Shown one piece after another: positions 1 to 64,000 of a DNA stretch of 64,000 nucleotides. The notes beneath the pieces were generated by a model. It saw only the letters and a program-made list of their open reading frames with translations. It was not told where the DNA came from and did no database searches. This DNA comes from Thermotoga sp. Ku-13t (GTDB lineage Bacteria; Thermotogota; Thermotogae; Thermotogales; DSM-5069). The stretch covers positions 62,001 to 126,000 of the forward strand of contig NZ_LNFY01000011.1 in NCBI RefSeq assembly GCF_011057685.1. Direction: 5' to 3'. The position numbers and the translations under genes were made by a program. Within the stretch, counting starts at the first letter, position 1. Each line of letters starts with the position of its first letter.

Positions 1-265
1 AGCTCATCATAGTGGTCGATGCGCTCGCGTTTTTTCTGTGTTCAGCAACGTCCCAACGAGCATGAGCAGGGTCGTACAAATCTGGGAAAACGTTCGAAAC
101 AAACGAGTAGCTGAAGAAGTATTTCTGTGGTGATGACATTGCAAGCGTTACCACACGAACATTCACTCTGGCCATAACTCGGCTCGCGACATCGATAGAG
201 ACCAGGATCGTGAAATCTGACCAGAATCGATACTGAATCGATGCTGATAGAACTCTTGGATCGTT
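1..265 (-). pseudogene. Possible degraded coding remnant, cut by window edge
   Basis: One minus-strand frame stays open from 265 to the window edge (about 88 codons) without a convincing start. A second minus-strand frame is open from about 309 down to 133, just upstream and overlapping it. The two could be pieces of one gene split by a frameshift. The translation of the edge frame has protein-like patches (for example SPQKYFFSYSF and FPDLYDP) but I do not recognise a family. A transposase or a solute-binding protein remnant are possible guesses only. The frame could also be a chance opening. Confidence 0.25.
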
Positions 266-739
266 TTAATCACCTCAGGTGTAATCTTCGCTACTCTCGT
301 ATTGATGCTCTACCTTCCGATGAGAAACGCACACTTCACACAGCAACAGTTCAGAGCGTTCGAGGAAGGTGCTCGAGATACCCAGAAAAGAACTGGCGCT
401 GGCAAGAGCCGTCGAGGCAACGAACAGATCCGCCGAGCAAATAGCACTTCAGCCAGCCAGATCGTTTTTTACTACAAAAATGGGGCGTTCTATGCAAAAA
501 CTTCTAATATCGAATCCAAGCTCGCCGAGGTGAGACTTTCTCTGAACGAACCTCTCTTCAGGATCGTGACGACTTCTTCCCCCCCTCCCTAAGAAATATG
601 TGAAGGTGCCCCTGGTGCACAGCAATCCTTCCTTCAAAATCGAAACATCGACAGAACTTTTGAACTCGTTCTAGCTCACCGAATCTGGAGCTTCAACGGC
701 GGGAAACGTCTTGATCGTTACAAAGTGATTCTCTCTACT
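266..739. other. Gene-poor stretch
   Basis: About 470 bases without a convincing gene. Short open frames occur on both strands (around 241-592 and 449-637), but none has a ribosome binding site, a recognisable domain or the codon pattern of the neighbouring genes. It follows the putative remnant at the window edge, so it may be part of the same decayed locus. The SDR gene transcribed toward it ends at its right border, and I see no clear terminator there. Confidence 0.5.
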
Positions 740-1738
740 TCACACCGCACTGATGGCCACCTTCGGTTCGAACCGATAGGACGATTTGAACCACTCTAGG
801 CTATCCTTCAGAGAATCCTCGATGGGCCTTGGCGTGTAACCGAGTTCCTTGGAAGCCTTCGTGTGTGAGTAAACGTAGTTTCTGCTCAGAGTGTAAACGG
901 CGTAGGGGGTGAAGATGACTTTCTTGCCGGATAAATGTCCAAACGATGCGAAAGTAGAAACGACATAGGCGAGCCAGATCGGAAGGAAAATTTTCACCGA
1001 ACGCTTCGGTTCTATCTTCTGAAGCATCTGAATCAGCGCCTTCACAGTTACGTGCGTGTCGCCCACGATGAAAATTTCCCCACTCTTCGCCTTCTTCCAG
1101 GCCAGCACGAGCGCCTCCGCCACGTCCCTGACATCCACAAAATCGAAGCCACCTTCGACGGCGACCTTGAGTCTTCCTTTCAGGTGCAACAAAAAGAGGT
1201 TTCCCATCTCTGAAATGCGCCAATCGTATGGACCTATTATGCCTGTCGGGCAGATCACCACCGCATCGAGGCCGCGTTTCGTTGCATCGAGGACCAGGTT
1301 TGTGGCGATGGCTTTGGATCTGGCGTAGCATCCTGTGACCCTGGAAGGATCTATCGGAACCGATTCGTCGATGAGTGAACCCTTAGTGAGCTCAGCGAAA
1401 GCGTGGACTGAGCTCACATAAACAAGTCTCGCGTTGTTCTTCAGGCAAGCTTCAACGACATTCTTCGTTCCGTTCACGTTTACGTCGTAGACCAGCCTCT
1501 TCTTTCCGAAGATCGAAATGACCGCCGCGAGGTGAAAAACCGTCTCTGCGCCTTCGCACAGTCTTTCAACGGCTTTTGAATCCCTCACATCGGCCCTGAA
1601 GATCTCAACATTCAATCCCTCTATGGGCTTGACATCCTCGGAAGGAGCAACCAGTACACGCACTTTCTCGTTCAACTGGAGCAACCTTCTGACGAGCACG
1701 TTTCCAAGATGCCCCGTAGCCCCAGTAACTACTATCAT
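740..1738 (-). CDS. Extended SDR family NAD(P)-dependent epimerase/reductase
   Basis: A 332-residue extended short-chain dehydrogenase/reductase of the NAD-dependent epimerase/dehydratase type, resembling dihydroflavonol-reductase-like proteins. The Rossmann glycine motif GATGHLGN is at residues 6-13. Ser109/110 together with Tyr138 and Lys142 (YARSK) form the expected catalytic set. The ATG start has a good GGGGGTGA ribosome binding site. It lies 4 bases downstream of the MarR-type regulator gene and is probably co-transcribed with and controlled by it. The substrate cannot be read from the sequence; a sugar nucleotide, steroid-like or carbonyl compound are all possible for the family. Confidence 0.85.
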   Translation of the reverse strand: MIVVTGATGHLGNVLVRRLLQLNEKVRVLVAPSEDVKPIEGLNVEIFRADVRDSKAVERLCEGAETVFHLAAVISIFGKKRLVYDVNVNGTKNVVEACLKNNARLVYVSSVHAFAELTKGSLIDESVPIDPSRVTGCYARSKAIATNLVLDATKRGLDAVVICPTGIIGPYDWRISEMGNLFLLHLKGRLKVAVEGGFDFVDVRDVAEALVLAWKKAKSGEIFIVGDTHVTVKALIQMLQKIEPKRSVKIFLPIWLAYVVSTFASFGHLSGKKVIFTPYAVYTLSRNYVYSHTKASKELGYTPRPIEDSLKDSLEWFKSSYRFEPKVAISAV

Positions 1739-1742
1739 GATT

Positions 1743-2171
1743 TCACCCCCTGGAGTTTGCGAACAGAGCGATGAACTTTTCGAAACCTTTAGATATCAGA
1801 TTCAGATCTTCCTGGCTCAGCTTCGCCATGATCTCTTCCACCAGCTTGGATAGTTCTTCCAGCAGTTCGCTGTAGACCTTCTCACCGTGTTCGGTGACAT
1901 GGAGCAACGTCGCACGCCTGTCCGATTCGTCCTTCGTCCTCTTCACAAAGCCTTTCTTTTCCAGAGAATCGATCAGATGCGTCACGTTCGCCTTGGTCAT
2001 CGAGAGTGCCTCCGCGAGGTCCTTCATCCTGCACGGTCCGTACCTGATCAGATAGAACAGAGTGTACAGTTCCACGGCCCGCAGTTTTTCGAGTTCGGGG
2101 TGGAACTTTATCGTCCGCGAAAAGCCCAGGCTCAGTTCAACTATCGACTCTATGATTTTCCTTGCTTCCAT
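1743..2171 (-). CDS. MarR family transcriptional regulator
   Basis: A winged-helix regulator of about 142 residues, the usual MarR size. The central part holds the typical helix-turn-helix and wing, including the segment MKDLAEALSMTKANVTHLI followed by a wing with DESDRRAT. I chose the ATG at 2171 because GGTGAGG sits about 5 bases upstream; an in-frame GTG at 2183 would add four residues and lacks this spacing. It is the first gene of a two-gene operon with the SDR gene. The AT-rich dyad directly upstream suggests autorepression, with release by a small aromatic or phenolic ligand as is common in the family. Confidence 0.88.
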   Translation of the reverse strand: MEARKIIESIVELSLGFSRTIKFHPELEKLRAVELYTLFYLIRYGPCRMKDLAEALSMTKANVTHLIDSLEKKGFVKRTKDESDRRATLLHVTEHGEKVYSELLEELSKLVEEIMAKLSQEDLNLISKGFEKFIALFANSRG

Positions 2172-2190
2172 ACGCCTCACCACAGATATG

Positions 2191-2231
2191 ATATAGTTAA
2201 ATATTTAAACTGTCAAGATATTAAACTATAT
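2191..2231. promoter_or_regulatory. AT-rich dyad, putative MarR operator
   Basis: The sequence ATATAGTTAAATATTTAAAC is followed by an inverted copy, ATATTAAACTATAT, with the inner part (AGTTAAATATTTAAACT) itself nearly palindromic. It lies about 20 bases upstream of the marR start, overlapping where its promoter should be. MarR proteins typically bind such 16-20 base AT-rich dyads next to their own genes. The role is inferred from position and symmetry. Confidence 0.55.
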
Positions 2232-2380
2232 GATCCGGCGAAAAAGAGGAAGATGGAGGATTTGGAACTCTCAGCCAGTGGGGTAGAAAGTACAATCAGT
2301 TTCACAGCAGAACATTCGTGTGCGTGTCACTCAAAAAATCAATCCGGTCAGTCCTTTTCGCAGGAACAGGAACGAGTTGA

Positions 2381-2692
2381 TCAAAAGCTTTGATCCTTGA
2401 GTGTGTACACGTATCCACCTTTCACAGAACGAACGTCGATGAACTTGAAAAAAGCGTAATGACCTGTCGCACTGTAGCCCAGGACTTTGTCGAGCGTGTT
2501 GACGAATGTGCCCGTTTCCTGTCCAGAGAAGTTCAACGAGACTTGACTGAAAAACGCGTTCCAGTTTTGAAGAGCCTCACTGGATTTTGCAAAACTGAGG
2601 ATCGCTTGATTGACCGAAAAAATCAGTATAACGATCGCTATGGAAACCATCGCGATCCCCACGATTAGCTCAACCACGGAGAAACCCTTCAT
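2381..2692 (-). CDS. Prepilin-type N-terminal cleavage/methylation protein (minor pseudopilin)
   Basis: A small protein (103 residues) with a class III signal: a short basic leader MKG, then FSVVE with the conserved Glu at position +5 after the cleavage site, then a hydrophobic helix of about 20 residues. It is a minor pilin or type II secretion pseudopilin inserted in the inner membrane after processing by a prepilin peptidase. It overlaps the preceding gene by 4 bases (ATGA), making it the last gene of a three-gene pseudopilin operon. Its globular part is short, and the specific pilus or secretion machine is not identified here. Confidence 0.8.
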   Translation of the reverse strand: MKGFSVVELIVGIAMVSIAIVILIFSVNQAILSFAKSSEALQNWNAFFSQVSLNFSGQETGTFVNTLDKVLGYSATGHYAFFKFIDVRSVKGGYVYTLKDQSF

Positions 2693-4641
2693 CTCAATCT
2701 CAACCCTTCTAGAATGATCCCACCCGTCATCGGTGAAAATCCACGCTTCGCAGAATAGAGCCTGTTATCGAAAATGTTGAATTCCTTAAGGCCCCTTGTT
2801 CCATCCCACGTGGCCGTCACGGCCTCCGAAGCTAAGGAACCGAAGATGATTCTGTAGCTCAAGCCCTTAAAGTTTCTATAATCCACTTTCAACGTGGGCA
2901 CGAGCACCCTGTTACCCTGGCCCGGGGCTCTGTTTCTGTCCCAGTACATCGTGAATATGCTCATGTCCAGGCGCAGGTTTCTTATCTTCCCCTGACCGAG
3001 GTTGTAACCTTCGTGCCATGGAATCTCGATGTCTCCTGTGGTTATCAAGCTGATGTGATCTTTCGTTGAAGATTGAGCCATCTTTTTGTACCATGCGTCC
3101 CAGAAAGTTTTTCCATCGATTTCGACAGGTGTCGTTGCACCGTTGGCAAGCCTCAAGAATCCCTTCACGTTTCTGTTGTTCGGAATGGGGGTTCCATCCG
3201 CGAAAAACGGGCTCATATAGACCTCGTACGAGTTTCCTGCGTAGTTGATCGTCATCGTTGTGCTCTTCCTCGCACTGTAATATTCCACATCACCGTAGAT
3301 CCTCACGGAGTCCCAGGGTGTCTGCTCTTCCTGCCTTCCCCTGTTTCCCATCACCAGTATCGTCCAGTCACCCATGAACACGTTCGTGGTCCACTGATCT
3401 TTTACACCTATGGCGATCGAGGAGTTGGTCGTATCACAGAACAACCCCAAAAAGCCATTGAAGAGCGGTATCTGTTCCGTGTAAGTGTTTACAGTTCCGT
3501 TCGGAAGAACTTCTTTAACAGATATCGTGACAGGAACGTTCGGTGGACCTGGATGAGAAACCACCATTTCCACCTGGTAGCGTTTTTCGTCCCTTTTGAA
3601 GAAACCATCATCTGGGCCGAAAAACTTCACGACCTGAACGTCCTGACCGTTCAAATTCCTGATTTCTGACGTGATGATCAGATCTTCTGCGCTAACACCC
3701 GGGGACTTAGAGTAGGTCAGAATGAGGCCAACCGGATCGCTGGTTATGGAAGCCGCACCGGTAACGACGTCGATGATATCGACCTTGTTGAGGGCCGAAA
3801 GCTGCGTCTCCCAGTAGACTTTCCCCTGATATGCATTCCTCATCGTCTCAACTTCTTCCGCGGTTAGAATACTCCTTCCGCCAATGAAGACGTCGCTTTC
3901 TTGCACCCGTCCTCTGAGGTAGTTGTGCAAGATCCTGTAGAAAGTTTTTCCGTAAAACCTCGGTCCTTGACTGCCCCCTATACCCAATCCGCCCTGACCC
4001 TGTTTATCACCGAACCAGGCTGGACCGTCTATGACCTCACCGTCGCCGTAATAGGTTCCCCCAGGGAGTCCGTTTGGCAGGAAAATTGCGTAGTTGAAGA
4101 ACCCCTGAGGTTCTATCAGAGCCCAGGTCCACGAAGAACCAACATTGACACACAACAGGATCACCCAGGATCGATCGGCATCTTCAGAAAGAGCGTACAC
4201 TCTGATCCTGGACGGATTGTTTTCTATCAACCCTTTCGCTTTGCTGTCGACAAGAGCTTTTTTTAAAGGAGAATCCAAGCCGGACGTGAGACGCAAAAGG
4301 TCCTTCACAGAAGTGAAACGCGTCCCGGTCAGCGCCCCTTCACCGAGCAGATCCTCCCAGATATCCTTCTCAACCGGTCCAGAGGAATTGACGATCACAG
4401 ATTTTATCTTTTCGAATTCGGCCTGACTGTCCATGTGTTCGGCCAGGTAGAATCCCGACACCACACCGTACTTGCTGCGAAGATAAGCGGCGGCCGTCGC
4501 GATGATCTTCAGAGCATCGGCACGTTCGATCGTTCTGCTGATGGATATTCCCACTTTTTTGTTCGTGGTATCGACCTGGATCAGTATCGCGGTCGCCAGA
4601 AGGGAACAAATGAGGATCAAAAATATGCTCAGAACCATCAC
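2689..4641 (-). CDS. Large PilX/GspK-like pilus assembly protein, hypothetical
   Basis: A 650-residue protein with one N-terminal hydrophobic helix (residues 2-22) and a long predicted extracytoplasmic domain rich in Gly, Asn and aromatic residues. The middle gene of the pseudopilin operon. No conserved enzyme motif is visible. The N-terminal layout (hydrophobic helix, then Lys-rich stretch) resembles PilX/GspK-like components, which are the large tip proteins of pseudopili, but the match is by context. The start is unsure: GTG 4641 and ATG 4638 both lack a well-spaced ribosome binding site, and the open frame continues upstream with RLRNAYV, fitting a slightly longer pilin-like N-terminus starting at a rare codon. 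Confidence 0.6.
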   Translation of the reverse strand: MMVLSIFLILICSLLATAILIQVDTTNKKVGISISRTIERADALKIIATAAAYLRSKYGVVSGFYLAEHMDSQAEFEKIKSVIVNSSGPVEKDIWEDLLGEGALTGTRFTSVKDLLRLTSGLDSPLKKALVDSKAKGLIENNPSRIRVYALSEDADRSWVILLCVNVGSSWTWALIEPQGFFNYAIFLPNGLPGGTYYGDGEVIDGPAWFGDKQGQGGLGIGGSQGPRFYGKTFYRILHNYLRGRVQESDVFIGGRSILTAEEVETMRNAYQGKVYWETQLSALNKVDIIDVVTGAASITSDPVGLILTYSKSPGVSAEDLIITSEIRNLNGQDVQVVKFFGPDDGFFKRDEKRYQVEMVVSHPGPPNVPVTISVKEVLPNGTVNTYTEQIPLFNGFLGLFCDTTNSSIAIGVKDQWTTNVFMGDWTILVMGNRGRQEEQTPWDSVRIYGDVEYYSARKSTTMTINYAGNSYEVYMSPFFADGTPIPNNRNVKGFLRLANGATTPVEIDGKTFWDAWYKKMAQSSTKDHISLITTGDIEIPWHEGYNLGQGKIRNLRLDMSIFTMYWDRNRAPGQGNRVLVPTLKVDYRNFKGLSYRIIFGSLASEAVTATWDGTRGLKEFNIFDNRLYSAKRGFSPMTGGIILEGLRLR

Positions 4642-4666
4642 GTAAGCGTTTCTCAGTCTCGTGATC

Positions 4667-5155
4667 TCACCTCACCCCTGGTGGATAGATCGAGTACTCC
4701 AGGCTCAAGAGCGACGACGGATTGAAAGGATTCGACGTTTTGACTATCAACTTCAAGGGCAACACTGTTTCAGGATTCTGACTATCAGATTTGAACGTGA
4801 TCTGAACGTTTTCGATCGGTATCAGCACGCTCCTGTCATCCTCGAAATACTGTACCTCGGTTTCGCTGAGGACCTTCACCCTCGCGTTTATCTTCTGACC
4901 GGCCAGGATGATGTCGAACCTCACCTCTGTGGCTGAGACGAGTTCCACACTGTTGGCAGGACCCGCAGCCCTGTTGAGAAGCTCGATCATTTTATCGCCG
5001 GCATCGTTGAGTCTTCTGAGGACATCGAGAAGTTTTATGTTCTTCTCGGTCTTTTCGAAGTAATTGCTCATGAGCAGGAGGACCAGAGCCGTAAAAATTG
5101 AGAGGACCGCGAGGGTTATGAGGAGCTCGATTAAAGTCATACCTCTGCGTCTCAA
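4667..5155 (-). CDS. Prepilin-type cleavage/methylation domain protein (pseudopilin)
   Basis: A 162-residue pseudopilin, first gene of the operon. The leader MRRRG is followed by MTLIELLITLAVLS, the canonical prepilin peptidase site (cleavage after Gly, Glu at +5) and hydrophobic helix. The start is a TTG with AAGGAGG about 8 bases upstream. The rest of the chain is a small globular domain typical of GspJ/PilW-size minor pilins. A pilT gene lies far away at 38.5-39.5 kb, so this locus may supply minor subunits to a pilus whose motor is encoded elsewhere. Confidence 0.8.
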   Translation of the reverse strand: MRRRGMTLIELLITLAVLSIFTALVLLLMSNYFEKTEKNIKLLDVLRRLNDAGDKMIELLNRAAGPANSVELVSATEVRFDIILAGQKINARVKVLSETEVQYFEDDRSVLIPIENVQITFKSDSQNPETVLPLKLIVKTSNPFNPSSLLSLEYSIYPPGVR

Positions 5156-5174
5156 AGCGTTTCCTCCTTGTTCA

Positions 5175-5204
5175 ATTTTATCACAGAATTAGCCATTACG
5201 TGAA
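5175..5204 (-). promoter_or_regulatory. Putative promoter of the pseudopilin operon
   Basis: On the minus strand TTCACG (5204-5199) and TAAAAT (5180-5175) are separated by 18 bases, and the TTG start of the first pseudopilin gene follows 20 bases downstream. The -10 is good and the -35 weak. It lies in the divergent gap with araM. Confidence 0.45.
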
Positions 5205-5244
5205 TTTTTCTCAACAGCGTGAGCACCTCGTTGAAGAGAGGTAC

Positions 5245-5274
5245 TTGCCTTCAGTTCGAAGAATGGCATATACT
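5245..5274 (+). promoter_or_regulatory. Putative promoter of araM
   Basis: TTGCCT (5245-5250) and TATACT (5269-5274) with an 18-base spacer, 14 bases upstream of the araM ATG. Both hexamers match four to five of six sigma-A consensus bases. Confidence 0.55.
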
Positions 5275-5288
5275 CGAGTGGTGATCGC

Positions 5289-6512
5289 ATGCTGAAAGCG
5301 AAGGATCAATTCCGATGCACCTGTGGCAAAACCCACACTGTGCCGCCAACTGAAATTGTTTTCGAAGAGAACGCTGCCAAGAACATCGAAACGTTTTTTG
5401 AAAACGCCACCTACGTTGTGGGCGAAAACACAGCCAAGCTGGTCGAAACACCAGAACGCAGGACGATCAAGCTCGAAGCTGAAGGAAGAGTTCTTGCCAC
5501 GATGGAAAACATCGAGAAAGTTACTTCGCAAGTTTTGACAGATCACATTGTCTCTATCGGCTCGGGCAGTCTCACAGACATTGCAAAGTATGCGGCCCGT
5601 TTGACCAGTAAAAGTTTTTCCTGCTTTCCCACGGCCCCTTCCGTGGATGGCTACACCTCTTCCGTGGCTGCGATACTCATAAAGAATGAGAAAACAACGG
5701 TTCAGGCTGTCGTTCCAAAGAGAGTCGTTGTGGACATGAACGTTGTGAGCGAAGCTCCGTTCGATTTGCTGAGGGCTGGCATCGGCGACATCGCGGCGAA
5801 GGTGACGGCCAGACTAGACTGGATGCTGAGTAACGTTCTCACCGAAGAACCCATCTGCGAATTCGCATGGGACGAACTGAGAAACTCGCTGAACGATGTT
5901 CTTGAGAACTCAGAAAAAGTACTGAATAGGGACAGAAGCGTGATCTTTTCCTTGATGAAGGTCCTTCTGGTGTCTGGTTTGAACATCACGGTCGTTGGCA
6001 ATTCCAGACCAGCTTCGAGTGCAGAACACATGATCTCTCATTCTTTGGAGATGTACCACGAAAACAGAAACGAAATTCCCATGTTCCACGGCCTTTCGGT
6101 GGCGATGGGAACATACATCACGTTGAAGGCGTACAGGGTGATCTTCGAAGATCTGAAATTGAAGGAAAAGTACCTGACGAACGAAGAAAGATTCTTCATC
6201 CTCTCTGAATTTTTCAGCGAAGAAAAGGCTGGAAAGTTCATGCGTGTTTACGAAAGAAAAAAACTGCCAATGGAAGTGCAACTGAGCCGGGTGAGGAAAG
6301 CTTTAAAGCACACCTACGAGCAATTTTCCGAAAAGGTCGAAAACGCCCTGAAGGCCGTGCGGGTCGATGAACTGTTTGCCCGTTACGAACCTGAGTTCAT
6401 CGAGAAATTGATCCTCATCTCCAACACCATAAGGGAAAGGTACACCGTCCTCGATCTGCTCGACTCTCTGTGCCTGCTGAAGGATTTTTCTCACAGAGTG
6501 TTCGGAATCTGA
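5289..6512 (+). CDS. araM: sn-glycerol-1-phosphate dehydrogenase family (AraM/EgsA)
   Basis: A 407-residue member of the iron-containing alcohol dehydrogenase superfamily, glycerol-1-phosphate dehydrogenase branch. Such enzymes reduce dihydroxyacetone phosphate to sn-glycerol-1-phosphate with NAD(P)H. The nucleotide-binding GSGSLTDIAK is near residues 91-100. Asp167, His247 and His267 (in AGIGD, SAEH and MFHG) sit where the metal ligands are expected. An N-terminal CTCGKTH (residues 10-16) is an added Cys/His element. The length is close to Bacillus AraM. In Bacteria the family makes archaeal-type G1P lipids or headgroups, which is of interest because Thermotogales carry ether-linked membrane-spanning lipids. 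It stands alone behind its own promoter. Confidence 0.85.
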   Translation: MLKAKDQFRCTCGKTHTVPPTEIVFEENAAKNIETFFENATYVVGENTAKLVETPERRTIKLEAEGRVLATMENIEKVTSQVLTDHIVSIGSGSLTDIAKYAARLTSKSFSCFPTAPSVDGYTSSVAAILIKNEKTTVQAVVPKRVVVDMNVVSEAPFDLLRAGIGDIAAKVTARLDWMLSNVLTEEPICEFAWDELRNSLNDVLENSEKVLNRDRSVIFSLMKVLLVSGLNITVVGNSRPASSAEHMISHSLEMYHENRNEIPMFHGLSVAMGTYITLKAYRVIFEDLKLKEKYLTNEERFFILSEFFSEEKAGKFMRVYERKKLPMEVQLSRVRKALKHTYEQFSEKVENALKAVRVDELFARYEPEFIEKLILISNTIRERYTVLDLLDSLCLLKDFSHRVFGI

Positions 6513-6534
6513 CTGATACCACACGTCCTTCCAG

Positions 6535-6550
6535 TATTGGTGTATTGGTG
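6535..6550 (+). repeat. Tandem 8-base repeat TATTGGTG x2 upstream of the aroM promoter
   Basis: Two perfect adjacent copies of TATTGGTG end 28 bases before the -35 hexamer of the next promoter. The position suits an activator or repressor contact, perhaps for the XRE-cupin regulator encoded at the end of the operon. The function is inferred from position alone. Confidence 0.35.
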
Positions 6551-6578
6551 TTAAGTCCCCATTTGTCGTGAATCCCTA

Positions 6579-6608
6579 TTGACAGTTCTATATGCCGTTT
6601 ATTATAAT
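6579..6608 (+). promoter_or_regulatory. Strong sigma-A type promoter of the aroM-dpp operon
   Basis: TTGACA (6579-6584) and TATAAT (6603-6608), both exact consensus, are separated by 18 bases. The ribosome binding site AAGGAGGG of the AroM-family gene follows about 10 bases after the -10, so the leader is very short. This is the best promoter in the window and probably drives the whole transporter operon. Confidence 0.8.
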
Positions 6609-6632
6609 TAAACAAAAAAGGAGGGTTCCCGG

Positions 6633-7250
6633 CTGATTGGTCCTATAACTTTCATAACCATTGGTGAGACTCCCAGAGATGACGTGATACCGGAACTTTT
6701 GAGCATCGTTGGCAATACGAACCTGGCTTACAATGAAATAGGTCTCATAGAGAACGTAGAAGAAGAAGTTTATAAACCACGTGATGAGAACGACGTGCTG
6801 GTGAGCAGAAAGCGCGACGGATCCATCGCTCGAATTTCCCATCGCTGGATCGTTCAGAAACTTTCTCAGCTAGAATGCGAGGGGCTATGTGTTCTTCTTT
6901 GCACCGGTGAATTTGATAGCGATCGCCTCATTTTACCCTACAAGGTGGTAGATTCTTTCTTCTCTGCCATGCCAAAGCTGAATCACGCCACGGTTATCGT
7001 GCCAGAAAAAGAACAGTGTTCCAATGCTCTGAAGCGATGGGCGAAAATCGCCAAGAGAGTGAATTGTATCAGTTTTTCACCGTATCGAGAATCGACATTA
7101 AGCGTGGATCTGTCACAGGAACAACTCGTTTACCTCGACTGCATAGGTTTCACACTGAAACACGAGGAGCTTTTTAAGCACCAAACCAAAGGCTTCGTGG
7201 TGAGTGCGCGAAGAATACTCGCAAATTATTTGAGGAACCTTCTAACTTAA
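6633..7250 (+). CDS. aroM: AroM family protein (probable CTG start)
   Basis: An AroM-like protein of about 205 residues. Similarity to E. coli AroM is visible from FITIGETPRDDV near the N-terminus to YLDCIGF..KHEELF..Q near the C-terminus. The first ATG/GTG/TTG in frame is GTG 6684, which would delete the conserved TIG motif. GGAGGG at 6620-6625 lies 7 bases before an in-frame CTG at 6633, so I place the start there (ATT at 6636 is the alternative). Cys90 (LLCTGEF) and Cys170 (LDCIGF) could be a catalytic pair as in Asp/Glu/hydantoin racemases, which is inference. AroM has no established function. It is the first gene of the peptide-type transporter operon. Confidence 0.8.
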   Translation: MIGPITFITIGETPRDDVIPELLSIVGNTNLAYNEIGLIENVEEEVYKPRDENDVLVSRKRDGSIARISHRWIVQKLSQLECEGLCVLLCTGEFDSDRLILPYKVVDSFFSAMPKLNHATVIVPEKEQCSNALKRWAKIAKRVNCISFSPYRESTLSVDLSQEQLVYLDCIGFTLKHEELFKHQTKGFVVSARRILANYLRNLLT

Positions 7251-7266
7251 AAAGGGGGTGTATGTG

Positions 7267-8805
7267 GTGAAAAGGCTGGCAGTGTTGATCGTCGCAGTGG
7301 CATTTTTTGCTACCGTAATTTCTGCACCGAACTACGACTCAGTGATCCGCGTAGGTTCAGATCAGAATCCGACGACGATGGATCCAGCAATGTATCAGGA
7401 TCTTGCCTCGGCACAGGTCATGAGAAATGTCTTTGAAACGCTCGTGGCCTATGACGCAGAAGTCAAACAAATTCACCCGTTGCTTGCAGAGTCTTGGGAG
7501 GTAAGCCCGGATCTCAAGGAATGGACCTTCAAACTAAGGAAAGGGGTCCATTTCCAGAAAGGCAAGTTCCAAGATGGTAGAGAGGTCACGGCAGAAGACG
7601 TGAAGTACAGTTTTGATAGAGAAATAGCCATCTCACCTATGGTAAGGCTGTACATGGTGGATCACGTGGAAGTCATCGATCGCTACACTGTGAAGATCGT
7701 ACTCAAATACCCGTACGCGCCCTTTCTGACAGTACTCACCGACATTGGAGCCGCCATTGTACCAAAAGAGGAGTGCGAGGGCTGGAAGGATCAGTTCACG
7801 CTACATCCTGTGGGAACCGGGCCTTTCAGAATGGTGGAGTGGGTCAAAGACAGTCACATGGTCTTCGAGAGGAACGAAGATTACTGGGGTGAAAAGCCTT
7901 ATCTGAAACAGATCGTGTACAAATTCATACCGGATAAGTCTGTCCTGACGATGGCGTTACTCAGCGGAGAAGTGGATATAACCAGCGATGTCCTCGATCA
8001 AGACATTCCAAAATTGAAGTCTAATCCGAACGTCGAAGCAATGATGGTTGGTGGTTGCAACGTCTACGCAGTCTACATGAACTCTATGAAGGGGCCCACC
8101 ACAGACAAGAGAGTCAGAGAAGCGTTCTTCAGGGGCATTGATATTGAACAGCTTGTCAAGGTCATATTCCCCAATGGAACAGGCGTTGCGGCTTATGGCC
8201 CCATACCACCGGGGTCCTGGGCGTACAATCCGGATGTGAAATCTTTCTATACAGGATACGATCCAGAGAAGGCTAAGCAGTTGCTTAAGGAAGCAGGCTA
8301 TGACGGCAAACCAGTGAAGATGACCATCTATACGCCCGAGGATCCGAACCGAAGAAAGGCCGCTGTTATCATTCAATCAATGTTAAAGAAAGTGGGTTTT
8401 GAAATCGAAGTTCAATCACTGGAGTGGGGCACTTTCACTGCCGTCACGTCGAAGGGCGAGGCAGACGCTTACACGATAGGATGGACATGGTATCCAGATC
8501 CTGAATTCTTCATTTTTTACATGTTCCATTCTTCGAGGAAAGGAACCTACGGTAACGGTGGAGGATACAACAATCCCGAAGTTGACAGACTTATAGAACT
8601 GGGTGAATCCAGTGTGGAACAGAAGAAGAGAATCGAGTACTACAGAAAAGCAGAAGAACTCATCATGAAAGATTTGTACTATTTCCCGCTGTGGCACAAG
8701 TTGGTAGTGAACGGTGTTAACAAGAAGGTAAGAGGCTACAAACCTTCACCTGACATGATGATCAGACTGTACGCACCGGGCACAAACGTGTGGGTTGAAA
8801 AGTGA
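7267..8805 (+). CDS. dppA: ABC transporter substrate-binding protein, family 5 (dipeptide/oligopeptide type)
   Basis: A 512-residue extracytoplasmic solute-binding protein of the SBP_bac_5 family (DppA/OppA/GsiB). A signal peptide ending near FATVISAP is followed by DQNPTTMDPAMYQD and the family features LAESWEVSPDLKEWTFKLR and GTGPFRMVEW. There is no lipobox cysteine. GGGGG at 7253-7257 favours GTG 7267 (MKRLAV) or GTG 7264 over the upstream GTG 7258. It delivers peptides or peptide-like compounds to the two permeases encoded downstream. A GC-rich hairpin follows the stop codon. The exact ligand is unknown, but the neighbouring amidohydrolase suggests an amide or acylated amino acid. Confidence 0.93.
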   Translation: MKRLAVLIVAVAFFATVISAPNYDSVIRVGSDQNPTTMDPAMYQDLASAQVMRNVFETLVAYDAEVKQIHPLLAESWEVSPDLKEWTFKLRKGVHFQKGKFQDGREVTAEDVKYSFDREIAISPMVRLYMVDHVEVIDRYTVKIVLKYPYAPFLTVLTDIGAAIVPKEECEGWKDQFTLHPVGTGPFRMVEWVKDSHMVFERNEDYWGEKPYLKQIVYKFIPDKSVLTMALLSGEVDITSDVLDQDIPKLKSNPNVEAMMVGGCNVYAVYMNSMKGPTTDKRVREAFFRGIDIEQLVKVIFPNGTGVAAYGPIPPGSWAYNPDVKSFYTGYDPEKAKQLLKEAGYDGKPVKMTIYTPEDPNRRKAAVIIQSMLKKVGFEIEVQSLEWGTFTAVTSKGEADAYTIGWTWYPDPEFFIFYMFHSSRKGTYGNGGGYNNPEVDRLIELGESSVEQKKRIEYYRKAEELIMKDLYYFPLWHKLVVNGVNKKVRGYKPSPDMMIRLYAPGTNVWVEK

Positions 8806-8807
8806 TG

Positions 8808-8827
8808 GGAGGCGCGAAGGCGCCTCC
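8808..8827 (+). terminator. Intercistronic GC hairpin after the solute-binding protein gene
   Basis: GGAGGCGC and GCGCCTCC form an 8-bp stem with a GAAG loop directly after the stop codon, followed by only two T. With the permease start just 18 bases on, this is better read as an mRNA-stabilising or partial attenuating hairpin that raises binding-protein expression than as a full terminator. Confidence 0.65.
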
Positions 8828-8844
8828 TTGCTCGGAGTGATCAA

Positions 8845-9804
8845 ATGGGAAAATACGTTTCCAGAAGAATCATTCAGATCATACCCACGCTCTTCTTCGT
8901 CATTCTAACAGCCTTTCTTTTGATGAAACTTGTCCCGGGCGATCCGGCGATGGTCTTACTAGGTCCGCAGGCGCGTGCTGAAGATATAGCCAGATTCAGA
9001 CAGGAACTCGGCTTGGACAAACCCCTATTGATACAGTTCTTTATTTATCTGAAAAGAGTACTCACAGGTGACCTTGGAGTGTCTCTTATTTACAGACAGA
9101 GCGTACTCTCATTGATCCTGGAGAGACTACCTGTCACGATCACGCTGAGCCTGTGCGCCTTGACAATTGCGGTGAGCATAGGTATCCCCGCAGGTGTTTT
9201 AGCGGCGATAAAGCACAACTCCTTAGTCGATCTACTTGTGACTATTCTGGCTCTGATGGGGCTTTCCATACCAATCTTTTGGTTTGGGATGATCCTCATC
9301 ATAATCTTTTCCCTCAAACTCGGATGGCTTCCCGCAGTTGGGCTCGGTGATCCAAGCAAAGGGATCTGGGATGTCGTGAGCCACTTCGTTCTCCCATCAC
9401 TCGCCCTCGGAATTCTCTCCACTGGAACTATCGCTCGCTTCACACGCTCGAGCATGCTCGAGGTACTGAACCAGGATTACATAAGGACCGCTTACGCAAA
9501 AGGACTCCGAAAGAGCCTTATTCTCTATAGACATGCACTGAGAAACGCTCTTGTTCCCGTCATAACAGTCATAGGCTTGCAGTTAGGAAATCTGCTCGCG
9601 GGGGCTGTATTGACGGAAACAGTATTTGCACTCCCTGGACTTGGAAAACTCATGGTTGATGGGATCTTCAGGCGTGACTATGTGCTCGTGCAGGGTGAGG
9701 TTCTCTTCACGGCAATCATGTACATCTTCGTGAATTTAGCTGTAGACATAGCCTATGCATTCATAAATCCCAAGATCAGGCAGACTTACAGGGGTGGTCT
9801 TTGA
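8845..9804 (+). CDS. dppB: ABC transporter permease, DppB/OppB/GsiC type
   Basis: A 319-residue inner-membrane permease with about six hydrophobic segments. The N-terminal RRIIQIIPTLFFVILTAF and LVPGDPA signature of the DppB/GsiC group is present, with the cytoplasmic EAA-like loop around DYIRTAYAKGLRKS (residues 208-221) that contacts the ATPases. GGAGTGATC lies 7 bases before the ATG. It forms the heterodimeric pore with the next gene product. Confidence 0.94.
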   Translation: MGKYVSRRIIQIIPTLFFVILTAFLLMKLVPGDPAMVLLGPQARAEDIARFRQELGLDKPLLIQFFIYLKRVLTGDLGVSLIYRQSVLSLILERLPVTITLSLCALTIAVSIGIPAGVLAAIKHNSLVDLLVTILALMGLSIPIFWFGMILIIIFSLKLGWLPAVGLGDPSKGIWDVVSHFVLPSLALGILSTGTIARFTRSSMLEVLNQDYIRTAYAKGLRKSLILYRHALRNALVPVITVIGLQLGNLLAGAVLTETVFALPGLGKLMVDGIFRRDYVLVQGEVLFTAIMYIFVNLAVDIAYAFINPKIRQTYRGGL

Positions 9805-10613
9805 GAATGAACAAACAGATCGTGTTCGGTCTTTCAATAGTTCTTCTGAACGTTCTTCTCGCCATTTTTGCCCCACTCATAGCAACCCATGAAGTCGATG
9901 AGATGGATTTCCTGTACATTTTCGCGAAACCTGGAGAAGGGGGACACATTCTGGGTACCGATGACTACGGTAGGGACATATTCTCGAGACTCATATACGG
10001 TAGTCGCATCTCACTGATTGTCGGTGTCATCGCGGTAGGTATAGGTGCTTTGGTCGGAACAGTTCTGGGGATCATCGCAGGATACTTCGGTGGTCCTTTC
10101 GATGCTGTTCTCATGAGGTTCATGGATGCACTCTTATCTTTCCCTTATGTGCTGTTGGCGATCGCCATGATGGCTGTTCTCGGAGCGGGTCTGTTCAATG
10201 CGATGCTGGCGATAGGAATAGTCATGGTACCGAGCTTTTCAAGAATTGTCAGAAGCGCCGTTTTGAACATCAAAAATGAGGAATTTGTGCTGGCCGCACG
10301 AGCACTCGGAGCATCACATTCGTGGATCATTTTCCACCACGTTATACCCAACATCGTGCCGGTTTTGATCGTGTACAGTTCCCTCAATTTCTCTGGGGCA
10401 GTAATAAGCGAGGCCACACTGAGTTTTTTAGGTTTGGGTATTCAACCTCCTACACCTTCGTGGGGAAGCATGCTTGCCGAGGCGAGAAACTACTTGCAGA
10501 CGGCGCCACACATGGCAATATTTCCTGGACTTGCAATCTTACTAACCTGCCTCGGTTTCAACGTACTTGGCGACGGACTGAGAGATCTTCTGGATCCGAG
10601 ACTGAAGAGCTGA
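9801..10613 (+). CDS. dppC: ABC transporter permease, DppC/OppC type
   Basis: A 270-residue permease, partner of DppB. It shows the LGTDDYGRDIFSRLIYGSR segment typical of the DppC group and an EAA loop around EFVLAARALGAS. About six membrane helices are seen. The TTG at 9801 overlaps the preceding stop (TTGA); the ATG at 9807 is an alternative with a slightly more usual distance to GGGGTGG. Tight coupling to dppB suggests translational linkage. Confidence 0.94.
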   Translation: MRMNKQIVFGLSIVLLNVLLAIFAPLIATHEVDEMDFLYIFAKPGEGGHILGTDDYGRDIFSRLIYGSRISLIVGVIAVGIGALVGTVLGIIAGYFGGPFDAVLMRFMDALLSFPYVLLAIAMMAVLGAGLFNAMLAIGIVMVPSFSRIVRSAVLNIKNEEFVLAARALGASHSWIIFHHVIPNIVPVLIVYSSLNFSGAVISEATLSFLGLGIQPPTPSWGSMLAEARNYLQTAPHMAIFPGLAILLTCLGFNVLGDGLRDLLDPRLKS

Positions 10614-10625
10614 GGGGGAGAAAAC

Positions 10626-11792
10626 ATGAAGGAAAAGATTTCACAAATTGTGGATTCAATGAAGGAAGGACTGATTGATCTGGCGAAAAAGATATTCAAA
10701 CTTGCAGAACTTTCCTATGAGGAAAAAGAATCTTCAAAGCTGCTCGCCGATTTTCTGAAGCAAAACGGTTTCACGGTCAAAAAGAACGTTGCGGGTTTGA
10801 AGACCGCCTTCCTGGCAGAAACAGGGAGAGGAAGGCCAAGGATCGCCTTGCTCGCAGAATATGATGCTCTCCCGGAGATAGGCCATGCATGTGGACACAA
10901 TATGATAGGCGTCATGAGTTGTGGGGCTGCTGTTGCTGTCAAAAAGGCGCTGGGTGAGTTGCCCTGTAACGTGGTAGTAGTGGGTTGCCCGGCAGAGGAG
11001 AGAGGGGCGGGGAAAAAGCAATTGGTCAACGCCGGGATCTTCGACGATGTAGACGCTGCGATGATGATACATCCCGCGTCGATGAGCACTGGCTTTGACA
11101 TATCCTATGCGATCCGCCGGTACGTGGTGGAGTTTTTTGGAAAATCCGCACACGCAGCAGCAGATCCAGCAAGTGGGAGGAACGCTTTAGATGCTCTCAT
11201 TCTCATGTTCAACGCGATAGGACTCTGGAGGCAACAGCTGCCAGAGAAGGTCAGGATACACGGAATTATAACGAACGGTGGTCAATCTTTCAACACGATT
11301 CCTGAGTATACCAGTGCAGAACTTGCGATTAGGGCTTTGAGAATGGAACAGGTTGAAGAGCTCGAAAAAAGGTTCCACGAGATCGTTTCAGGTGCTGCAA
11401 GGATGACCGGTTGCGATGGACGGATAAGCCTCGCTGAAGAAATGCCGGAAGTGTACGTGAACGTACCATTAGCCAGAAAACTCGAGGAGAACTATAGATT
11501 GGTTGGAGAAAGAGTGACTCCAAGAACGTACGAACAAGGTGTCGGATCAACGGACACAGGTGCTGTGAGTCATGTGGTACCGACGATCCACGCATACATA
11601 AACATCACGGGTGAGAAGACCATACCCACTCACACAAGAGAATTCGCGAAAGCAGCAAACTCGCAGGATGGTTACAGAGCCATGATACGAGCCACCAAGG
11701 CTCTCGCTTTCACCGTGTATGATCTCATGACGGACGAAAGACTTCTCCAGGAAGTGAAGCAGTACTTTCAAGAAAGGAGGAGGGAGTTTTGA
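10626..11792 (+). CDS. M20 family amidohydrolase/peptidase (M20D, AbgB-like)
   Basis: A 388-residue zinc metalloamidohydrolase. Metal-binding and catalytic motifs of the M20D group are visible: GHACGHNMIG around residue 87, CPAEERGAGK around residue 119, and an HP..MSTG segment after it. A dimerisation domain with EFFGKSAHAAADPASGRNALDAL follows from about residue 167. Relatives include p-aminobenzoyl-glutamate hydrolase, N-acyl amino acid hydrolases and carboxypeptidases. It sits inside a peptide-type ABC operon, between permease and ATPase genes, so it most likely cleaves the imported compound in the cytoplasm. There is no signal peptide. Confidence 0.9.
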   Translation: MKEKISQIVDSMKEGLIDLAKKIFKLAELSYEEKESSKLLADFLKQNGFTVKKNVAGLKTAFLAETGRGRPRIALLAEYDALPEIGHACGHNMIGVMSCGAAVAVKKALGELPCNVVVVGCPAEERGAGKKQLVNAGIFDDVDAAMMIHPASMSTGFDISYAIRRYVVEFFGKSAHAAADPASGRNALDALILMFNAIGLWRQQLPEKVRIHGIITNGGQSFNTIPEYTSAELAIRALRMEQVEELEKRFHEIVSGAARMTGCDGRISLAEEMPEVYVNVPLARKLEENYRLVGERVTPRTYEQGVGSTDTGAVSHVVPTIHAYINITGEKTIPTHTREFAKAANSQDGYRAMIRATKALAFTVYDLMTDERLLQEVKQYFQERRREF

Positions 11793-12748
11793 AATCCCTC
11801 CTTCTCGTTGAGAACCTCGCAATCGAATTTAAGAACAGATTTGCGAAATTTCGCGTTCCTGACAACATTTCTTTCACCGTGTTTGAAGGTGAGTGCGTCG
11901 GTCTTGTTGGAGAGAGCGGTTCTGGGAAGAGCGTTACAGCTTTGGCGATCATGGGGCTTCTACCTAAAAATGCAAGAATCACCACCGGGAGAATTGTTTT
12001 CGATGGAATCGATATAACCAGCACTGAAGATCACCCACGAGGAAGAAAGATGAGCATGGTGTTTCAGAATCCTCTCAATTCCCTGAATCCCAACATGAAA
12101 ATAGGTCAACAGCTGTGCGAAGTGTTGGTTGAAAACTTCAAAATGAGTAAAGAAGAAGCAAGAAAGAAAGTCGTAGAAACAATGACAAAGCTGGGCATTT
12201 TCGAAGCAGAGGAAATGCTTGAGAGATATCCGTTCGAATACAGTGGTGGCATGAGGCAAAGGGCAATGATCGCGATGGCCATGTTATGTGAACCAAAATT
12301 GCTCATCGCTGACGAGCCAACCACCGCACTGGATGTCACCATACAGGCGCAGATCATGCAACTGTTCAGGCAGCTGAAATCCAGCTCGAAAACTTCTATA
12401 CTTTTCATAAGCCACGATTTGAGTCTGGTAGCTCAGATAGCAGACAAAGTCATCGTAATGTACGCCGGAAAAATCTGCGAGATATCACCAACGAGAAAGC
12501 TCTTTACGGACCCACTTCACCCCTACACTCAGGGATTGATCAGCTCCATTCCAGATTTAAAGAAGAGAGAATCAAAACTGCATTCCATCGAAGGCAGTGT
12601 CCCAAGCCCGCTGAATCCACCGTCAGGGTGTCGGTTTCACCCTCGCTGTGACAAAAGACTTGAAATTTGCGTCCAACAAGATCCCCCTGAAATCTGGACG
12701 GAAGAACGGTTTGTAAAATGCTGGCTGTATGAGAAAGCGGGGGTCTGA
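11789..12748 (+). CDS. dppD: ABC transporter ATP-binding protein, DppD/OppD type
   Basis: A 319-residue ATPase. Walker A GESGSGKSV is near residue 39, the signature YSGGMRQR near residue 150 and Walker B LLIADEPTTALD just after it. The C-terminal oligopeptide-transporter extension has the cysteine-rich GCRFHPRCDKRLEIC, which in relatives binds an iron-sulfur cluster. The start is a TTG that overlaps the amidohydrolase stop and has GGAGGGAG upstream. It pairs with DppF to energise import. Confidence 0.95.
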   Translation: MKSLLLVENLAIEFKNRFAKFRVPDNISFTVFEGECVGLVGESGSGKSVTALAIMGLLPKNARITTGRIVFDGIDITSTEDHPRGRKMSMVFQNPLNSLNPNMKIGQQLCEVLVENFKMSKEEARKKVVETMTKLGIFEAEEMLERYPFEYSGGMRQRAMIAMAMLCEPKLLIADEPTTALDVTIQAQIMQLFRQLKSSSKTSILFISHDLSLVAQIADKVIVMYAGKICEISPTRKLFTDPLHPYTQGLISSIPDLKKRESKLHSIEGSVPSPLNPPSGCRFHPRCDKRLEICVQQDPPEIWTEERFVKCWLYEKAGV

Positions 12749-13678
12749 ATGATTCTGAGAGTTGAAAATCTCTCAAAAGAGTTCGCTATCGAATTCGATA
12801 TCCTCGGTAGACCTGTTAAGTTTCTCAAAGCCGTTCAGGACGTATCATTCACTGTGGAAGAAAAGAGTGTGTTCAGCATCGTTGGTGAAAGTGGATCCGG
12901 AAAATCCACTATTGCCCGTATACTCTGCGGTATATACAAGCCTACAACCGGTTCGATACATTTCATGGGATCACCTTTGAAAAGATCCGGTCAGATACAG
13001 ATGGTCTTCCAGGACCCAGAGAGTTCTCTCGATCCGCGAAAAACCATTCTGTTCAGTATAGAAGAAGGATTGAGAATACACAGAGTAGCCAACAGAGAGG
13101 AAAGGAAGAAACTCGTTTATGAAACACTCAGGGCTGTGGGATTGACCGAAGATGTGCTCTGGAAGTATCCTCACCAGCTCAGCGGTGGACAGAAACAAAG
13201 GGTGGCGATAGCAAGATGTCTCGTCTTGAAGCCGAAATTGCTCATCCTGGACGAACCCACGTCTGCACTGGACGTCTCAGTTCAGGCGCAGATACTGAAC
13301 CTTTTGATGGATCTCAAACAATCGTATTCACTAACCTACATCCTCATCACGCACGATTTGAAAATTGCGTACCACATATCGGATCAAACTATGGTGATGT
13401 ATCTTGGTCAAATCATGGAAATGGGAAAGACGCAGAGAATTCTGGAGGAACCGTTGCATCCTTACACCAAAGCTCTCGTTGCTGCTATTCCGACTCTTGA
13501 AACGGACAAGCTGAAGGACTTTTCTCTCAAAGGTGAGATACCAAGCCCGCTGAATCCACCCGAGGGATGTCCCTTCAGAACGAGGTGTGATTTTGCCTTC
13601 AGCAAATGTGGTGAGAAACCACCACTGATAGATTTCAGAGGCCGAAAAGTGAGATGCCACCTTTACACGGAGGTGTAA
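12749..13678 (+). CDS. dppF: ABC transporter ATP-binding protein, DppF/OppF type
   Basis: A 309-residue ATPase paired with DppD. Walker A GESGSGKST is near residue 47, signature LSGGQKQR near residue 143 and Walker B LLILDEPTSALD near residue 163. The C-terminal extension ends with GCPFRTRCDFAFSKC, again a cysteine-rich element. It starts directly after the dppD stop with GGGGGT upstream. All five transporter subunits are therefore present in one operon. Confidence 0.95.
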   Translation: MILRVENLSKEFAIEFDILGRPVKFLKAVQDVSFTVEEKSVFSIVGESGSGKSTIARILCGIYKPTTGSIHFMGSPLKRSGQIQMVFQDPESSLDPRKTILFSIEEGLRIHRVANREERKKLVYETLRAVGLTEDVLWKYPHQLSGGQKQRVAIARCLVLKPKLLILDEPTSALDVSVQAQILNLLMDLKQSYSLTYILITHDLKIAYHISDQTMVMYLGQIMEMGKTQRILEEPLHPYTKALVAAIPTLETDKLKDFSLKGEIPSPLNPPEGCPFRTRCDFAFSKCGEKPPLIDFRGRKVRCHLYTEV

Positions 13679-13680
13679 AC

Positions 13681-14595
13681 ATGCTGGCGCAGGTAATGAC
13701 TGCGATCGAGGTTCTCGATGATCCAAACGCAAACGGCCAAAGAGTTTGTGAGCTCTTCGACGGTTTTGAAGGTGTACACGTCGAATTCGAAACTGTGACA
13801 ACTCCACGCGGTAAAACAGATGTTGTCAGAATAACCATCCACGGTGATGATAGTTCGGCACCTGTTCTGGGCATAGTTGGCCAGCTCGGAGGAGTGGGAG
13901 CCAGGCCAGAAATGATCGGACTGGTGAGTGATGCGGATGGTGCTGTTGCTGCGCTCGCGTGTGCATTAAAACTGGCACAGATGAGGCAAAAAGGAGAAAA
14001 GCTTGCAGGCACAGTGTTCGTGGCGACGCACGTTTGCCCAAACGCCCCCACCAGAGAGCACAGACCAGTACCGTTCATGGATTCACCGATCGGTGTGAGA
14101 GAAGCGTTGCAGCTGATGCTTAACAGACACGTTGACGCGGTTCTCTCCATCGATACCACGAAAGGTAACAGAATTGCGAAAAAGAGAGGCTTTGCGATTT
14201 CGCCAACAGTTCTCAAGGGATATATACTTAAGGTGTCGGAAGATCTGTTGAACATTTACGAAAACGTGTGTGGCACTGTGCCCTTCGTGCTACCGATAAC
14301 GATGCAGGACATAACACCTTACGATAACGGAGTGTATCACATAAACAGCATCATGCAACCCTGTACCGTTGTTCCCGATGTTCCAGTTGTTGGAGTGGCC
14401 ATAACGACCGAAGTTCCTGTAGCTGGCTGTGCGACCGGAGCATCGCACGAGGTCGATATTGAACTTGCGGCGAGGTTCTGCGTGGAGGTTGCCAAATACT
14501 TCGGCCGCAGACAGATCAGATTTTACGATGAAGCCGAGTTCGAAAAACTGTTGAAACTTTATGGTGATTTCACCCATCTTGCGACTGGAGGATGA
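13681..14595 (+). CDS. DUF1177 family protein
   Basis: A 304-residue protein that I recognise as DUF1177 (a family of unknown function). Characteristic parts are the N-terminal LDDPNANG, GIVGQLGGVGARPEMIGLVSDADGA in the centre, and THVCPNAPTREH. I start it at ATG 13681 with GGAGGTG upstream, giving a MLAQVMTAIEVLDD N-terminus. IHGDD and SDADGA are arranged somewhat like metal-binding motifs of M28/M42 zinc peptidases; that is speculation. The family tends to sit with AroM proteins and peptide-type transporters, as here, which points to a shared catabolic role. Confidence 0.85.
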   Translation: MLAQVMTAIEVLDDPNANGQRVCELFDGFEGVHVEFETVTTPRGKTDVVRITIHGDDSSAPVLGIVGQLGGVGARPEMIGLVSDADGAVAALACALKLAQMRQKGEKLAGTVFVATHVCPNAPTREHRPVPFMDSPIGVREALQLMLNRHVDAVLSIDTTKGNRIAKKRGFAISPTVLKGYILKVSEDLLNIYENVCGTVPFVLPITMQDITPYDNGVYHINSIMQPCTVVPDVPVVGVAITTEVPVAGCATGASHEVDIELAARFCVEVAKYFGRRQIRFYDEAEFEKLLKLYGDFTHLATGG

Positions 14596-14600
14596 ACGAT

Positions 14601-15158
14601 ATGGACGGCGAACTTGACAACATAGGTCAGAAAATAAGAACCCTCAGGCAGGCCAAACACATGACGGTGAGGGAACTCGCGAAGCTTGCGGGTGTCACTC
14701 CCGGCCTGATCAGCCAGATAGAACATGGTAAAGTGTCGCCATCTCTGAGCACGCTCAAGAGAATTCTGTCCGCCCTTGGTGAGACGATCATCTCGCTCGT
14801 CGAACAGGAAATAGGTGAGCAGGCGCTCAAAGGTGTGGTGAGGAAAAACGAACGACGCAAAATGATCGTGTGTCCTGGGTTGATGTACGAACTCATTTCG
14901 ACAAAGAATAAGGCTTATTCGATGTTCATATCTTATCTTGAACCGGGTTGTGACAGTGGCGATTCTTTCTACGCGCACGAAGGAATCGAATCCGGTATCA
15001 TCATACAGGGCAGTGTCGAAATAATTCTTGGGGACAGGAAAGTCGTTCTGAACGAAGGTGATAGCATAACCTATCCTTCCACCGTGCCACACAGGTGGAG
15101 AAACGTTGGGAACGTCACGGCGATAGGTATCTGGGTGGTCAGCCCACCGAGCTTTTGA
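14601..15158 (+). CDS. XRE family transcriptional regulator with C-terminal cupin domain
   Basis: A 185-residue regulator. A Cro/CI-type helix-turn-helix covers about residues 8-62 (IGQKIRTLRQAKHMTVRELA, then GLISQIEHGKVSPSLSTL), and a cupin sensor domain covers about 105-180 (EGIESGIIIQGSVEII, then GDSITYPSTVPHRW). The ATG at 14601 lies 9 bases after GGAGG; the ATG at 14592 overlaps the DUF1177 stop but has no room for a ribosome binding site. Relatives (PuuR, SutR) sense small molecules of the pathway they control, so it probably regulates the operon promoter at 6.58 kb. Confidence 0.92.
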   Translation: MDGELDNIGQKIRTLRQAKHMTVRELAKLAGVTPGLISQIEHGKVSPSLSTLKRILSALGETIISLVEQEIGEQALKGVVRKNERRKMIVCPGLMYELISTKNKAYSMFISYLEPGCDSGDSFYAHEGIESGIIIQGSVEIILGDRKVVLNEGDSITYPSTVPHRWRNVGNVTAIGIWVVSPPSF

Positions 15159-15187
15159 AGATCAGAACACCGATAGGGGGGATCGTT

Positions 15188-16195
15188 TTGAAAATCTACT
15201 GTGAGGAACTTTCCAACATGCCGTGGGAGGACAGGCCGAAAGGCCACGATGGGGTGCTGTGGCGTTACAGCAAGAATCCCATCACGAAAAGGAATCCAAT
15301 CAAGAAAGGTGCGCGCGTTTTCAACTCTGCAGTCGTACCGTTCTCAGAAGGTTTTGCCGGCGTGTTCAGAGTGGATCACAAAAACACCAGACCCTTCCTG
15401 CACGTTGGATACAGCAAAGATGGAATAAACTGGCAGATTGAGGAAGAACCCATCCAGTGGTTCGATCAGAGCGGCAATCCATTTCCAGTGGGGTACGCTT
15501 ACGATCCGAGGGTGGTCAGGATAGAGGACAGTTACTACGTCACCTTCTGCACCGACGATCATGGTCCAACCATAGGTGTCGGCGTGACGAAGGATTTCAA
15601 ACACTTCACAAGACTTCCAAACGCCTTCGTTCCGTGCAACAGAAACGGTGTGCTGTTTCCCAGAAAGATCAACGGTAAGTACGTCATGCTCAACAGGCCC
15701 AGCGACATGGGTCATACACCTTTCGGAGACATTTTCCTGAGCGAGAGCTTCGACATGATCCATTGGGGCAACCACAGATGGGTGATGGGAAGGAATAACA
15801 GAAACTGGTGGGAAAATTTAAAGATCGGCGCCGGGCCAGTGCCTATAGAGACGAGCGAAGGATGGCTTTTGATATACCACGGCGTGACACTGACGTGCAA
15901 CGGGTACGTCTACAGCTTCGGTGCCGCCCTGCTGGACCTCGAAGATCCCTCGAAGGTGCTGTACAGGAGCAAGTACTACTTGCTCACGCCCGAGGAAGAA
16001 TACGAAGTGTGCGGTTTCGTGCCGAACGTGGTTTTTCCGTGTGCCGCACTGTGCGACGGAAAGACCGGCAGGATCGCCATCTATTACGGAGCGGCAGACA
16101 CTTACGTGGCCGTCGCCTTCGGTTACGTACAGGAGATAGTTGAGTTCGTGAAAGAGAATTCGGATTCGAACAGAGGTGAAGAACCATGCAGGTGA
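15188..16195 (+). CDS. Glycoside hydrolase family 130 protein (mannoside phosphorylase/hydrolase)
   Basis: A five-bladed beta-propeller enzyme of about 335 residues, the usual GH130 length. FRVDHKNTRP near residue 60 carries the probable catalytic Asp, and YDPRVV, HTPFGDIFLSES and GAGPVPIET are family landmarks. GH130 enzymes phosphorolyse or hydrolyse beta-mannosides. The TTG at 15188 is chosen because GGGGGGATC lies directly upstream; the open frame extends further back but overlaps the XRE-cupin gene. Only 29 bases separate it from that gene, so it may be read from the transporter promoter. A phosphorylase versus hydrolase role cannot be settled by eye. Confidence 0.85.
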   Translation: MKIYCEELSNMPWEDRPKGHDGVLWRYSKNPITKRNPIKKGARVFNSAVVPFSEGFAGVFRVDHKNTRPFLHVGYSKDGINWQIEEEPIQWFDQSGNPFPVGYAYDPRVVRIEDSYYVTFCTDDHGPTIGVGVTKDFKHFTRLPNAFVPCNRNGVLFPRKINGKYVMLNRPSDMGHTPFGDIFLSESFDMIHWGNHRWVMGRNNRNWWENLKIGAGPVPIETSEGWLLIYHGVTLTCNGYVYSFGAALLDLEDPSKVLYRSKYYLLTPEEEYEVCGFVPNVVFPCAALCDGKTGRIAIYYGAADTYVAVAFGYVQEIVEFVKENSDSNRGEEPCR

Positions 16196-17760
16196 TGGGA
16201 AAGATTTTGAAAGAGAGAGAGTTCACGGTAGAAGCGGACAAATATTGTGTGAAAGCAGAGATTGTGAAGACCAGCTTCGGCTGGATGCTGAAAGGAAAGA
16301 TCAAAGGCAAGGCTGGAAGGATAGAGATCTTCAGAACAGAATCTTTCAAAAAAGCCTTCTTGAACAACTGGCAGTCCTGGGGACCGTGCAAACTGATCGA
16401 TACGGAAGAGTTTCAGCCCATCAGCCCGGACAGGGACTGGCAGTACTCAGCGTCTCCCGTTCCCGAGTTGCTCGCGAGCGGGCTCGTGAGCGATTACTTC
16501 GTCGCGGGGCATGGGAGACTGTACGGTTTTCTCACTTCGAAGTTCGCACATCCCTTCTTCACGTTCGAGGGGCACGAGCTTGTGGCGTACCTGGAGTATT
16601 TCGACACAGATTTCGAAGACTACGTCCCGCTCGAAAGCTTCGTCTTCATAGAAGATTCTGACAACTACGATCTGCTAATAAAGTACGCAGAACTCGTCGC
16701 ACAGGAAAACAACGCGCAGTTCAAGAAAGATCGCTTCGTCGGATGGTGCAGCTGGTATCACTATTTTCTGGATCTGACCTGGCCAGATGTGTTGAAGAAC
16801 TTAAAGCTTGCGAAAAGATATCCCATAAAGATCTTTCAGATCGACGATGGCTACGAAGCAGACATCGGCGACTGGCTGGACAGCAAGGATGGTTTTCCGA
16901 GCCTGGATGAGATGGCAAGAACGATCCTTCAAAGCGGTTTTGAACCGGGCATATGGACCGCGCCGTTCAGCGTTTCTGAAACTTCGAAGCTGTTCGAAAA
17001 ACATCCTGACTGGGTGGTGAAAGAAAATGGAAAACCGAAGCTGGCTTACAGGAACTGGAACAGGAACATCTACGCGCTGGATCTGAGCAGAGAAGATGTG
17101 AAACAATGGCTGTACGAACTGTTCAGCTCGCTCCGCCGAATGGGTTTCTCTTATTTCAAAATCGATTTTCTCTTCGCGGGAGCCCTTCCTGGAGAAAGGC
17201 AGAGATCCGTCAGTCCGATCCAGGCGCTGAGGGAAGGTTTGAAGATCGTACGCGAGGCTGTGAAGGATGGCTTCGTTCTGGGTTGCGGTTCTCCGCTCAT
17301 TCCAGCGGTTGGATTCGTCGATGGCATGAGGATAGGACCCGATACCGCGCCTTACTGGGGAGAACAGCTTGCGGATCGGGGCATTCCGGCGGCGAAATGG
17401 GCGCTCAGAAACGCCATCACGAGATCTTTCATGAACAGAAGACTCTGGCAGAACGATCCGGACTGCTTACTCTTGAGAACGCAGAAAACCAAGCTGAGTG
17501 AGAACGAAAGGAAACTTTACGCGTACACCTGCGGGGCTCTGGACAACATGATAGTTCTGAGCGACGATCTTTCACTCTACGATGATTCATCGAACGAGAT
17601 TCTACAAGCCATTCTCCAGTTGCTTGGTGGAGAAGTGAAAGTGTCCAACATCTTCAACGAAGAACCGGCCTACCACATCGAATCTTTCAACACGAAGATG
17701 GGTAACTTCAGACTCGATATCGATCTGACAAACAGAACTTTCGAGCTGAAACGCTTCTGA
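16186..17760 (+). CDS. galA: Alpha-galactosidase, GH36 (GalA type)
   Basis: A 524-residue cytoplasmic alpha-galactosidase resembling Thermotoga GalA. An N-terminal beta-sandwich is followed by a TIM barrel beginning near residue 183 (FVGWCSWYHYF). Asp327 in FKIDFLF is the expected nucleophile and Asp386 in RIGPDTAPYW the acid/base. KIFQIDDGYE near residue 215 lines the substrate pocket. The start overlaps the GH130 stop by 10 bases with GGTGA 6 bases upstream. Together with GH130 it fits degradation of galactomannan-derived oligosaccharides to galactose and mannose units. Confidence 0.92.
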   Translation: MQVMGKILKEREFTVEADKYCVKAEIVKTSFGWMLKGKIKGKAGRIEIFRTESFKKAFLNNWQSWGPCKLIDTEEFQPISPDRDWQYSASPVPELLASGLVSDYFVAGHGRLYGFLTSKFAHPFFTFEGHELVAYLEYFDTDFEDYVPLESFVFIEDSDNYDLLIKYAELVAQENNAQFKKDRFVGWCSWYHYFLDLTWPDVLKNLKLAKRYPIKIFQIDDGYEADIGDWLDSKDGFPSLDEMARTILQSGFEPGIWTAPFSVSETSKLFEKHPDWVVKENGKPKLAYRNWNRNIYALDLSREDVKQWLYELFSSLRRMGFSYFKIDFLFAGALPGERQRSVSPIQALREGLKIVREAVKDGFVLGCGSPLIPAVGFVDGMRIGPDTAPYWGEQLADRGIPAAKWALRNAITRSFMNRRLWQNDPDCLLLRTQKTKLSENERKLYAYTCGALDNMIVLSDDLSLYDDSSNEILQAILQLLGGEVKVSNIFNEEPAYHIESFNTKMGNFRLDIDLTNRTFELKRF

Positions 17761-17780
17761 TTTCAAAAGGAGTGATCGCC

Positions 17781-19208
17781 GTGAAGATCGCGATGATAGG
17801 TGCAGGAAGCGTGAGGTTCGCTCAGCAGATCATCGGTGACGTGGCGCAGACGGAAGAGCTCTCAAAAGCAGACACCTTCATTTATCTGATGGACATCAAC
17901 GAAGAAAGATTGAACGCTTCCCACGTACTCGCCCAGAAGTACGTTCAGGAACTCGGTTCGCCGGTGAAGATTGTGAAAACCTCACAGCTCGACGAAGCCA
18001 TCGAAGGAGCCGACTTCATCATAAACACGGCGTACCCTTACGATCCAAGGTATCACGAGGATGGATTTCAGAGGTGGGACAGCGTCACAGAGCTCGCAGA
18101 GAAGTACGGTTATTATAGAGGCATAGACAGCCAGGAATTGAGCATGGTTTCAACGTACAGCTACGTTCTGGTATCGTATCCGGATGTAAAGCTGGCGCTC
18201 GAGATTGCAAAGAGAATGGAAAGACTGGCTCCGGATGCTTATCTGCTTCAAACGGCAAATCCTGTTTTCGAGATCACGCAGGCGGTGAAGAGGGTTAGCA
18301 AGGCCAAGATCATCGGTTTCTGTCATGGAGTTGCTGGAGTTTACGAAGTCTTTGAACGGTTGAAGCTCGACCCGAAGGATGTGGACTGGCAGGTGGCGGG
18401 GGTGAACCACGGCATCTGGTTGAACAGGTTCAGATACAAAGGAAAAGATGCTTATCCACTCCTAGACGAATGGATAGAGAAAGAGCTTGCAAACTGGAAA
18501 TCGAGAAGTCCATGGGACATTCAGATGTCTCCCGCCGCAATGGACATGTACAGATTCTACGGCATGCTCCCGATAGGCGATACTGTGCGCAACGGAACAT
18601 GGAAGTATCACTATAATCTTGAAACGAAGAAAAAGTGGTTTGGTGAATTTGGAGGAATAGACAACGAGGTGGAGAGGCCGAAACTGCATGAAATGCTCAG
18701 AATGGCGAGAAAGAGACTGATAGAACTCGCTCAACGCGTCCAACTCCACGAGAACGTGAAGTTAACGGAAGAATTTCCCGAGATCTTCAGAAAGGGTCAA
18801 ATGAGCGGAGAACAACACATTCCGTTCATCAACGCCATCGCGAACGATAAACGGGTGAGACTCTTTTTGAACGTCGAGAACCAGGGAGTTCTGAAAGACT
18901 TTCCGGACGATCTCGTCATGGAACTGCCCGTGTGGGTGGACAAAAGTGGCATACACAGAGAGAAGATCGAGCCTGATTTGACCGACAGGATCAAGAAGTT
19001 CTACCTATGGCCCAGGATACTGAGGATGGAGTGGAATTTGGAGGCGTTCTTCTCAAGAGATGTCAGAGTGCTCGAAGAGATCCTCTTGAGAGACCCCAGG
19101 ACGAGATCTTACGAGCAGGTCATCGCGGTCATCGACGCGATACTGAACCTGCCGTTCAACGAAGAACTCAGGGAACATTATCATTTTCCACGTAAAAAGA
19201 GGGTATAA
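17781..19208 (+). CDS. Glycoside hydrolase family 4, alpha-glucuronidase/galacturonidase type
   Basis: A 475-residue NAD+- and Mn2+-dependent GH4 enzyme. The N-terminal Rossmann motif GAGSVRFA starts at residue 7. The metal-site motif is CHGVAGV; in GH4 the CHG form belongs to alpha-glucuronidases, whereas CHSV marks alpha-glucosidases. QVAGVNHGIWL follows. The GTG at 17781 is preferred over GTG 17772 because GGAG ends about 8 bases before it. The likely role is removal of glucuronic (or galacturonic) acid from imported oligosaccharides, alongside GH36 and GH130. Confidence 0.85.
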   Translation: MKIAMIGAGSVRFAQQIIGDVAQTEELSKADTFIYLMDINEERLNASHVLAQKYVQELGSPVKIVKTSQLDEAIEGADFIINTAYPYDPRYHEDGFQRWDSVTELAEKYGYYRGIDSQELSMVSTYSYVLVSYPDVKLALEIAKRMERLAPDAYLLQTANPVFEITQAVKRVSKAKIIGFCHGVAGVYEVFERLKLDPKDVDWQVAGVNHGIWLNRFRYKGKDAYPLLDEWIEKELANWKSRSPWDIQMSPAAMDMYRFYGMLPIGDTVRNGTWKYHYNLETKKKWFGEFGGIDNEVERPKLHEMLRMARKRLIELAQRVQLHENVKLTEEFPEIFRKGQMSGEQHIPFINAIANDKRVRLFLNVENQGVLKDFPDDLVMELPVWVDKSGIHREKIEPDLTDRIKKFYLWPRILRMEWNLEAFFSRDVRVLEEILLRDPRTRSYEQVIAVIDAILNLPFNEELREHYHFPRKKRV

Positions 19209-19243
19209 TCTTCTTGAAAACTTGTGTGGCAGGGTGTGGGACG

Positions 19244-19705
19244 ATGTTCAAGAGCGCGTTCGACTGTCTGGTTCAGGGAGTTTACATAGTTTCGAGCTGC
19301 ACCGAGGATGAGAAGGCTGGCCTTGCGGCGGCATGGTTGATGCAATCTTCCTTCAAGCCCGCCATGCTGGCCGTTGCACTTGGACCGACACGAAAAACGG
19401 CGGAGGTCATAGAGAAGAGCAAGAAGTTCGCCGTTCAGGTCCTAGACAAAAAACAGAAAGAGATAGGTGAACTGTTCGGTTATTACTCGAGCAGGAACGT
19501 GGACAAGTTTTCGAAGGTTCGCTGGTTCGAGAGTGAGAAGCTCAAATTGCCCATCGTTGAAGGTGTGATAGCCTACTTCGAATGCGAGCTGGTCGGCAAG
19601 CTCGAAAGCGGCGATCACGTGATCTACAACGGTCTGGTCGTGAACCACAAGCTTCTGAACCCTCAGGGAGAACCCATGATCTTCTCCATGAGAGACTGGT
19701 TCTGA
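19244..19705 (+). CDS. Flavin reductase-like, FMN-binding domain protein
   Basis: A 153-residue protein with the flavin reductase-like split-barrel fold: an early segment with YIVSSCTEDEKAGLAAAWLMQSS, AVALGPTRKTAEVIEKSKKF and a late DHVIYNGLV. Such proteins bind FMN and can act as flavin reductases or as flavoredoxin-type electron carriers. The ATG at 19244 is chosen; a TTG at 19214 would add ten residues. A TATAAT at 19204-19209, overlapping the GH4 stop, may give it a separate promoter, though no good -35 is seen. Its partner is unknown. Confidence 0.75.
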   Translation: MFKSAFDCLVQGVYIVSSCTEDEKAGLAAAWLMQSSFKPAMLAVALGPTRKTAEVIEKSKKFAVQVLDKKQKEIGELFGYYSSRNVDKFSKVRWFESEKLKLPIVEGVIAYFECELVGKLESGDHVIYNGLVVNHKLLNPQGEPMIFSMRDWF

Positions 19706-19718
19706 GGATGTGAGCACC

Positions 19719-19976
19719 ATGCTGGTACAGATCGTGAAAGGTGTGTTCGTCAACGCGGACAGGATCAAAGCCGTAGTCCCGGTGAACAACACGATGGCAA
19801 AACAGCTCAGGGACATTGCGAGTTTTTCAAACAAAATGGTGAACCTCACCTACGGTGCGCAGGCAAGAAGCGTGGTTTACATCGACAGTGGTCACGTGTT
19901 GATCCTCGCAGAGAAAGCGACAAAGGTGAAGCAGAAACTGCTCAAAAAGAGAGGTACGGGACAGCGTTCAAGCTGA
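19719..19976 (+). CDS. remA: RemA/DUF370 (UPF0296) family protein
   Basis: An 85-residue DUF370 protein. Core residues match RemA-like proteins: VFVNADRIKAVVP, then VNLTYGAQARSVVYIDSGHVL. In Bacillus subtilis RemA is a DNA-binding regulator of matrix and osmoprotection genes that forms ring-shaped assemblies. The ATG at 19719 has GAGGATG 8 bases upstream. The gene ends 35 bases inside the convergent tsaD gene. Whether it is a regulator in this organism is unknown. Usually it lies near gmk, which is not the case here. Confidence 0.8.
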   Translation: MLVQIVKGVFVNADRIKAVVPVNNTMAKQLRDIASFSNKMVNLTYGAQARSVVYIDSGHVLILAEKATKVKQKLLKKRGTGQRSS

Positions 19977-20934
19977 GGTCAGAGAATTTTCCCCTGCGCG
20001 CGAGGTCCAAACCTGCCCGCGCGATCATGGCCGCGTTATCCATGCACAGTTCCACGGGTGGAACGTGAAGTTCCAGGTTTCTCTTTGAGCATTCTTCTGC
20101 AAGTTTCTCTCTCAACCGCGAATTCGCCGCGACGCCGCCGACCAGGAGCACTTTTTTCATTCCCATCAATTCTGCGGCGTGCATCGTCTTCCAGACCAGC
20201 ACGTCTACCACGGCTTCCTGAAAAGAAGCCGCCACGTCCGATCTGTTCGCATCCGGTTCGCTTCTGAGCAGATAAAGAACCGCCGTCTTCAGACCGGAAA
20301 AGCTGAAGTTCAGATTGCCCCTTTCGAGCATCGCCCTTGGAAAGTGATACCTGTGAGGATCTCCAGACCTGGCTGTTCTCTCTATCGCGGGTCCGCCGGG
20401 ATAACCGAGCCCGAGCAGGCGTGCGACCTTGTCGAAGGCTTCACCGGCTGCATCGTCGACAGTTCTTCCAACGACCTCGGCCCGGGTCGGATCCTCTTTG
20501 AACAAAAGTAATTCTGTGTGCCCACCACTCACGAGAAGGGCGAGGTAAGGTGGTTCAAGCTGTGGAAAGTTCAACTTGACCGCATAGACGTGACCCAGAA
20601 GGTGGTTCACACCGACGAGTGGTTTTTTGAGCGCGAGGCTCAAACCTTTCGCGAACGAGATACCGACCATCAGCGCGCCAATGAGACCTGGCCCATGCGT
20701 GACGGCAACGACGTCTATGTCTCTCAAGTCTATCCCCGCGTCCTCGACGGCTTTTTGGAAGATCTGCGGGAGGTTCCTCAAGTGGTGCCTCGCTGCGACC
20801 TCCGGAACGACCCCACCGAAAGGCTCGTGAACTTTCACCTGTGACGAGACGACGTTGGAGAGTATTCCCTCTTCGTCGACTATCGCGACCGAGGTTTCGT
20901 CGCAAGAAGTTTCTATTCCAAGGACTTTCATCAC
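19942..20934 (-). CDS. tsaD: tRNA N6-adenosine threonylcarbamoyltransferase TsaD
   Basis: A 330-residue ASKHA-fold protein that transfers threonylcarbamoyl to A37 of ANN-reading tRNAs. [13 protein letters not shown] is at residues 6-18, the metal-binding NHLLGH near residue 110, and SGGHTEL near residue 136. The start overlaps the clpX stop by 4 bases. The C-terminus overlaps the convergent remA gene by 35 bases, so the two 3' ends share sequence. No terminator is visible in this crowded junction. Confidence 0.96.
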
Positions 20935-22145
20935 GCGATCTCTCGCATCACAAGCCTCGGTTTCTCTTTGCCTTCAACCGCCGCAGCGGTGATGATCACT
21001 TTCTCAACGTTGTGCGAGGAAGGTAACTCGAACATCGCATCCATCATGACCTCTTCGAAGACGCTTCTCAAAGCACGAGCTCCCGTACCGCGCTTCAATG
21101 CCTTCCTGGCGATCGCGACCAGGGCGTCTGGTTCTATCTCGAGCTGTATGTTGTCAAGCTCGAACAATTTTTTGTACTGCTTTATCAAGGCGTTCTTCGG
21201 TTCGTTGAGTATCCTGACCAGATCTTCCTCCGTAAGATCGTCCAGCGTCGCGATCACGGGGAATCGACCGACGAACTCGGGGATCATACCGTACTGGACC
21301 AGATCGTCCGGTGTAACCTGCGCGAGGATCTCACCCAGTCTCATCTGCTTCTTGCTCTTCACGTCTGCCCCAAAGCCCATCGATGAGCTCTGAATCCTTC
21401 TCTTGATGATCTCCTCCAACCCGTCGAAGGCACCTCCGACGATGAACAGTATGTTCGTCGTGTCAACTTTGATGAATTCCTGGTAAGGATGTTTCCTTCC
21501 ACCCTGAGGCGGCACGTTCGCGATCGTACCCTCGACGATCTTCAGCAATGCCTGCTGCACACCCTCACCCGAAACGTCCCTCGTTATCGACGGGTTTGGG
21601 GATTTTCTAGCGATCTTGTCTATCTCATCTATGTAGATGATCCCGTACTGGGCTCTCTCAATGTCGAAGTTGGCAACTTCCAGCAAGCGGAGCACGACGT
21701 TCTCCACGTCCTCTCCCACGTAACCCGCTTCTGTGAGCGGTGTGGCGTCCGCTATGGCGAACGGTACGTCCAGTATCTTGGCCAGCACGCGCGCGATCAA
21801 CGTCTTCCCGCTTCCCGTCGGTCCGATCATCATGATGTTGGACTTTTCCATCTCGACATCGTCGAAACTGCCGCCGTAGAAGACCCGCTTGTAGTGGTTA
21901 TAGACCGCGACGGAAATGATCCTCTTGGCCCTCTCCTGCCCAATCACGTACTTGTCGAGCTCGGCCTTTATCTCGGCCGGTTTTGGGAGAGGCTTTCTAC
22001 GCTCTCTTTTCACTCGCTTGTCTGTCGTCAAAAGATCGTGGAAGAGCTCGACACACTCGTCGCATATGTAAGCGCTCGGACCAGCTATTAACTTTCCAAC
22101 CTGACTCGCGGGTCTACCACAAAAAGAACAGAACTTCTCAGGCAA
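20931..22145 (-). CDS. clpX: ATP-dependent Clp protease ATP-binding subunit ClpX
   Basis: A 404-residue AAA+ unfoldase that feeds ClpP. The N-terminal zinc-binding domain has Cys6, Cys9, Cys28 and Cys31. Walker A GPTGSGKT is near residue 113 and Walker [12 protein letters not shown] near residue 170; the pore loop and sensor regions follow. The start is a TTG with GGAGGG about 8 bases upstream. clpP is not in the window. It is separated by 89 bases from the upstream radical SAM gene, so it may have its own promoter. Confidence 0.97.
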
Positions 22146-22234
22146 CGCAGTTCCCTCCGTGCGAACATTTTAGCACAGCCTCTGCCTCGTTGCTTTAACA
22201 CAATTTCACGAAAGCTATAACATAAATGGGTGTA

Positions 22235-23395
22235 TCAGCGTGTCTGCGAGTGAAGTTCTACAGACATGTGTTCCTGCTTCTGCCAGTACCCATCGAGCTT
22301 TCCCTCGGCAGAAAGTTGAGACAGCCTCTTTTTGAGCCAGTTCGGCAAGCGTGCACTTCCAGCTCTTTCCAAAATCGTCCCAGGCAGTGGTAAGAAGCTG
22401 TGCGCGTGTATCTTGCAACCCATTTCAACCAGTTTCTCAACGAATTGCAGGGTCTCGTGCAGGTCCTCTTCGGTCTCGAAAGGAAAACCGAATATGAAGT
22501 CCACGTGCGGCACAAAACCGTGACGCTTTATCGTGTCCACAGCCTTCAGAACGTCCTCTGTGCTGTGACCCCTTCTCAAAATTTTGAGGACCCTTTCACT
22601 GCCACTCTGAGCGCCCACGATTATGCTCCTGTTGTTCACGTACTTTTTGACCACACTCAGAACCTCGTCGTTCACAGACTCTGGTCTCACGTCCGAAGGG
22701 AAAGTTCCGAAGTAGATCTCTCTCATGCCTATCTTTCGAAGATTGAAGAGCAACGACTCTATGGCGTCCACGTTCGGTGTGACACCATCCTTCGAACCGT
22801 AACCGAAGGCGTTCGGTGTTATGAACCTCGCGACGTACTTGTGCTTTTTCAGGCCAAGCTGGCAGTAATGAACGATCTGTTCAACGCTCCTGTGCCGAAC
22901 GATCTTTCCAGCGATCGATGATGTCTGACAGTACGCACAGCCGAAAGGACAGCCCCTCGTGATTTCGATCGGCATGAACTGTGAAAGTTCCACGCAGAAG
23001 GGAGGATAGTCGTTGAGATCGACTCTCATGCTTATTCCATCGAAGATGGGTTGTCTTTCTCCCTTCAGAAACTCGATCAGGTTCTCCTCTCCATCGCCGA
23101 TGAAAACGTGATCGAACCCCATCGCGAGGCATTCCTCAGGCTGCGCCGTCGGGTGGGGCCCACCGGCCAGCAGAGTGTAACCTTTCGACTTGAGCAGCTT
23201 CACTTCTTCCCGAACCTGTTTGAGGTCGAAGCTCATGAAAGAATACGCCACGAAACTGTCGGTGGGGAAAGAGACAATGTCCTCAAGTCTTCTGGCGATG
23301 ACGATTTCAACGGAGTCGAGTCTGCTCACCACCGCGCTCAGCAACGCTACAATGCTGTAACGGTTGAACTTCGTTTGTCTGAAGATCAACCTCAT
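22235..23395 (-). CDS. B12-binding/radical SAM domain protein (MJ1487-like)
   Basis: A 386-residue protein combining an N-terminal cobalamin-binding-like region (LLAGGPHPTA near residue 95) and a radical SAM domain with CPFGCAYC near residue 149, where the three cysteines bind the 4Fe-4S cluster. It resembles the B12-binding/radical SAM family around archaeal MJ1487, whose reaction is unknown. It overlaps holA by 4 bases. Methylation or methylthiolation of an unknown substrate is conceivable, but nothing here proves it. Confidence 0.8.
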   Translation of the reverse strand: MRLIFRQTKFNRYSIVALLSAVVSRLDSVEIVIARRLEDIVSFPTDSFVAYSFMSFDLKQVREEVKLLKSKGYTLLAGGPHPTAQPEECLAMGFDHVFIGDGEENLIEFLKGERQPIFDGISMRVDLNDYPPFCVELSQFMPIEITRGCPFGCAYCQTSSIAGKIVRHRSVEQIVHYCQLGLKKHKYVARFITPNAFGYGSKDGVTPNVDAIESLLFNLRKIGMREIYFGTFPSDVRPESVNDEVLSVVKKYVNNRSIIVGAQSGSERVLKILRRGHSTEDVLKAVDTIKRHGFVPHVDFIFGFPFETEEDLHETLQFVEKLVEMGCKIHAHSFLPLPGTILERAGSARLPNWLKKRLSQLSAEGKLDGYWQKQEHMSVELHSQTR

Positions 23396-24345
23396 CGTTC
23401 TTCACCCATGATCTTTTGAACCTGATCGAGGAAACTGTGGATCGCTAGATTGGGAATGGGAGAACTCTTCACCGTGAGATCGAGCCAGTACAGCCTTTCG
23501 AGAATCTTTTCCAGCTTTTCAGCGTCGTACAGGCTCACGTGGTTCACGGACTTGCCGGTGCCCTTGAAAGAGAAGCCCAGAAACCTGGCCGTCTTTCCGA
23601 GTCCCACGGCGAGTTTTTCAGAGACTTCTTTTATCACGGGCCAAGGGTAATTCTCCCTTTTCTCGACAAAGAGCATGATCTTGTAAAGATCGAGGAAGTG
23701 TCTGGCGAGGGATGCGACCACGACGATGGGCTCGGTGGTTTTCAGGATCGATCTCAGCAACGCGTGTGCCTTCTCGAAATCCCCCATCGAAACTCTGAAG
23801 CAGAATTCGTCTATATCGCTTCTGACGTATTGAGAAATCACCTGCTGGATGGTCTCTTCAGTCGGTCGATCCGTCACACAGGCGAGTTTTTCGATCTCTC
23901 TTTCAAGAAGTTCGTCGTTCGGACCAACCCTTTCGAAGATCAATTCAGCTATCTTCTGCGAAGCAGAGAGGCTGTGCTTTTTGAGCCTTTCTGAAACGTA
24001 ATCGATCCACTTTTCCTGTTCCCATGGTTTTGGTAGCGACAATTGCACAACTTCTTTAGCCTTCACGCTTTCTTCGGTTCTGACGATCACACTGATCCTT
24101 GAAGGTTCGGCCATCTCTAAAAGTTTTTTCTGATCGTCCTTTTTCCATTCGTCGAAATCGACCACGTCCAGGAGCACATCGTCGGAGAAAAGGCCAGCCT
24201 GCGAGAGCAGATTGAACGCCCCATCTTTCTCTTCCACGTTTACCTTGATCCTTTTGAGCCGTCTTTTTTTACATATATCTTCCACGTACTCATCCTTCAA
24301 AATCCTCGCATCACCGGCGAGAAAGATCACCGGCAACTGCTTCAC
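23392..24345 (-). CDS. holA: DNA polymerase III subunit delta
   Basis: A 317-residue clamp-loader delta subunit. The N-terminus reads IFLAGDARILKDEYVEDI, the degenerate nucleotide-binding start of HolA proteins. A middle domain and an alpha-helical C-terminal collar domain (around HALLRSILKTTEPIVVVASLARHF) follow. It opens the beta clamp as part of the clamp-loader complex. Its start lies 35 bases inside the end of the large activase gene, so translation is probably coupled. Confidence 0.85.
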   Translation of the reverse strand: MKQLPVIFLAGDARILKDEYVEDICKKRRLKRIKVNVEEKDGAFNLLSQAGLFSDDVLLDVVDFDEWKKDDQKKLLEMAEPSRISVIVRTEESVKAKEVVQLSLPKPWEQEKWIDYVSERLKKHSLSASQKIAELIFERVGPNDELLEREIEKLACVTDRPTEETIQQVISQYVRSDIDEFCFRVSMGDFEKAHALLRSILKTTEPIVVVASLARHFLDLYKIMLFVEKRENYPWPVIKEVSEKLAVGLGKTARFLGFSFKGTGKSVNHVSLYDAEKLEKILERLYWLDLTVKSSPIPNLAIHSFLDQVQKIMGEER

Positions 24346-27300
24346 TTCCCTTCCTGAGATGCTTGATCTGGGCTATGAACGCGTCCAACCTGGCTTCTAT
24401 CGATGGCGTGAATGGATTGCCATCCAGCTCGATCGAGATGAACGGCAACGACTTTCCGAGCCTACTCTTTTTATCTTCGATGGCCTTTTTGAGTATGGAT
24501 TCCGCTATACGGCTCGGCATGCACGCGAACGGCCCAACTGCTATCACTCCATCGTAGAATTCGCCTATCTCGGCGAGCGTGCTTCCGATCGTCAGAATGG
24601 CTTCTCCGGTCAGATTCGGTGAAAGATAGGGTTTCGCCGTTTCCACCACGTGTGAGACGTCGAGCATGCGCGCGTCGCACAGGCCAGTTCGCGCGAACAA
24701 GCGTTTGATCTTCCATTCGAAGTACCGGAGCACCTGCATTTCCAGCCACTTTTTCATTCTTTGAAGGCGTGTTGAATCCTTGCTCACCAATCTTTCAATG
24801 AAGATGTAATAGATGTAGTAGAGCCATTCGTGTATCGGTGAGATATGCATTATGATGCCTTCCTTTGCGAACAGATCTTCCATTTTCTTCCTGCTGAATT
24901 CGTCCCATCGCACGTATATTTCTCCCGTCATCATCACCTTGGGTGATTTCATGTACGCTTCGTGCAATTTTAGAGATTCGAGCTCCCGGCATACTCTTTC
25001 CACCGTTCTGAAGAAACCCGACAGAGAATCTTTCCTCAAACTTTCAAGGATCATTTCCTGATGTTTCTCGATCAAGGATTCCGCGATCGCCTGGTCTTTC
25101 ATGAGGACTCTGAGGGATTTCTCCACGTTGGAATACAGATCCGAAACCAGCACAGCCAACCACGCACGCAGGGTAAAGCTCACTCCCAGGCCTCCGTACG
25201 CGTTCTCAGAGTTAAGCGAGACCAGACCGACATCCTTCACTGCGTTCTGTTCGAGCCATAACTCCATGTAAATGCTGTACTGACCGAACCTGCACGGGCC
25301 CGATGTGGTCGGCATGAAGTACAGGGTGACTTCACCCTCGGGTCTTTCCTGAAGGTATCTTATGAGCGAGCCGAGTGTCAAATGAAGAGGCAAGCATTCC
25401 TTGGACAGAGAGTTACCCCTGCCTAATCTGAACTCGATCTCCCCGGGAGGGGGACACACGTGTGTTCGAACCCCGAAGCGAGAGATCGCCACCGCCAGGC
25501 ATCTGGCTCCGAACGCGCCCATCGTCGGGAAGACGAGTCTCACTCTCGGGTCGGTCCATGGAATCTTCTCGCCGTCTTTGAGAACGAAGACGCCAGATTT
25601 GTCGATCTGAACTTCGAGAGGTTTAGAAAGCGAAGGTTGCTTTTTCTTTTCTCTTCTGCATTTGATGATGTCTAAGAACGCTTCTATACGTGTTTCCAGA
25701 CCAGCATCTGCGGTGTGGCTGTCCAATTCCAGAATGAGCGCCGGCTTTTCACCCATGACCGCTTTGAAGTAAGAGAGGATGAACGAGTCAGGACCGCAAC
25801 TGAAATTCGTTATGAAGACAGGATACAGTTTGGGATGGTCTTTCACGTACCTCGCGGCCTTCAGTATCATCTCTCCCCAGGTCCAGTACATCCTCTCGTA
25901 ACCAGGCAGCGGTTCGAACGGAAGAACGTCGAAACTCGCCACGGGATAGCCGTAACTGGCGATCTTTCTCGGAACTCCGAGGTTCGCATGGGACTGGAAG
26001 GCGTTGTACGCCCTCCCGAAGATGACGACACCCATACCGGCTTCTTCTACTTTCTTCAGAAATTCTTCACCGAGCTTCTTCACGTTCTCTTCGAAATCTC
26101 TCTGAGCTTTCTTCGCCTCCTCGAAAGCAGCTCTGACCCTTTCTCTCTCGAAACCAAGGGGTTTGAACATCTGAAAGATGTTTTCGAAAACGAGCTCCTC
26201 AGGATCGTTGAAATCGATGTTGCAGGAAAGGAGCTGAACCTTCTCGAGTTCGGAGATATCGGCCCTCAGCCAGTCTGCCTCGCTCTGAACGAAAGGACAG
26301 TAGACGCCGTTCTTTTCCGAACCGGCCGGTCTGACTCCCCGAATCCTCGGAATGAAGATATAATCAACGTCTTTCTTCAAAAGGTTCAGCACAAAGCCGT
26401 GGGAAAGTTCGACGGGAAAGCAGAACTCTGCTCCCATGCGGTCCTTCCCGGCCTCATCTGGTTCATCCGGAAGGACGACTTCGAAACCGAGCTTTCTGAA
26501 AAGTGTCGAGAAGAATGGGAAGAAGACGTTCATTGCGAAAGATTTGCTCACTCCGACTTTCTTTCCGCTCCCGTTTTCTCTCAGTTCGAAAACAATCTTT
26601 TCTCTTCTCGCGACGAAATCGTACTCCGAGGCATCAAAACTGTGTTCCCTGAACGCTTCGTAACGGTTGCACGCTCCTCCGTAGGTTATCCTTTTACCGT
26701 TGACTTCTATCACGCTGATGGTGCATCTCCTGTCACATCCGGTCCTTCCACCCGTGCAGACGAAAGGTTTCAGATACTTCACTTCGCGGTTCGCAAGTTC
26801 CTGAAGATCGTAAGAGCCTTTTTCTATCACACCCTTTTCCAGGTCCTCGAGTGCCATAAGCGAGATCCCGTAGGCGCCCATCAGACCCGGTTCTGGCGGC
26901 ACGATGATTTTCTTACCTGTGAGCGCCGCCATCGCGAGCGGTACGGCCCTGTTGTAACAGGTGCCTCCCTGCGCGAAAACTTTGTTCCCAACGGGTCTGT
27001 TACCCTTCACCCTGTTCAGATAGTTCATGCAGACAGAGTAGACCAATCCAGCACATATGTCTTCGGCGGATATGCCTTCCTGTATCGCGGTCTTTATGTC
27101 GCTGTTTATGAACGCCGCGCACTGGTCGCTGAAGTTTGGAGGGTTTTTCGCTCTGAGGGCGTAATCTGCGATCTGTCTGTAATCTATGTTCAAAGACTCT
27201 CGCGCCGCTTCTTCCAGGAAAGATCCCGTTCCCGCGGAGCACGCCTCGTTCATCGCGTAATCGTAGGGTACACCTTCGTTCAGATAGGTGTATTTGGCGT

Positions 27301-28474
27301 CCTGACCACCGATTTCGAAGATCGTGTCAACATCGGGATCGAAATACGCCGCAGCCTTCGCGTGCGCCATGATCTCGTTGTGGATCGATTTGGTTTGCGC
27401 GTGCAGTCCCACGATCTTCCTTCCGGAACCTGTCACGCCAACCGCAACGATTTTCACAGGGACATCCAGCCGTGAGAGAATCTCGCTGTAACACTTCTTC
27501 GCGGCGCCTATGGGATCACCGAGCGTTCTGAGATAACTGCTCGCGAGTATTTTCTTGTCCCTGATCCTCACCAGCACGGCTTTGGTCGTGGTCGAACCCA
27601 CATCCACACCCAGTACGCACTCGTCGTTCGGCTCAGCCTTTCCCCTCTCCATGTGCTTGAACTCCACCATGGACAGATAGTTCGAGAGGGGAGGCAGTCT
27701 GAGAAAGGCGGAAGGTATCTCTCTGGGTATCACGTGGTATTTCTTGACCTTCTCAGAGGGATTTTCCAGCAACCACAGATAGGCACCGAGAGCCTCAAAA
27801 TAAGTCGCCTCTTCGGGCACGACGAATTCTATGCGACCGTCGAGATGTTTCAGCATGAGTTTGTTCCTCGTGGCGCCACCTATCAAAAGCATCCTCTTCA
27901 CGTTCGCATTGCTCGAAAGCTGTAAGATCTTGTCCGCCATGACCTTTCCGAGTCCGCTGAGAACGAGGTCTTTGGGAATACCCTTGTTCAGCGCGTGCGT
28001 GCAGTCACTCTTGCAGAAAACCGTGCACCGCGAGGAAAGTTTGTAAAAGCCATCCACGTTCACTGAGTCTATGGACGAAAGATCCAGTCCCATCCTCTTG
28101 AGCTGTTGCAGAAAGAACTCTCCTGTACCGGAGGCACACTTGCTGCCAACGTGTATCGCACTGACCTCCCCGTTAGAATCGAGCTGGTACAGCACGAAGT
28201 TTTCCCCACCGGCGCTCACGATGCCGTCGCACGGGCCGTACTTCTCTTTCAGCTTTCTGTAAGCGTACTGCACAGCGAGAGACTCCGGAATGTTCGGAGC
28301 TCTGAAGATCCTTCTCAGTTTCCTTCCGGTGAAGACGAGTTCGAGTTCTTCGGGTGAACCTTGAAGGATTCTCTCAACAGTGCCTATGGGGTCACCGTTG
28401 TGTGGAATCCACGCGGGTCCCTGTTCTGTGAAAGTGGACACACTCGAAGAACCCACGCAGATCGCCAGGCGCAT
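24311..28474 (-). CDS. Acyl-CoA dehydratase activase-related giant protein (BcrAD/BadFG + DUF2229)
   Basis: About 1387 residues. It fuses two BcrA/BadF-type ASKHA ATPase domains (N-terminal, and a second beginning with VLGVDVGSTTTKAV near residue 305 with EIGGQDAKY and SAGTGSFLEE), a cysteine-containing linker, a DUF2229-type region and a C-terminal HgdB-like region. Such proteins are related to activators of 2-hydroxyacyl-CoA dehydratases that use ATP and a 4Fe-4S cluster for one-electron transfer. No dehydratase gene is nearby. The ATG at 28474 has GGGGGTGACC 6 bases upstream; the longer open frame into glmM lacks this. Substrate and role are unknown. Confidence 0.88.
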   Translation of the reverse strand: MRLAICVGSSSVSTFTEQGPAWIPHNGDPIGTVERILQGSPEELELVFTGRKLRRIFRAPNIPESLAVQYAYRKLKEKYGPCDGIVSAGGENFVLYQLDSNGEVSAIHVGSKCASGTGEFFLQQLKRMGLDLSSIDSVNVDGFYKLSSRCTVFCKSDCTHALNKGIPKDLVLSGLGKVMADKILQLSSNANVKRMLLIGGATRNKLMLKHLDGRIEFVVPEEATYFEALGAYLWLLENPSEKVKKYHVIPREIPSAFLRLPPLSNYLSMVEFKHMERGKAEPNDECVLGVDVGSTTTKAVLVRIRDKKILASSYLRTLGDPIGAAKKCYSEILSRLDVPVKIVAVGVTGSGRKIVGLHAQTKSIHNEIMAHAKAAAYFDPDVDTIFEIGGQDAKYTYLNEGVPYDYAMNEACSAGTGSFLEEAARESLNIDYRQIADYALRAKNPPNFSDQCAAFINSDIKTAIQEGISAEDICAGLVYSVCMNYLNRVKGNRPVGNKVFAQGGTCYNRAVPLAMAALTGKKIIVPPEPGLMGAYGISLMALEDLEKGVIEKGSYDLQELANREVKYLKPFVCTGGRTGCDRRCTISVIEVNGKRITYGGACNRYEAFREHSFDASEYDFVARREKIVFELRENGSGKKVGVSKSFAMNVFFPFFSTLFRKLGFEVVLPDEPDEAGKDRMGAEFCFPVELSHGFVLNLLKKDVDYIFIPRIRGVRPAGSEKNGVYCPFVQSEADWLRADISELEKVQLLSCNIDFNDPEELVFENIFQMFKPLGFERERVRAAFEEAKKAQRDFEENVKKLGEEFLKKVEEAGMGVVIFGRAYNAFQSHANLGVPRKIASYGYPVASFDVLPFEPLPGYERMYWTWGEMILKAARYVKDHPKLYPVFITNFSCGPDSFILSYFKAVMGEKPALILELDSHTADAGLETRIEAFLDIIKCRREKKKQPSLSKPLEVQIDKSGVFVLKDGEKIPWTDPRVRLVFPTMGAFGARCLAVAISRFGVRTHVCPPPGEIEFRLGRGNSLSKECLPLHLTLGSLIRYLQERPEGEVTLYFMPTTSGPCRFGQYSIYMELWLEQNAVKDVGLVSLNSENAYGGLGVSFTLRAWLAVLVSDLYSNVEKSLRVLMKDQAIAESLIEKHQEMILESLRKDSLSGFFRTVERVCRELESLKLHEAYMKSPKVMMTGEIYVRWDEFSRKKMEDLFAKEGIIMHISPIHEWLYYIYYIFIERLVSKDSTRLQRMKKWLEMQVLRYFEWKIKRLFARTGLCDARMLDVSHVVETAKPYLSPNLTGEAILTIGSTLAEIGEFYDGVIAVGPFACMPSRIAESILKKAIEDKKSRLGKSLPFISIELDGNPFTPSIEARLDAFIAQIKHLRKGSEAVAGDLSRR

Positions 28475-28481
28475 TGTTTGG

Positions 28482-29771
28482 TCACCCCCGATCCAGCTCG
28501 CGCACCAGTTCACTCAGCTCCTCGGCGATCCTCCTGACCTCTGTTTCATCCTTTCCCTCAACCATCACACGCACCAACCTCTCCGTACCGGAAGCTCTGA
28601 CAACAATTCTGAAACGCTCGTCGTATTTTTCCAGTTCTTTCTTCAACAAAGGATGTTCAGCCACGGCTCTGTTTGTGACGGGCACGTTGATCAGAACCTG
28701 AGGATAGTCCTGCACCTCTTTCGAAAGTTCGTCCGCCGTTCTGCCGGTCAGAACCATCAATCTCAAAAACTCCAGCGCCGTTATGAGACCATCTCCCGTC
28801 GTCGATCTGTCCAGAAATATGATGTGGCCCGATCTTTCTCCACCGAGCGTTGCACCGATCTGCAGCATGCCTTCGAGCACGTACTTGTCTCCCACCTTCA
28901 CCCTTGCAAGTTTTATACCCCTGTCGAGTAAATAGTCCTCTAAAGCTTTGTTACTCATTATTGTCGCCACGACGGTGTCGTTGCGGAGTCTTCCTTCGCT
29001 CTTCAGCTGAACCGCGAGAACCCCCATGATCTTGTCTCCGTGGATCTCTTCGCCTTTTCGACTGAGCAGAATGCATCTGTCTGCATCGCCATCGTGCAAC
29101 ACACCGACATCGAAACTTTCCATCTGCCTTGCGAGGAAATGTGGATGCTGAGAACCGCAATTTTCGTTTATGTTCTTCCCATCCGGTTCGTACGAGAAGC
29201 ACGTCACGCTGGCACCAAGAGCTTCCAGAACTTCCGGTGTCGTGGTGATCGCCGCCCCGTTTGCCAGATCCACAGCCACTTTGAGCCCAGAAAGATCAAG
29301 TTCGCTGAAGGATTCGAGGATCGTTTTTAGATAGATCTCTCGAAGACTCGGATCGCTCTGAACAGAACCTTCTTCCACACCCGCCGAGACGTTCTGCATG
29401 AGTGATTCGATCCTTCTCTCTTCCTCGTCCGGGAGCTTGAAACCGGACCTGAGCACCTTTATCCCGTTGTACTGGTACGGATTGTGAGAGGCTGAGATCA
29501 CGATCCCAAAACAGTCCAAAAGTTTGCTGATCATCGCCACCGCGGGGGTGGGTAAAACGCCGGCAAGCTTCACCTTCGCACCCTTCTGCGACAATCCTTT
29601 CACCAGGGCCTGTTGAAGTGCCCCAGCAGACTCCCTCGTGTCGTGCCCGATCACGAAGAGAGACGAACCGTAGAGCTCTCCGAGTGCCAGGCCGAGTTTG
29701 TAGGCAAGCTCGTCCGTCAGATCGTCCCCGTAAATACCTCTCAATCCATCGGTTCCAAAGAGCTGTTTCAT
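28482..29771 (-). CDS. glmM: Phosphoglucosamine mutase
   Basis: A 429-residue alpha-D-phosphohexomutase converting glucosamine-6-phosphate to glucosamine-1-phosphate for peptidoglycan. The catalytic phosphoserine is in SASHNPYQYNG (near residue 96), the Mg2+ loop is DGDADRC (near residue 230), the sugar-binding GGERSGH near residue 315, and the phosphate-binding RASGTERL near residue 399. N-terminal FGTDGLRG fits GlmM. It overlaps the preceding TPR gene by 4 bases and lies in a cell-wall group with murB. Confidence 0.95.
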   Translation of the reverse strand: MKQLFGTDGLRGIYGDDLTDELAYKLGLALGELYGSSLFVIGHDTRESAGALQQALVKGLSQKGAKVKLAGVLPTPAVAMISKLLDCFGIVISASHNPYQYNGIKVLRSGFKLPDEEERRIESLMQNVSAGVEEGSVQSDPSLREIYLKTILESFSELDLSGLKVAVDLANGAAITTTPEVLEALGASVTCFSYEPDGKNINENCGSQHPHFLARQMESFDVGVLHDGDADRCILLSRKGEEIHGDKIMGVLAVQLKSEGRLRNDTVVATIMSNKALEDYLLDRGIKLARVKVGDKYVLEGMLQIGATLGGERSGHIIFLDRSTTGDGLITALEFLRLMVLTGRTADELSKEVQDYPQVLINVPVTNRAVAEHPLLKKELEKYDERFRIVVRASGTERLVRVMVEGKDETEVRRIAEELSELVRELDRG

Positions 29772-30319
29772 CTTCTCAGAGCCTCCCTGTAAGTCTTTTC
29801 GAGTTCATCTGCCTTCTCTTTCTCACCGGTTTGCCTGTAGAGTTCTATCAGAAGCCTGATCGCCTGGGATCTGTAAAGCGAATCCGGCATCTGCAAAACC
29901 GTGTTCAGCTGAAGCTTGGCTTCCACGGTGCGGCCAGCCTTCGCCAGACTCTGTCCCATGAGATAAACCAGTTCGGCTCTCCTTTCGTCGCCCTCCGGGA
30001 GCTGCTCGAAAGCCTTTTTGAAATACTCGTACGCAGTTGAAAAATCTCCGAGGTTCAGCTTCATAACACCCAGACTGTAGTACTTCTCAAAGACTTTCTC
30101 TCTCAGCGTGTTCTTCAAGCTTTCCAGTTCTTTCAAACCGTGCGTTTCGACGTACCGTTCGAACCTGTCGTAATCTTCGCTCACGTACAGTTTGTACGCT
30201 TCAATGATCCTTTCACTCCTCTTCAACTGCGCCCTCACCGACACGAACGCCTGAAAACTCAACAGAAAGAGGAGGGCAAAGACGGTGAGCAAAACCAGAA
30301 AGAATTTCTCAAGGTGCAT
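29768..30319 (-). CDS. Membrane-anchored TPR-like protein, hypothetical
   Basis: A 183-residue protein with an N-terminal transmembrane helix (about residues 5-26) and helical repeats from about residue 75 that look like two to three tetratricopeptide motifs (YYSLGVMKLNLGDFSTAYEYF, then a second with similar spacing). The ATG at 30319 has GGGTG upstream; a GTG at 30334 is possible. It sits between murB and glmM and may act as a scaffold at the envelope. No enzymatic motif is visible. Confidence 0.65.
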   Translation of the reverse strand: MHLEKFFLVLLTVFALLFLLSFQAFVSVRAQLKRSERIIEAYKLYVSEDYDRFERYVETHGLKELESLKNTLREKVFEKYYSLGVMKLNLGDFSTAYEYFKKAFEQLPEGDERRAELVYLMGQSLAKAGRTVEAKLQLNTVLQMPDSLYRSQAIRLLIELYRQTGEKEKADELEKTYREALRR

Positions 30320-30334
30320 CTTCACACCCAGCAC

Positions 30335-31195
30335 CTACCATATGTCGACTTCGGGTTCGAGAACCACGTTGAAGTGCTTTTCAACCATGTTCTTCACAGT
30401 CTGTGCAAGCGCGAGCACGTCCTTCGCGGTGGCAGAACCAACGTTGACTATGAAACCAGCGTGTTTGGTCGAAACCTGCGCGTCCCCTACCCTGAAACCC
30501 TTCAGTCCGAGCTGTTCTATGGCTTTTCCCACATAGAAATCGGGCCGCGGCCGTTTGAAAAAACTGCCCGCGCTCGGTAGATCGAGCGGCTGTGTTTCCA
30601 TCCTTCTTCTCATTATCTCTTCCATCTTCGAACGCACCTTTTCACTCTCCGATTGAACCAGTCTCAAACAGACGCGCAGTACCACCCAGTTTTTCCTCTT
30701 GAAAACGCTGTCTCTGTAGGAAAAGTCAAGTTCGTCCCTGTTCGAGATCTTCACGGATTCTCCATCGAAGTACTCCACCCATTCCACCACGTCTGCCATC
30801 TGACCTCCGTACGCACCCGCGTTCATGAAGACCGCTCCGCCAACCGTGCCAGGTATCCCGTAAGCAAATTCGAGTCCGGAAAGTCCGCGTTGCGCTGCTT
30901 CAACGCACAATCTGCTGAGCAAGACACCGGCTTCGCTGATCAGAAAATTCCCATCGAAATAGAAACCGTCCAGACCCAGCGTGCTTATCACCACGTCGAC
31001 ACCTTCGTCCGGCGCGAGCACGTTGGTGCCCTTACCCAGAAGCCTTGCGCCCGGAAACAATTTCACGGCGCACACGAGTTGCTCAACTGTTTCTGGAACG
31101 AGGAACAGCTTCGCCGGACCGCCTATCTTAAAACTCGTGTGCAGCTTCAGTGGTTCGTCGACCAAGTGGCGACACATGTTTTTTCCTTCATTCAT
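30335..31195 (-). CDS. murB: UDP-N-acetylenolpyruvoylglucosamine reductase
   Basis: A 286-residue FAD enzyme that reduces enolpyruvyl-UDP-GlcNAc to UDP-MurNAc with NADPH. FAD-binding IGGPAKLF is at residue 23, VVISTLGL and the FAYGIPGTVGGAVFMNAGAYGG segment are present, and YRDSVF and SAGSFFKRP mark the active site. The short form lacking a third insertion is typical of type II MurB. It overlaps gdpD by 4 bases. Confidence 0.95.
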   Translation of the reverse strand: MNEGKNMCRHLVDEPLKLHTSFKIGGPAKLFLVPETVEQLVCAVKLFPGARLLGKGTNVLAPDEGVDVVISTLGLDGFYFDGNFLISEAGVLLSRLCVEAAQRGLSGLEFAYGIPGTVGGAVFMNAGAYGGQMADVVEWVEYFDGESVKISNRDELDFSYRDSVFKRKNWVVLRVCLRLVQSESEKVRSKMEEIMRRRMETQPLDLPSAGSFFKRPRPDFYVGKAIEQLGLKGFRVGDAQVSTKHAGFIVNVGSATAKDVLALAQTVKNMVEKHFNVVLEPEVDIW

Positions 31196-31896
31196 GCGCT
31201 CTTTTTCAACCTCACGAACAGTTCAACCTGGTTCGTTATGACGCAATCCAGATGCTGCTTGATGCGTTCGTATTTGTTTGGATCGTCCAAGGTCCAAACG
31301 TAAATCTTCGCCCCAGCGTTCCTCACGAGTTTCACTATCTTTTCAGCAACGATGGGATAGTCGAACAGCTGGTGTGGCAGGTGCATCGAGTAGGGTTTGT
31401 ATTGCAGCAATCTTTCGATCAGGCTGATCGGATCGTTTCGCAATTCTTCGCCCACGAGAAAACCGAATTTCATGTCCGGCCTCTTCTTTATCAGGGACAC
31501 CACGAGCTGGTGGTCGAAGGACGAAACGACGGTGTTCCTGGTCAGCCCAAATTCGTCGATGAGCTGGAGTGTCCTCTCGGCAACGCGGGCTTCTTTTATC
31601 TCCGCGTTCAAAATATGATCGGAGCCAAGTATAGAAAGCACCTCTTCGAAGCTCGGTATGCTCTCAGATTGCACCCTATAGTTTCTCAGTTCTCCAAAGC
31701 TGACCTCGGAAACTTTTACGTCCACACCGCATAGCCTCTTCAGGTCTTCATCGTGAATCACGACCACTTTACCATCTTTCGTTCCCCTCAGATCGAGCTC
31801 AACACCGTCCGCACCAAGCTCGAGCGCTTTTCTGAAGGCTATAAGGGTGTTCTCAGGATAGCGCGCCGAATAGCCCCTGTGACCGAGCACGATCAT
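31192..31896 (-). CDS. gdpD: Glycerophosphodiester phosphodiesterase
   Basis: A 234-residue TIM-barrel phosphodiesterase. GHRGYSARYPENT at the N-terminus carries catalytic His5 and Arg6, GVELDLRGTKDG supplies metal ligands, and VIHDE adds the second catalytic His. It hydrolyses glycerophosphodiesters to glycerol-3-phosphate and an alcohol. There is no signal peptide, so it acts in the cytoplasm. Overlaps of 4 bases on both sides place it in the murB operon. Confidence 0.94.
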   Translation of the reverse strand: MIVLGHRGYSARYPENTLIAFRKALELGADGVELDLRGTKDGKVVVIHDEDLKRLCGVDVKVSEVSFGELRNYRVQSESIPSFEEVLSILGSDHILNAEIKEARVAERTLQLIDEFGLTRNTVVSSFDHQLVVSLIKKRPDMKFGFLVGEELRNDPISLIERLLQYKPYSMHLPHQLFDYPIVAEKIVKLVRNAGAKIYVWTLDDPNKYERIKQHLDCVITNQVELFVRLKKSA

Positions 31897-32372
31897 TTCA
31901 ACATACCTCCCAGTCTCGCAAAGGCATCCATGATGTCACCAACAAAGCGTTTCGGATTTCTGTTCGATTCAACCACGAACAGCCACGAATCTTTCCACCA
32001 CGCGACGATGTACTTGCCTTTCTTGCCGGTGCTGTAATAACCAACTGTGGGAAGATCGATGTAAACTCCCAGATTCCAGACGCCGTACTTCTTCACTACG
32101 GACTTCCACACGCTCCTCAAAGAAACTTCAAAATTTTTAAAGCCATAAAGCAAATACATCGTTCCTTCTGCATCAACATAAACTGCAACCATGCCTTTCA
32201 GTTCGATGTCTTCGTAACCGGAGACAGTTTCGAGCTCGATCAGACTGTATTTACCTCGAAGCACCTGCATCGCAGACTCGAGCGAGTAAACGCGCGGTGG
32301 AACCTCTGCGATCCTTATGGTGCATCCACCGAGAAAGACCAAAATCAAAAGCGCCACAGAGACTTTCCTCAC
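31893..32372 (-). CDS. Putative lipoprotein, unknown function
   Basis: A 159-residue protein with a lipoprotein signal peptide: basic start, hydrophobic core LLILVFL and lipobox GGC with Cys at 17. The mature part has beta-rich stretches such as MVAVYVDAEGTMYLLYGF and ends in a segment rich in aromatic residues. I do not recognise a family. It overlaps gdpD and the MBL gene by 4 bases each, so it belongs to the same operon, and it probably sits on the outer face of the cytoplasmic membrane. Confidence 0.65.
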   Translation of the reverse strand: MRKVSVALLILVFLGGCTIRIAEVPPRVYSLESAMQVLRGKYSLIELETVSGYEDIELKGMVAVYVDAEGTMYLLYGFKNFEVSLRSVWKSVVKKYGVWNLGVYIDLPTVGYYSTGKKGKYIVAWWKDSWLFVVESNRNPKRFVGDIMDAFARLGGMLK

Positions 32373-32989
32373 GATCTTTCCTCCCCGAGAAAGATGTTCT
32401 GTCTCAAGACTTCTTCCACAGTCCCGAACTCACCATGACCTGGTAGCAACAGCGTGTTCGGTTCAAGATCCTTCAAGAGTTTTCTGATCTGTCTCAATGT
32501 TCTTCGCATCGCTTGCTCGTCGCCACCAGGAAGATCGGTTCTTCCAATGCTGTCCAGAAAGATTGTATCACCGCTGAAGATGACCCCATCCGTCCTCAGC
32601 ATCACAGAGCCCGGAGTGTGACCCGGGGTGAGATGAAGTTGAAATTTCAACCCTGCGACCTCGAAGGATCCTTCCTTCAAAAGCTCCAAGTGCGAGTCGA
32701 ACACAAAATTCTCGTTGAAGTACACAGAAAGGTTGAGATGAGGATCTTTAAGCCATTTCGAATCCGGTTCTGAAATGTACACTCTCTCACATTCGAGTTC
32801 CTTCAGACCACATACGTGGTCGAAATGCCCGTGGGTGAGCAACACGACACATGGCTCTCGAACGATCGAACCTGTTCCGTATCCTGGATCGATCACGAGG
32901 ACAGGATGCGTCCAGATGATGTAGCTGTTCGTTCCTATGGGACCGGTGACGACGCATTGAACAGAATCGCTGACTTTGAAGATCTGCAT
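32369..32989 (-). CDS. MBL-fold metallohydrolase (glyoxalase II-like)
   Basis: A 206-residue metallo-beta-lactamase fold hydrolase. LLTHGHFDHVCG carries the HxHxDH zinc motif, and GHTPGSV and FSGDTIF the further ligands. It resembles hydroxyacylglutathione hydrolase-like proteins. ATG 32989 is chosen because AGGTGAG lies 6 bases upstream; the longer frame would overlap the divergent PLD gene. It is the first gene of the murB-glmM-holA operon. Confidence 0.88.
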   Translation of the reverse strand: MQIFKVSDSVQCVVTGPIGTNSYIIWTHPVLVIDPGYGTGSIVREPCVVLLTHGHFDHVCGLKELECERVYISEPDSKWLKDPHLNLSVYFNENFVFDSHLELLKEGSFEVAGLKFQLHLTPGHTPGSVMLRTDGVIFSGDTIFLDSIGRTDLPGGDEQAMRRTLRQIRKLLKDLEPNTLLLPGHGEFGTVEEVLRQNIFLGEERS

Positions 32990-33003
32990 GTTTCTCACCT
33001 CAG

Positions 33004-33014
33004 CTATAATATAG
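33004..33014. promoter_or_regulatory. Shared AT palindrome between divergent MBL and PLD genes
   Basis: CTATAATATAG is symmetric except for its central base, so it reads as a -10-like element on both strands (TATAAT forward, TATTAT reverse). Only 28 bases separate the two start codons. The forward TATAAT ends 7 bases before the ATG of the PLD gene, implying a leaderless or nearly leaderless mRNA. No good -35 was found on either strand. Confidence 0.45.
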
Positions 33015-33017
33015 AGC

Positions 33018-33896
33018 ATGAGAACGTTCCTTTTATGTTTCTTCGCAAGCTTATCGTTCGCTCTTGAACTCTTCTTCACCCCTTTGTCGTCCACGGACTG
33101 GCTCTGCGAGCTGGTGTCTCAGGCATCGCACACAGTGTACGTGTGCACCTACTCTCTGGATGAGAGAAAGTTCCTGCAGACTCTGAACAATCTGACGAGG
33201 CGAGGCGTTGACGTGAAAATACTCTTCGAAACGGGAACCGTTCCGGATGGGGCAAGGGCCAGGATGGACACAGAAAGCTCCCTGCTTCATTTGAAATTCA
33301 TCGTCATCGATGAAGCGAAGGTTATCCTCGGTTCTGCGAACTTCACCGAAAACAGCTTGAAGAAGTCCATCAACGACGTTCTGTACCTCGAAGATCGCGA
33401 GATCGCCACAGTGCTGGCAGATTTTTTCGAATCTCTCTGGGACGGAGAGTTGAAGCATTTTCAGATACAGCGTGACGATTTGATCCTGAAAAATCACGAT
33501 CTGGAAGATCTGCTCCTGAAAGAGCTTTCGAAGACGAGGCACACTCTCGATGTCGCCATGTTCGCGCTGACCCATCCGAAGGTCTGGTCCATGCTGAAAA
33601 TTTTGTCCAGCAGGAATGTGAGGATCAGACTGCTCGTCGATCGATGGTTTTTGAGCAATTCCAATCTGAAAGAACTCCCAGAATCTGGCATTCAGATGAG
33701 GGTCTTTGAACCCTTCACACTTCACACGAAATTGTTTATAATCGACGGGCGAACGGTGATCAGCGGTTCTGCGAATGCCACGAGAAACGCCTATGGGAAA
33801 AACGCGGAGCTGATGATGGTCATCCAGCGCAGAGAACTGGTGAGTGAGTACGAAGAGCTCTTCGAAACACTCTGGCGGGAGGGAACTGAGCCTTGA
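33018..33896 (+). CDS. Phospholipase D family protein, exported
   Basis: A 292-residue protein with a short signal peptide (FLLCFFASLSFALE) and two HKD motifs: LHLKFIVIDEAKVILGSANF near residue 94 and LHTKLFIIDGRTVISGSANAT near residue 241. Members hydrolyse phosphodiester bonds in phospholipids or DNA (Nuc-type). Two HKD motifs in a chain this short are typical of the nuclease/cardiolipin-related branch. No ribosome binding site is visible before the ATG. Confidence 0.88.
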   Translation: MRTFLLCFFASLSFALELFFTPLSSTDWLCELVSQASHTVYVCTYSLDERKFLQTLNNLTRRGVDVKILFETGTVPDGARARMDTESSLLHLKFIVIDEAKVILGSANFTENSLKKSINDVLYLEDREIATVLADFFESLWDGELKHFQIQRDDLILKNHDLEDLLLKELSKTRHTLDVAMFALTHPKVWSMLKILSSRNVRIRLLVDRWFLSNSNLKELPESGIQMRVFEPFTLHTKLFIIDGRTVISGSANATRNAYGKNAELMMVIQRRELVSEYEELFETLWREGTEP

Positions 33897-34696
33897 ACGT
33901 GTTCGTTTTTGACCTCGACGGGACGATACTCATCGATTCTCACAACATACACCCCTCGAACCTGAGGGCCATAAACATGCTGATCGAGAAGAACAAGAGG
34001 ATCATCTTCGCGAGTGGAAGGATGCTGCCGTCTGTCAGGAAGCTCCTGAAGCGTTACTTCTCCATGGAGTTTCCCATCATTGCCTACAACGGTTCTGTCG
34101 TGTGGACACCGGAGCACGGCAAGATCATGGAGCTGAGGATAGAACCAAAGCGCGCCGCTGAGATCGTTGAAACGCTGAAAGATCTGAAGATCCACAGGCA
34201 GGCTTATGTGGATGACAAGCTCGTGGTGGAAGAGGACAACGAGTACGCGAGGGCTTACAGCGAACATTCGCAGATCGAGCTGACGTTCGTGGACGACCTC
34301 GCAAGGCTGGTGGCGGAACACGGTGCGACGAAACTTCTTGCCATAGCGGAGCCCGAAAGGCTCGATGCGATCATTCCGGAGCTCAGAGAAAGATTCAGCG
34401 ATGTGCTCATATTCAAATCGTTCAGCAACTACCTTGACTTCGTTCCATCGCAAACGGACAAGGGCCGTGCCCTGAGAGTGCTCGCCGAAAAACTCGGCTT
34501 CGATCTTTCCGATGCCGTCGCTTTTGGTGACAACGACAACGATGTGGCGCTGCTGCGGAGCGTGGGACTGGGAGTGGCCGTGCGAAACGGCACAAAAGGT
34601 TTGAAGGAGGTGGCAGATGTCGTTGTCGAGGAGAACTTTCTGGGTGGTCCTGGCAATTTTATTCTCGATCTGCTCGCTCGAGGCCTCATCGATTGA
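33893..34696 (+). CDS. HAD superfamily hydrolase, Cof type
   Basis: A 267-residue haloacid dehalogenase-like phosphatase. Motif I FDLDGTIL starts near residue 6, motif III/IV is FGDNDNDVALL near residue 216, with the type IIB cap domain between. Family members dephosphorylate sugar phosphates or cofactors. The start is a TTG overlapping the PLD stop (TTGA). Its last 80 bases overlap the next gene. Confidence 0.92.
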   Translation: MNVFVFDLDGTILIDSHNIHPSNLRAINMLIEKNKRIIFASGRMLPSVRKLLKRYFSMEFPIIAYNGSVVWTPEHGKIMELRIEPKRAAEIVETLKDLKIHRQAYVDDKLVVEEDNEYARAYSEHSQIELTFVDDLARLVAEHGATKLLAIAEPERLDAIIPELRERFSDVLIFKSFSNYLDFVPSQTDKGRALRVLAEKLGFDLSDAVAFGDNDNDVALLRSVGLGVAVRNGTKGLKEVADVVVEENFLGGPGNFILDLLARGLID

Positions 34697-35399
34697 GATT
34701 CGCAACCAGCTCGTGACGTGTGAGAAAAATTGTGCTCTCAACGTTCCTCTGCAGAACATTCTGAAAGATGTTTCTTTGCTGGCACTCGGCTGCAACCAGA
34801 ACATGGAGATCGCTAGGGATGTCGCCTACGCCGCAGGAATGGTTGCACGCTCCTACGGTTTCGAGTACGTCGTTTTCGGAACCCTCAGCGTGCTCGCTGA
34901 AAACGATCCAGACCCTCTGAGCAAGATCTCTCGATCACCTTTCATAACAGCGCAGGTGCTCTCCTACATGATAGAAGGTTTCATCTCCGCCGGAGTCGTA
35001 CCCATCATCAACGCGACGGGGAACGTGGACGCAGATGTGGTCAGATCTCTGATGAATCGAAAAATGAGCAGTCCAGCCTTGGTGGAGAACGAGCAAAAAG
35101 CGAACCAGTTGCGAGAACTTGGGTTCGACGTTGTTTTCGTGACGCTCGATGGTCAGGTGTCTGGAAGACTGCCCCGTTTGAACGTGAAACCACCAGTGAA
35201 TCTCCAGGAGGTAGAAAGAATCAGAAGAAAAGCGCTCGAAGGCGCGATCGTCCTTCTGAACCGTTCCATAAACAGGATCGCCGTGAACAATCCTTTCGAA
35301 AGAGCGGGTGTGCTCGTCTTCTCGGACGAAGAATGGATTCTCAACCTGGCACAACAGGTGTTGAGAGGAGAAAGACCCTCAACTGGCAGGATTCCTTGA
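34617..35399 (+). CDS. GH3-like/NagZ-related exported protein fragment, unknown function
   Basis: A 260-residue protein with an N-terminal signal-like hydrophobic segment. The centre resembles the catalytic-domain part of glycoside hydrolase family 3: GCNQNMEIARDVAYAAGMVAR, then DPDPLSKISRSPFITAQVL and MIEGFISAGVVPI. The KHFPGHG-type His region is not visible, so it looks inactive or reduced. The start lies 80 bases inside the HAD gene, yet a strong AAGGAGGTG sits about 5 bases before it, supporting a real nested start. It overlaps the convergent ispF by 21 bases. Confidence 0.65.
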   Translation: MSLSRRTFWVVLAILFSICSLEASSIEIRNQLVTCEKNCALNVPLQNILKDVSLLALGCNQNMEIARDVAYAAGMVARSYGFEYVVFGTLSVLAENDPDPLSKISRSPFITAQVLSYMIEGFISAGVVPIINATGNVDADVVRSLMNRKMSSPALVENEQKANQLRELGFDVVFVTLDGQVSGRLPRLNVKPPVNLQEVERIRRKALEGAIVLLNRSINRIAVNNPFERAGVLVFSDEEWILNLAQQVLRGERPSTGRIP

Positions 35400-35861
35400 A
35401 AGCAGACAGACCGCGATCGCAGAAACGCCCTCACTCACTTCGAAACCCAGACCGTTGGCCGTTTTGAACTTCACGTTCGTGTTCTCTCTTGGGATTTGCA
35501 GAGCGTCGGCGAGCGTTTCCACCATCTTTTCTCTGAAGGGCGATAACTTCAATGCACCGCAGACGATGGTCACGTCGACGTTGACGATGCTCCAACCTTT
35601 CTGCGTGACGAGATCACGTATCTGGCGCAACATCATCAAACTTGAAGCGTTGCGCCATCGTTCGCTCTGATCGAAGTATTCTCCGATGTCCCCGAGCCCT
35701 GCTGCCCCGAGCAACGCATCGATCAGAGCGTGACAGACGACATCGGCGTCCGAATGGCCTTCGAGTCCAAACTCTTCACTCACAACAACTCCGCCAAGCA
35801 CCGTCTTTCCAGATTTTTTGAAGGCGTGCCTGTCTGTACCAACACCCACCCTGACGTTCAT
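35379..35861 (-). CDS. ispF: 2-C-methyl-D-erythritol 2,4-cyclodiphosphate synthase
   Basis: A 160-residue enzyme of the MEP isoprenoid pathway. GTDRHAF gives zinc ligands Asp10 and His12, and GHSDADVVCHALIDALLGAAGLGDIG is the family landmark. FKTANGLGF near the C-terminus is also typical. It overlaps dnaB by 4 bases at the start and the GH3-like gene at its 3' end. The other MEP genes are not in the window. Confidence 0.96.
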   Translation of the reverse strand: MNVRVGVGTDRHAFKKSGKTVLGGVVVSEEFGLEGHSDADVVCHALIDALLGAAGLGDIGEYFDQSERWRNASSLMMLRQIRDLVTQKGWSIVNVDVTIVCGALKLSPFREKMVETLADALQIPRENTNVKFKTANGLGFEVSEGVSAIAVCLLSRNPAS

Positions 35862-37210
35862 TCCACCTCGATCCTTTCCAGCTCGTAGAAAGATGCCGTC
35901 TGCGGTTCGAACATGAGTTTCACCGTTCCAATGGGTCCGTTCCTCTGCTTTCCAATGATGATCTCCGCTTCGTGTGGTTCGTGGAGCTTTTCGCTCTTTT
36001 TGTAGTATTCCTCGCGGTAGATGAACAGTACCGTGTCCGCATCCTGTTCTATCGCGCCGGATTCTCTCAGATCGCTCAACCTTGGCCTTTTGTCCTCGCG
36101 TGTCTCGACGGCGCGCGACAGCTGTGAGAGTGCCACAACAGCTATGTCGAGTTCTCTGGCAAGCAATTTCAGAGATCTCGAAATCTCCGATATCTCCTGC
36201 TGCCTGCTCTCGTGACTCCCTCCACGTGTGTGCATCAGCTGCAGATAATCCACAAATATGGCATCGATGTTGTATTCTCTCTTCATCCTCCTGGCTTTCG
36301 CACGAAGGGTTCTTGGATCGAGAGAAGGCTCATCGTCCACGATGATGTTCGCCTTGTAAAGCCTCGAAGCTCCGATGGTCAACCTTTCCCATTCCTGATC
36401 GCTCAGATAACCCGTTCTGATCTTGTGCAGATCGACTCTCGACTCGCTGCACAAAAGTCTCTGCGCCAGCTGTTCCTTAGACATTTCCAGGCTGAATATG
36501 CCCACGGACAGGTTGAACTTGACCGCCATGTTGCGCGCTATCGTGAGAGCGAACGCTGTCTTACCGACCGAAGGCCTCGCGGCGATGATGATCAGATCGG
36601 ACTTGTGAAAACCGGAAGTCTGTCTGTCCAGAACACGAAAGCCAGTCGGCAGACCGCTCACTACCGCTCCGGGCTCAGGTGCCGCGCTGCTTTTCAGCCT
36701 GAGTTCTTCAAGGTTCTCGAACACCGCATGCATGATCGAACCGATGTGATCGTAAGTCTTCGTGGCCCTGGATTCTGCTATATCGAACACGATCCTCTCA
36801 GCCTCGTCCAGGATCTCGTCGACTTCCCGTTCCTCGTACGCAGACTCGACAATGTTCCTTCCAGCCTCTATCAGACTCCTGAGTATGGACTTGTCGAGCA
36901 CTATCTTTGCGTAATGCATCACGTGCGCCGACGTCGGAACAGCTTCTGCAAGCCTTGCCACATCCAGTTCACTACCCACGAATTTCATCTGGCCTGATCT
37001 TTTCAGCTCTTCACAAACAGACAGCACGTCTATGGGATCGCCGCGTTCGTACAACTTTTCCATGGCTGCGAATATAGCCTGATGCTTCTTCGAGTAGAAA
37101 TCGCTGCTCCTGAGAACTTCCATCACGTCGTTCACAACGCTGGGATCTATGAGTATACTTCCGATCACAGCTTCTTCGGCCTCAAGGTTGTGTGGAGGTA
37201 CCAGCGGCAT
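35858..37210 (-). CDS. dnaB: Replicative DNA helicase
   Basis: A 450-residue DnaB. The N-terminal helical domain (PPHNLEAEEAVIGS) is followed by a linker and the RecA-like domain with Walker A ARPSVGKTA near residue 210 and the later FVDYLQLM Walker B. No intein is present. It lies downstream of tRNA-Ala and its terminator, so it needs its own promoter, which I could not assign with confidence. Confidence 0.97.
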   Translation of the reverse strand: MPLVPPHNLEAEEAVIGSILIDPSVVNDVMEVLRSSDFYSKKHQAIFAAMEKLYERGDPIDVLSVCEELKRSGQMKFVGSELDVARLAEAVPTSAHVMHYAKIVLDKSILRSLIEAGRNIVESAYEEREVDEILDEAERIVFDIAESRATKTYDHIGSIMHAVFENLEELRLKSSAAPEPGAVVSGLPTGFRVLDRQTSGFHKSDLIIIAARPSVGKTAFALTIARNMAVKFNLSVGIFSLEMSKEQLAQRLLCSESRVDLHKIRTGYLSDQEWERLTIGASRLYKANIIVDDEPSLDPRTLRAKARRMKREYNIDAIFVDYLQLMHTRGGSHESRQQEISEISRSLKLLARELDIAVVALSQLSRAVETREDKRPRLSDLRESGAIEQDADTVLFIYREEYYKKSEKLHEPHEAEIIIGKQRNGPIGTVKLMFEPQTASFYELERIEVE

Positions 37211-37236
37211 GGAGGATCACCTCACTGAGATGATAC

Positions 37237-37264
37237 AAAAAAACGGGGCCATCTTGCCCCGTTT
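37237..37264 (-). terminator. Rho-independent terminator of tRNA-Ala
   Basis: On the minus strand AAACGGGGC and GCCCCGTTT form a 9-bp stem with a 6-base loop, followed by a run of T (bases 37243 down to 37237). It begins right at the tRNA 3' end (CCA). This is a textbook intrinsic terminator. Confidence 0.85.
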
Positions 37265-37339
37265 GGTGGAGCCGATGGGATTCGAACCCACGACTTCTAC
37301 CTTGCGAAGGTAGCGCTCTCCCAGCTGAGCTACGGCCCC
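37264..37339 (-). tRNA. tRNA-Ala (anticodon CGC)
   Basis: A 76-base cloverleaf. The acceptor GGGGCCG pairs with CGGCTCC, with one G-U. The D-arm is TAGCTCAGCTGGGAGAGC. The anticodon arm is CTACC-TTCGCAA-GGTAG with CGC at 34-36. The T-arm carries GGTTCGAATCC, and CCA is encoded. It reads alanine GCG codons. It has its own consensus-like promoter and terminator. Confidence 0.95.
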
Positions 37340-37350
37340 AGGCAATTGAA

Positions 37351-37379
37351 ATTATAGACCAACATGAGTCGTTGTTCAA
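37351..37379 (-). promoter_or_regulatory. Promoter of tRNA-Ala
   Basis: On the minus strand TTGAAC (37379-37374) and TATAAT (37356-37351) are separated by exactly 17 bases. The predicted start is about 5 bases before the mature tRNA 5' end. Confidence 0.8.
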
Positions 37380-37418
37380 GGGGCAAACTCTCCAGACTGT
37401 CCATGGAGTGGACTACGA

Positions 37419-38471
37419 TCAGCTCAGAATACGTTTCGCTGTTTCGGCGAGTTCGAACTCCAGCAACTTGGAAACGAGCTCGTCCAGATCGCCGTCCAGG
37501 ATCTCTTTGAGCCTGTAGCTGGTGTAATCGATCCTGTGGTCGGTCACACGGTTCTGCGGGAAGTTATAGGTTCTTATCTTCTCGCTCCGCTCCGCGGTCT
37601 TGATCTGACTCTTCCTCTGCCTCGAGAGCTCTTCCATCAGCTCTTCCTGTTTCAACTGGAACAGCTTCGCCCTGAGTATCGCGAGCGCTCTTTCTTTGTT
37701 CTGGTGCTGCGATCTTTCACTCTGACAGCTCACGACTATTCCCGTCGGGATATGAGTTACCCTCACCGCCGATTCGGTCTTGTTCACGTACTGACCACCG
37801 TGTCCTGACGCCTTGAAGGTGTCTATCTCGATATCTTTGAGATCTATCTGAACCTCCACAGTGCTCACTTCCGGAAGGATCGCCACCGTGGCAGTGGAAG
37901 TATGAATCCTGCCAGAAGATTCGGTGATCGGTACTCTCTGAACTCTGTGCACACCGCTCTCCCACTTCAAATATTTATAGACCGATTTTCCCCTCACGAA
38001 GAGCACCACTTCTTTGAAACCTCCGAGCTCCGTGTCGTGGAAATCCGCGAGTTCAACCTGCCAGCCTTTGCGCTCCGCGTATCGCGTGTACATCCTGTAC
38101 AGATCTGCGGCGAACAGCGCGGCTTCTTCTCCACCGGTACCCGCCCTGATCTCCATGATGATGCTGTCGTAGTCTTTGCTTGGAAGCAAAAGCGAGATCA
38201 GCTGCGAGAGCTTCCTCTCGCACTCCAGCCTGCTCGATGTGAGCTCTCTTTCTGCCAAGGGATCTTCCTGAACGACCTGTTGCCAGAACTCGATGTCGCT
38301 TTCCAGTTCCTCCAGCTCTTCGTAGAGCTGAACGATCTCTTCCAGCTTCGAGTATTCTATGGACAGCTTCTTCATCTCTTCTACATCGATGTCCGTCCTC
38401 GCGAGCTCGATCTGGAGTTTTTGAAGCCTTTCTCTCGCTTTCTCGACGAGCGATTTCACCAGTTCCTTCAT
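37419..38471 (-). CDS. prfA: Peptide chain release factor 1
   Basis: A 350-residue RF1. The GGQ motif is in [15 protein letters not shown] near residue 225, and the domain that reads stop codons precedes it. The ending [11 protein letters not shown] suits RF1. It recognises UAA and UAG. It overlaps pilT by 4 bases at its start. Confidence 0.95.
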
Positions 38472-39523
38472 CCCACTTTTCTCCTCATCTCTTCAGGGTT
38501 GCGACAGTACTCGTAGAGCTGGGCTTTGTCTATCAATCCTGCGAAGTAAGCTTTCAGAAGCGCATCGTCGAACAGGATCATACCCTGTTTCGCGCTTGCC
38601 TGCATTATCGACTCTATCTGGTGGAGTTTGTTTTCCCTTATGAGGTTCTTGACCGCCGTCGTTCCAACAAGTATCTCCAGCACGGGCACGACGCCCTTAC
38701 CGGAAGCGTGTCTCAGCAATCTCTGGTATATAACCGCAACGATTGTGTTCGCCAGCTGGATCGCTATCTGTTTCTGCTGATGCGCTGGAAACACGTCTAT
38801 GATCCTTTCCGGCGCACTCGCCGCGCTGTTGGTGTGTATCGTGCTCAGAACCAGATGCCCCGTTTCTGCGGCGGTGAGCGCGAGCGACATGGTCTCGAGG
38901 TCCCTCATTTCACCGACGAGTATGACGTCTGGGTCCTGCCTCAGAGCGTACTTCAACCCATCGTAGAAGCTGCTGGTGTCCTGACCTAGCTCTCTCTGGT
39001 GTACGATGGATTTCTTGTTCGTGAAAACGTATTCGATGGGATCCTCGATCGTGATGATGTGGTACGGAAAGTTCTCGTTGATGTAATCTATCATTGCCGC
39101 CAGCGTCGTCGATTTGCCGCTTCCCGTGGGACCTGCTATGAGGATCAACCCCGAATCTCTGCTGACAAAGTCCTTCAGTATTTCGGGCAGTCCCAGCTCG
39201 CTGAAGGTCCTGATCCTGCTCGTGATCAACCTCAGCGCGAGCGCAGGGTTTCGTCTCTCGTAATAGAAGTTCCCTCTGACTCTCGCTTTGTTCTCCACGG
39301 TGAAAGCGAAGTCGACCTCTTTCTTACCATCGCTTTTGATGTTCAACTGCTCGAACAGCTTATGAACCGCATCGAGCAGATCCTTGGCTCCCACAGGTGG
39401 GTACTGTTTCTGCACCACGAGCGTTCCATCGATCCTGTAAACCGGAGGAACGCCTGCGGACAGATGAACGTCCGAGGCCCCCTTCGCGAAGGCCTCAGAC
39501 ACCAGAGCGTAGATGTCTATCAT
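38468..39523 (-). CDS. pilT: Twitching motility ATPase PilT
   Basis: A 351-residue hexameric retraction ATPase. Walker [10 protein letters not shown] is near residue 130, the Asp box and Walker B with [16 protein letters not shown] follow, and His-box LVLSTIHTN. The C-terminal [13 protein letters not shown] matches the AIRNLIRE box of PilT. It drives retraction of type IV pili. The minor pilin operon at 2.4-5.2 kb may feed the same machine. Confidence 0.92.
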
Positions 39524-42255
39524 TTTCGCTCACCTTCGAGCACCGCCACACACCTTGGACAAACGTTCGGGAACCGACTGTCCGAATTGGTCAGAGGATG
39601 ATACTTCCAGCATCTTTCACACTTCTGTCCTTCCGCTTTGCTCACGAGCACCTGTATTCTTTCATCGCCTCTTTCCAGTTCAACCTGAGACACTATGAAG
39701 AACTCTTCGAGAATGTCCCTGTAGCTTTCGAGCAGGCGGAACAAACTATCATCGCCAGCTTTCACGGTGAGTTTCGCATCTAAAGAATGACCTATCAGAT
39801 CAGCCTGTCTGGCTTCCTCGAGTGATTTCAATGCAATATCTCTGACTTCGAACAGCTTCTCGAAATCCTCCATGAGCCGTTCGTCGATCCAATCTTTTCT
39901 GTATTCGGGCCAGCTTTCGGCGTGGATGGTCTCGAACTTTCTGTCTTCCTGGCACAGATGCGAATAGGCTTCTTCGCAGGTGAAGGTGAGAATAGGCGAG
40001 AGCATGATCAGAAGGGATTTGAGAATCTCTCTGAGCACCGTCTGGGCGGACCTTCGTTTGAGCGAGTTTTTCCCCTCGACATAGAGTCGATCCTTGATGA
40101 TGTCCAGATACACCGCGCTCAGTTCGACCGAGCAGTATTTGACGAGGGTGTTGTAAACCTTCGAAATCTCGTAGCTCTCGTAACCCTCCGTGACGGTCGC
40201 GATGATCTGCTGAAGCCTTCCAAGCGCCCATCTGTCGATCGGTAAAAGCTTTTCGTAAGGCACCGCGTCTTTCAGTGTGAAGTCGTACAGGTTACCAAGC
40301 AGGTACCTGATCGTGTTCCTTATCTTCTTGTACACCTCCACCTGCTGCATGAGTATGTTGTAGCTTATGCGTATGTCGTTGAAATAGTCGCTGCTCGCGA
40401 GCCAGAGCCTCAACACGTCGGCGCCGTATTTCGAGCAAACTTCGAGCGGATCGACCACGTTTCCGAGCGACTTGCTCATCTTCTTTCCTTCTTCGTCCTT
40501 GATGAATCCGTGCGTGAGAACAGTTCTGTAGGGTGGTTGACCGTGCTTGACCACCGAGAGAACCAGCGAAGAGTTGAACCAGCCCCTGTGCTGGTCACTC
40601 CCTTCCAAATACATGTGCGCCGGGAAGGTGAGTTCGGGCCTCGAATTCAGCACCGCTTCGAAAGATGCACCAGAATCTATCCAGACGTCCAGCGTGTCGT
40701 ACGTCTTTTCGAGTTCGCCCGAGCCACAGTTTCTGCAGCTATATCTAGGAGGCAAGAGCTCTCTTTCGCTCAATTCGAACCACGCGTTGGTGCCTCTCTG
40801 TCTGACGATGGTTGCAAAATGCTCGATGATCTCCGCATCCAGGTTCACGTGGCCGCAGGAACTGCACCTGAACGCGGGGATCGGAATGCCCCACACTCTC
40901 TGTCTTGAGATGCACCAGTCTGGACGTTCTTCGATCATCGCCTTGATCCTGTTCTTGCCCCATTCTGGGATCCATTCGACCGTTTCTATCTGTTCTAGGA
41001 GCCTCTTTCTCAGATCGTTCTTGTCTATAGAGATGAACCACTGCTCGGTCGCCCGGAAAATTACGGGATTCTTGCACCTCCAGCAGTGCGGATAAGAATG
41101 CGTTATTGTCGAAGCGTGAATCAACGTTCCCATGTTTTTCAAATCTTCCACGATGATTTTGTTCGCATCAAACACGTTCAGACCTTCGTACTTTCCAGCT
41201 TCCTTCGTGAAACGACCCTTCTCGTCCACCGGCGAGAGTACGTCCAGCCCGTACAATCTGTAGCCGTACTCGTAGTCCTCTTCACCGTGACCCGGTGCCA
41301 CGTGGACACAGCCTGTTCCAGTTTCCATGTCCACAAAATCGGCCAGAATGATCCTTGAATCGCTTTTCGACAGCGGACTGATCGCGGTTCTACCTTCGAG
41401 CGAACGACCGCTGAATTTCTCTAAGACAGAATAATCCTTCAGGCCGACCTCTTTCGCGAACTGCTCCAGCAACCTTTCCGCCACGATCCAAACCTCGCCG
41501 TTCACCTTCAACCTCACGTAGGTCTCTTCGGGATGCACGGCAACTCCCGTGTTGGCTGGCAGAGTCCACGGCGTGGTCGTCCAGATGATGATGTATTCAT
41601 CAGCATCCTTCATTCTGAGCTTGACGTAGATGGAAGGAGAGACATGATCGTGGTACTCTATCTCAGCCTGTGCCAGCGCAGTTTTGCACGTGATGCACCA
41701 CAGGACTGGTTTCTTCTCCCTGTAGACGTAACCGTCCTCGACGAACTTTTTGAACACCGTATACACCCTGTACTCGTACTCGGGTTCGAGCGTGGCGTAA
41801 TAGTTGTCCCAATCTCCTATCACGCCGAGCCTCTGGAACTGACGCTTCTGGATCTCTATTTGTTCTCTGGCGAATTTTTCGCATTCTTTTCTGATCTCCT
41901 GTGGGGTCATCTTTTCTGCCTTCTCTTTCAGCATTGTTGTGACGCGGTGCTCGATCGGCAAACCGTGCGTGTCCCAACCGGGCACGTACGGTGCACGGAA
42001 GCCCCTCAGGGTTTTATACCTGATGACCATATCCTTCAGGATTTTGTTCATCGCTGTACCTATGTGAATCGCTCCGTTCGCGTAGGGAGGTCCGTCGTGC
42101 AGAACGAACAGGGGACGATGTTCCCTCGCCTTCAGGATGTATCTGTAAACGTCGAGCTTCTTCCAGCGTTCGAGAATCTGAGGCTCTTTTTCGACCAAAT
42201 TCGCCCGCATCGGGAACGATGTGCTTGGTAAATTCAGAGTCTCTCTGTAGTCCAA
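39520..42255 (-). CDS. ileS: Isoleucyl-tRNA synthetase
   Basis: A 911-residue class I synthetase. The HIGH-type motif [10 protein letters not shown] is near residue 60 and [10 protein letters not shown] near residue 590. The CP1 editing domain lies between, with THGLPIE near residue 97. The C-terminal zinc finger has CERCW and CPRC. The length is usual for bacterial IleRS. It overlaps pilT by 4 bases. Confidence 0.98.
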
Positions 42256-42267
42256 AGCGACACCTCC

Positions 42268-42627
42268 TCACATCTTCAAGAGCTCTTCGATCGTTCGCTT
42301 CAGTTCAGTCAGATCCGCTGATTTGACCACGTAGGCGTCGGCAGCCCAGGAGGACAGGTCGTACTTGTAGTGCGAGTACGCCGTCAGAAGGACGATCTTC
42401 AGCCCGGGGAACTTTTTCCTCAACTCACCCGCCGCTTCTATACCGTTCTTACCCGGCATCTCGATGTCCAAAATCACCAGATCGAAGGAGTCTTTCTCAA
42501 ACTTTTTCAGACACTCTTCCGCATCCCTGGCGGTCTGCACATCGTAGCCTTCGTCCGTGAGTTCTTCGCTCAGCAGAAGTCTTATGTTCTCCTCGTCATC
42601 CACAACGAGGATCTTAGTCCTGGCCAT
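42268..42627 (-). CDS. Single-domain response regulator (CheY-like)
   Basis: A 119-residue receiver with no output domain. Asp10 and Asp11 form the acidic pocket, Asp54 in VILDIEMPGKNG is the phosphorylation site, and TAYSHY and VVKSADL follow the usual T and K positions. It overlaps the histidine kinase gene by 14 bases, so the two are a translationally coupled pair. It probably acts by protein contact or phosphorelay. Confidence 0.94.
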   Translation of the reverse strand: MARTKILVVDDEENIRLLLSEELTDEGYDVQTARDAEECLKKFEKDSFDLVILDIEMPGKNGIEAAGELRKKFPGLKIVLLTAYSHYKYDLSSWAADAYVVKSADLTELKRTIEELLKM

Positions 42628-45253
42628 CTTTACTTCCTCCCTTCACAGGGATTTCGAACAAAAACTCCATGCCGTCACTCTTCGGTTCGGCCCAGATCCT
42701 GCCACCATGTTCATCCTCGATGATCTTCTTGCAAATCGGTAATCCCAGGCCTGTTCCCTGTGTCTTAGTTGTGTAGAACGGGGTGAAGATCTTCCTCAGT
42801 TCGTTCTCCGAAAGAGGCTGGCCCGTGTTGAAGACCGACACGACGACTTTCTCAGCTTCCTTGAAAGATTTGATGACTATCTTACCGTTGGGAGGCGAGG
42901 CCTCCACGGCATTCTGAACGAGATTGATGAGAACCCTTTTCAACTTGGTTCTGTCTGCAACAACCTTTGCCGCGCTCGAAAGCTTTGTCTCTATTATAAC
43001 ATTCGCTCTGCTCGCTTTTTCTTGCATGAGATAAACGACTTCTTGAATCAACTCGTTGATGTCGAACTCACTGAATTCCAGGATCGATTTCGGCTTACTG
43101 AACTCTAAGATCTCCGTCACGATCCTTTCGAGGTTCTCGACCTCTTTCGATATGACGTCCAGATACTTTTCGACAGTCCCGGGATTGGACAGATTCTTCT
43201 TCGCCCTGTTTATGAATCCACCGATCACCGTGATGGGGTTCCTCAACTCGTGTGCCACCCGTGCCGCGACCTCACCGAGCAGCGCGAGCTTTTCTCTCTC
43301 CTTGTTTTCCTGCTCCATCTTGACCCTCTGAGTAACATCTTCCAGAGTGACGATGATGCCCGTGATGGACTCGTTCGCCGGATCCCAGAGCGGTGAATAC
43401 CTGACGTCGAGAAAGATTTCACCCTGGGCGCTTTCGATGCGATATTCGTTTAGCTCAATGTTCTCGCGCCTCTCCAGAATAGTCATGGCAACCTCGAAGA
43501 GATCCTGAAAGGCGGGTCCAAGTTCCGTGTAGTGCTCTCCCACGATCCGTTCCTGTGGCAATCCCACGATGTGAGAAAACTTCCTGTTGCATTGCAGGAT
43601 ACGGCCGTTTCTGTCGAGCACAACGACACCTGTCGAAAGGTTCTGCAAAATATTTTCGGTGAACCTGTGAAGATAATCTATCACGTTTTTCTGTTTCTCG
43701 AGGCTTTCGGTTTTCTTTCTCAGTTCTTCGTAGTTCATCACGTTCTCTATGGCAAGTCCGGCACTGTCTGCGACTATCCTCAGCACCTCAACGTCCATAT
43801 CGCTGATCGGTTTTCTGGTGAATTTGTTGTCGAGTATCACAACACCTATCGTGTCCCAGCGACCGACCAGCGGCAACACGAGGAACTCGTCGACACCAAG
43901 AAGGTCCGCAAGATCCCGCACAGAAGCACCAAAACTTTCTATCAACGACGGTGTCACGTGGATTATCCTCTTACGAAGCACGACCCTTTCAAGGATCGGA
44001 TGGTCCTTGTAATAGAACATCCTTCCTTCTATGCGTGCGGTCAATCCGTTCTTCGCATCGAGCATCAGAGCTTCCTCGCGCAAATACTGAGCAAAGTCTC
44101 CATAAATCATCGCGCGGCGTTCGGCTTCCTTCCAGATCTTCTCGATGTCTTCTCCCTCTTCGGGGCCGAGCCACATCTTTCCCACGAGCGTCTCGGTCTT
44201 TCTGTCTCTGATCAGCAACAGTGCCCTGTTGAAAGCAAAACCCCTGCCCGAAGTCAACCCCAGAAGCAAGATCTTGTACACGTTCACCAGATCGTAGCTC
44301 GCCCTCATCGCGTTGCTCAGACTGTGTGTCAGGTCCATCTTCTTCAGGTATTCCTGCTGCTGCTGGATCAAGTTCTCGTACTCTTTCGTGTTCAGCTTCA
44401 AACGCTCTATCTGCTCTTTGAGGTCCTGCTGGTATTCTATGCGTGTGTAAGCGAGGCAGTACCTCTTCACCATGTCGCTCAGGCTCAACAGGTCGGTTTC
44501 TTCGAAACTGTACCTGCTACGATAACCACCCGGAGCGACCTTGTTCACGGCGATGAAGATACCTAAAACACTTTCCCCCAGTCTGGCAGGACTGGCGACA
44601 GCCGATTTGACCTTGATACTGAGAAAATCGAGCTGGGTTTTCGCCATCACCACACCTTGGTCGGACTTTTCTACTTTCGATACGAAACTGTGGTTCGCCG
44701 GCAATTTTTCGTATATCAGCTGGCCCTTGTCCACACCGTCCGCGTTTTTGAAAATGTAACCTTCCTCAGTCTTGGAAAAGTAAAGAACCGCCTCGGCATT
44801 CAGAGCTTTCTTCATAATCGCAAGTGTACCTTTCAGCAGCGAGACTGAGTCACTGGAACTGTAGAAAACATCGGTCAGTTCGCTGAGCATTTGATGTTTT
44901 TTCACTGTTTCCTGCAAAGAGACGACCTTTTCTGCGATCCAGAGCGTCCTCGAAAGTTCCTCCAGCCAGCCGCGTAAATTTTCGAGTTTTTTTGGCTGTC
45001 TCAACACCACCGCACCGATGGTCCTCGCCTCGTATTCCAGCAGGAAGCTGTCCTTCAAACCTTCGATCTCATCCCTACTCACTTTCTCCTGACCGACGCT
45101 CTCCCGCCTGTGCGTCGAACCGACCAGTCTGAACCTGGATCTGTAATCTTCAAAAAGATACACATCACAGGCTTCCGCCTGCGTCTCCTCACACAACATG
45201 GATGCGAGCCTGTCCATCGCATGGCTTTCATAACCACGCTCGAAGAATTCCAT
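42614..45253 (-). CDS. Multi-GAF/PAS sensor histidine kinase
   Basis: About 879 residues with no transmembrane helix, so probably cytoplasmic. The N-terminal half holds GAF-like domains, with a coiled segment (KQLEQ-type) and a PAS domain around ENILQNLSTGVVVLDRNGRIL. HisKA H-box HELRNPITVI puts the phospho-His at about 668. The N-box QNAVEA is near 781 and the G-box GTGLGLPI near 835. Start is unsure: ATG 45253 (or GTG 45256) follows the Mut7-C stop; a longer frame to 45517 would run through that gene. Partner of the adjacent response regulator. Confidence 0.9.
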   Translation of the reverse strand: MEFFERGYESHAMDRLASMLCEETQAEACDVYLFEDYRSRFRLVGSTHRRESVGQEKVSRDEIEGLKDSFLLEYEARTIGAVVLRQPKKLENLRGWLEELSRTLWIAEKVVSLQETVKKHQMLSELTDVFYSSSDSVSLLKGTLAIMKKALNAEAVLYFSKTEEGYIFKNADGVDKGQLIYEKLPANHSFVSKVEKSDQGVVMAKTQLDFLSIKVKSAVASPARLGESVLGIFIAVNKVAPGGYRSRYSFEETDLLSLSDMVKRYCLAYTRIEYQQDLKEQIERLKLNTKEYENLIQQQQEYLKKMDLTHSLSNAMRASYDLVNVYKILLLGLTSGRGFAFNRALLLIRDRKTETLVGKMWLGPEEGEDIEKIWKEAERRAMIYGDFAQYLREEALMLDAKNGLTARIEGRMFYYKDHPILERVVLRKRIIHVTPSLIESFGASVRDLADLLGVDEFLVLPLVGRWDTIGVVILDNKFTRKPISDMDVEVLRIVADSAGLAIENVMNYEELRKKTESLEKQKNVIDYLHRFTENILQNLSTGVVVLDRNGRILQCNRKFSHIVGLPQERIVGEHYTELGPAFQDLFEVAMTILERRENIELNEYRIESAQGEIFLDVRYSPLWDPANESITGIIVTLEDVTQRVKMEQENKEREKLALLGEVAARVAHELRNPITVIGGFINRAKKNLSNPGTVEKYLDVISKEVENLERIVTEILEFSKPKSILEFSEFDINELIQEVVYLMQEKASRANVIIETKLSSAAKVVADRTKLKRVLINLVQNAVEASPPNGKIVIKSFKEAEKVVVSVFNTGQPLSENELRKIFTPFYTTKTQGTGLGLPICKKIIEDEHGGRIWAEPKSDGMEFLFEIPVKGGSKDGQD

Positions 45254-45270
45254 CACCAGTTCGAAAAACC

Positions 45271-45723
45271 TCAGAGTCCCAGCCTCCTGAAAAGTTCTTC
45301 GGCGTGCTCCACGTGTGAACCAGCCCAGTACACGCGGCCACACACGGGACACGAGTAAAACTCTCTGTGTGTCTGCTGAACGTAGAGCGGGACTTTTTCC
45401 TTTATCTGTTCTTCGTTTGCTTCGACCAGCTCGACGTTGCACAGGCTGCACCTGCTCATGCGCTTCGAGTTCTTCAGATCGATCTTCTTCGAAAGTTCCA
45501 CCAGTTGTTCTCGCCAATCATCCGAACTGACGTAATAACAACGCACACCGTTTTCGACGGCCTTCTTCAGCAAATCCCGATCTCTCGTGATCAGAATGCG
45601 GCCGGACTCTTTGCAGAGCTGAAGTATTTCTTCCTCGCTCATCTGCGAGGAATAGACCGTATCGAAACCGAGCAACCTGAGTTTCCTCGCAAGCTTTCCA
45701 AGCATCCTGTCGGCGAAGAACAT
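45271..45723 (-). CDS. Mut7-C RNase-like zinc-ribbon protein
   Basis: A 150-residue protein with a PIN-like Mut7-C domain: FFADRMLGKLARKLRLLGFDT at the start and LITRDRDLL as the acidic motif. A C-terminal zinc ribbon has CSLC and CPVC. The ATG at 45723 keeps the family's M-x-F-x-x-D start; upstream ATGs at 45729, 45732 and 45741 add a few residues and none has a clear ribosome binding site. Function is uncharacterised; possible RNase. Confidence 0.8.
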   Translation of the reverse strand: MFFADRMLGKLARKLRLLGFDTVYSSQMSEEEILQLCKESGRILITRDRDLLKKAVENGVRCYYVSSDDWREQLVELSKKIDLKNSKRMSRCSLCNVELVEANEEQIKEKVPLYVQQTHREFYSCPVCGRVYWAGSHVEHAEELFRRLGL

Positions 45724-45747
45724 GTTCATCATCAAGAACATTTTACA

Positions 45748-45778
45748 ATAAAGAAGAGCCCTCCAGTCCGGAGGGCTC
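45748..45778 (-). terminator. Rho-independent terminator of the LacI operon
   Basis: On the minus strand GAGCCCTCC and GGAGGGCTC form a 9-bp stem with a GGACT loop, followed by TTCTTTATT. It lies 18 bases after the isomerase stop codon and before the Mut7-C start. Confidence 0.8.
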
Positions 45779-45795
45779 GATCCCTGACGGTACTT

Positions 45796-46710
45796 TCAAA
45801 CAAGCTTTTTGAGGAACTGCAATCCCATGATTAAACCTTTCTTCGCTTTCTCCAAACTTCCCGCCCAAATGGGATCTTCGTGTTCTATGCTGATGACGAA
45901 ATCGTATCCAGCCTTTTTCAAATTCAGCAGGAAGCTCGACCAGTCAATCTCACCGAGGCCGGGCATGCGGTAGATCCACCAGCTCTTACCGTGCGCGTTG
46001 GTTCCAAAGTGTCCAAAGATGCTCTGTTCATGGAGCATGTTCCTCTTGATCTCTACGTCTTTCGCGTGCACGTGGAAAATTCTGTCGGCGAACTCTTCCA
46101 CTACCTTCAGATAATCCACGCCAAGCCAGTACAAATGTGACGGATCGAGGTTCAATCCAAAAGAATCTGGGGTGATCCTGAATATTTCTCTCCAGAGCTC
46201 CGGTGCATAGAAGATGTTTCCTATCTTCTCTTCTGCCTGCCAGCCCACCATGGGGCAGTTCTCTATCATGAGCTTAACGTTCTTGCTCTCGGCGTAGGCT
46301 ATCAACGGTTTGAAAACCTTTTCGAACTCTTTCAGGTTCTCTTCCACGCTCTTGGTTATGTCCCTTCCTATGAACGTTCCAACGAGCTCAACCCCCAGCA
46401 GATTGGCCGCATCGATGACTTTCTTGAGATGCTCGTTTATAGCCTTTCTCTTCTCGGGGTTCGCATCGAGGTTGTTGTCGTAATAAGCCAGAGAAGAGAT
46501 GATCAAGCCATGCTTTTCCAGAAATGCTTTGATCCTTTCTGCTTCTTTCCTGTCGAACTTATCAACATCGATCGTGGTGGAAGAAAAGTCCCTCTCGTTC
46601 ACCAAAGGCCAGGCGGCAACTTCTAGAGCTTCAAAACCAGCGCTCGCGGCCCACTCAACGATTTCATCGAATTTCGTGTTGCCCAGCGCGACCGTCAGGA
46701 AACCGATCTT
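45796..46710 (-). CDS. Sugar phosphate isomerase/epimerase (xylose isomerase-like TIM barrel)
   Basis: A 304-residue AP-endonuclease-2-like TIM barrel. MKIGFLTVALG begins it, GFEALEVAAWP follows, VKLMIENCPM is the conserved metal-binding Glu strand, GLNLDPSHLYW the Asp/His strand, and FHVHAKDVE the next. ATG 46710 has GGAGGTGACC upstream. Members isomerise or dehydrate sugars such as keto-inositols, and it is the last gene of the operon. Confidence 0.88.
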   Translation of the reverse strand, partial: KIGFLTVALGNTKFDEIVEWAASAGFEALEVAAWPLVNERDFSSTTIDVDKFDRKEAERIKAFLEKHGLIISSLAYYDNNLDANPEKRKAINEHLKKVIDAANLLGVELVGTFIGRDITKSVEENLKEFEKVFKPLIAYAESKNVKLMIENCPMVGWQAEEKIGNIFYAPELWREIFRITPDSFGLNLDPSHLYWLGVDYLKVVEEFADRIFHVHAKDVEIKRNMLHEQSIFGHFGTNAHGKSWWIYRMPGLGEIDWSSFLLNLKKAGYDFVISIEHEDPIWAGSLEKAKKGLIMGLQFLKKLV

Positions 46711-46731
46711 CATCGGGTCACCTCCAATGAA

Positions 46732-46753
46732 GAGGCGGGCGAGAGCCCGCCTC
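46732..46753 (-). terminator. Intercistronic GC hairpin after the sugar-binding protein gene
   Basis: On the minus strand GAGGCGGGC and GCCCGCCTC form a 9-bp stem with a TCTC loop, followed by TTCATT and directly by the ribosome binding site of the isomerase. It should reduce read-through and protect the upstream binding-protein mRNA. Confidence 0.7.
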
Positions 46754-46759
46754 AACTTT

Positions 46760-47707
46760 TCAGAACACCGAATCTGGGAAGTAGTAATCCTTCGCGTTCT
46801 GCCTGGTGACAGTCTCGGTTGAGAGTATGATCTTTCTCGGTATTCCTTTCTGGTAGAAACCGTTCAAAGATTCGCCTTTGAGCGCCATGACCGCGAGGTT
46901 GATCGCCGTGGCGATCATGTTGGGTGGGTAGGTGAAGTCAACCTCGATGAGCGGATGGCCATCCATGATCATCTTAACTATGTTCTTCTCGCACGCACCA
47001 CCGACCAGGATGATGTTCTTGTCCCTGCCAGCCTGCCTGAGTGCGATCAGAACTCCGTGCAGCATGTCGTCGTCACCTGTCCAGACGGCGTCGATCTGCG
47101 GGAACTTGGTGAGCAACGTCTGCATGACCTCGAACGCCTTCTCTCTGGACCAGTAGCCGGGCTGTTCTGCGATGATCTTCAGATCTGGATACGGTGCGAT
47201 GGCGTCCTTGAACGCTTTCACTCTCTCATCGTCGATCGTGGACGGAATACCCCTTATGACGACGATGTTACCTTTGCCCTTGAGTTTCTCTGCGATGTAC
47301 TTTCCTGCGAGATAGCCGTACATGTAGTTGTCGCCGGCGATGTAAACGTTGTACTCTTCAGACGTGATGCCTCTGTCAACGATGACAGTGTAGACGCCCT
47401 GTCTGAACGCTTGAACACAGATGGGTGTGAGTGGAGCGGACTCGTACGGGTTGATGACCAGTGCGTCGATTCCACGTGCGAGCAGCGCCTGAACCTGAGC
47501 GATCTGTTCGCTCGGTTCTCTCGCAGTGACCAGGTAGAATTCCACATCTGGATCGTTCTGGTACTGCTTGATCGCGTACTGCGCCCACCAGACCATGCCA
47601 CCAGTCCAGCCGTGATCCGCCGCCGGAATCGCGACTCCGATCCTGTACTTTGCTGCGAAGCTCACCAGAGCTACAGCTACCATTAACACGAGCAGCAGCT
47701 TCCTCAT
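46760..47707 (-). CDS. Sugar ABC transporter substrate-binding protein (ribose type)
   Basis: A 315-residue periplasmic-binding protein of the RbsB/XylF group. A signal peptide ending near LVSFAAK is followed by YRIGVAIPAADHGWTGGMVWWAQ. ALLARGIDALVINPYES and WTGDDDMLHGVLIAL are the two lobes' sugar-contact regions. No lipobox Cys is seen. It belongs with the downstream-oriented permease and ATPase genes. Ligand unknown; the family includes ribose, xylose, inositol and galactofuranose. Confidence 0.92.
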   Translation of the reverse strand: MRKLLLVLMVAVALVSFAAKYRIGVAIPAADHGWTGGMVWWAQYAIKQYQNDPDVEFYLVTAREPSEQIAQVQALLARGIDALVINPYESAPLTPICVQAFRQGVYTVIVDRGITSEEYNVYIAGDNYMYGYLAGKYIAEKLKGKGNIVVIRGIPSTIDDERVKAFKDAIAPYPDLKIIAEQPGYWSREKAFEVMQTLLTKFPQIDAVWTGDDDMLHGVLIALRQAGRDKNIILVGGACEKNIVKMIMDGHPLIEVDFTYPPNMIATAINLAVMALKGESLNGFYQKGIPRKIILSTETVTRQNAKDYYFPDSVF

Positions 47708-47743
47708 ACAAACACCTCCCCTTTCTTGCCCTCAATGGGGCTA

Positions 47744-48688
47744 TCATCTTCTCAAACTTTGCAGCAACACCGCAGCGATGATGATCAGACCCTTGACCAT
47801 ACCCTGTAAATACACCGCCACGTTGAGCATCACGAGCATGTTGTTGACAACACCGAGTATCAAGGCACCGAAGAACGTTCCGAAGATCGTGCCCTTTCCA
47901 CCGCTCAAACTTGTTCCACCGATCACAGCCGCCGCGATCGCGTCCAGTTCAAAGCCAGACCCTGTCGACGAAGAGCTCACCGAAGCCATCATCGAAGAGA
48001 GCAGTATGGCCGAAGTTGCCACAGAAACTCCACTGATGACGTACGTGATCGTTCTGACCACATCGACCTTTATCGCCGAATAAACCGCGGCGGTTTCGTT
48101 CGCACCGACTGCGTACACGTACCTCCCAAATTTCGTTTTGTCCAGAACGATGTACGCCAGAACGGCGTAGGCTATGAACACGATCATGGGTAAAGGTAGA
48201 CCCGCGATGAACTTCATGCCGAAACTGGAGAAAGTGCGGGAAAAGCTCATGTACACTCCACCGTTTGCGAAGTTGAGCACCAGGGATCTGTATATCGCCA
48301 TGCCGCCGAGTGTGGTGATGAACGCGGGAATCTTTCCCTTCGTCGTCAACAGGCCCATGCCAAGACCGAGCAGAGCACCCAGACCGTAGGTAAGCAGGAT
48401 CGAAAGCACCGTCGCTCCAGCACTGTCACCTATCCTGTTGCTTGTCGTTATAGCGAAGGCACCGAGGAGTGCAAGCATCGAGCCAACTGAAAGATCGATC
48501 CCGCCGGCGATCATGACGAAAGTGATGCCTATCGCTATGATTCCCACGTAGGACGTCTGCCAGAAGATGTTCAGAATGTTTCTCGGCTTGAGAAACGCCG
48601 GTGTCACGATGCCGGAGAAGATCATCAACCCGATCAGCACGAGCACGATCATGTACCTGGTGAGAAAGGCTTTAAGTTTGATACACAC
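47744..48688 (-). CDS. Sugar ABC transporter permease (RbsC type)
   Basis: A 314-residue multispanning permease. PRNILNIFWQTSYVGIIAIGITFVMI and GGIDLSVGSMLAL are typical of RbsC. ALLGLGMGLL and VVNNMLVMLNV are further landmarks. The GTG start overlaps the ATPase gene by 17 bases. It forms a homodimer in related ribose-type importers. Confidence 0.94.
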   Translation of the reverse strand: MCIKLKAFLTRYMIVLVLIGLMIFSGIVTPAFLKPRNILNIFWQTSYVGIIAIGITFVMIAGGIDLSVGSMLALLGAFAITTSNRIGDSAGATVLSILLTYGLGALLGLGMGLLTTKGKIPAFITTLGGMAIYRSLVLNFANGGVYMSFSRTFSSFGMKFIAGLPLPMIVFIAYAVLAYIVLDKTKFGRYVYAVGANETAAVYSAIKVDVVRTITYVISGVSVATSAILLSSMMASVSSSSTGSGFELDAIAAAVIGGTSLSGGKGTIFGTFFGALILGVVNNMLVMLNVAVYLQGMVKGLIIIAAVLLQSLRR

Positions 48689-50177
48689 CGACCTCCTTCA
48701 CACCCGTCGCGTGATAGATGAGTTCCCTCTCGTTGAGGCCTTCTCCTTCCACCTCGGCCACGATCTGACCGTTGCGCATGACCATGACCCTGTTGCAGAG
48801 CCCTATGATCTCTGGCAGATCGGAAGAAACCACAACGAAACTGCAACCAAGTTCCTCTATCATCTGGTGCATGATCTTGTAAATCTGGTGCCTCGCGTTC
48901 ACATCCACACCGCGCGTTGGCTCATCGAACAGAAAGATCTTTGCTCCCGTTTCCACGAGTTTGGATATGACGACCTTCTGCTGGTTGCCCCCGCTGAGCG
49001 TTCCAACGGTCTGCCATGGACTTCGCACCTTGATCTCGAACTTTCTTTCGTAGCCTTTGAATGTATCGAGTTCACTTCGAACGCGCACGAAGAGCCTTGA
49101 GAATTTCTCCAAAGCCATCATCGTTGTGTTTTTGAACGCTTCCAGGCTGGCTATGATCCCACCGTTCTTTCTGTCTTCAGGAAGGTAAACGAGCCCCAGC
49201 TTTTTCGCTTCCAGGGGATCTTCGATCTTCACCTTTTTTCCAAACAGATACACCTCACCGGACTTCACCTTTCTGATTCCCACGAGTGCTTCCATGAGCT
49301 CGGTCCTGCCGGAACCGACGAGGCCATAGAAACCGAGTATCTCACCCTTGCGAAGCTCGAAACTCGCCTGCCTGACTCTTCCATCCAGAGTTGAGAGGTC
49401 CTTCACCTGCAGAACGATCTCGGAACCTGGAACGGGCTTTTCAGGAAAGATTTCTTCGAGCTTTCGACCGACCATGAGTTCGGCTATCTGTTTTTCGCTC
49501 AGACCCTGCACCTCTCCCTGATAGACCTTTCTTCCATCGCGCAACACGATCAGTTCTTCCGCTATTTGTCGTACCTCTTTGAGCCTGTGCGAGATGAATA
49601 TCACCGTTATTCCCTTCTGCTTCATGTTCTTCACGATCTCGAAGAGCTTGAGCACCTCCTCGTCTGTGAGCGAAGAGGTCGGCTCGTCCATGATCAGCAC
49701 CTTCACCTTTTTGGATATGGCTTTGATGATTTCTACCATCTGTTTCTGTGCTGGTGAAAGCTGTGACACGTAAGCTGTGGGATCTATGGAGAGCCCAAGC
49801 TGCTGCATGAGCTGTTTGGTTTCTTCTATCATCTGCTTTTTTGCGAGCAGGAAACCTCTCGTCAACTCGTCCCTGAGGAAGATGTTCTCGTACACCCTCA
49901 GACTTTCGACCAAGTTCAATTCCTGCGGTATCAGCACGATGCCGAGGGATTTGGCTTTGAGCGGATTCAGTTCGACCCTTTCACCTTCGAAGAAGATCTC
50001 TCCTTCGGTCGGCTGCAAAAAACCCGAAAGGATCCTCATGAGTGTCGATTTTCCGGCTCCGTTCTCTCCGACCACACCGTAGATTCTGGCCGGCTCGAAG
50101 TCGACATCGACGTTGTGCAGAACTCTCACGTTTGAAAAATCCATGCAGACGTTTCTCGCAGAAAGAATCGCGCTCAT
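48672..50177 (-). CDS. Sugar ABC transporter ATPase (RbsA type)
   Basis: A 501-residue tandem ATPase. The first domain has GENGAGKST near residue 40 and VLIMDEPTSSL; the second has GLVGSGRTEL near residue 280 with the degenerate Walker A of RbsA proteins, and LSGGNQQKVV. It energises the RbsC-type permease. The 17-base overlap indicates coupling. Confidence 0.95.
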   Translation of the reverse strand: MSAILSARNVCMDFSNVRVLHNVDVDFEPARIYGVVGENGAGKSTLMRILSGFLQPTEGEIFFEGERVELNPLKAKSLGIVLIPQELNLVESLRVYENIFLRDELTRGFLLAKKQMIEETKQLMQQLGLSIDPTAYVSQLSPAQKQMVEIIKAISKKVKVLIMDEPTSSLTDEEVLKLFEIVKNMKQKGITVIFISHRLKEVRQIAEELIVLRDGRKVYQGEVQGLSEKQIAELMVGRKLEEIFPEKPVPGSEIVLQVKDLSTLDGRVRQASFELRKGEILGFYGLVGSGRTELMEALVGIRKVKSGEVYLFGKKVKIEDPLEAKKLGLVYLPEDRKNGGIIASLEAFKNTTMMALEKFSRLFVRVRSELDTFKGYERKFEIKVRSPWQTVGTLSGGNQQKVVISKLVETGAKIFLFDEPTRGVDVNARHQIYKIMHQMIEELGCSFVVVSSDLPEIIGLCNRVMVMRNGQIVAEVEGEGLNERELIYHATGVKEVGVYQT

Positions 50178-51199
50178 TCTACCTTCACTGCCTGCCCTTT
50201 CTTTGCAGATTCGAATATTTTCTCGACCACTTTGACCGCGATGTATCCATCTTCAGGCTTGACGATGGGCTCTTCCAGACCCAAGCACACCTTCGCGAAG
50301 TGGTCCACGACCGGCATCTTCCAGTAAGGATCCTCGTTGGTGAACAAGGGTCTCAAAACGATCTCACCGTGCATCCTGAAAGGTTTTTCGAGATATATGT
50401 CGATCTTCGTTGGATCGGTCTGTCCCACCTTCATCGTGCCCTTCTCTCCGTAAACGACGAAGTAGTTCTCCTCGAGTCCTTTCGTGACCCAGTTCGAATC
50501 GAGTGTCGCCAGGGCTGAGTTGGAAAGCTTCAGAACCGCACTCGCCACGTCTTCCACCGAAGCTCGCTTCTCGAGCGTCGCTATGAATCCTGTGCACTCC
50601 ACGATGTCCAGGCCGGTGATGTATCTGATCAGGTCCACCTTGTGAACACCGAGATCGCCAAGGGCTCCGAACATGGCAACGTTCCTGTCGAAAAACCACG
50701 CTGCGCTCGGAGACCAGTTCTCTGGACCGGCGTGTCCAAACATCGTCTTGACGAGTCTTATCTCTCCGAGCACGCCGGATTGAACGATCTCTTTCGCTTT
50801 GATATGGTGCGGGAAGAACCTCTGCGAGTGGTTAACCATCAGAATCTTTTTGTTCTTCTTGGCAGCTTCGATCATCTTCAGGGCGTCTTGCGAGTTCGTG
50901 GCCATGGGCTTTTCGACCAGCACGCTTTTCCCTTTCTCGAGCGCAGTGATGGAAACTTCCGCGTGCAGTGCGTTCGGAGTGGCCACGATGACAGCATCTA
51001 TGTCTTCCTTCTCAAGCATCTGTTGATAATTCTCGTAAAACCGCACATTTTCGAGCTTTCGTTTGAATTGTTCCAGCCTCTGCGCGTTTGGGTCCGCTAT
51101 CGCCACGAGTTCTGCGTACTCAGAAAGGATCGTGTTTGGTATGTGCAACACTTCAGATATCTTCCCCGCGCCCACGATGCCGATCCTTACTTTTTTCAT
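50174..51199 (-). CDS. Gfo/Idh/MocA family oxidoreductase
   Basis: A 341-residue NAD(P)-dependent dehydrogenase. Rossmann motif IGIVGAGKISE is at the start, EKPMATN is the conserved Lys motif near residue 96, and the C-terminal alpha/beta domain follows. Family members act on inositol, glucose, or amino-sugars. It overlaps the ATPase gene by 4 bases and is followed by the PIG-L gene upstream. The substrate is not defined. Confidence 0.92.
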   Translation of the reverse strand: MKKVRIGIVGAGKISEVLHIPNTILSEYAELVAIADPNAQRLEQFKRKLENVRFYENYQQMLEKEDIDAVIVATPNALHAEVSITALEKGKSVLVEKPMATNSQDALKMIEAAKKNKKILMVNHSQRFFPHHIKAKEIVQSGVLGEIRLVKTMFGHAGPENWSPSAAWFFDRNVAMFGALGDLGVHKVDLIRYITGLDIVECTGFIATLEKRASVEDVASAVLKLSNSALATLDSNWVTKGLEENYFVVYGEKGTMKVGQTDPTKIDIYLEKPFRMHGEIVLRPLFTNEDPYWKMPVVDHFAKVCLGLEEPIVKPEDGYIAVKVVEKIFESAKKGQAVKVE

Positions 51200-51211
51200 G
51201 CACTCACCTCC

Positions 51212-51841
51212 TCAGAGTTTTTCCAGATCGATCAGTTTCTTTCTGTGTGGAGACAGCGGGAATCTGCTTCCTAAGTGCTTGAACACCTCTGCGTAGGCGC
51301 AACCAGTTTGAATGCCCCTGAAACCTGCCGGAAAGATGATCGATGGCATGATCTCCTTCTCGTAGACGTCCTCATCGAAAGCGTTCTTCATGAGTTCTAT
51401 GGCCTTCTTCTTGAACTCGTAAGAATCAGATATATCGATCGCCACGTCGAACTGAAAGTCCAGACTCGAAGCTGGAATCTCGAACAGATAGATCTCTTTT
51501 TCAAGCCTTCTCGCAACATCGATAGTGATCTTTGAAACAACCTCATGGTCGTACAGGATCTCGCTGTGGAAGTGTGTGAAAACTATATCTGGATCGAAAC
51601 TCTCCATGAGCCTTCTGAGCTCTTTCGAGAGAACCACCTCGTCTATCTGACCGTACGAAAAACCGAACTTTTCTGCCTCTGCCCCGAGCAACTTCATGGC
51701 TTCGACGTAACCGTCTATCCTATCTCCACAAACGCTCAGCGCACAGACACGGTTCTGTCGCAGTGAAAGTTCCCTCATTGTTCCGCCAGCACCTATGATC
51801 GGATCGTCGCTGTGCGCAGCGACAATCAGTATCCTTTTCAT
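51212..51841 (-). CDS. PIG-L/LmbE family N-deacetylase
   Basis: A 209-residue zinc-dependent deacetylase. AAHSDDPIIGAGG at residues 8-20 carries the His-Asp-Asp metal motif, and FTHFHSEILYDHEVV the downstream His. Such enzymes remove acetyl or other acyl groups from amino sugars such as N-acetylglucosaminides. Between lacI and the dehydrogenase gene, it implies that the imported compound is an N-acylated sugar or glycoside. Confidence 0.88.
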   Translation of the reverse strand: MKRILIVAAHSDDPIIGAGGTMRELSLRQNRVCALSVCGDRIDGYVEAMKLLGAEAEKFGFSYGQIDEVVLSKELRRLMESFDPDIVFTHFHSEILYDHEVVSKITIDVARRLEKEIYLFEIPASSLDFQFDVAIDISDSYEFKKKAIELMKNAFDEDVYEKEIMPSIIFPAGFRGIQTGCAYAEVFKHLGSRFPLSPHRKKLIDLEKL

Positions 51842-52833
51842 AAATCCACCTTCTTCAAACTCGAGCGTCTGACCACGAGCCTCGGGGAAAACACGTAACG
51901 TTTTATCTTCGAGTTGCCTTTGATCAGTTCGAAGAGCAGTTTCGCCGCGACCTCACCCATCTCCTCCACAGGTTGATGAACCGAACTCAAAGGTGGATCG
52001 ATGATCTCACACAGTTCTTCATCGTTGTCGAAACCGACGATCGCCACATCGTTTGGAATTCTCATATTTTTTTCTTTCAGCGCCCTCATAGCACCTATCG
52101 CGACGAGATCGTTCATGCAGAACACACCATCGACCTGAACACCCTCTTCGAGCAACCTCTTCATCCCTTCGTAACCTGCAGATTCGTTGTACCCAACCGG
52201 TTCAACGAACGGTTTTAAACTCGCCTCGTTCATGGCCGCCTCGTAGCCTTTCGCCCTCTCCAGAGAAACGTACAGTTCGTGCGTTCCACCCAGATGAACG
52301 ATGTTCCTGCAGCTGTTTTCGATCAAATGTTTCGTCGCCATGTACGCACCGTAGCGGTTGTCCAGCACGATCGAGACGACGTTGTCCAGCTCGTAGAACT
52401 TGTCGAAAACCACTACAGGGATGTAATCGGAAATTTCTTCCACCAGATCGTCGCTGACACGCGAATTTCCAATGATGATCCCATCGATTCCGAAAAACCT
52501 CGCGTTTCTGATGAGTTTTTCCTCTCTTTCCAAGTTTCTGAAAGAATCCATCAGTATGACGAGCGAGTCCTCACCACAGGCTTTCTGAACCCCGCGCGTG
52601 AGCCTCGCAAAGAACGGGTTTATGATGTCCGGCACGATGAGCCCTATGGTGAGTATCTTGCTCTTTCGTGCCATGTTGCGCGCGTGATAGTTGGGTGTGT
52701 AGCCGAGCTCTCGCGCGATTTTGAGAATCTCTTTCCTCTTCTCCTCACTCACACGCCCTTTACCGTTGAGAACCTTCGAGACGGTCGAGACGGAAACGTT
52801 GGCCAAATTTGCTACATCTTTGAGAGTTGGCAA
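51838..52833 (-). CDS. LacI family transcriptional regulator
   Basis: A 331-residue repressor. The N-terminal helix-turn-helix DVANLANVSVSTVSKVLNG is at residues 6-24, followed by the hinge and a periplasmic-binding-like sensor domain (LTIGLIVPDIINPFFARL). The TTG start has AAGGAGG 9 bases upstream. It heads the sugar operon and overlaps the PIG-L gene by 4 bases. An operator-like dyad lies just before it. Confidence 0.94.
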   Translation of the reverse strand: MPTLKDVANLANVSVSTVSKVLNGKGRVSEEKRKEILKIARELGYTPNYHARNMARKSKILTIGLIVPDIINPFFARLTRGVQKACGEDSLVILMDSFRNLEREEKLIRNARFFGIDGIIIGNSRVSDDLVEEISDYIPVVVFDKFYELDNVVSIVLDNRYGAYMATKHLIENSCRNIVHLGGTHELYVSLERAKGYEAAMNEASLKPFVEPVGYNESAGYEGMKRLLEEGVQVDGVFCMNDLVAIGAMRALKEKNMRIPNDVAIVGFDNDEELCEIIDPPLSSVHQPVEEMGEVAAKLLFELIKGNSKIKRYVFSPRLVVRRSSLKKVDL

Positions 52834-52857
52834 GCATTAAATCCTCCTTCTCACATA

Positions 52858-52875
52858 TGGTTAATCGTTTTCCCA
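52858..52875. promoter_or_regulatory. Putative LacI-type operator
   Basis: TGGTTAATCGTTTTCCCA is an 18-base imperfect palindrome with a central CG (12 of 18 positions symmetric), the hallmark of LacI-family sites. It covers about +8 to +25 of the predicted lacI transcript, a position that blocks transcription when bound. Confidence 0.55.
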
Positions 52876-52889
52876 ATCAGTTCACATTT

Positions 52890-52918
52890 AGTCTACCAGT
52901 TTTCCACACCACTGACAA
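52890..52918 (-). promoter_or_regulatory. Promoter of the LacI-regulated sugar operon
   Basis: On the minus strand TTGTCA (52918-52913) and TAGACT (52895-52890) are separated by 17 bases. Both are near consensus. The LacI TTG start follows about 56 bases downstream, leaving room for the operator. Confidence 0.6.
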
Positions 52919-53119
52919 ACATCTTTGTTGACCATAAAGAGTGATCTTCTCGAATCTTCGCTCTTTACTCGCAAAAGAAATGTCGAATTCGCAATCGAGC
53001 TTTTCTTTTCTCAAAATTCCGCCATTTTTCTTCAGCATGTAACAGAACCACACTAATGTAAACTGGCTGGGCGGTCGCTGTTTGATTCTGAAAGTCAGGT
53101 GCTTCTGAACCTGTGTTAG

Positions 53120-55008
<1,889 letters not shown>

Positions 55009-55022
<14 letters not shown>

Positions 55023-55968
55023 CTATCCGGGTATACTCGGTCTCGCACCCATGGCCGGTGTGACGGACAGGGCCTTCAGAACCGTCTGCAGGTTGTGGGG
55101 TGCTCAGTTCTTCTTCACCGAAATGATCAGCGCCGAGAGCGTGCTTTTAAATCTCGGCATTGTCGAAAGGATGCTTCCTTTTGAGGAAGAAAACACCGCG
55201 GTACAGCTGTACGGTTCAGACCCCGAGAAACTCGCCCTCGCTGCGAGGAAAGTTCAGCACAGGGCAAGCTGGATCGATCTGAATGCAGCGTGTCCTGTGA
55301 AGAAAATCGTCAAGAAGAACAGCGGAGCTGCATTGCTGAAAGATCTGGAAAGGCTCAGAGACATCGTCATGGCGATGAAAGACGCCTGTGACAAACCGAT
55401 CACCGTGAAGATCAGGATCGGTTTCGAAAGAAACGAGCTTGAAAGGATCATGGAAACGCTCGTTCTTGCCGGTGCCGATGGAGTGGAAGTGCATGGAAGA
55501 ACCGCAGTTCAGATGTATTCAGGTAAAGCCCAGTGGGACCTGAAGCTGGACAGATGGAACGTTCCAGCGGCCATTTCTGGCGATCTGTACACAGTCGAAG
55601 ACGTTCGGAACGCGATGAACATCTCGAAAGCCAGAGCCGCCATACTCGCAAGGGGCGCGTTGAGAAAACCCTGGATCTTCCATGAATTCCTCTATGGAAA
55701 AGCGCCGGGTGTTGAAGAGATCAGAGACATGTTCCTGCTCCATGCAAAGCTTTTGAAAGAGCTGGAGGGAGAAAGATCTTTCTACAGTCTGAGACAGTTC
55801 GTGGCAGGTTACACACATGGCTTTTCCGGCGCGAGGGAATTCAGAGAAAGGTTCATGAAAATTGAAGGTTTCGAGGCCATAGAGAACGCGATCGGGCAGT
55901 TTTTTAATTGTTTTCTAATGAACGCGGGGGAAAATACAGTTGTCAAAGAAGATGGAGCCAGAGTATGA
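55009..55968 (+). CDS. dus: tRNA-dihydrouridine synthase
   Basis: A 319-residue FMN-dependent enzyme that reduces uridine in the tRNA D-loop. LAPMAGVTDRAFR at residue 12 binds flavin, AACPVKKI holds the catalytic Cys, and HGRTAVQMYSG follows. It overlaps nadD by 14 bases and ends 17 bases before the htrA start. Confidence 0.94.
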
Positions 55969-55985
55969 CTCAAGGAGGTGTCGTT

Positions 55986-57353
55986 ATGAGAAAGGTTCTC
56001 GTGATGCTGAGCGCGCTCGTGGCAGTCGTTTCGATGTTCGCACTGGTGAATCCGGACTATCAGAGTCCGATCGTTGCCGTCGTGGAAGCCTGTGCGCCGG
56101 CTGTCGTGAAAGTTGAAGCTGTGAAAACTGTGAGGTCTCCTTACTTCGATCCTTTCATTGAAGATTTCTTCAAACGCTGGTTCGGCTATTCCCCGTTCGG
56201 CGGCACACAGAGGGCCACGAGCATTGGCTCAGGCTTCATCTTCGACAAAGCTGGTTACATCCTGACCAACGAACACGTTGTGAGTGGAGCTTCCGAAATC
56301 ACCGTTACGCTCCTGGATGGTTCTTCCTACAAGGCTGAATACGTCGGTGGCGATGCGGAACTGGACATAGCAGTTCTGAAGATCAAGGCTGAGAAAGAGT
56401 TCCCGACCCTCGAGCTGGGTGATTCGGACAAGGTGAAGATAGGCGAATGGGCCATAGCCATTGGTAATCCGCTCGGATTTCAGCACACCGTGACGATAGG
56501 TGTTGTGAGCGCCACGGGTAGAAGGATTCCCAAGCCGGACGGCTCTGGTTACTACACGAATCTGATCCAGACCGACGCGGCGATCAACCCGGGAAACAGC
56601 GGGGGGCCGCTTTTGAACATACACGGTCAGGTGATCGGTATCAACACGGCGATCATAAATCCTCAGGAAGCGGTGAACCTTGGGTTTGCGATACCCATAA
56701 ACACTGTGAAGAGGTTCATAAACCAGCTCGTGCAGACAGGTAAGGCCCAGAAGGCTTACCTTGGCGTAAGAGTGACGACCGTGACGAACGAGCTTGCGAA
56801 GGCGCTCGGTTTGAAGGTGAACAAGGGTGCACTCATCGTTCAGGTTATGGAAGGCTCACCCGCAGACAAGGCAGGACTGAAGGACAACGACGTGGTCGTC
56901 AAGTTCGACGGTGTGGATGTAAACAGCGATGCCGAACTCGTCTCGTTGATACACAGCCACGTGCCGGGCGATGTGGTGGAGATCGTCGTGAACAGGAACG
57001 GTAAAGAGATCAAGTTCGTTGTGACGCTCGGTTCTTCGAGTGATGAGGAAGTCCAGTCAGCCGTCGCGGCGAAAGAGTTCCTCGGCATCGTGGTGGACGA
57101 GATAACACCTTCAGACAGGGAAACATACTCCATACCGGTACGTGTTGAAGGTGTGATCGTGCGTCAGAACAGAGGTTCGCTCGCCCTGCAGGCTGGCGAT
57201 GTGATCGACCAGATCGCCGTCAACGGTCAAAGGTACGCGATCAGATCTGTCAGCGACTGGAACGAAGTGGTGGGAAAGATCAAGAGGGGCGATTTCATAG
57301 CAATCTTCGCCATTAGAAGGGGTGCAAGGCTGGTTTACAGTTTCACGTACTGA
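55986..57353 (+). CDS. htrA: Periplasmic serine protease HtrA/DegP
   Basis: A 455-residue exported protease. A signal peptide (VLVMLSALVAVVSMFA) precedes a trypsin-like domain with His97 (TNEHVV), Asp127 (ELDIAV) and Ser205 (GNSGGPL). Two PDZ domains follow, from about residues 245 and 355. It degrades or refolds misfolded envelope proteins. ATG 55986 is chosen because AAGGAGGTG lies about 6 bases upstream. Confidence 0.96.
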   Translation: MRKVLVMLSALVAVVSMFALVNPDYQSPIVAVVEACAPAVVKVEAVKTVRSPYFDPFIEDFFKRWFGYSPFGGTQRATSIGSGFIFDKAGYILTNEHVVSGASEITVTLLDGSSYKAEYVGGDAELDIAVLKIKAEKEFPTLELGDSDKVKIGEWAIAIGNPLGFQHTVTIGVVSATGRRIPKPDGSGYYTNLIQTDAAINPGNSGGPLLNIHGQVIGINTAIINPQEAVNLGFAIPINTVKRFINQLVQTGKAQKAYLGVRVTTVTNELAKALGLKVNKGALIVQVMEGSPADKAGLKDNDVVVKFDGVDVNSDAELVSLIHSHVPGDVVEIVVNRNGKEIKFVVTLGSSSDEEVQSAVAAKEFLGIVVDEITPSDRETYSIPVRVEGVIVRQNRGSLALQAGDVIDQIAVNGQRYAIRSVSDWNEVVGKIKRGDFIAIFAIRRGARLVYSFTY

Positions 57354-57354
57354 A

Positions 57355-57377
57355 AAAGGCGCCTCCATGGCGCCTTT
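57355..57377 (+). terminator. Hairpin after htrA
   Basis: AAAGGCGCC and GGCGCCTTT form a 9-bp stem with a TCCAT loop immediately after the htrA stop. No long T-tract follows on the plus strand, and the next gene starts 21 bases on, so termination would be partial. Confidence 0.6.
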
Positions 57378-57397
57378 GAAAACCTGGGGGTGGTTCG

Positions 57398-58051
57398 ATG
57401 AGAAAGGCGAAGATTTTATTCCTACTCGCCGCGGCAGTTTTGATTCTGATCGTTGCATCCTGTGGACCGATAGTAGTCCTTCCAAAATACGGCATACCAC
57501 TCAACATTGTCGAAGCTGGGGTGATCAGGGATAATCTCTTAGAAGACCTCGCATCCTGGTGCGCCAATCAAAACGATCTGGTGATGCTCTACTATCCCAG
57601 CACAACTCTGTTCTCAAATCGAGGTATCGGAGCAATATCCTCAACAGATAAGTACGTGCTCATGAACAACGAAATCGCTGGTACCTACTTGGACGAAACC
57701 GAACTTGACGAAACAAAGACTCAGATTTCGAACTGGCTCCAACCTGTTGAAGATTTGGAAGGAAATCTGTCACTCAGACTTGAGCCCAACGACCTTCTCG
57801 GTACAACCTGGGACCTCGTCATCGGTGTGGGAAGTGAGGAAAAGTCAGCGATAATAACGCCAGAATCAGGTTACGTCCTGGTGCAGTTTGAAAATCAAAA
57901 CGGTGTTTACACGGTGACGAGCGTTGAGCTTGAGCAAGATTGGCGCAATCTGGACGTGCCCAAAAACATACCTGCCAGCCAGTTGAAAGGTTATGCGTTC
58001 TTCAAGATCGAAAATGGAGTAATCACAGCTTCACGCGTCATTCTTCCGTGA
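57398..58051 (+). CDS. Putative lipoprotein, unknown function
   Basis: A 217-residue protein with a lipoprotein signal (LILIVASC, lipobox Cys at 22). The mature part has a DNLLEDLASWCAN segment and an acidic TELDETKTQ region. I do not recognise a family. It lies between htrA and the PEGA protein gene, 20 bases before the latter, and is probably an envelope protein expressed with them. Confidence 0.65.
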   Translation: MRKAKILFLLAAAVLILIVASCGPIVVLPKYGIPLNIVEAGVIRDNLLEDLASWCANQNDLVMLYYPSTTLFSNRGIGAISSTDKYVLMNNEIAGTYLDETELDETKTQISNWLQPVEDLEGNLSLRLEPNDLLGTTWDLVIGVGSEEKSAIITPESGYVLVQFENQNGVYTVTSVELEQDWRNLDVPKNIPASQLKGYAFFKIENGVITASRVILP

Positions 58052-58070
58052 ACATCAAGGGGGGATGTGA

Positions 58071-59891
58071 ATGAAAAAGGCATGGATCGTGTTGCTGATA
58101 CTGTTCGTTGCGGCTCTGAGCTTTGCAGACATGCAGCTGAAGAACATCATCATAGTCCCCAGACCGAGCGATCTTGAAGTTAAGGTATGGCTCAACAAAC
58201 CTGAAGGTTCCGTTTATCAAGTTGGTGAATCGTTGAACATCTACTTCAAAGCGAACAAGAGCTGCTACGTGGTCATCTACGACATCCGTTCTGACGGAAA
58301 GATCACGCTTTTGTTTCCAAACAGGTACGATACGAACAACTACATCGCTCCGAACGTGACCTACAAATTGCCCATCTCAACAGCGTATTCGTTCAAAGTC
58401 GCACCACCTGAGGGAAAAGAGTTCATCCAGATCATCGCGAGCACCAGCTACATCCCGCTCTTTCAACAGCTCAGAGACCTTGGAACATCTGGAACCTTTC
58501 CACAGTTGACGACTGATCCGGAACGCTACGTACAGGAACAGATCCTTCCACACCTCAAGGACCAGTGGGCAAGCGACATAACCTATTTCTACGTGGGTCG
58601 CGCACCCAGAAAAGGCGTCGTGCAGCTTGAATCCAATCCGACCGGTGCGTACGTGTACGTGGACGGAAGATACATCGGCACGACCCCGGCACGGATCGAG
58701 CTAGACGAAGGTCAGCATTTTGCCACCTTCTACTGGCAGGACCAGGTGATCACAGAAACGTTCTTCGTCACCGCTGGAAGGACCGTCGTGGTGAGCGCGA
58801 ACTTCTTGAGAAAAACGATTCTGGACATCAAAACAACACCATCTGGTGCGCAGATCTTTGTTGATGGCAACTTCGTCGGTGTGAGCCCGATCCAGGTCGA
58901 GGTACAACCTGGTGCTCACACAGTCCTAGCAACGATGCCAGGTTACGCACCAGCTCAAACGAGCGTGTCTGTTTCGGCAGGTGAGACGAAAACAGTCAAC
59001 CTGGTGCTCAATCCAGAGCAGGCAACGTTGAGGATCTTCTCGAGCCCGGCGGGTGCCTCGATCTACGTAAACGGTCAGTACAGAGGCGTCGCACCGTCTT
59101 CAGGATTGACCTTGTCGCTGAATCCGGGTACGTACACCATCATGGCAAGATTGACAGGTTATGAGGACACATCGACGACGGTGACGCTCAATCCAGGTGA
59201 GAGCAGAAGCATCACGCTGACTTTGCCTTTGAGAAAAGCAACGCTAAACATCTTCACCAACCCCGTGGGTGCTTCGATCTACATCGATGGAAACTACGTT
59301 GGCACAACGCGCAGCACGGGCCTCTCCGTGCAGGTCGATCCTGGTACACACACGATCGTCGCCACGATGAATGGCTACGAAGATACGACCGTGACCGTCA
59401 GCGTCGCTTCCGGTGAGACCAAGAGGGTGGACATAACCCTGCCGCCGATCCCCAGAACAGGCGTTCTGATCATCTACACCACACCGGTGAACGCCTCAAT
59501 CTATGTGGACGGAAGGTTCGTGGGTACTGCGGGCTCTCTCGGTTTGAGGGTCGAAGTGGATGCGAACGTGGTTCATCGAATCGTTGCAAGTTTGCCGGAC
59601 TATGAAGATGCATCAACTGAAGTTCAAGTGATGCCGAACGAAACGAAGACAGTCAGGCTCACGCTCGAACCTGTTCAGAGAACGGGCACAGTCAGTATAA
59701 ACAGCACACCATCCAGTGCGCTGGTGTACATAAACGGTTATCTGAAAGGTGTCACACCGTTGAGGATCGACCTTGACTACGGAACGTACCAGCTCGTGGT
59801 GCTCAAGGGTGGTTACTACGCGGAAGTGCTCACACTGGTTGTGGACAGAAGGAATGTGAGCGTGAGCGTGACTCTAAGACCTATCCAGTGA
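58071..59891 (+). CDS. Exported PEGA-repeat protein with DUF4384-like N-terminus
   Basis: A 606-residue surface protein. A signal peptide (VLLILFVAALSFA) is followed by a DUF4384-like domain (YFKANKSCYVVIYDIRSDGKI) and, from about residue 184, six PEGA domains of about 70 residues. Each begins with a P-x-x-A-x-(I/V)-(Y/F)-(V/I)-(D/N)-G pattern (NPTGAYVYVDG, TPSGAQIFVDG, SPAGASIYVNG, NPVGASIYIDG, TPVNASIYVDG, TPSSALVYING). PEGA domains are beta-rich modules found in S-layer and cell-surface proteins. It likely serves the cell envelope or toga. Confidence 0.88.
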   Translation: MKKAWIVLLILFVAALSFADMQLKNIIIVPRPSDLEVKVWLNKPEGSVYQVGESLNIYFKANKSCYVVIYDIRSDGKITLLFPNRYDTNNYIAPNVTYKLPISTAYSFKVAPPEGKEFIQIIASTSYIPLFQQLRDLGTSGTFPQLTTDPERYVQEQILPHLKDQWASDITYFYVGRAPRKGVVQLESNPTGAYVYVDGRYIGTTPARIELDEGQHFATFYWQDQVITETFFVTAGRTVVVSANFLRKTILDIKTTPSGAQIFVDGNFVGVSPIQVEVQPGAHTVLATMPGYAPAQTSVSVSAGETKTVNLVLNPEQATLRIFSSPAGASIYVNGQYRGVAPSSGLTLSLNPGTYTIMARLTGYEDTSTTVTLNPGESRSITLTLPLRKATLNIFTNPVGASIYIDGNYVGTTRSTGLSVQVDPGTHTIVATMNGYEDTTVTVSVASGETKRVDITLPPIPRTGVLIIYTTPVNASIYVDGRFVGTAGSLGLRVEVDANVVHRIVASLPDYEDASTEVQVMPNETKTVRLTLEPVQRTGTVSINSTPSSALVYINGYLKGVTPLRIDLDYGTYQLVVLKGGYYAEVLTLVVDRRNVSVSVTLRPIQ

Positions 59892-59917
59892 TTGAGGGGG
59901 GCGAAAGCCCCCTTCAA
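59892..59917. terminator. Bidirectional hairpin between convergent genes
   Basis: TTGAGGGGGGC and GCCCCCTTCAA form an 11-bp stem (one G-T pair) closed by a GAAA tetraloop. It overlaps the stop of the CBS gene and follows the PEGA gene stop, so it can serve both strands. T-tracts are weak. Confidence 0.65.
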
Positions 59918-60561
59918 TCTTGTCTCACGTCGATGATCGAAACGTTCGGAATGCCTTCCAGGAGTTTTCGCTCAAAGCTTTCTCTGTCCAGAGACGGTTT
60001 CACCTTTATCACCACGTTGTACTCTTCCTCCGATTTTTCGTAAGTGCTCACGGCGATGATGTCTCCACCGCACTGGGACATCAAATTCAAAATCCTTGCA
60101 AGAATCCCAGGAACGTTTCTCACCTTGAAGACGTACCTGTAACCTTTCTCCCGCGCACCGAGCATGTTGATGAACACTTTGAATATGTCGGTTTCGGTTA
60201 TTATTCCGACCAGCTTTTCTTCTTCCATCACTAGAAGAGAACCGATCTTTTTGTCCGTCATGATCTTCGCTGCTTCTTCTATGGGCGTGTTTGGATGAAC
60301 GTGTACAACGTCCTTCTTCATGATCTGCTTCACGGTGAGTTTACCCAGCAACGTGGTCAGTTCCCACACATCCAGAGTGGTGGCCTGCGAAGGTGAAGCC
60401 TTCAGCAAATCCTTCTCTGCAACGATTCCAACGACCCTATCGTTCTTGACAACCGGCAACCTTCTGATACCTCTGCTTCTGATGATCTCCATCGCTTCCT
60501 GAAACGTCGTTTCTGGAGAGATCGTGATCACGTTCGTCGTCATTATATCCTTGACGAACAT
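59914..60561 (-). CDS. CBS-domain pair protein with C-terminal ACT-like domain (AcuB type)
   Basis: A 215-residue protein. Two CBS motifs span about residues 1-60 and 75-132 (VKDIMTTNVITISP and VKQIMKKDVVHVHP). A C-terminal ACT-like region begins near residue 142 (YVFKVRNVPGILARIL). Such proteins bind adenosine nucleotides and perhaps amino acids and act as sensors; AcuB is related. The direct target is unknown. Confidence 0.85.
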   Translation of the reverse strand: MFVKDIMTTNVITISPETTFQEAMEIIRSRGIRRLPVVKNDRVVGIVAEKDLLKASPSQATTLDVWELTTLLGKLTVKQIMKKDVVHVHPNTPIEEAAKIMTDKKIGSLLVMEEEKLVGIITETDIFKVFINMLGAREKGYRYVFKVRNVPGILARILNLMSQCGGDIIAVSTYEKSEEEYNVVIKVKPSLDRESFERKLLEGIPNVSIIDVRQD

Positions 60562-60623
60562 GCTTTAGACCCCCTTTCCTCACTTCGAAGCCCTCGAAAG
60601 ATCCCCTTCGATCTTCTTTTCAG

Positions 60624-60651
60624 AGTGTACACCATGAACCTGAGAGTGCAA
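60624..60651 (-). promoter_or_regulatory. Putative promoter of the CBS-ACT gene
   Basis: On the minus strand TTGCAC (60651-60646) and TACACT (60629-60624) are separated by 16 bases. The CBS gene ATG, with AGGGGG about 8 bases before it, follows about 60 bases downstream. Confidence 0.5.
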
Positions 60652-60662
60652 TTTTACAATAC

Positions 60663-60689
60663 AAAAAAGGACCCCGAAGAGGGGTCCTT
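60663..60689 (-). terminator. Rho-independent terminator of the toga protein gene
   Basis: On the minus strand AAGGACCCC and GGGGTCCTT form a 9-bp stem with a TCTTC loop, followed by six T in the bases 60668-60663. It lies about 24 bases after the stop codon. Confidence 0.88.
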
Positions 60690-60712
60690 CATGCCTATCA
60701 GCTGTCTTCAAA

Positions 60713-61927
60713 TCACTGGCTGCCTCCACCCATGAACATACCGAGTAGTCCAACAACTATACCGACTGCACCGACGATGACACCTATCAAGCCCATGTTG
60801 TAGGCATCGTTGATCTTTTTCGCTTGCTCGACCGTTGCCGCTTCGATGTCACTCATCCAGGGTTTGGAGTCGATCTTCTTAGAAAGATTGGCTATGCTCT
60901 GCTCGTTCTGCGCCACTCTCTGGCTCAGGCTCGTCATCTGACCCGCGAGAGTACCAACGTTACCCTCGAGCACGCTCACTTTCTTCGCAACACTCGCAGC
61001 GTCTGCGACGTCTTTCTTCAACTTCTCGACGTCTGTCGCAAGCGATGCAACCTGGCCTTCGAGCAGGGACAATCTCGCATCGAGCTGACGAGCCGTGGTA
61101 TCGAGAGCTTTCCTGAGCCCATCCACGTCGGAAGCGACCTTCGCTTCGAGGGCAGCGACTCTGGCTTCGAGATCGCTGAAGCTCTTCCTCAAAGTTGAAA
61201 GTGCCTGAAGGTTCGATTCCAGACTGTCAACTCTCTTGGACAGAGCTGTCAGGTCAGCCTTCGTGCTGTCGATGGATCTTGACAGGGCATCGATCCTTGA
61301 GGAAAGATTGTTGAACTTTCCATCGAATTCGTTCAGCTTTGCGTTGATCGAATCGATGGAGCCTTTCAACTGTGACATGACCTGCGCGGAGATCTGTGCC
61401 TGCAAGTCGGAAACGTTTTTCTCGATCGCGGCGACTTTCGAAGAGAGCTGGTTGTACATCGTCATCATCTTGTTTTCGGAAGCGGCGATCATCGTGGGTA
61501 GATCCCTTCTCACCTGGGATATCTCAACGATCGTGGACTTCAAGCTGGAGATTTCAGCCAGAACAGTCTGAAGCGTCTGATCCGTTGCCGCGATCTGTTC
61601 CCCTTGCTTCTGTGTTCTGTTCAGCGCGGTGCTGACGAGATCTTCCAGTGCCGAGATCCTCTTAAGCGCGGTCTGCAAATCTGCTGGTCCCGCAACAAGC
61701 TGCTTCGTGAGATAATCCATCATCTTTTTCAGTGCGACCGCTACCTGATAGCGCGTCATCGGGTTGTTACCCTGGAAGGTTCCATCCGGCATACCTGAGA
61801 TGATCCCAAGTTTTGCCAGCTCCGTCACGGCTTCGTATGCCCAGTGGTTCACGGGTACATCCGAAAATGCCTGTGCCAGAATCAAGGTTGCAATGAGAGC
61901 CATGACCAAAACGAGCGCTTTTTTCAT
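60713..61927 (-). CDS. ompA1: Omp-alpha type toga/outer envelope protein (SLH + coiled coil)
   Basis: A 404-residue protein very like Thermotoga Omp-alpha in size and order. A signal peptide ends near LILAQAF, then an SLH domain of about 50 residues (FSDVPVNHWAYEAVTELAKLG), a very long heptad-repeat coiled coil from about residue 80 to 370, and a C-terminal hydrophobic segment GLIGVIVGAVGIVVGLLGMF as outer-membrane anchor. In Thermotoga it spans the wide periplasm as a rod linking the toga to the wall. It has its own terminator. Confidence 0.92.
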   Translation of the reverse strand: MKKALVLVMALIATLILAQAFSDVPVNHWAYEAVTELAKLGIISGMPDGTFQGNNPMTRYQVAVALKKMMDYLTKQLVAGPADLQTALKRISALEDLVSTALNRTQKQGEQIAATDQTLQTVLAEISSLKSTIVEISQVRRDLPTMIAASENKMMTMYNQLSSKVAAIEKNVSDLQAQISAQVMSQLKGSIDSINAKLNEFDGKFNNLSSRIDALSRSIDSTKADLTALSKRVDSLESNLQALSTLRKSFSDLEARVAALEAKVASDVDGLRKALDTTARQLDARLSLLEGQVASLATDVEKLKKDVADAASVAKKVSVLEGNVGTLAGQMTSLSQRVAQNEQSIANLSKKIDSKPWMSDIEAATVEQAKKINDAYNMGLIGVIVGAVGIVVGLLGMFMGGGSQ

Positions 61928-62061
61928 CTACCTCACCTCCAAACCTTTCTTTTCTTGAACTATATTACCACGACCCTGGGACAAAGTTTAGACTCGTGTT
62001 AGTCGAGATGTTCGAACAGATCTCGAAAAGGTCCAGTCTACATGGCGAAGGAGATGATCCT

Positions 62062-62970
62062 ATGAAGGTCGGGCTGGTGCTCAGCTTAGTTTTTCTTAGT
62101 TCTTTCTTTTTCCTTTCACTCGATCCGGCGAGGACGAACCAGGGTGCAAAGCTTCTGGACCGCTCGCGTTACTTTTTCGAAACGATCGATGGCGTGAAGA
62201 TCGCTTATCAAAAGCTTGGCGAAGGTCCAGAAACTTTGATCCTCATCCACGGTTTCATGGGGAATTCGACGAACTTCGAACCCATCTTCGATCTGCTCAA
62301 AGACGATTTCACGCTCATCGCGGTCGATCTTCCAGGTTTCGGTCTGAGCGAAAAGAGGATCGAAAAGAAATTGTCGAGAAGGTACATGGCGTGGATCGTC
62401 GCGAGACTCGCCGAAAGGCTGGACCTTGAACACTACCACGTGCTGGGACACTCCATGGGAACAGAGGTCGCAACCTGGCTGGCTCTGAACGAACCAGAGA
62501 AGGTGAAAAGTTTGATCTTTCTGAACAGTTCGATATGCCTTCCAGAAAGAGACAGCGTACCCAGCAACATCTTCACGAAGATCGGCCTGAGACTCATCTT
62601 CATGAACTACGATTTTCAAAAAAGAACTTTCAAAGACATGCTGGTCAACAAGGAAAGTTTCAGCGAGGAGTACTTCTTGAAGAATTACTATCTGGTCTAC
62701 CAGACTCCCTTAGACATCGTCTTCAATCTGGCTGAAAACCAAGACACCGCACAGCTCAGAGAAGATTTGAAAAACCTCTCTGTTCCAACGCTCATCGTCT
62801 GGGGTGAGCAGGACAACGTCACACCGCTCGAAGGGGCGAAGTGTCTGTCCGCAATTAACGCCAAACTCGTGGTGGTACCGAACGCAGGACACCTGATCAT
62901 GTTCGATCAACCACAACTTTTGAGTGAAACCATCAAAGGATTCGTTTTCTCATCGATTTCTAATCGGTGA
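62062..62970 (+). CDS. Alpha/beta hydrolase, exported or membrane-anchored
   Basis: A 302-residue alpha/beta hydrolase. An N-terminal hydrophobic segment (VLSLVFLSSFFFLS) suggests export or anchoring. LIHGFMGNS is the oxyanion region, GHSMG contains the nucleophilic Ser, WGEQDNVTP the Asp, and NAGHLIMF the His. ATG 62062 is chosen (AAGGAG 9 bases upstream); the longer frame to 61996 lacks this. Substrates may be esters or lipids. Confidence 0.88.
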   Translation: MKVGLVLSLVFLSSFFFLSLDPARTNQGAKLLDRSRYFFETIDGVKIAYQKLGEGPETLILIHGFMGNSTNFEPIFDLLKDDFTLIAVDLPGFGLSEKRIEKKLSRRYMAWIVARLAERLDLEHYHVLGHSMGTEVATWLALNEPEKVKSLIFLNSSICLPERDSVPSNIFTKIGLRLIFMNYDFQKRTFKDMLVNKESFSEEYFLKNYYLVYQTPLDIVFNLAENQDTAQLREDLKNLSVPTLIVWGEQDNVTPLEGAKCLSAINAKLVVVPNAGHLIMFDQPQLLSETIKGFVFSSISNR

Positions 62971-63002
62971 GTTTTAAAATGCGACCGAAGGGAGGGATCA
63001 TC

Positions 63003-64000
63003 ATGAAAAAATTGTACCTGATGGTGTTCTTTCTGATCTTCAGTCTGTGCCTCGCTCAAAGCGCACCAAAGTCCATCAACGCCTTCGGAATAGACCTTTA
63101 CAGATTCCTCGCAGACAGTTCTGAAAACATCTTCTTTTCCCCGTTCAGTTTGAGCACGGCGCTCGCGATGACTTACCTCGGAGCGGACGGCAACACGGCC
63201 CTGCAGATGAGAAAGGTGCTGCACTTTGAAAACGAAGGTCTGCACGAGTCTTTCTCGAACCTGATCGATTCACTCAACAAGCCCGCAGAAGATTACAAGC
63301 TGGCCATTGCCAACGTGCTGTGGCTGCAGGAAGGTTATTCTCTGCTCGAATCTTTTCTTACGGCCATCGAAAAGTACTACAGAGCATTTGTGAACATTGT
63401 CGATTTTGTGAACGATCCGAAGAACTCGGTTCGAAGGATCAACGACTGGATCGAAAAGAAGACCGAAGGAAAGATCAAAGACATGATTAACGAAAACGAT
63501 GTGGACAGTCTCACCAGGCTCATCATAACGAACGCGATCTATTTCAAAGGCAACTGGGTGGTTCCGTTCGACCCTCAAGCCACGAAGAAAGATGTCTTCT
63601 ACGTGAGCGAAGACAGAACCGTCGAAGTGGACATGATGAAACTGGCTGCGAATTTCAACTACTTCGAAGATGAAAAGGTTCAGATCCTCGAACTTCCCTA
63701 CGCAGGTGGCAATCTTTCCATGATCGTGGTGTTACCGAAAAAGGGCGTGTGTCTGAGCGAAGTTGAAAAAGATCTGAGCCTGGAAAAGTTTCAAGGATGG
63801 CTTGGAAACCTTCGAAACACGCGCGTCGAAGTCATGCTGCCGAGGTTCAAACTCATGCAAAGGTTCCCCTTGAAGAAGACCTTATCTGAGATGGGCATGG
63901 TCGATGCGTTCACGAACGCGGCCGATTTTTCCAAGATGGACGGCACCAAGATGTTGAAGATTCAGAACGTGATCCACCAGGCGTTCGTGGAAGTGAACGA
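63003..64000 (+). CDS. Serpin family protein, 3' end cut by window
   Basis: The first 332 codons of a secreted serpin. A signal peptide ending near LCLAQSA precedes NIFFSPFSLSTALAMTYLGA, NAIYFKGNW and ILELPYAGGNLSMIVVLPK, all strong serpin landmarks. The sequence stops at AFVEVNE, immediately before the hinge and reactive-centre loop, so the inhibitory specificity cannot be read. The start has GGGAGGG 7 bases upstream. Serpins are irregular in bacteria but occur in thermophiles. It is open to the window end. Confidence 0.93.
   Translation, partial: MKKLYLMVFFLIFSLCLAQSAPKSINAFGIDLYRFLADSSENIFFSPFSLSTALAMTYLGADGNTALQMRKVLHFENEGLHESFSNLIDSLNKPAEDYKLAIANVLWLQEGYSLLESFLTAIEKYYRAFVNIVDFVNDPKNSVRRINDWIEKKTEGKIKDMINENDVDSLTRLIITNAIYFKGNWVVPFDPQATKKDVFYVSEDRTVEVDMMKLAANFNYFEDEKVQILELPYAGGNLSMIVVLPKKGVCLSEVEKDLSLEKFQGWLGNLRNTRVEVMLPRFKLMQRFPLKKTLSEMGMVDAFTNAADFSKMDGTKMLKIQNVIHQAFVEVN

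Follow-up and report, generated by a model that had tools for sequence, protein, structure and literature searches.

A conserved Thermotogota sugar operon with a divergent PIG-L protein and a possible 3-keto-sugar pathway

Background

Among described sugar pathways, the levoglucosan route, as set out in the portions of PMC7676230 and PMC10066097 used here, depends on Gfo/Idh enzymes together with two kinds of barrel, a small lyase and a larger hydratase, and the published clusters covered in that portion of PMC10066097 differ in their number of barrels. A different expectation attaches to operons that contain a PIG-L domain, which annotation pipelines read as 'deacetylase', so that amino-sugar substrates are inferred. 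Among the open-licence papers searched, none joins PIG-L and Thermotoga and none deals with the gene combination described here; deacetylase, PIG-L and Gfo are all absent from the text of PMC3750489, and deacetylase is absent from that of PMC4052901. Here we analyse an operon in a 64,000-nucleotide stretch of Thermotoga sp. Ku-13t (the window) which probably, judging from its sequence, takes up a small sugar compound and breaks it down by oxidation and non-hydrolytic splitting.

Results

Positions 45796-52833 hold seven genes, all on the minus strand, and span the region from the stop codon of the TIM-barrel gene to the start of lacI. Reading from promoter- and operator-like sites to a terminator-like stem-loop, the operon encodes a LacI regulator, a PIG-L protein, a Gfo/Idh dehydrogenase, a ribose-type ABC importer and a TIM barrel. 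Pfam membership was judged by the curated gathering cut-offs, given in brackets after each score:

52890..52918, minus strand: promoter-like site upstream of lacI, TTGTCA-17-TAGACT, with TG before the second hexamer (9/12 matches)
52859..52873, minus strand: LacI-type operator-like site GGAAAACGATTAACC, downstream of the promoter and ahead of the ribosome-binding site
51838..52833, minus strand: LacI-family repressor, the local regulator, TTG start; LacI 73.1 bits (27)
51212..51841, minus strand: divergent PIG-L/LmbE-like metalloenzyme, 209 aa; PF02585 42.0 bits (28.2)
50174..51199, minus strand: Gfo/Idh/MocA dehydrogenase; GFO_IDH_MocA 114.0 bits (24)
48672..50177, minus strand: CUT2-type ABC ATPase with two ABC domains; ABC_tran 166.4 bits (25)
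47744..48688, minus strand: CUT2-type permease; BPD_transp_2 132.7 bits (26.8)
46760..47707, minus strand: CUT2-type sugar-binding protein; Peripla_BP_4 171.6 bits (35.1)
45796..46713, minus strand: AP_endonuc_2 TIM barrel; AP_endonuc_2 129.5 bits (31.1); listed ORF start 46755
45756..45778, minus strand: terminator-like stem-loop of 10 pairs, shortly 3' of the TIM-barrel gene

The gene set is that of the initial annotation, with all families above their cut-offs, and its reading as one sugar-breakdown operon served by a CUT2 importer of the ribose type is supported. For the TIM-barrel gene, ATG 46713 is a likelier start than the listed TTG 46755, being conserved and having a ribosome-binding-like GGAGGTGA just upstream. 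Since scan totals showed no excess over shuffles (promoters 4 vs 5.2, terminators 8 vs 7.9), the promoter- and terminator-like sites take their weight from position and conservation. Relatives have similar operator-like sites upstream of lacI, as judged by eye. The exact operator pattern matches once in the genome itself, at the lacI site, and once in the other four genomes of the genus together, at the same place; with one mismatch allowed there are 3 further matches in the genome, fewer than the 6 for a reversed control, and we therefore reject a wider LacI regulon. Positions 42000-56000 contain no Rfam match.

The operon is conserved within the phylum. A strong PIG-L relative is found in 18 of 103 Thermotogota genomes, the Gfo/Idh is present in exactly the same 18, and 12 of these keep all seven genes in the same order, an association beyond chance. 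At one locus (L041) a SCO6571-type barrel (56% to 2zds) follows the PIG-L/Gfo pair and stands where the window-type TIM barrel would be. A search for relatives outside Thermotogota by conserved peptide patterns, which distant relatives can escape, gave 76 matches, 11 of them encoding a relative and all 11 titled as Thermotogota. Among plasmids, 139 records have PIG-L relatives; the four loci inspected, of which a single one is annotated, as a polysaccharide locus, gave no functional link. In the genomes searched, the operon PIG-L is an addition confined to Thermotogota.

Sister operons without PIG-L, in which an importer of the same family is accompanied by Gfo/Idh and by a barrel of AtHYD/SCO6571 type, are found on plasmids of Deinococcus, Phyllobacterium, Azospirillum and Paroceanicella, in Paracoccus and Sulfitobacter, and at three Thermotogota loci (L146, L147 and L152). 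They are often adjoined by xylA/xylB. At three further loci (L144, L145 and L150) relatives of the window TIM barrel or Gfo/Idh adjoin a small TIM barrel, and no operon-type PIG-L was matched there.

The PIG-L protein bears on the claim of the initial annotation that the enzymes imply an N-acylated substrate. Under that proposal, the substrate is an N-acylated compound, either an amino sugar or an aminocyclitol glycoside, that would be deacylated by PIG-L, oxidized by Gfo/Idh and rearranged or cleaved by the TIM barrel. The PIG-L match above the Pfam cut-off agrees with this, as do the nearest solved relatives by sequence profile, the diacetylchitobiose deacetylases (E 4.6e-13), and the AHSDD and YDH metal site, in which the metal ligands and general-base Asp (H10, D12, D13 and H99) are retained in 17/17 operon copies and 36/36 other PIG-L proteins. 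The position of MshB His144, the His of the HxDH motif, is however Leu96 in all 17 full-length operon copies and His in all 36 others, the latter being mostly best-scoring family matches in the phylum, not a random sample, with frames chosen by their HxxDD and DH motifs. (The count leaves out L029, truncated at its N-terminus, and L021, L023 and L025, which are the same genes as L086, L095 and L088.) In addition, and depending on the alignment, the aligned column of MshB Asp95 has no Asp in the operon PIG-L, and the loop that bears Arg68 is shortened.

The operon PIG-L has the fold of the LmbE-like/PIG-L deacetylases Dac, BshB and MshB (Z 23.6-25.8 for BshB-type and Dac) and shares their HxDD and DH metal site, but differs in the Leu and in the shorter loop after the second strand. 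GalB 4-oxalomesaconate hydratase (5cgz) has the fold as well (Z 24.9, rmsd 2.5, 192 aligned), and its second motif likewise ends in YDH without the His, while its first reads AHSAD where the operon protein has AHSDD. Given the change of His to Leu and the lack of the same His in GalB, deacylation by the operon PIG-L is not assured. According to the portion of PMC4101496 used here, this His matters in three bacterial deacetylases and not in rat PIG-L, whose H154A variant remains active, so the loss of the His does not exclude activity. Our best reading of the protein is an additional metal-dependent enzyme specific to the lineage, which may be a hydrolase, a lyase or a hydratase. PADLOC gave no match for PIG-L, TIM barrel or Gfo/Idh, and we set a defence system aside.

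Genomic context also weighs on the N-acyl proposal. The importer family serves PIG-L-free operons that show no sign of amino sugars, and a nagA above cut-off sits elsewhere in the genome (C9); with no nag gene in the operon itself, standard amino-sugar catabolism was rejected. The best curated match of the Gfo/Idh protein, UDP-GlcNAc 3-dehydrogenase (154 bits), favours an amino sugar, though it is far under cut-off. Taken together, the operon and the non-standard pathway of the initial annotation stand, its N-acyl implication is not supported, and we regard an N-acylated substrate as doubtful. Deacylation followed by 3-keto chemistry would be a compatible sequence of steps.

The Gfo/Idh protein, in which EKP and GDLGVH stretches are conserved, is about equally distant from UDP-GlcNAc 3-dehydrogenase, IolG (150 bits, cut-off 355) and levoglucosan dehydrogenase, none of them near cut-off. 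On the operon proteins, the family models for ribose, inositol and levoglucosan all stay under their cut-offs, in agreement with the earlier view that the pathway is not a standard one. The closest solved relative of the sugar-binding protein is 4joq (E 2e-68). The CUT2 architecture and the xylA/xylB genes beside several sister operons could suggest an operon for ribose or another free pentose, with a PIG-L that has no catalytic role. We find this very unlikely: the RbsB equivalog scores 109 bits against a cut-off of 337, no xylF model comes near cut-off, Pfam and curated models recognize among the operon proteins neither a known family of pentose kinases nor one of pentose isomerases, and the PIG-L metal site is conserved throughout.

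In fold comparison the model of the TIM barrel is nearest to SCO6571 (2zds, Z 27.6, rmsd 2.4, 257 aligned), followed by the 2-hydroxy-3-keto-glucal hydratase AtHYD (8ro4, Z 26.9, rmsd 2.6, 257 aligned), with the remaining rows close below (Z 26.2 or less). In a tree in which the own-genome rows L121 and L125-L127 are long-branched and may be in a wrongly chosen frame, the barrel groups with AtHYD, SCO6571 and the Priestia barrel in a clade of 21 rows (support 82/82), which leaves out IolE, YcjR, FrlC and a DgpC-like protein. Its identity to AtHYD and to SCO6571 is only 23%, and the grouping with these two rather than with IolE, YcjR or FrlC has moderate support. A profile of window-type barrels alone found SCO6571 (E 4e-13) and missed AtHYD at E 0.001; AtHYD was the top match of another profile, at E 2.5e-97, which was set aside because AtHYD-like sequences had gone into that profile. 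Identity to AtHYD is 67-74% for the AtHYD-like barrels of four loci (L062, L063, L064 and L142). The isomerization step of the initial annotation is doubtful in view of this grouping with a keto-glucal hydratase.

The best curated match of the barrel is nevertheless IolE (56 bits), which, with the IolG match, could point to catabolism of inositol or a rhizopine-like aminoinositol by an IolG/MocA-like dehydrogenase and an IolE-like dehydratase. Such a reading would fit rhizopine catabolism, where MocA works together with a TIM barrel and a binding protein of the sugar type. A link between MocA and rhizopine is mentioned in the portion of PMC7676230 used here. The IolG and IolE matches are both far below cut-off (290 for IolE), IolE is also the top match of an AtHYD-like barrel (70 bits), and the tree parts the window barrel from IolE. 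A separate genome locus has IolM (531 bits, cut-off 450), IolO (446, cut-off 300) and an IolG-like gene. We therefore reject an inositol pathway for the operon as highly improbable, and inositol is an unlikely substrate.

Discussion

Our best explanation, the chances of which we consider even, is that the seven genes form one LacI-controlled transcription unit for an importer and a pathway of C3 oxidation, elimination and hydration acting on a small sugar compound, with PIG-L as an extra step. A small O-glycoside, anhydrosugar or related pyranoside would enter through the CUT2 ABC importer. The Gfo/Idh dehydrogenase would oxidize a ring hydroxyl, probably at C3, and later reduce the 3-keto product, and the metal-dependent TIM barrel may carry out elimination and/or hydration via a 2-hydroxy-3-keto-glucal-type intermediate, like AtHYD and LgdB2. 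The PIG-L protein would use a working single-metal site to contribute one further reaction, which could be the removal of an acyl group or, as the alteration of its active site suggests, the elimination or hydration that a small TIM-barrel lyase performs in other systems. We infer all of these reactions, and the substrate, from sequence. As the deacetylase-like PIG-L lacks a key residue, there is no need to assume that the compound is an acetylated amino sugar.

The second option for PIG-L can be put more strongly: as a lyase or hydratase of the PIG-L fold rather than a deacetylase, in function like GalB, it would have replaced the small lyase of TIM-barrel type in a pathway that breaks down 3-keto-glycosides without hydrolysis, an arrangement met so far in this analysis only in Thermotogota. 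The profile match to diacetylchitobiose deacetylases favours deacylation; we think such a replacement unlikely. With this conserved operon one could test cleanly whether a PIG-L family without the HxDH His is still able to deacylate, and its proteins, being from a thermophile, should be easily assayed. It also ties a CUT2 importer family that is present in several phyla to a probable route of 3-keto-sugar breakdown that is non-hydrolytic and often has xylose genes next to it.

Two known types of system invite comparison with the C3-oxidation pathway that we prefer. The AtHYD-like-barrel operons of Alphaproteobacteria share with the window operon the importer family, with binding proteins in L060-L064 that are 42-44% identical to the one in the window operon, as well as a Gfo/Idh dehydrogenase, a TIM barrel from the same broad clade and, in many cases, a LacI regulator. 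They differ in that they often add xylA/xylB and are without PIG-L, and the window barrel is distant from AtHYD itself. The LgdA-LgdB1-LgdB2-LgdC levoglucosan cluster, as described in the portion of PMC7676230 used here, is without PIG-L and has two Gfo/Idh enzymes and two barrels against one of each in the window operon, where a small lyase barrel of LgdB1 type is absent; to the levoglucosan dehydrogenase model the window Gfo/Idh scores 116 of 650 bits. Like the window operon, this cluster brings together LacI, a sugar ABC importer, Gfo/Idh and AP_endonuc_2 barrels, and the window operon holds both a Gfo/Idh dehydrogenase and an AP_endonuc_2 barrel in a single unit.

Operon organization and conservation

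The best-supported reading of the operon is that of an importer combined with 3-keto-sugar breakdown, to which PIG-L adds a lineage-specific step, the reactions and the substrate being predicted. The genes listed in the initial annotation (PIG-L, Gfo/Idh, TIM barrel, importer) do form one minus-strand series with lacI in this 2.08 Mb Thermotogota genome (window at C11:62001-126000), transcribed in the following order:

45796-52833, minus strand: lacI, PIG-L, Gfo/Idh, ABC ATPase, permease, binding protein, TIM barrel

Adjoining genes overlap or almost touch; the overlap is 4 nt for both lacI/PIG-L and Gfo/ATPase and 17 nt for ATPase/permease. Promoter-like and operator-like sites are found 5' of lacI and a stem-loop 3' of the TIM-barrel gene, which very probably starts at ATG 46713 of the window and not at TTG 46755. 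The divergent upstream neighbour is an Obg-like GTPase gene, recognised from its sequence, and downstream lie a histidine kinase gene and ileS.

A search of 103 Thermotogota genomes, including this one, gave 18 strong PIG-L matches (weakest E 1.4e-63), and four further genomes had weak ones (best E 1.6e-5 to 1.8e-4). Gfo/Idh at E <= 1e-80 was found in exactly these 18 genomes, adjoining PIG-L in 17; the exception is genome G088, with Gfo, binding protein and TIM barrel on a different contig. All seven genes keep their order in 12 of the 18 (the window and loci L026-L028, L031-L035, L038, L040 and L042), while the operon is incomplete at L029 and L039 and variant at L036, L037 and L041. L030 (genome G065) has all seven genes but a deletion or assembly fault in the importer, the ATPase and permease being shortened and the binding protein lying inside a 522-aa open frame (6246-7796). 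The operon's TIM barrel (E 1e-40) occurs in 21 and its binding protein (E 1e-60) in 31 of the 103 genomes, so both are also found without PIG-L. At the equivalent site of a sister genome, between obg and histidine kinase/ileS (L151; G057 C1:1672000-1690000), only a truncated binding protein and a TIM gene are left (7613-9186), and these are an operon remnant.

At two loci (L031, 10439-15919; L036, 13247-17781) there is another CUT2 importer cassette, accompanied by one or two additional TIM barrels. The cassette lies directly 5' of lacI in the same direction and almost without a gap, suggesting co-transcription with the operon. Plasmids of Embleya, Shinella and Ensifer encode barrels that share 57-59% identity with the one of L036.

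The PIG-L protein

All 17 full-length operon copies retain the metal ligands H10, D13 and H99 together with the base D12, as do 36/36 other PIG-L proteins at the equivalent positions. Two positions before the DH motif, however, all 17 operon copies have Leu where all 36 others have His. According to a review of LmbE-like enzymes (PMC4101496), MshB H144A retains at most 1% activity, BshB H110A is significantly less active, teicoplanin deacetylase H161A is inactive and rat PIG-L H154A resembles the wild type in activity. The predicted structure (mean pLDDT 91) has its closest fold matches among BshB-type proteins, GalB and Dac, at Z values from 25.8 down to 23.6, where differences below 1 count as ties. 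A sequence profile finds Dac as the nearest relative (E 4.6e-13), with a weaker match to GalB (4.7e-6). The aligned second motif of GalB, a hydratase, ends in YDH and lacks the His, as in the operon protein. Fold and metal site are thus what a functional enzyme would have, but which reaction it catalyses does not follow from the domain name. An N-acylated substrate, which the initial annotation took to be implied by the enzymes, is possible but not implied.

The TIM barrel and PIG-L-free operons

The TIM barrel has conserved Glu, Asp, His and Glu residues that, by analogy with the fold family, likely bind metal. In fold it is closest to SCO6571 and AtHYD, and the tree groups it with these two and a Priestia barrel (support 82/82). 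The best curated family match, IolE, is uninformative because an AtHYD-like barrel also matches it. Relatives of the window type at 38-48% adjoin Gfo/Idh genes on Chloroflexota, Streptomyces and Enterococcus plasmids, with no PIG-L in the annotated stretches around them. In genomes G008 and G010 the TIM barrel (59-61%) occurs with Gfo/Idh and a small TIM barrel, and on G002 contig C85 Gfo (45%) occurs with a small TIM barrel.

Members of the binding-protein family at 42-44% are found again in Deinococcus and Alphaproteobacteria. There the importer genes (ATPase, permease, binding protein) usually come together with Gfo/Idh and an AtHYD/SCO6571-type barrel, though not at locus L061. Three PIG-L-free Thermotogota loci (L146, L147, L152) combine Gfo, an SCO6571-type barrel, ATPase, permease and binding protein (51-52%). 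Among seven opened loci with an AtHYD-type barrel, xylA adjoins it in four (L064, L153, L154, L155) and not in L062, L063 and L142; at L147 and L152 a xylulokinase scores over the cut-off within a few genes. Xylose isomerase or xylulokinase is often found beside such barrels, a hint that xylose and not glucose may be the sugar set free.

Comparison with known 3-keto pathways

In published accounts of the levoglucosan pathway, proteins of these kinds carry out oxidation, elimination, hydration and reduction (PMC7676230; PMC10066097), and the same four steps are described for C-glycosides (PMC13273386).
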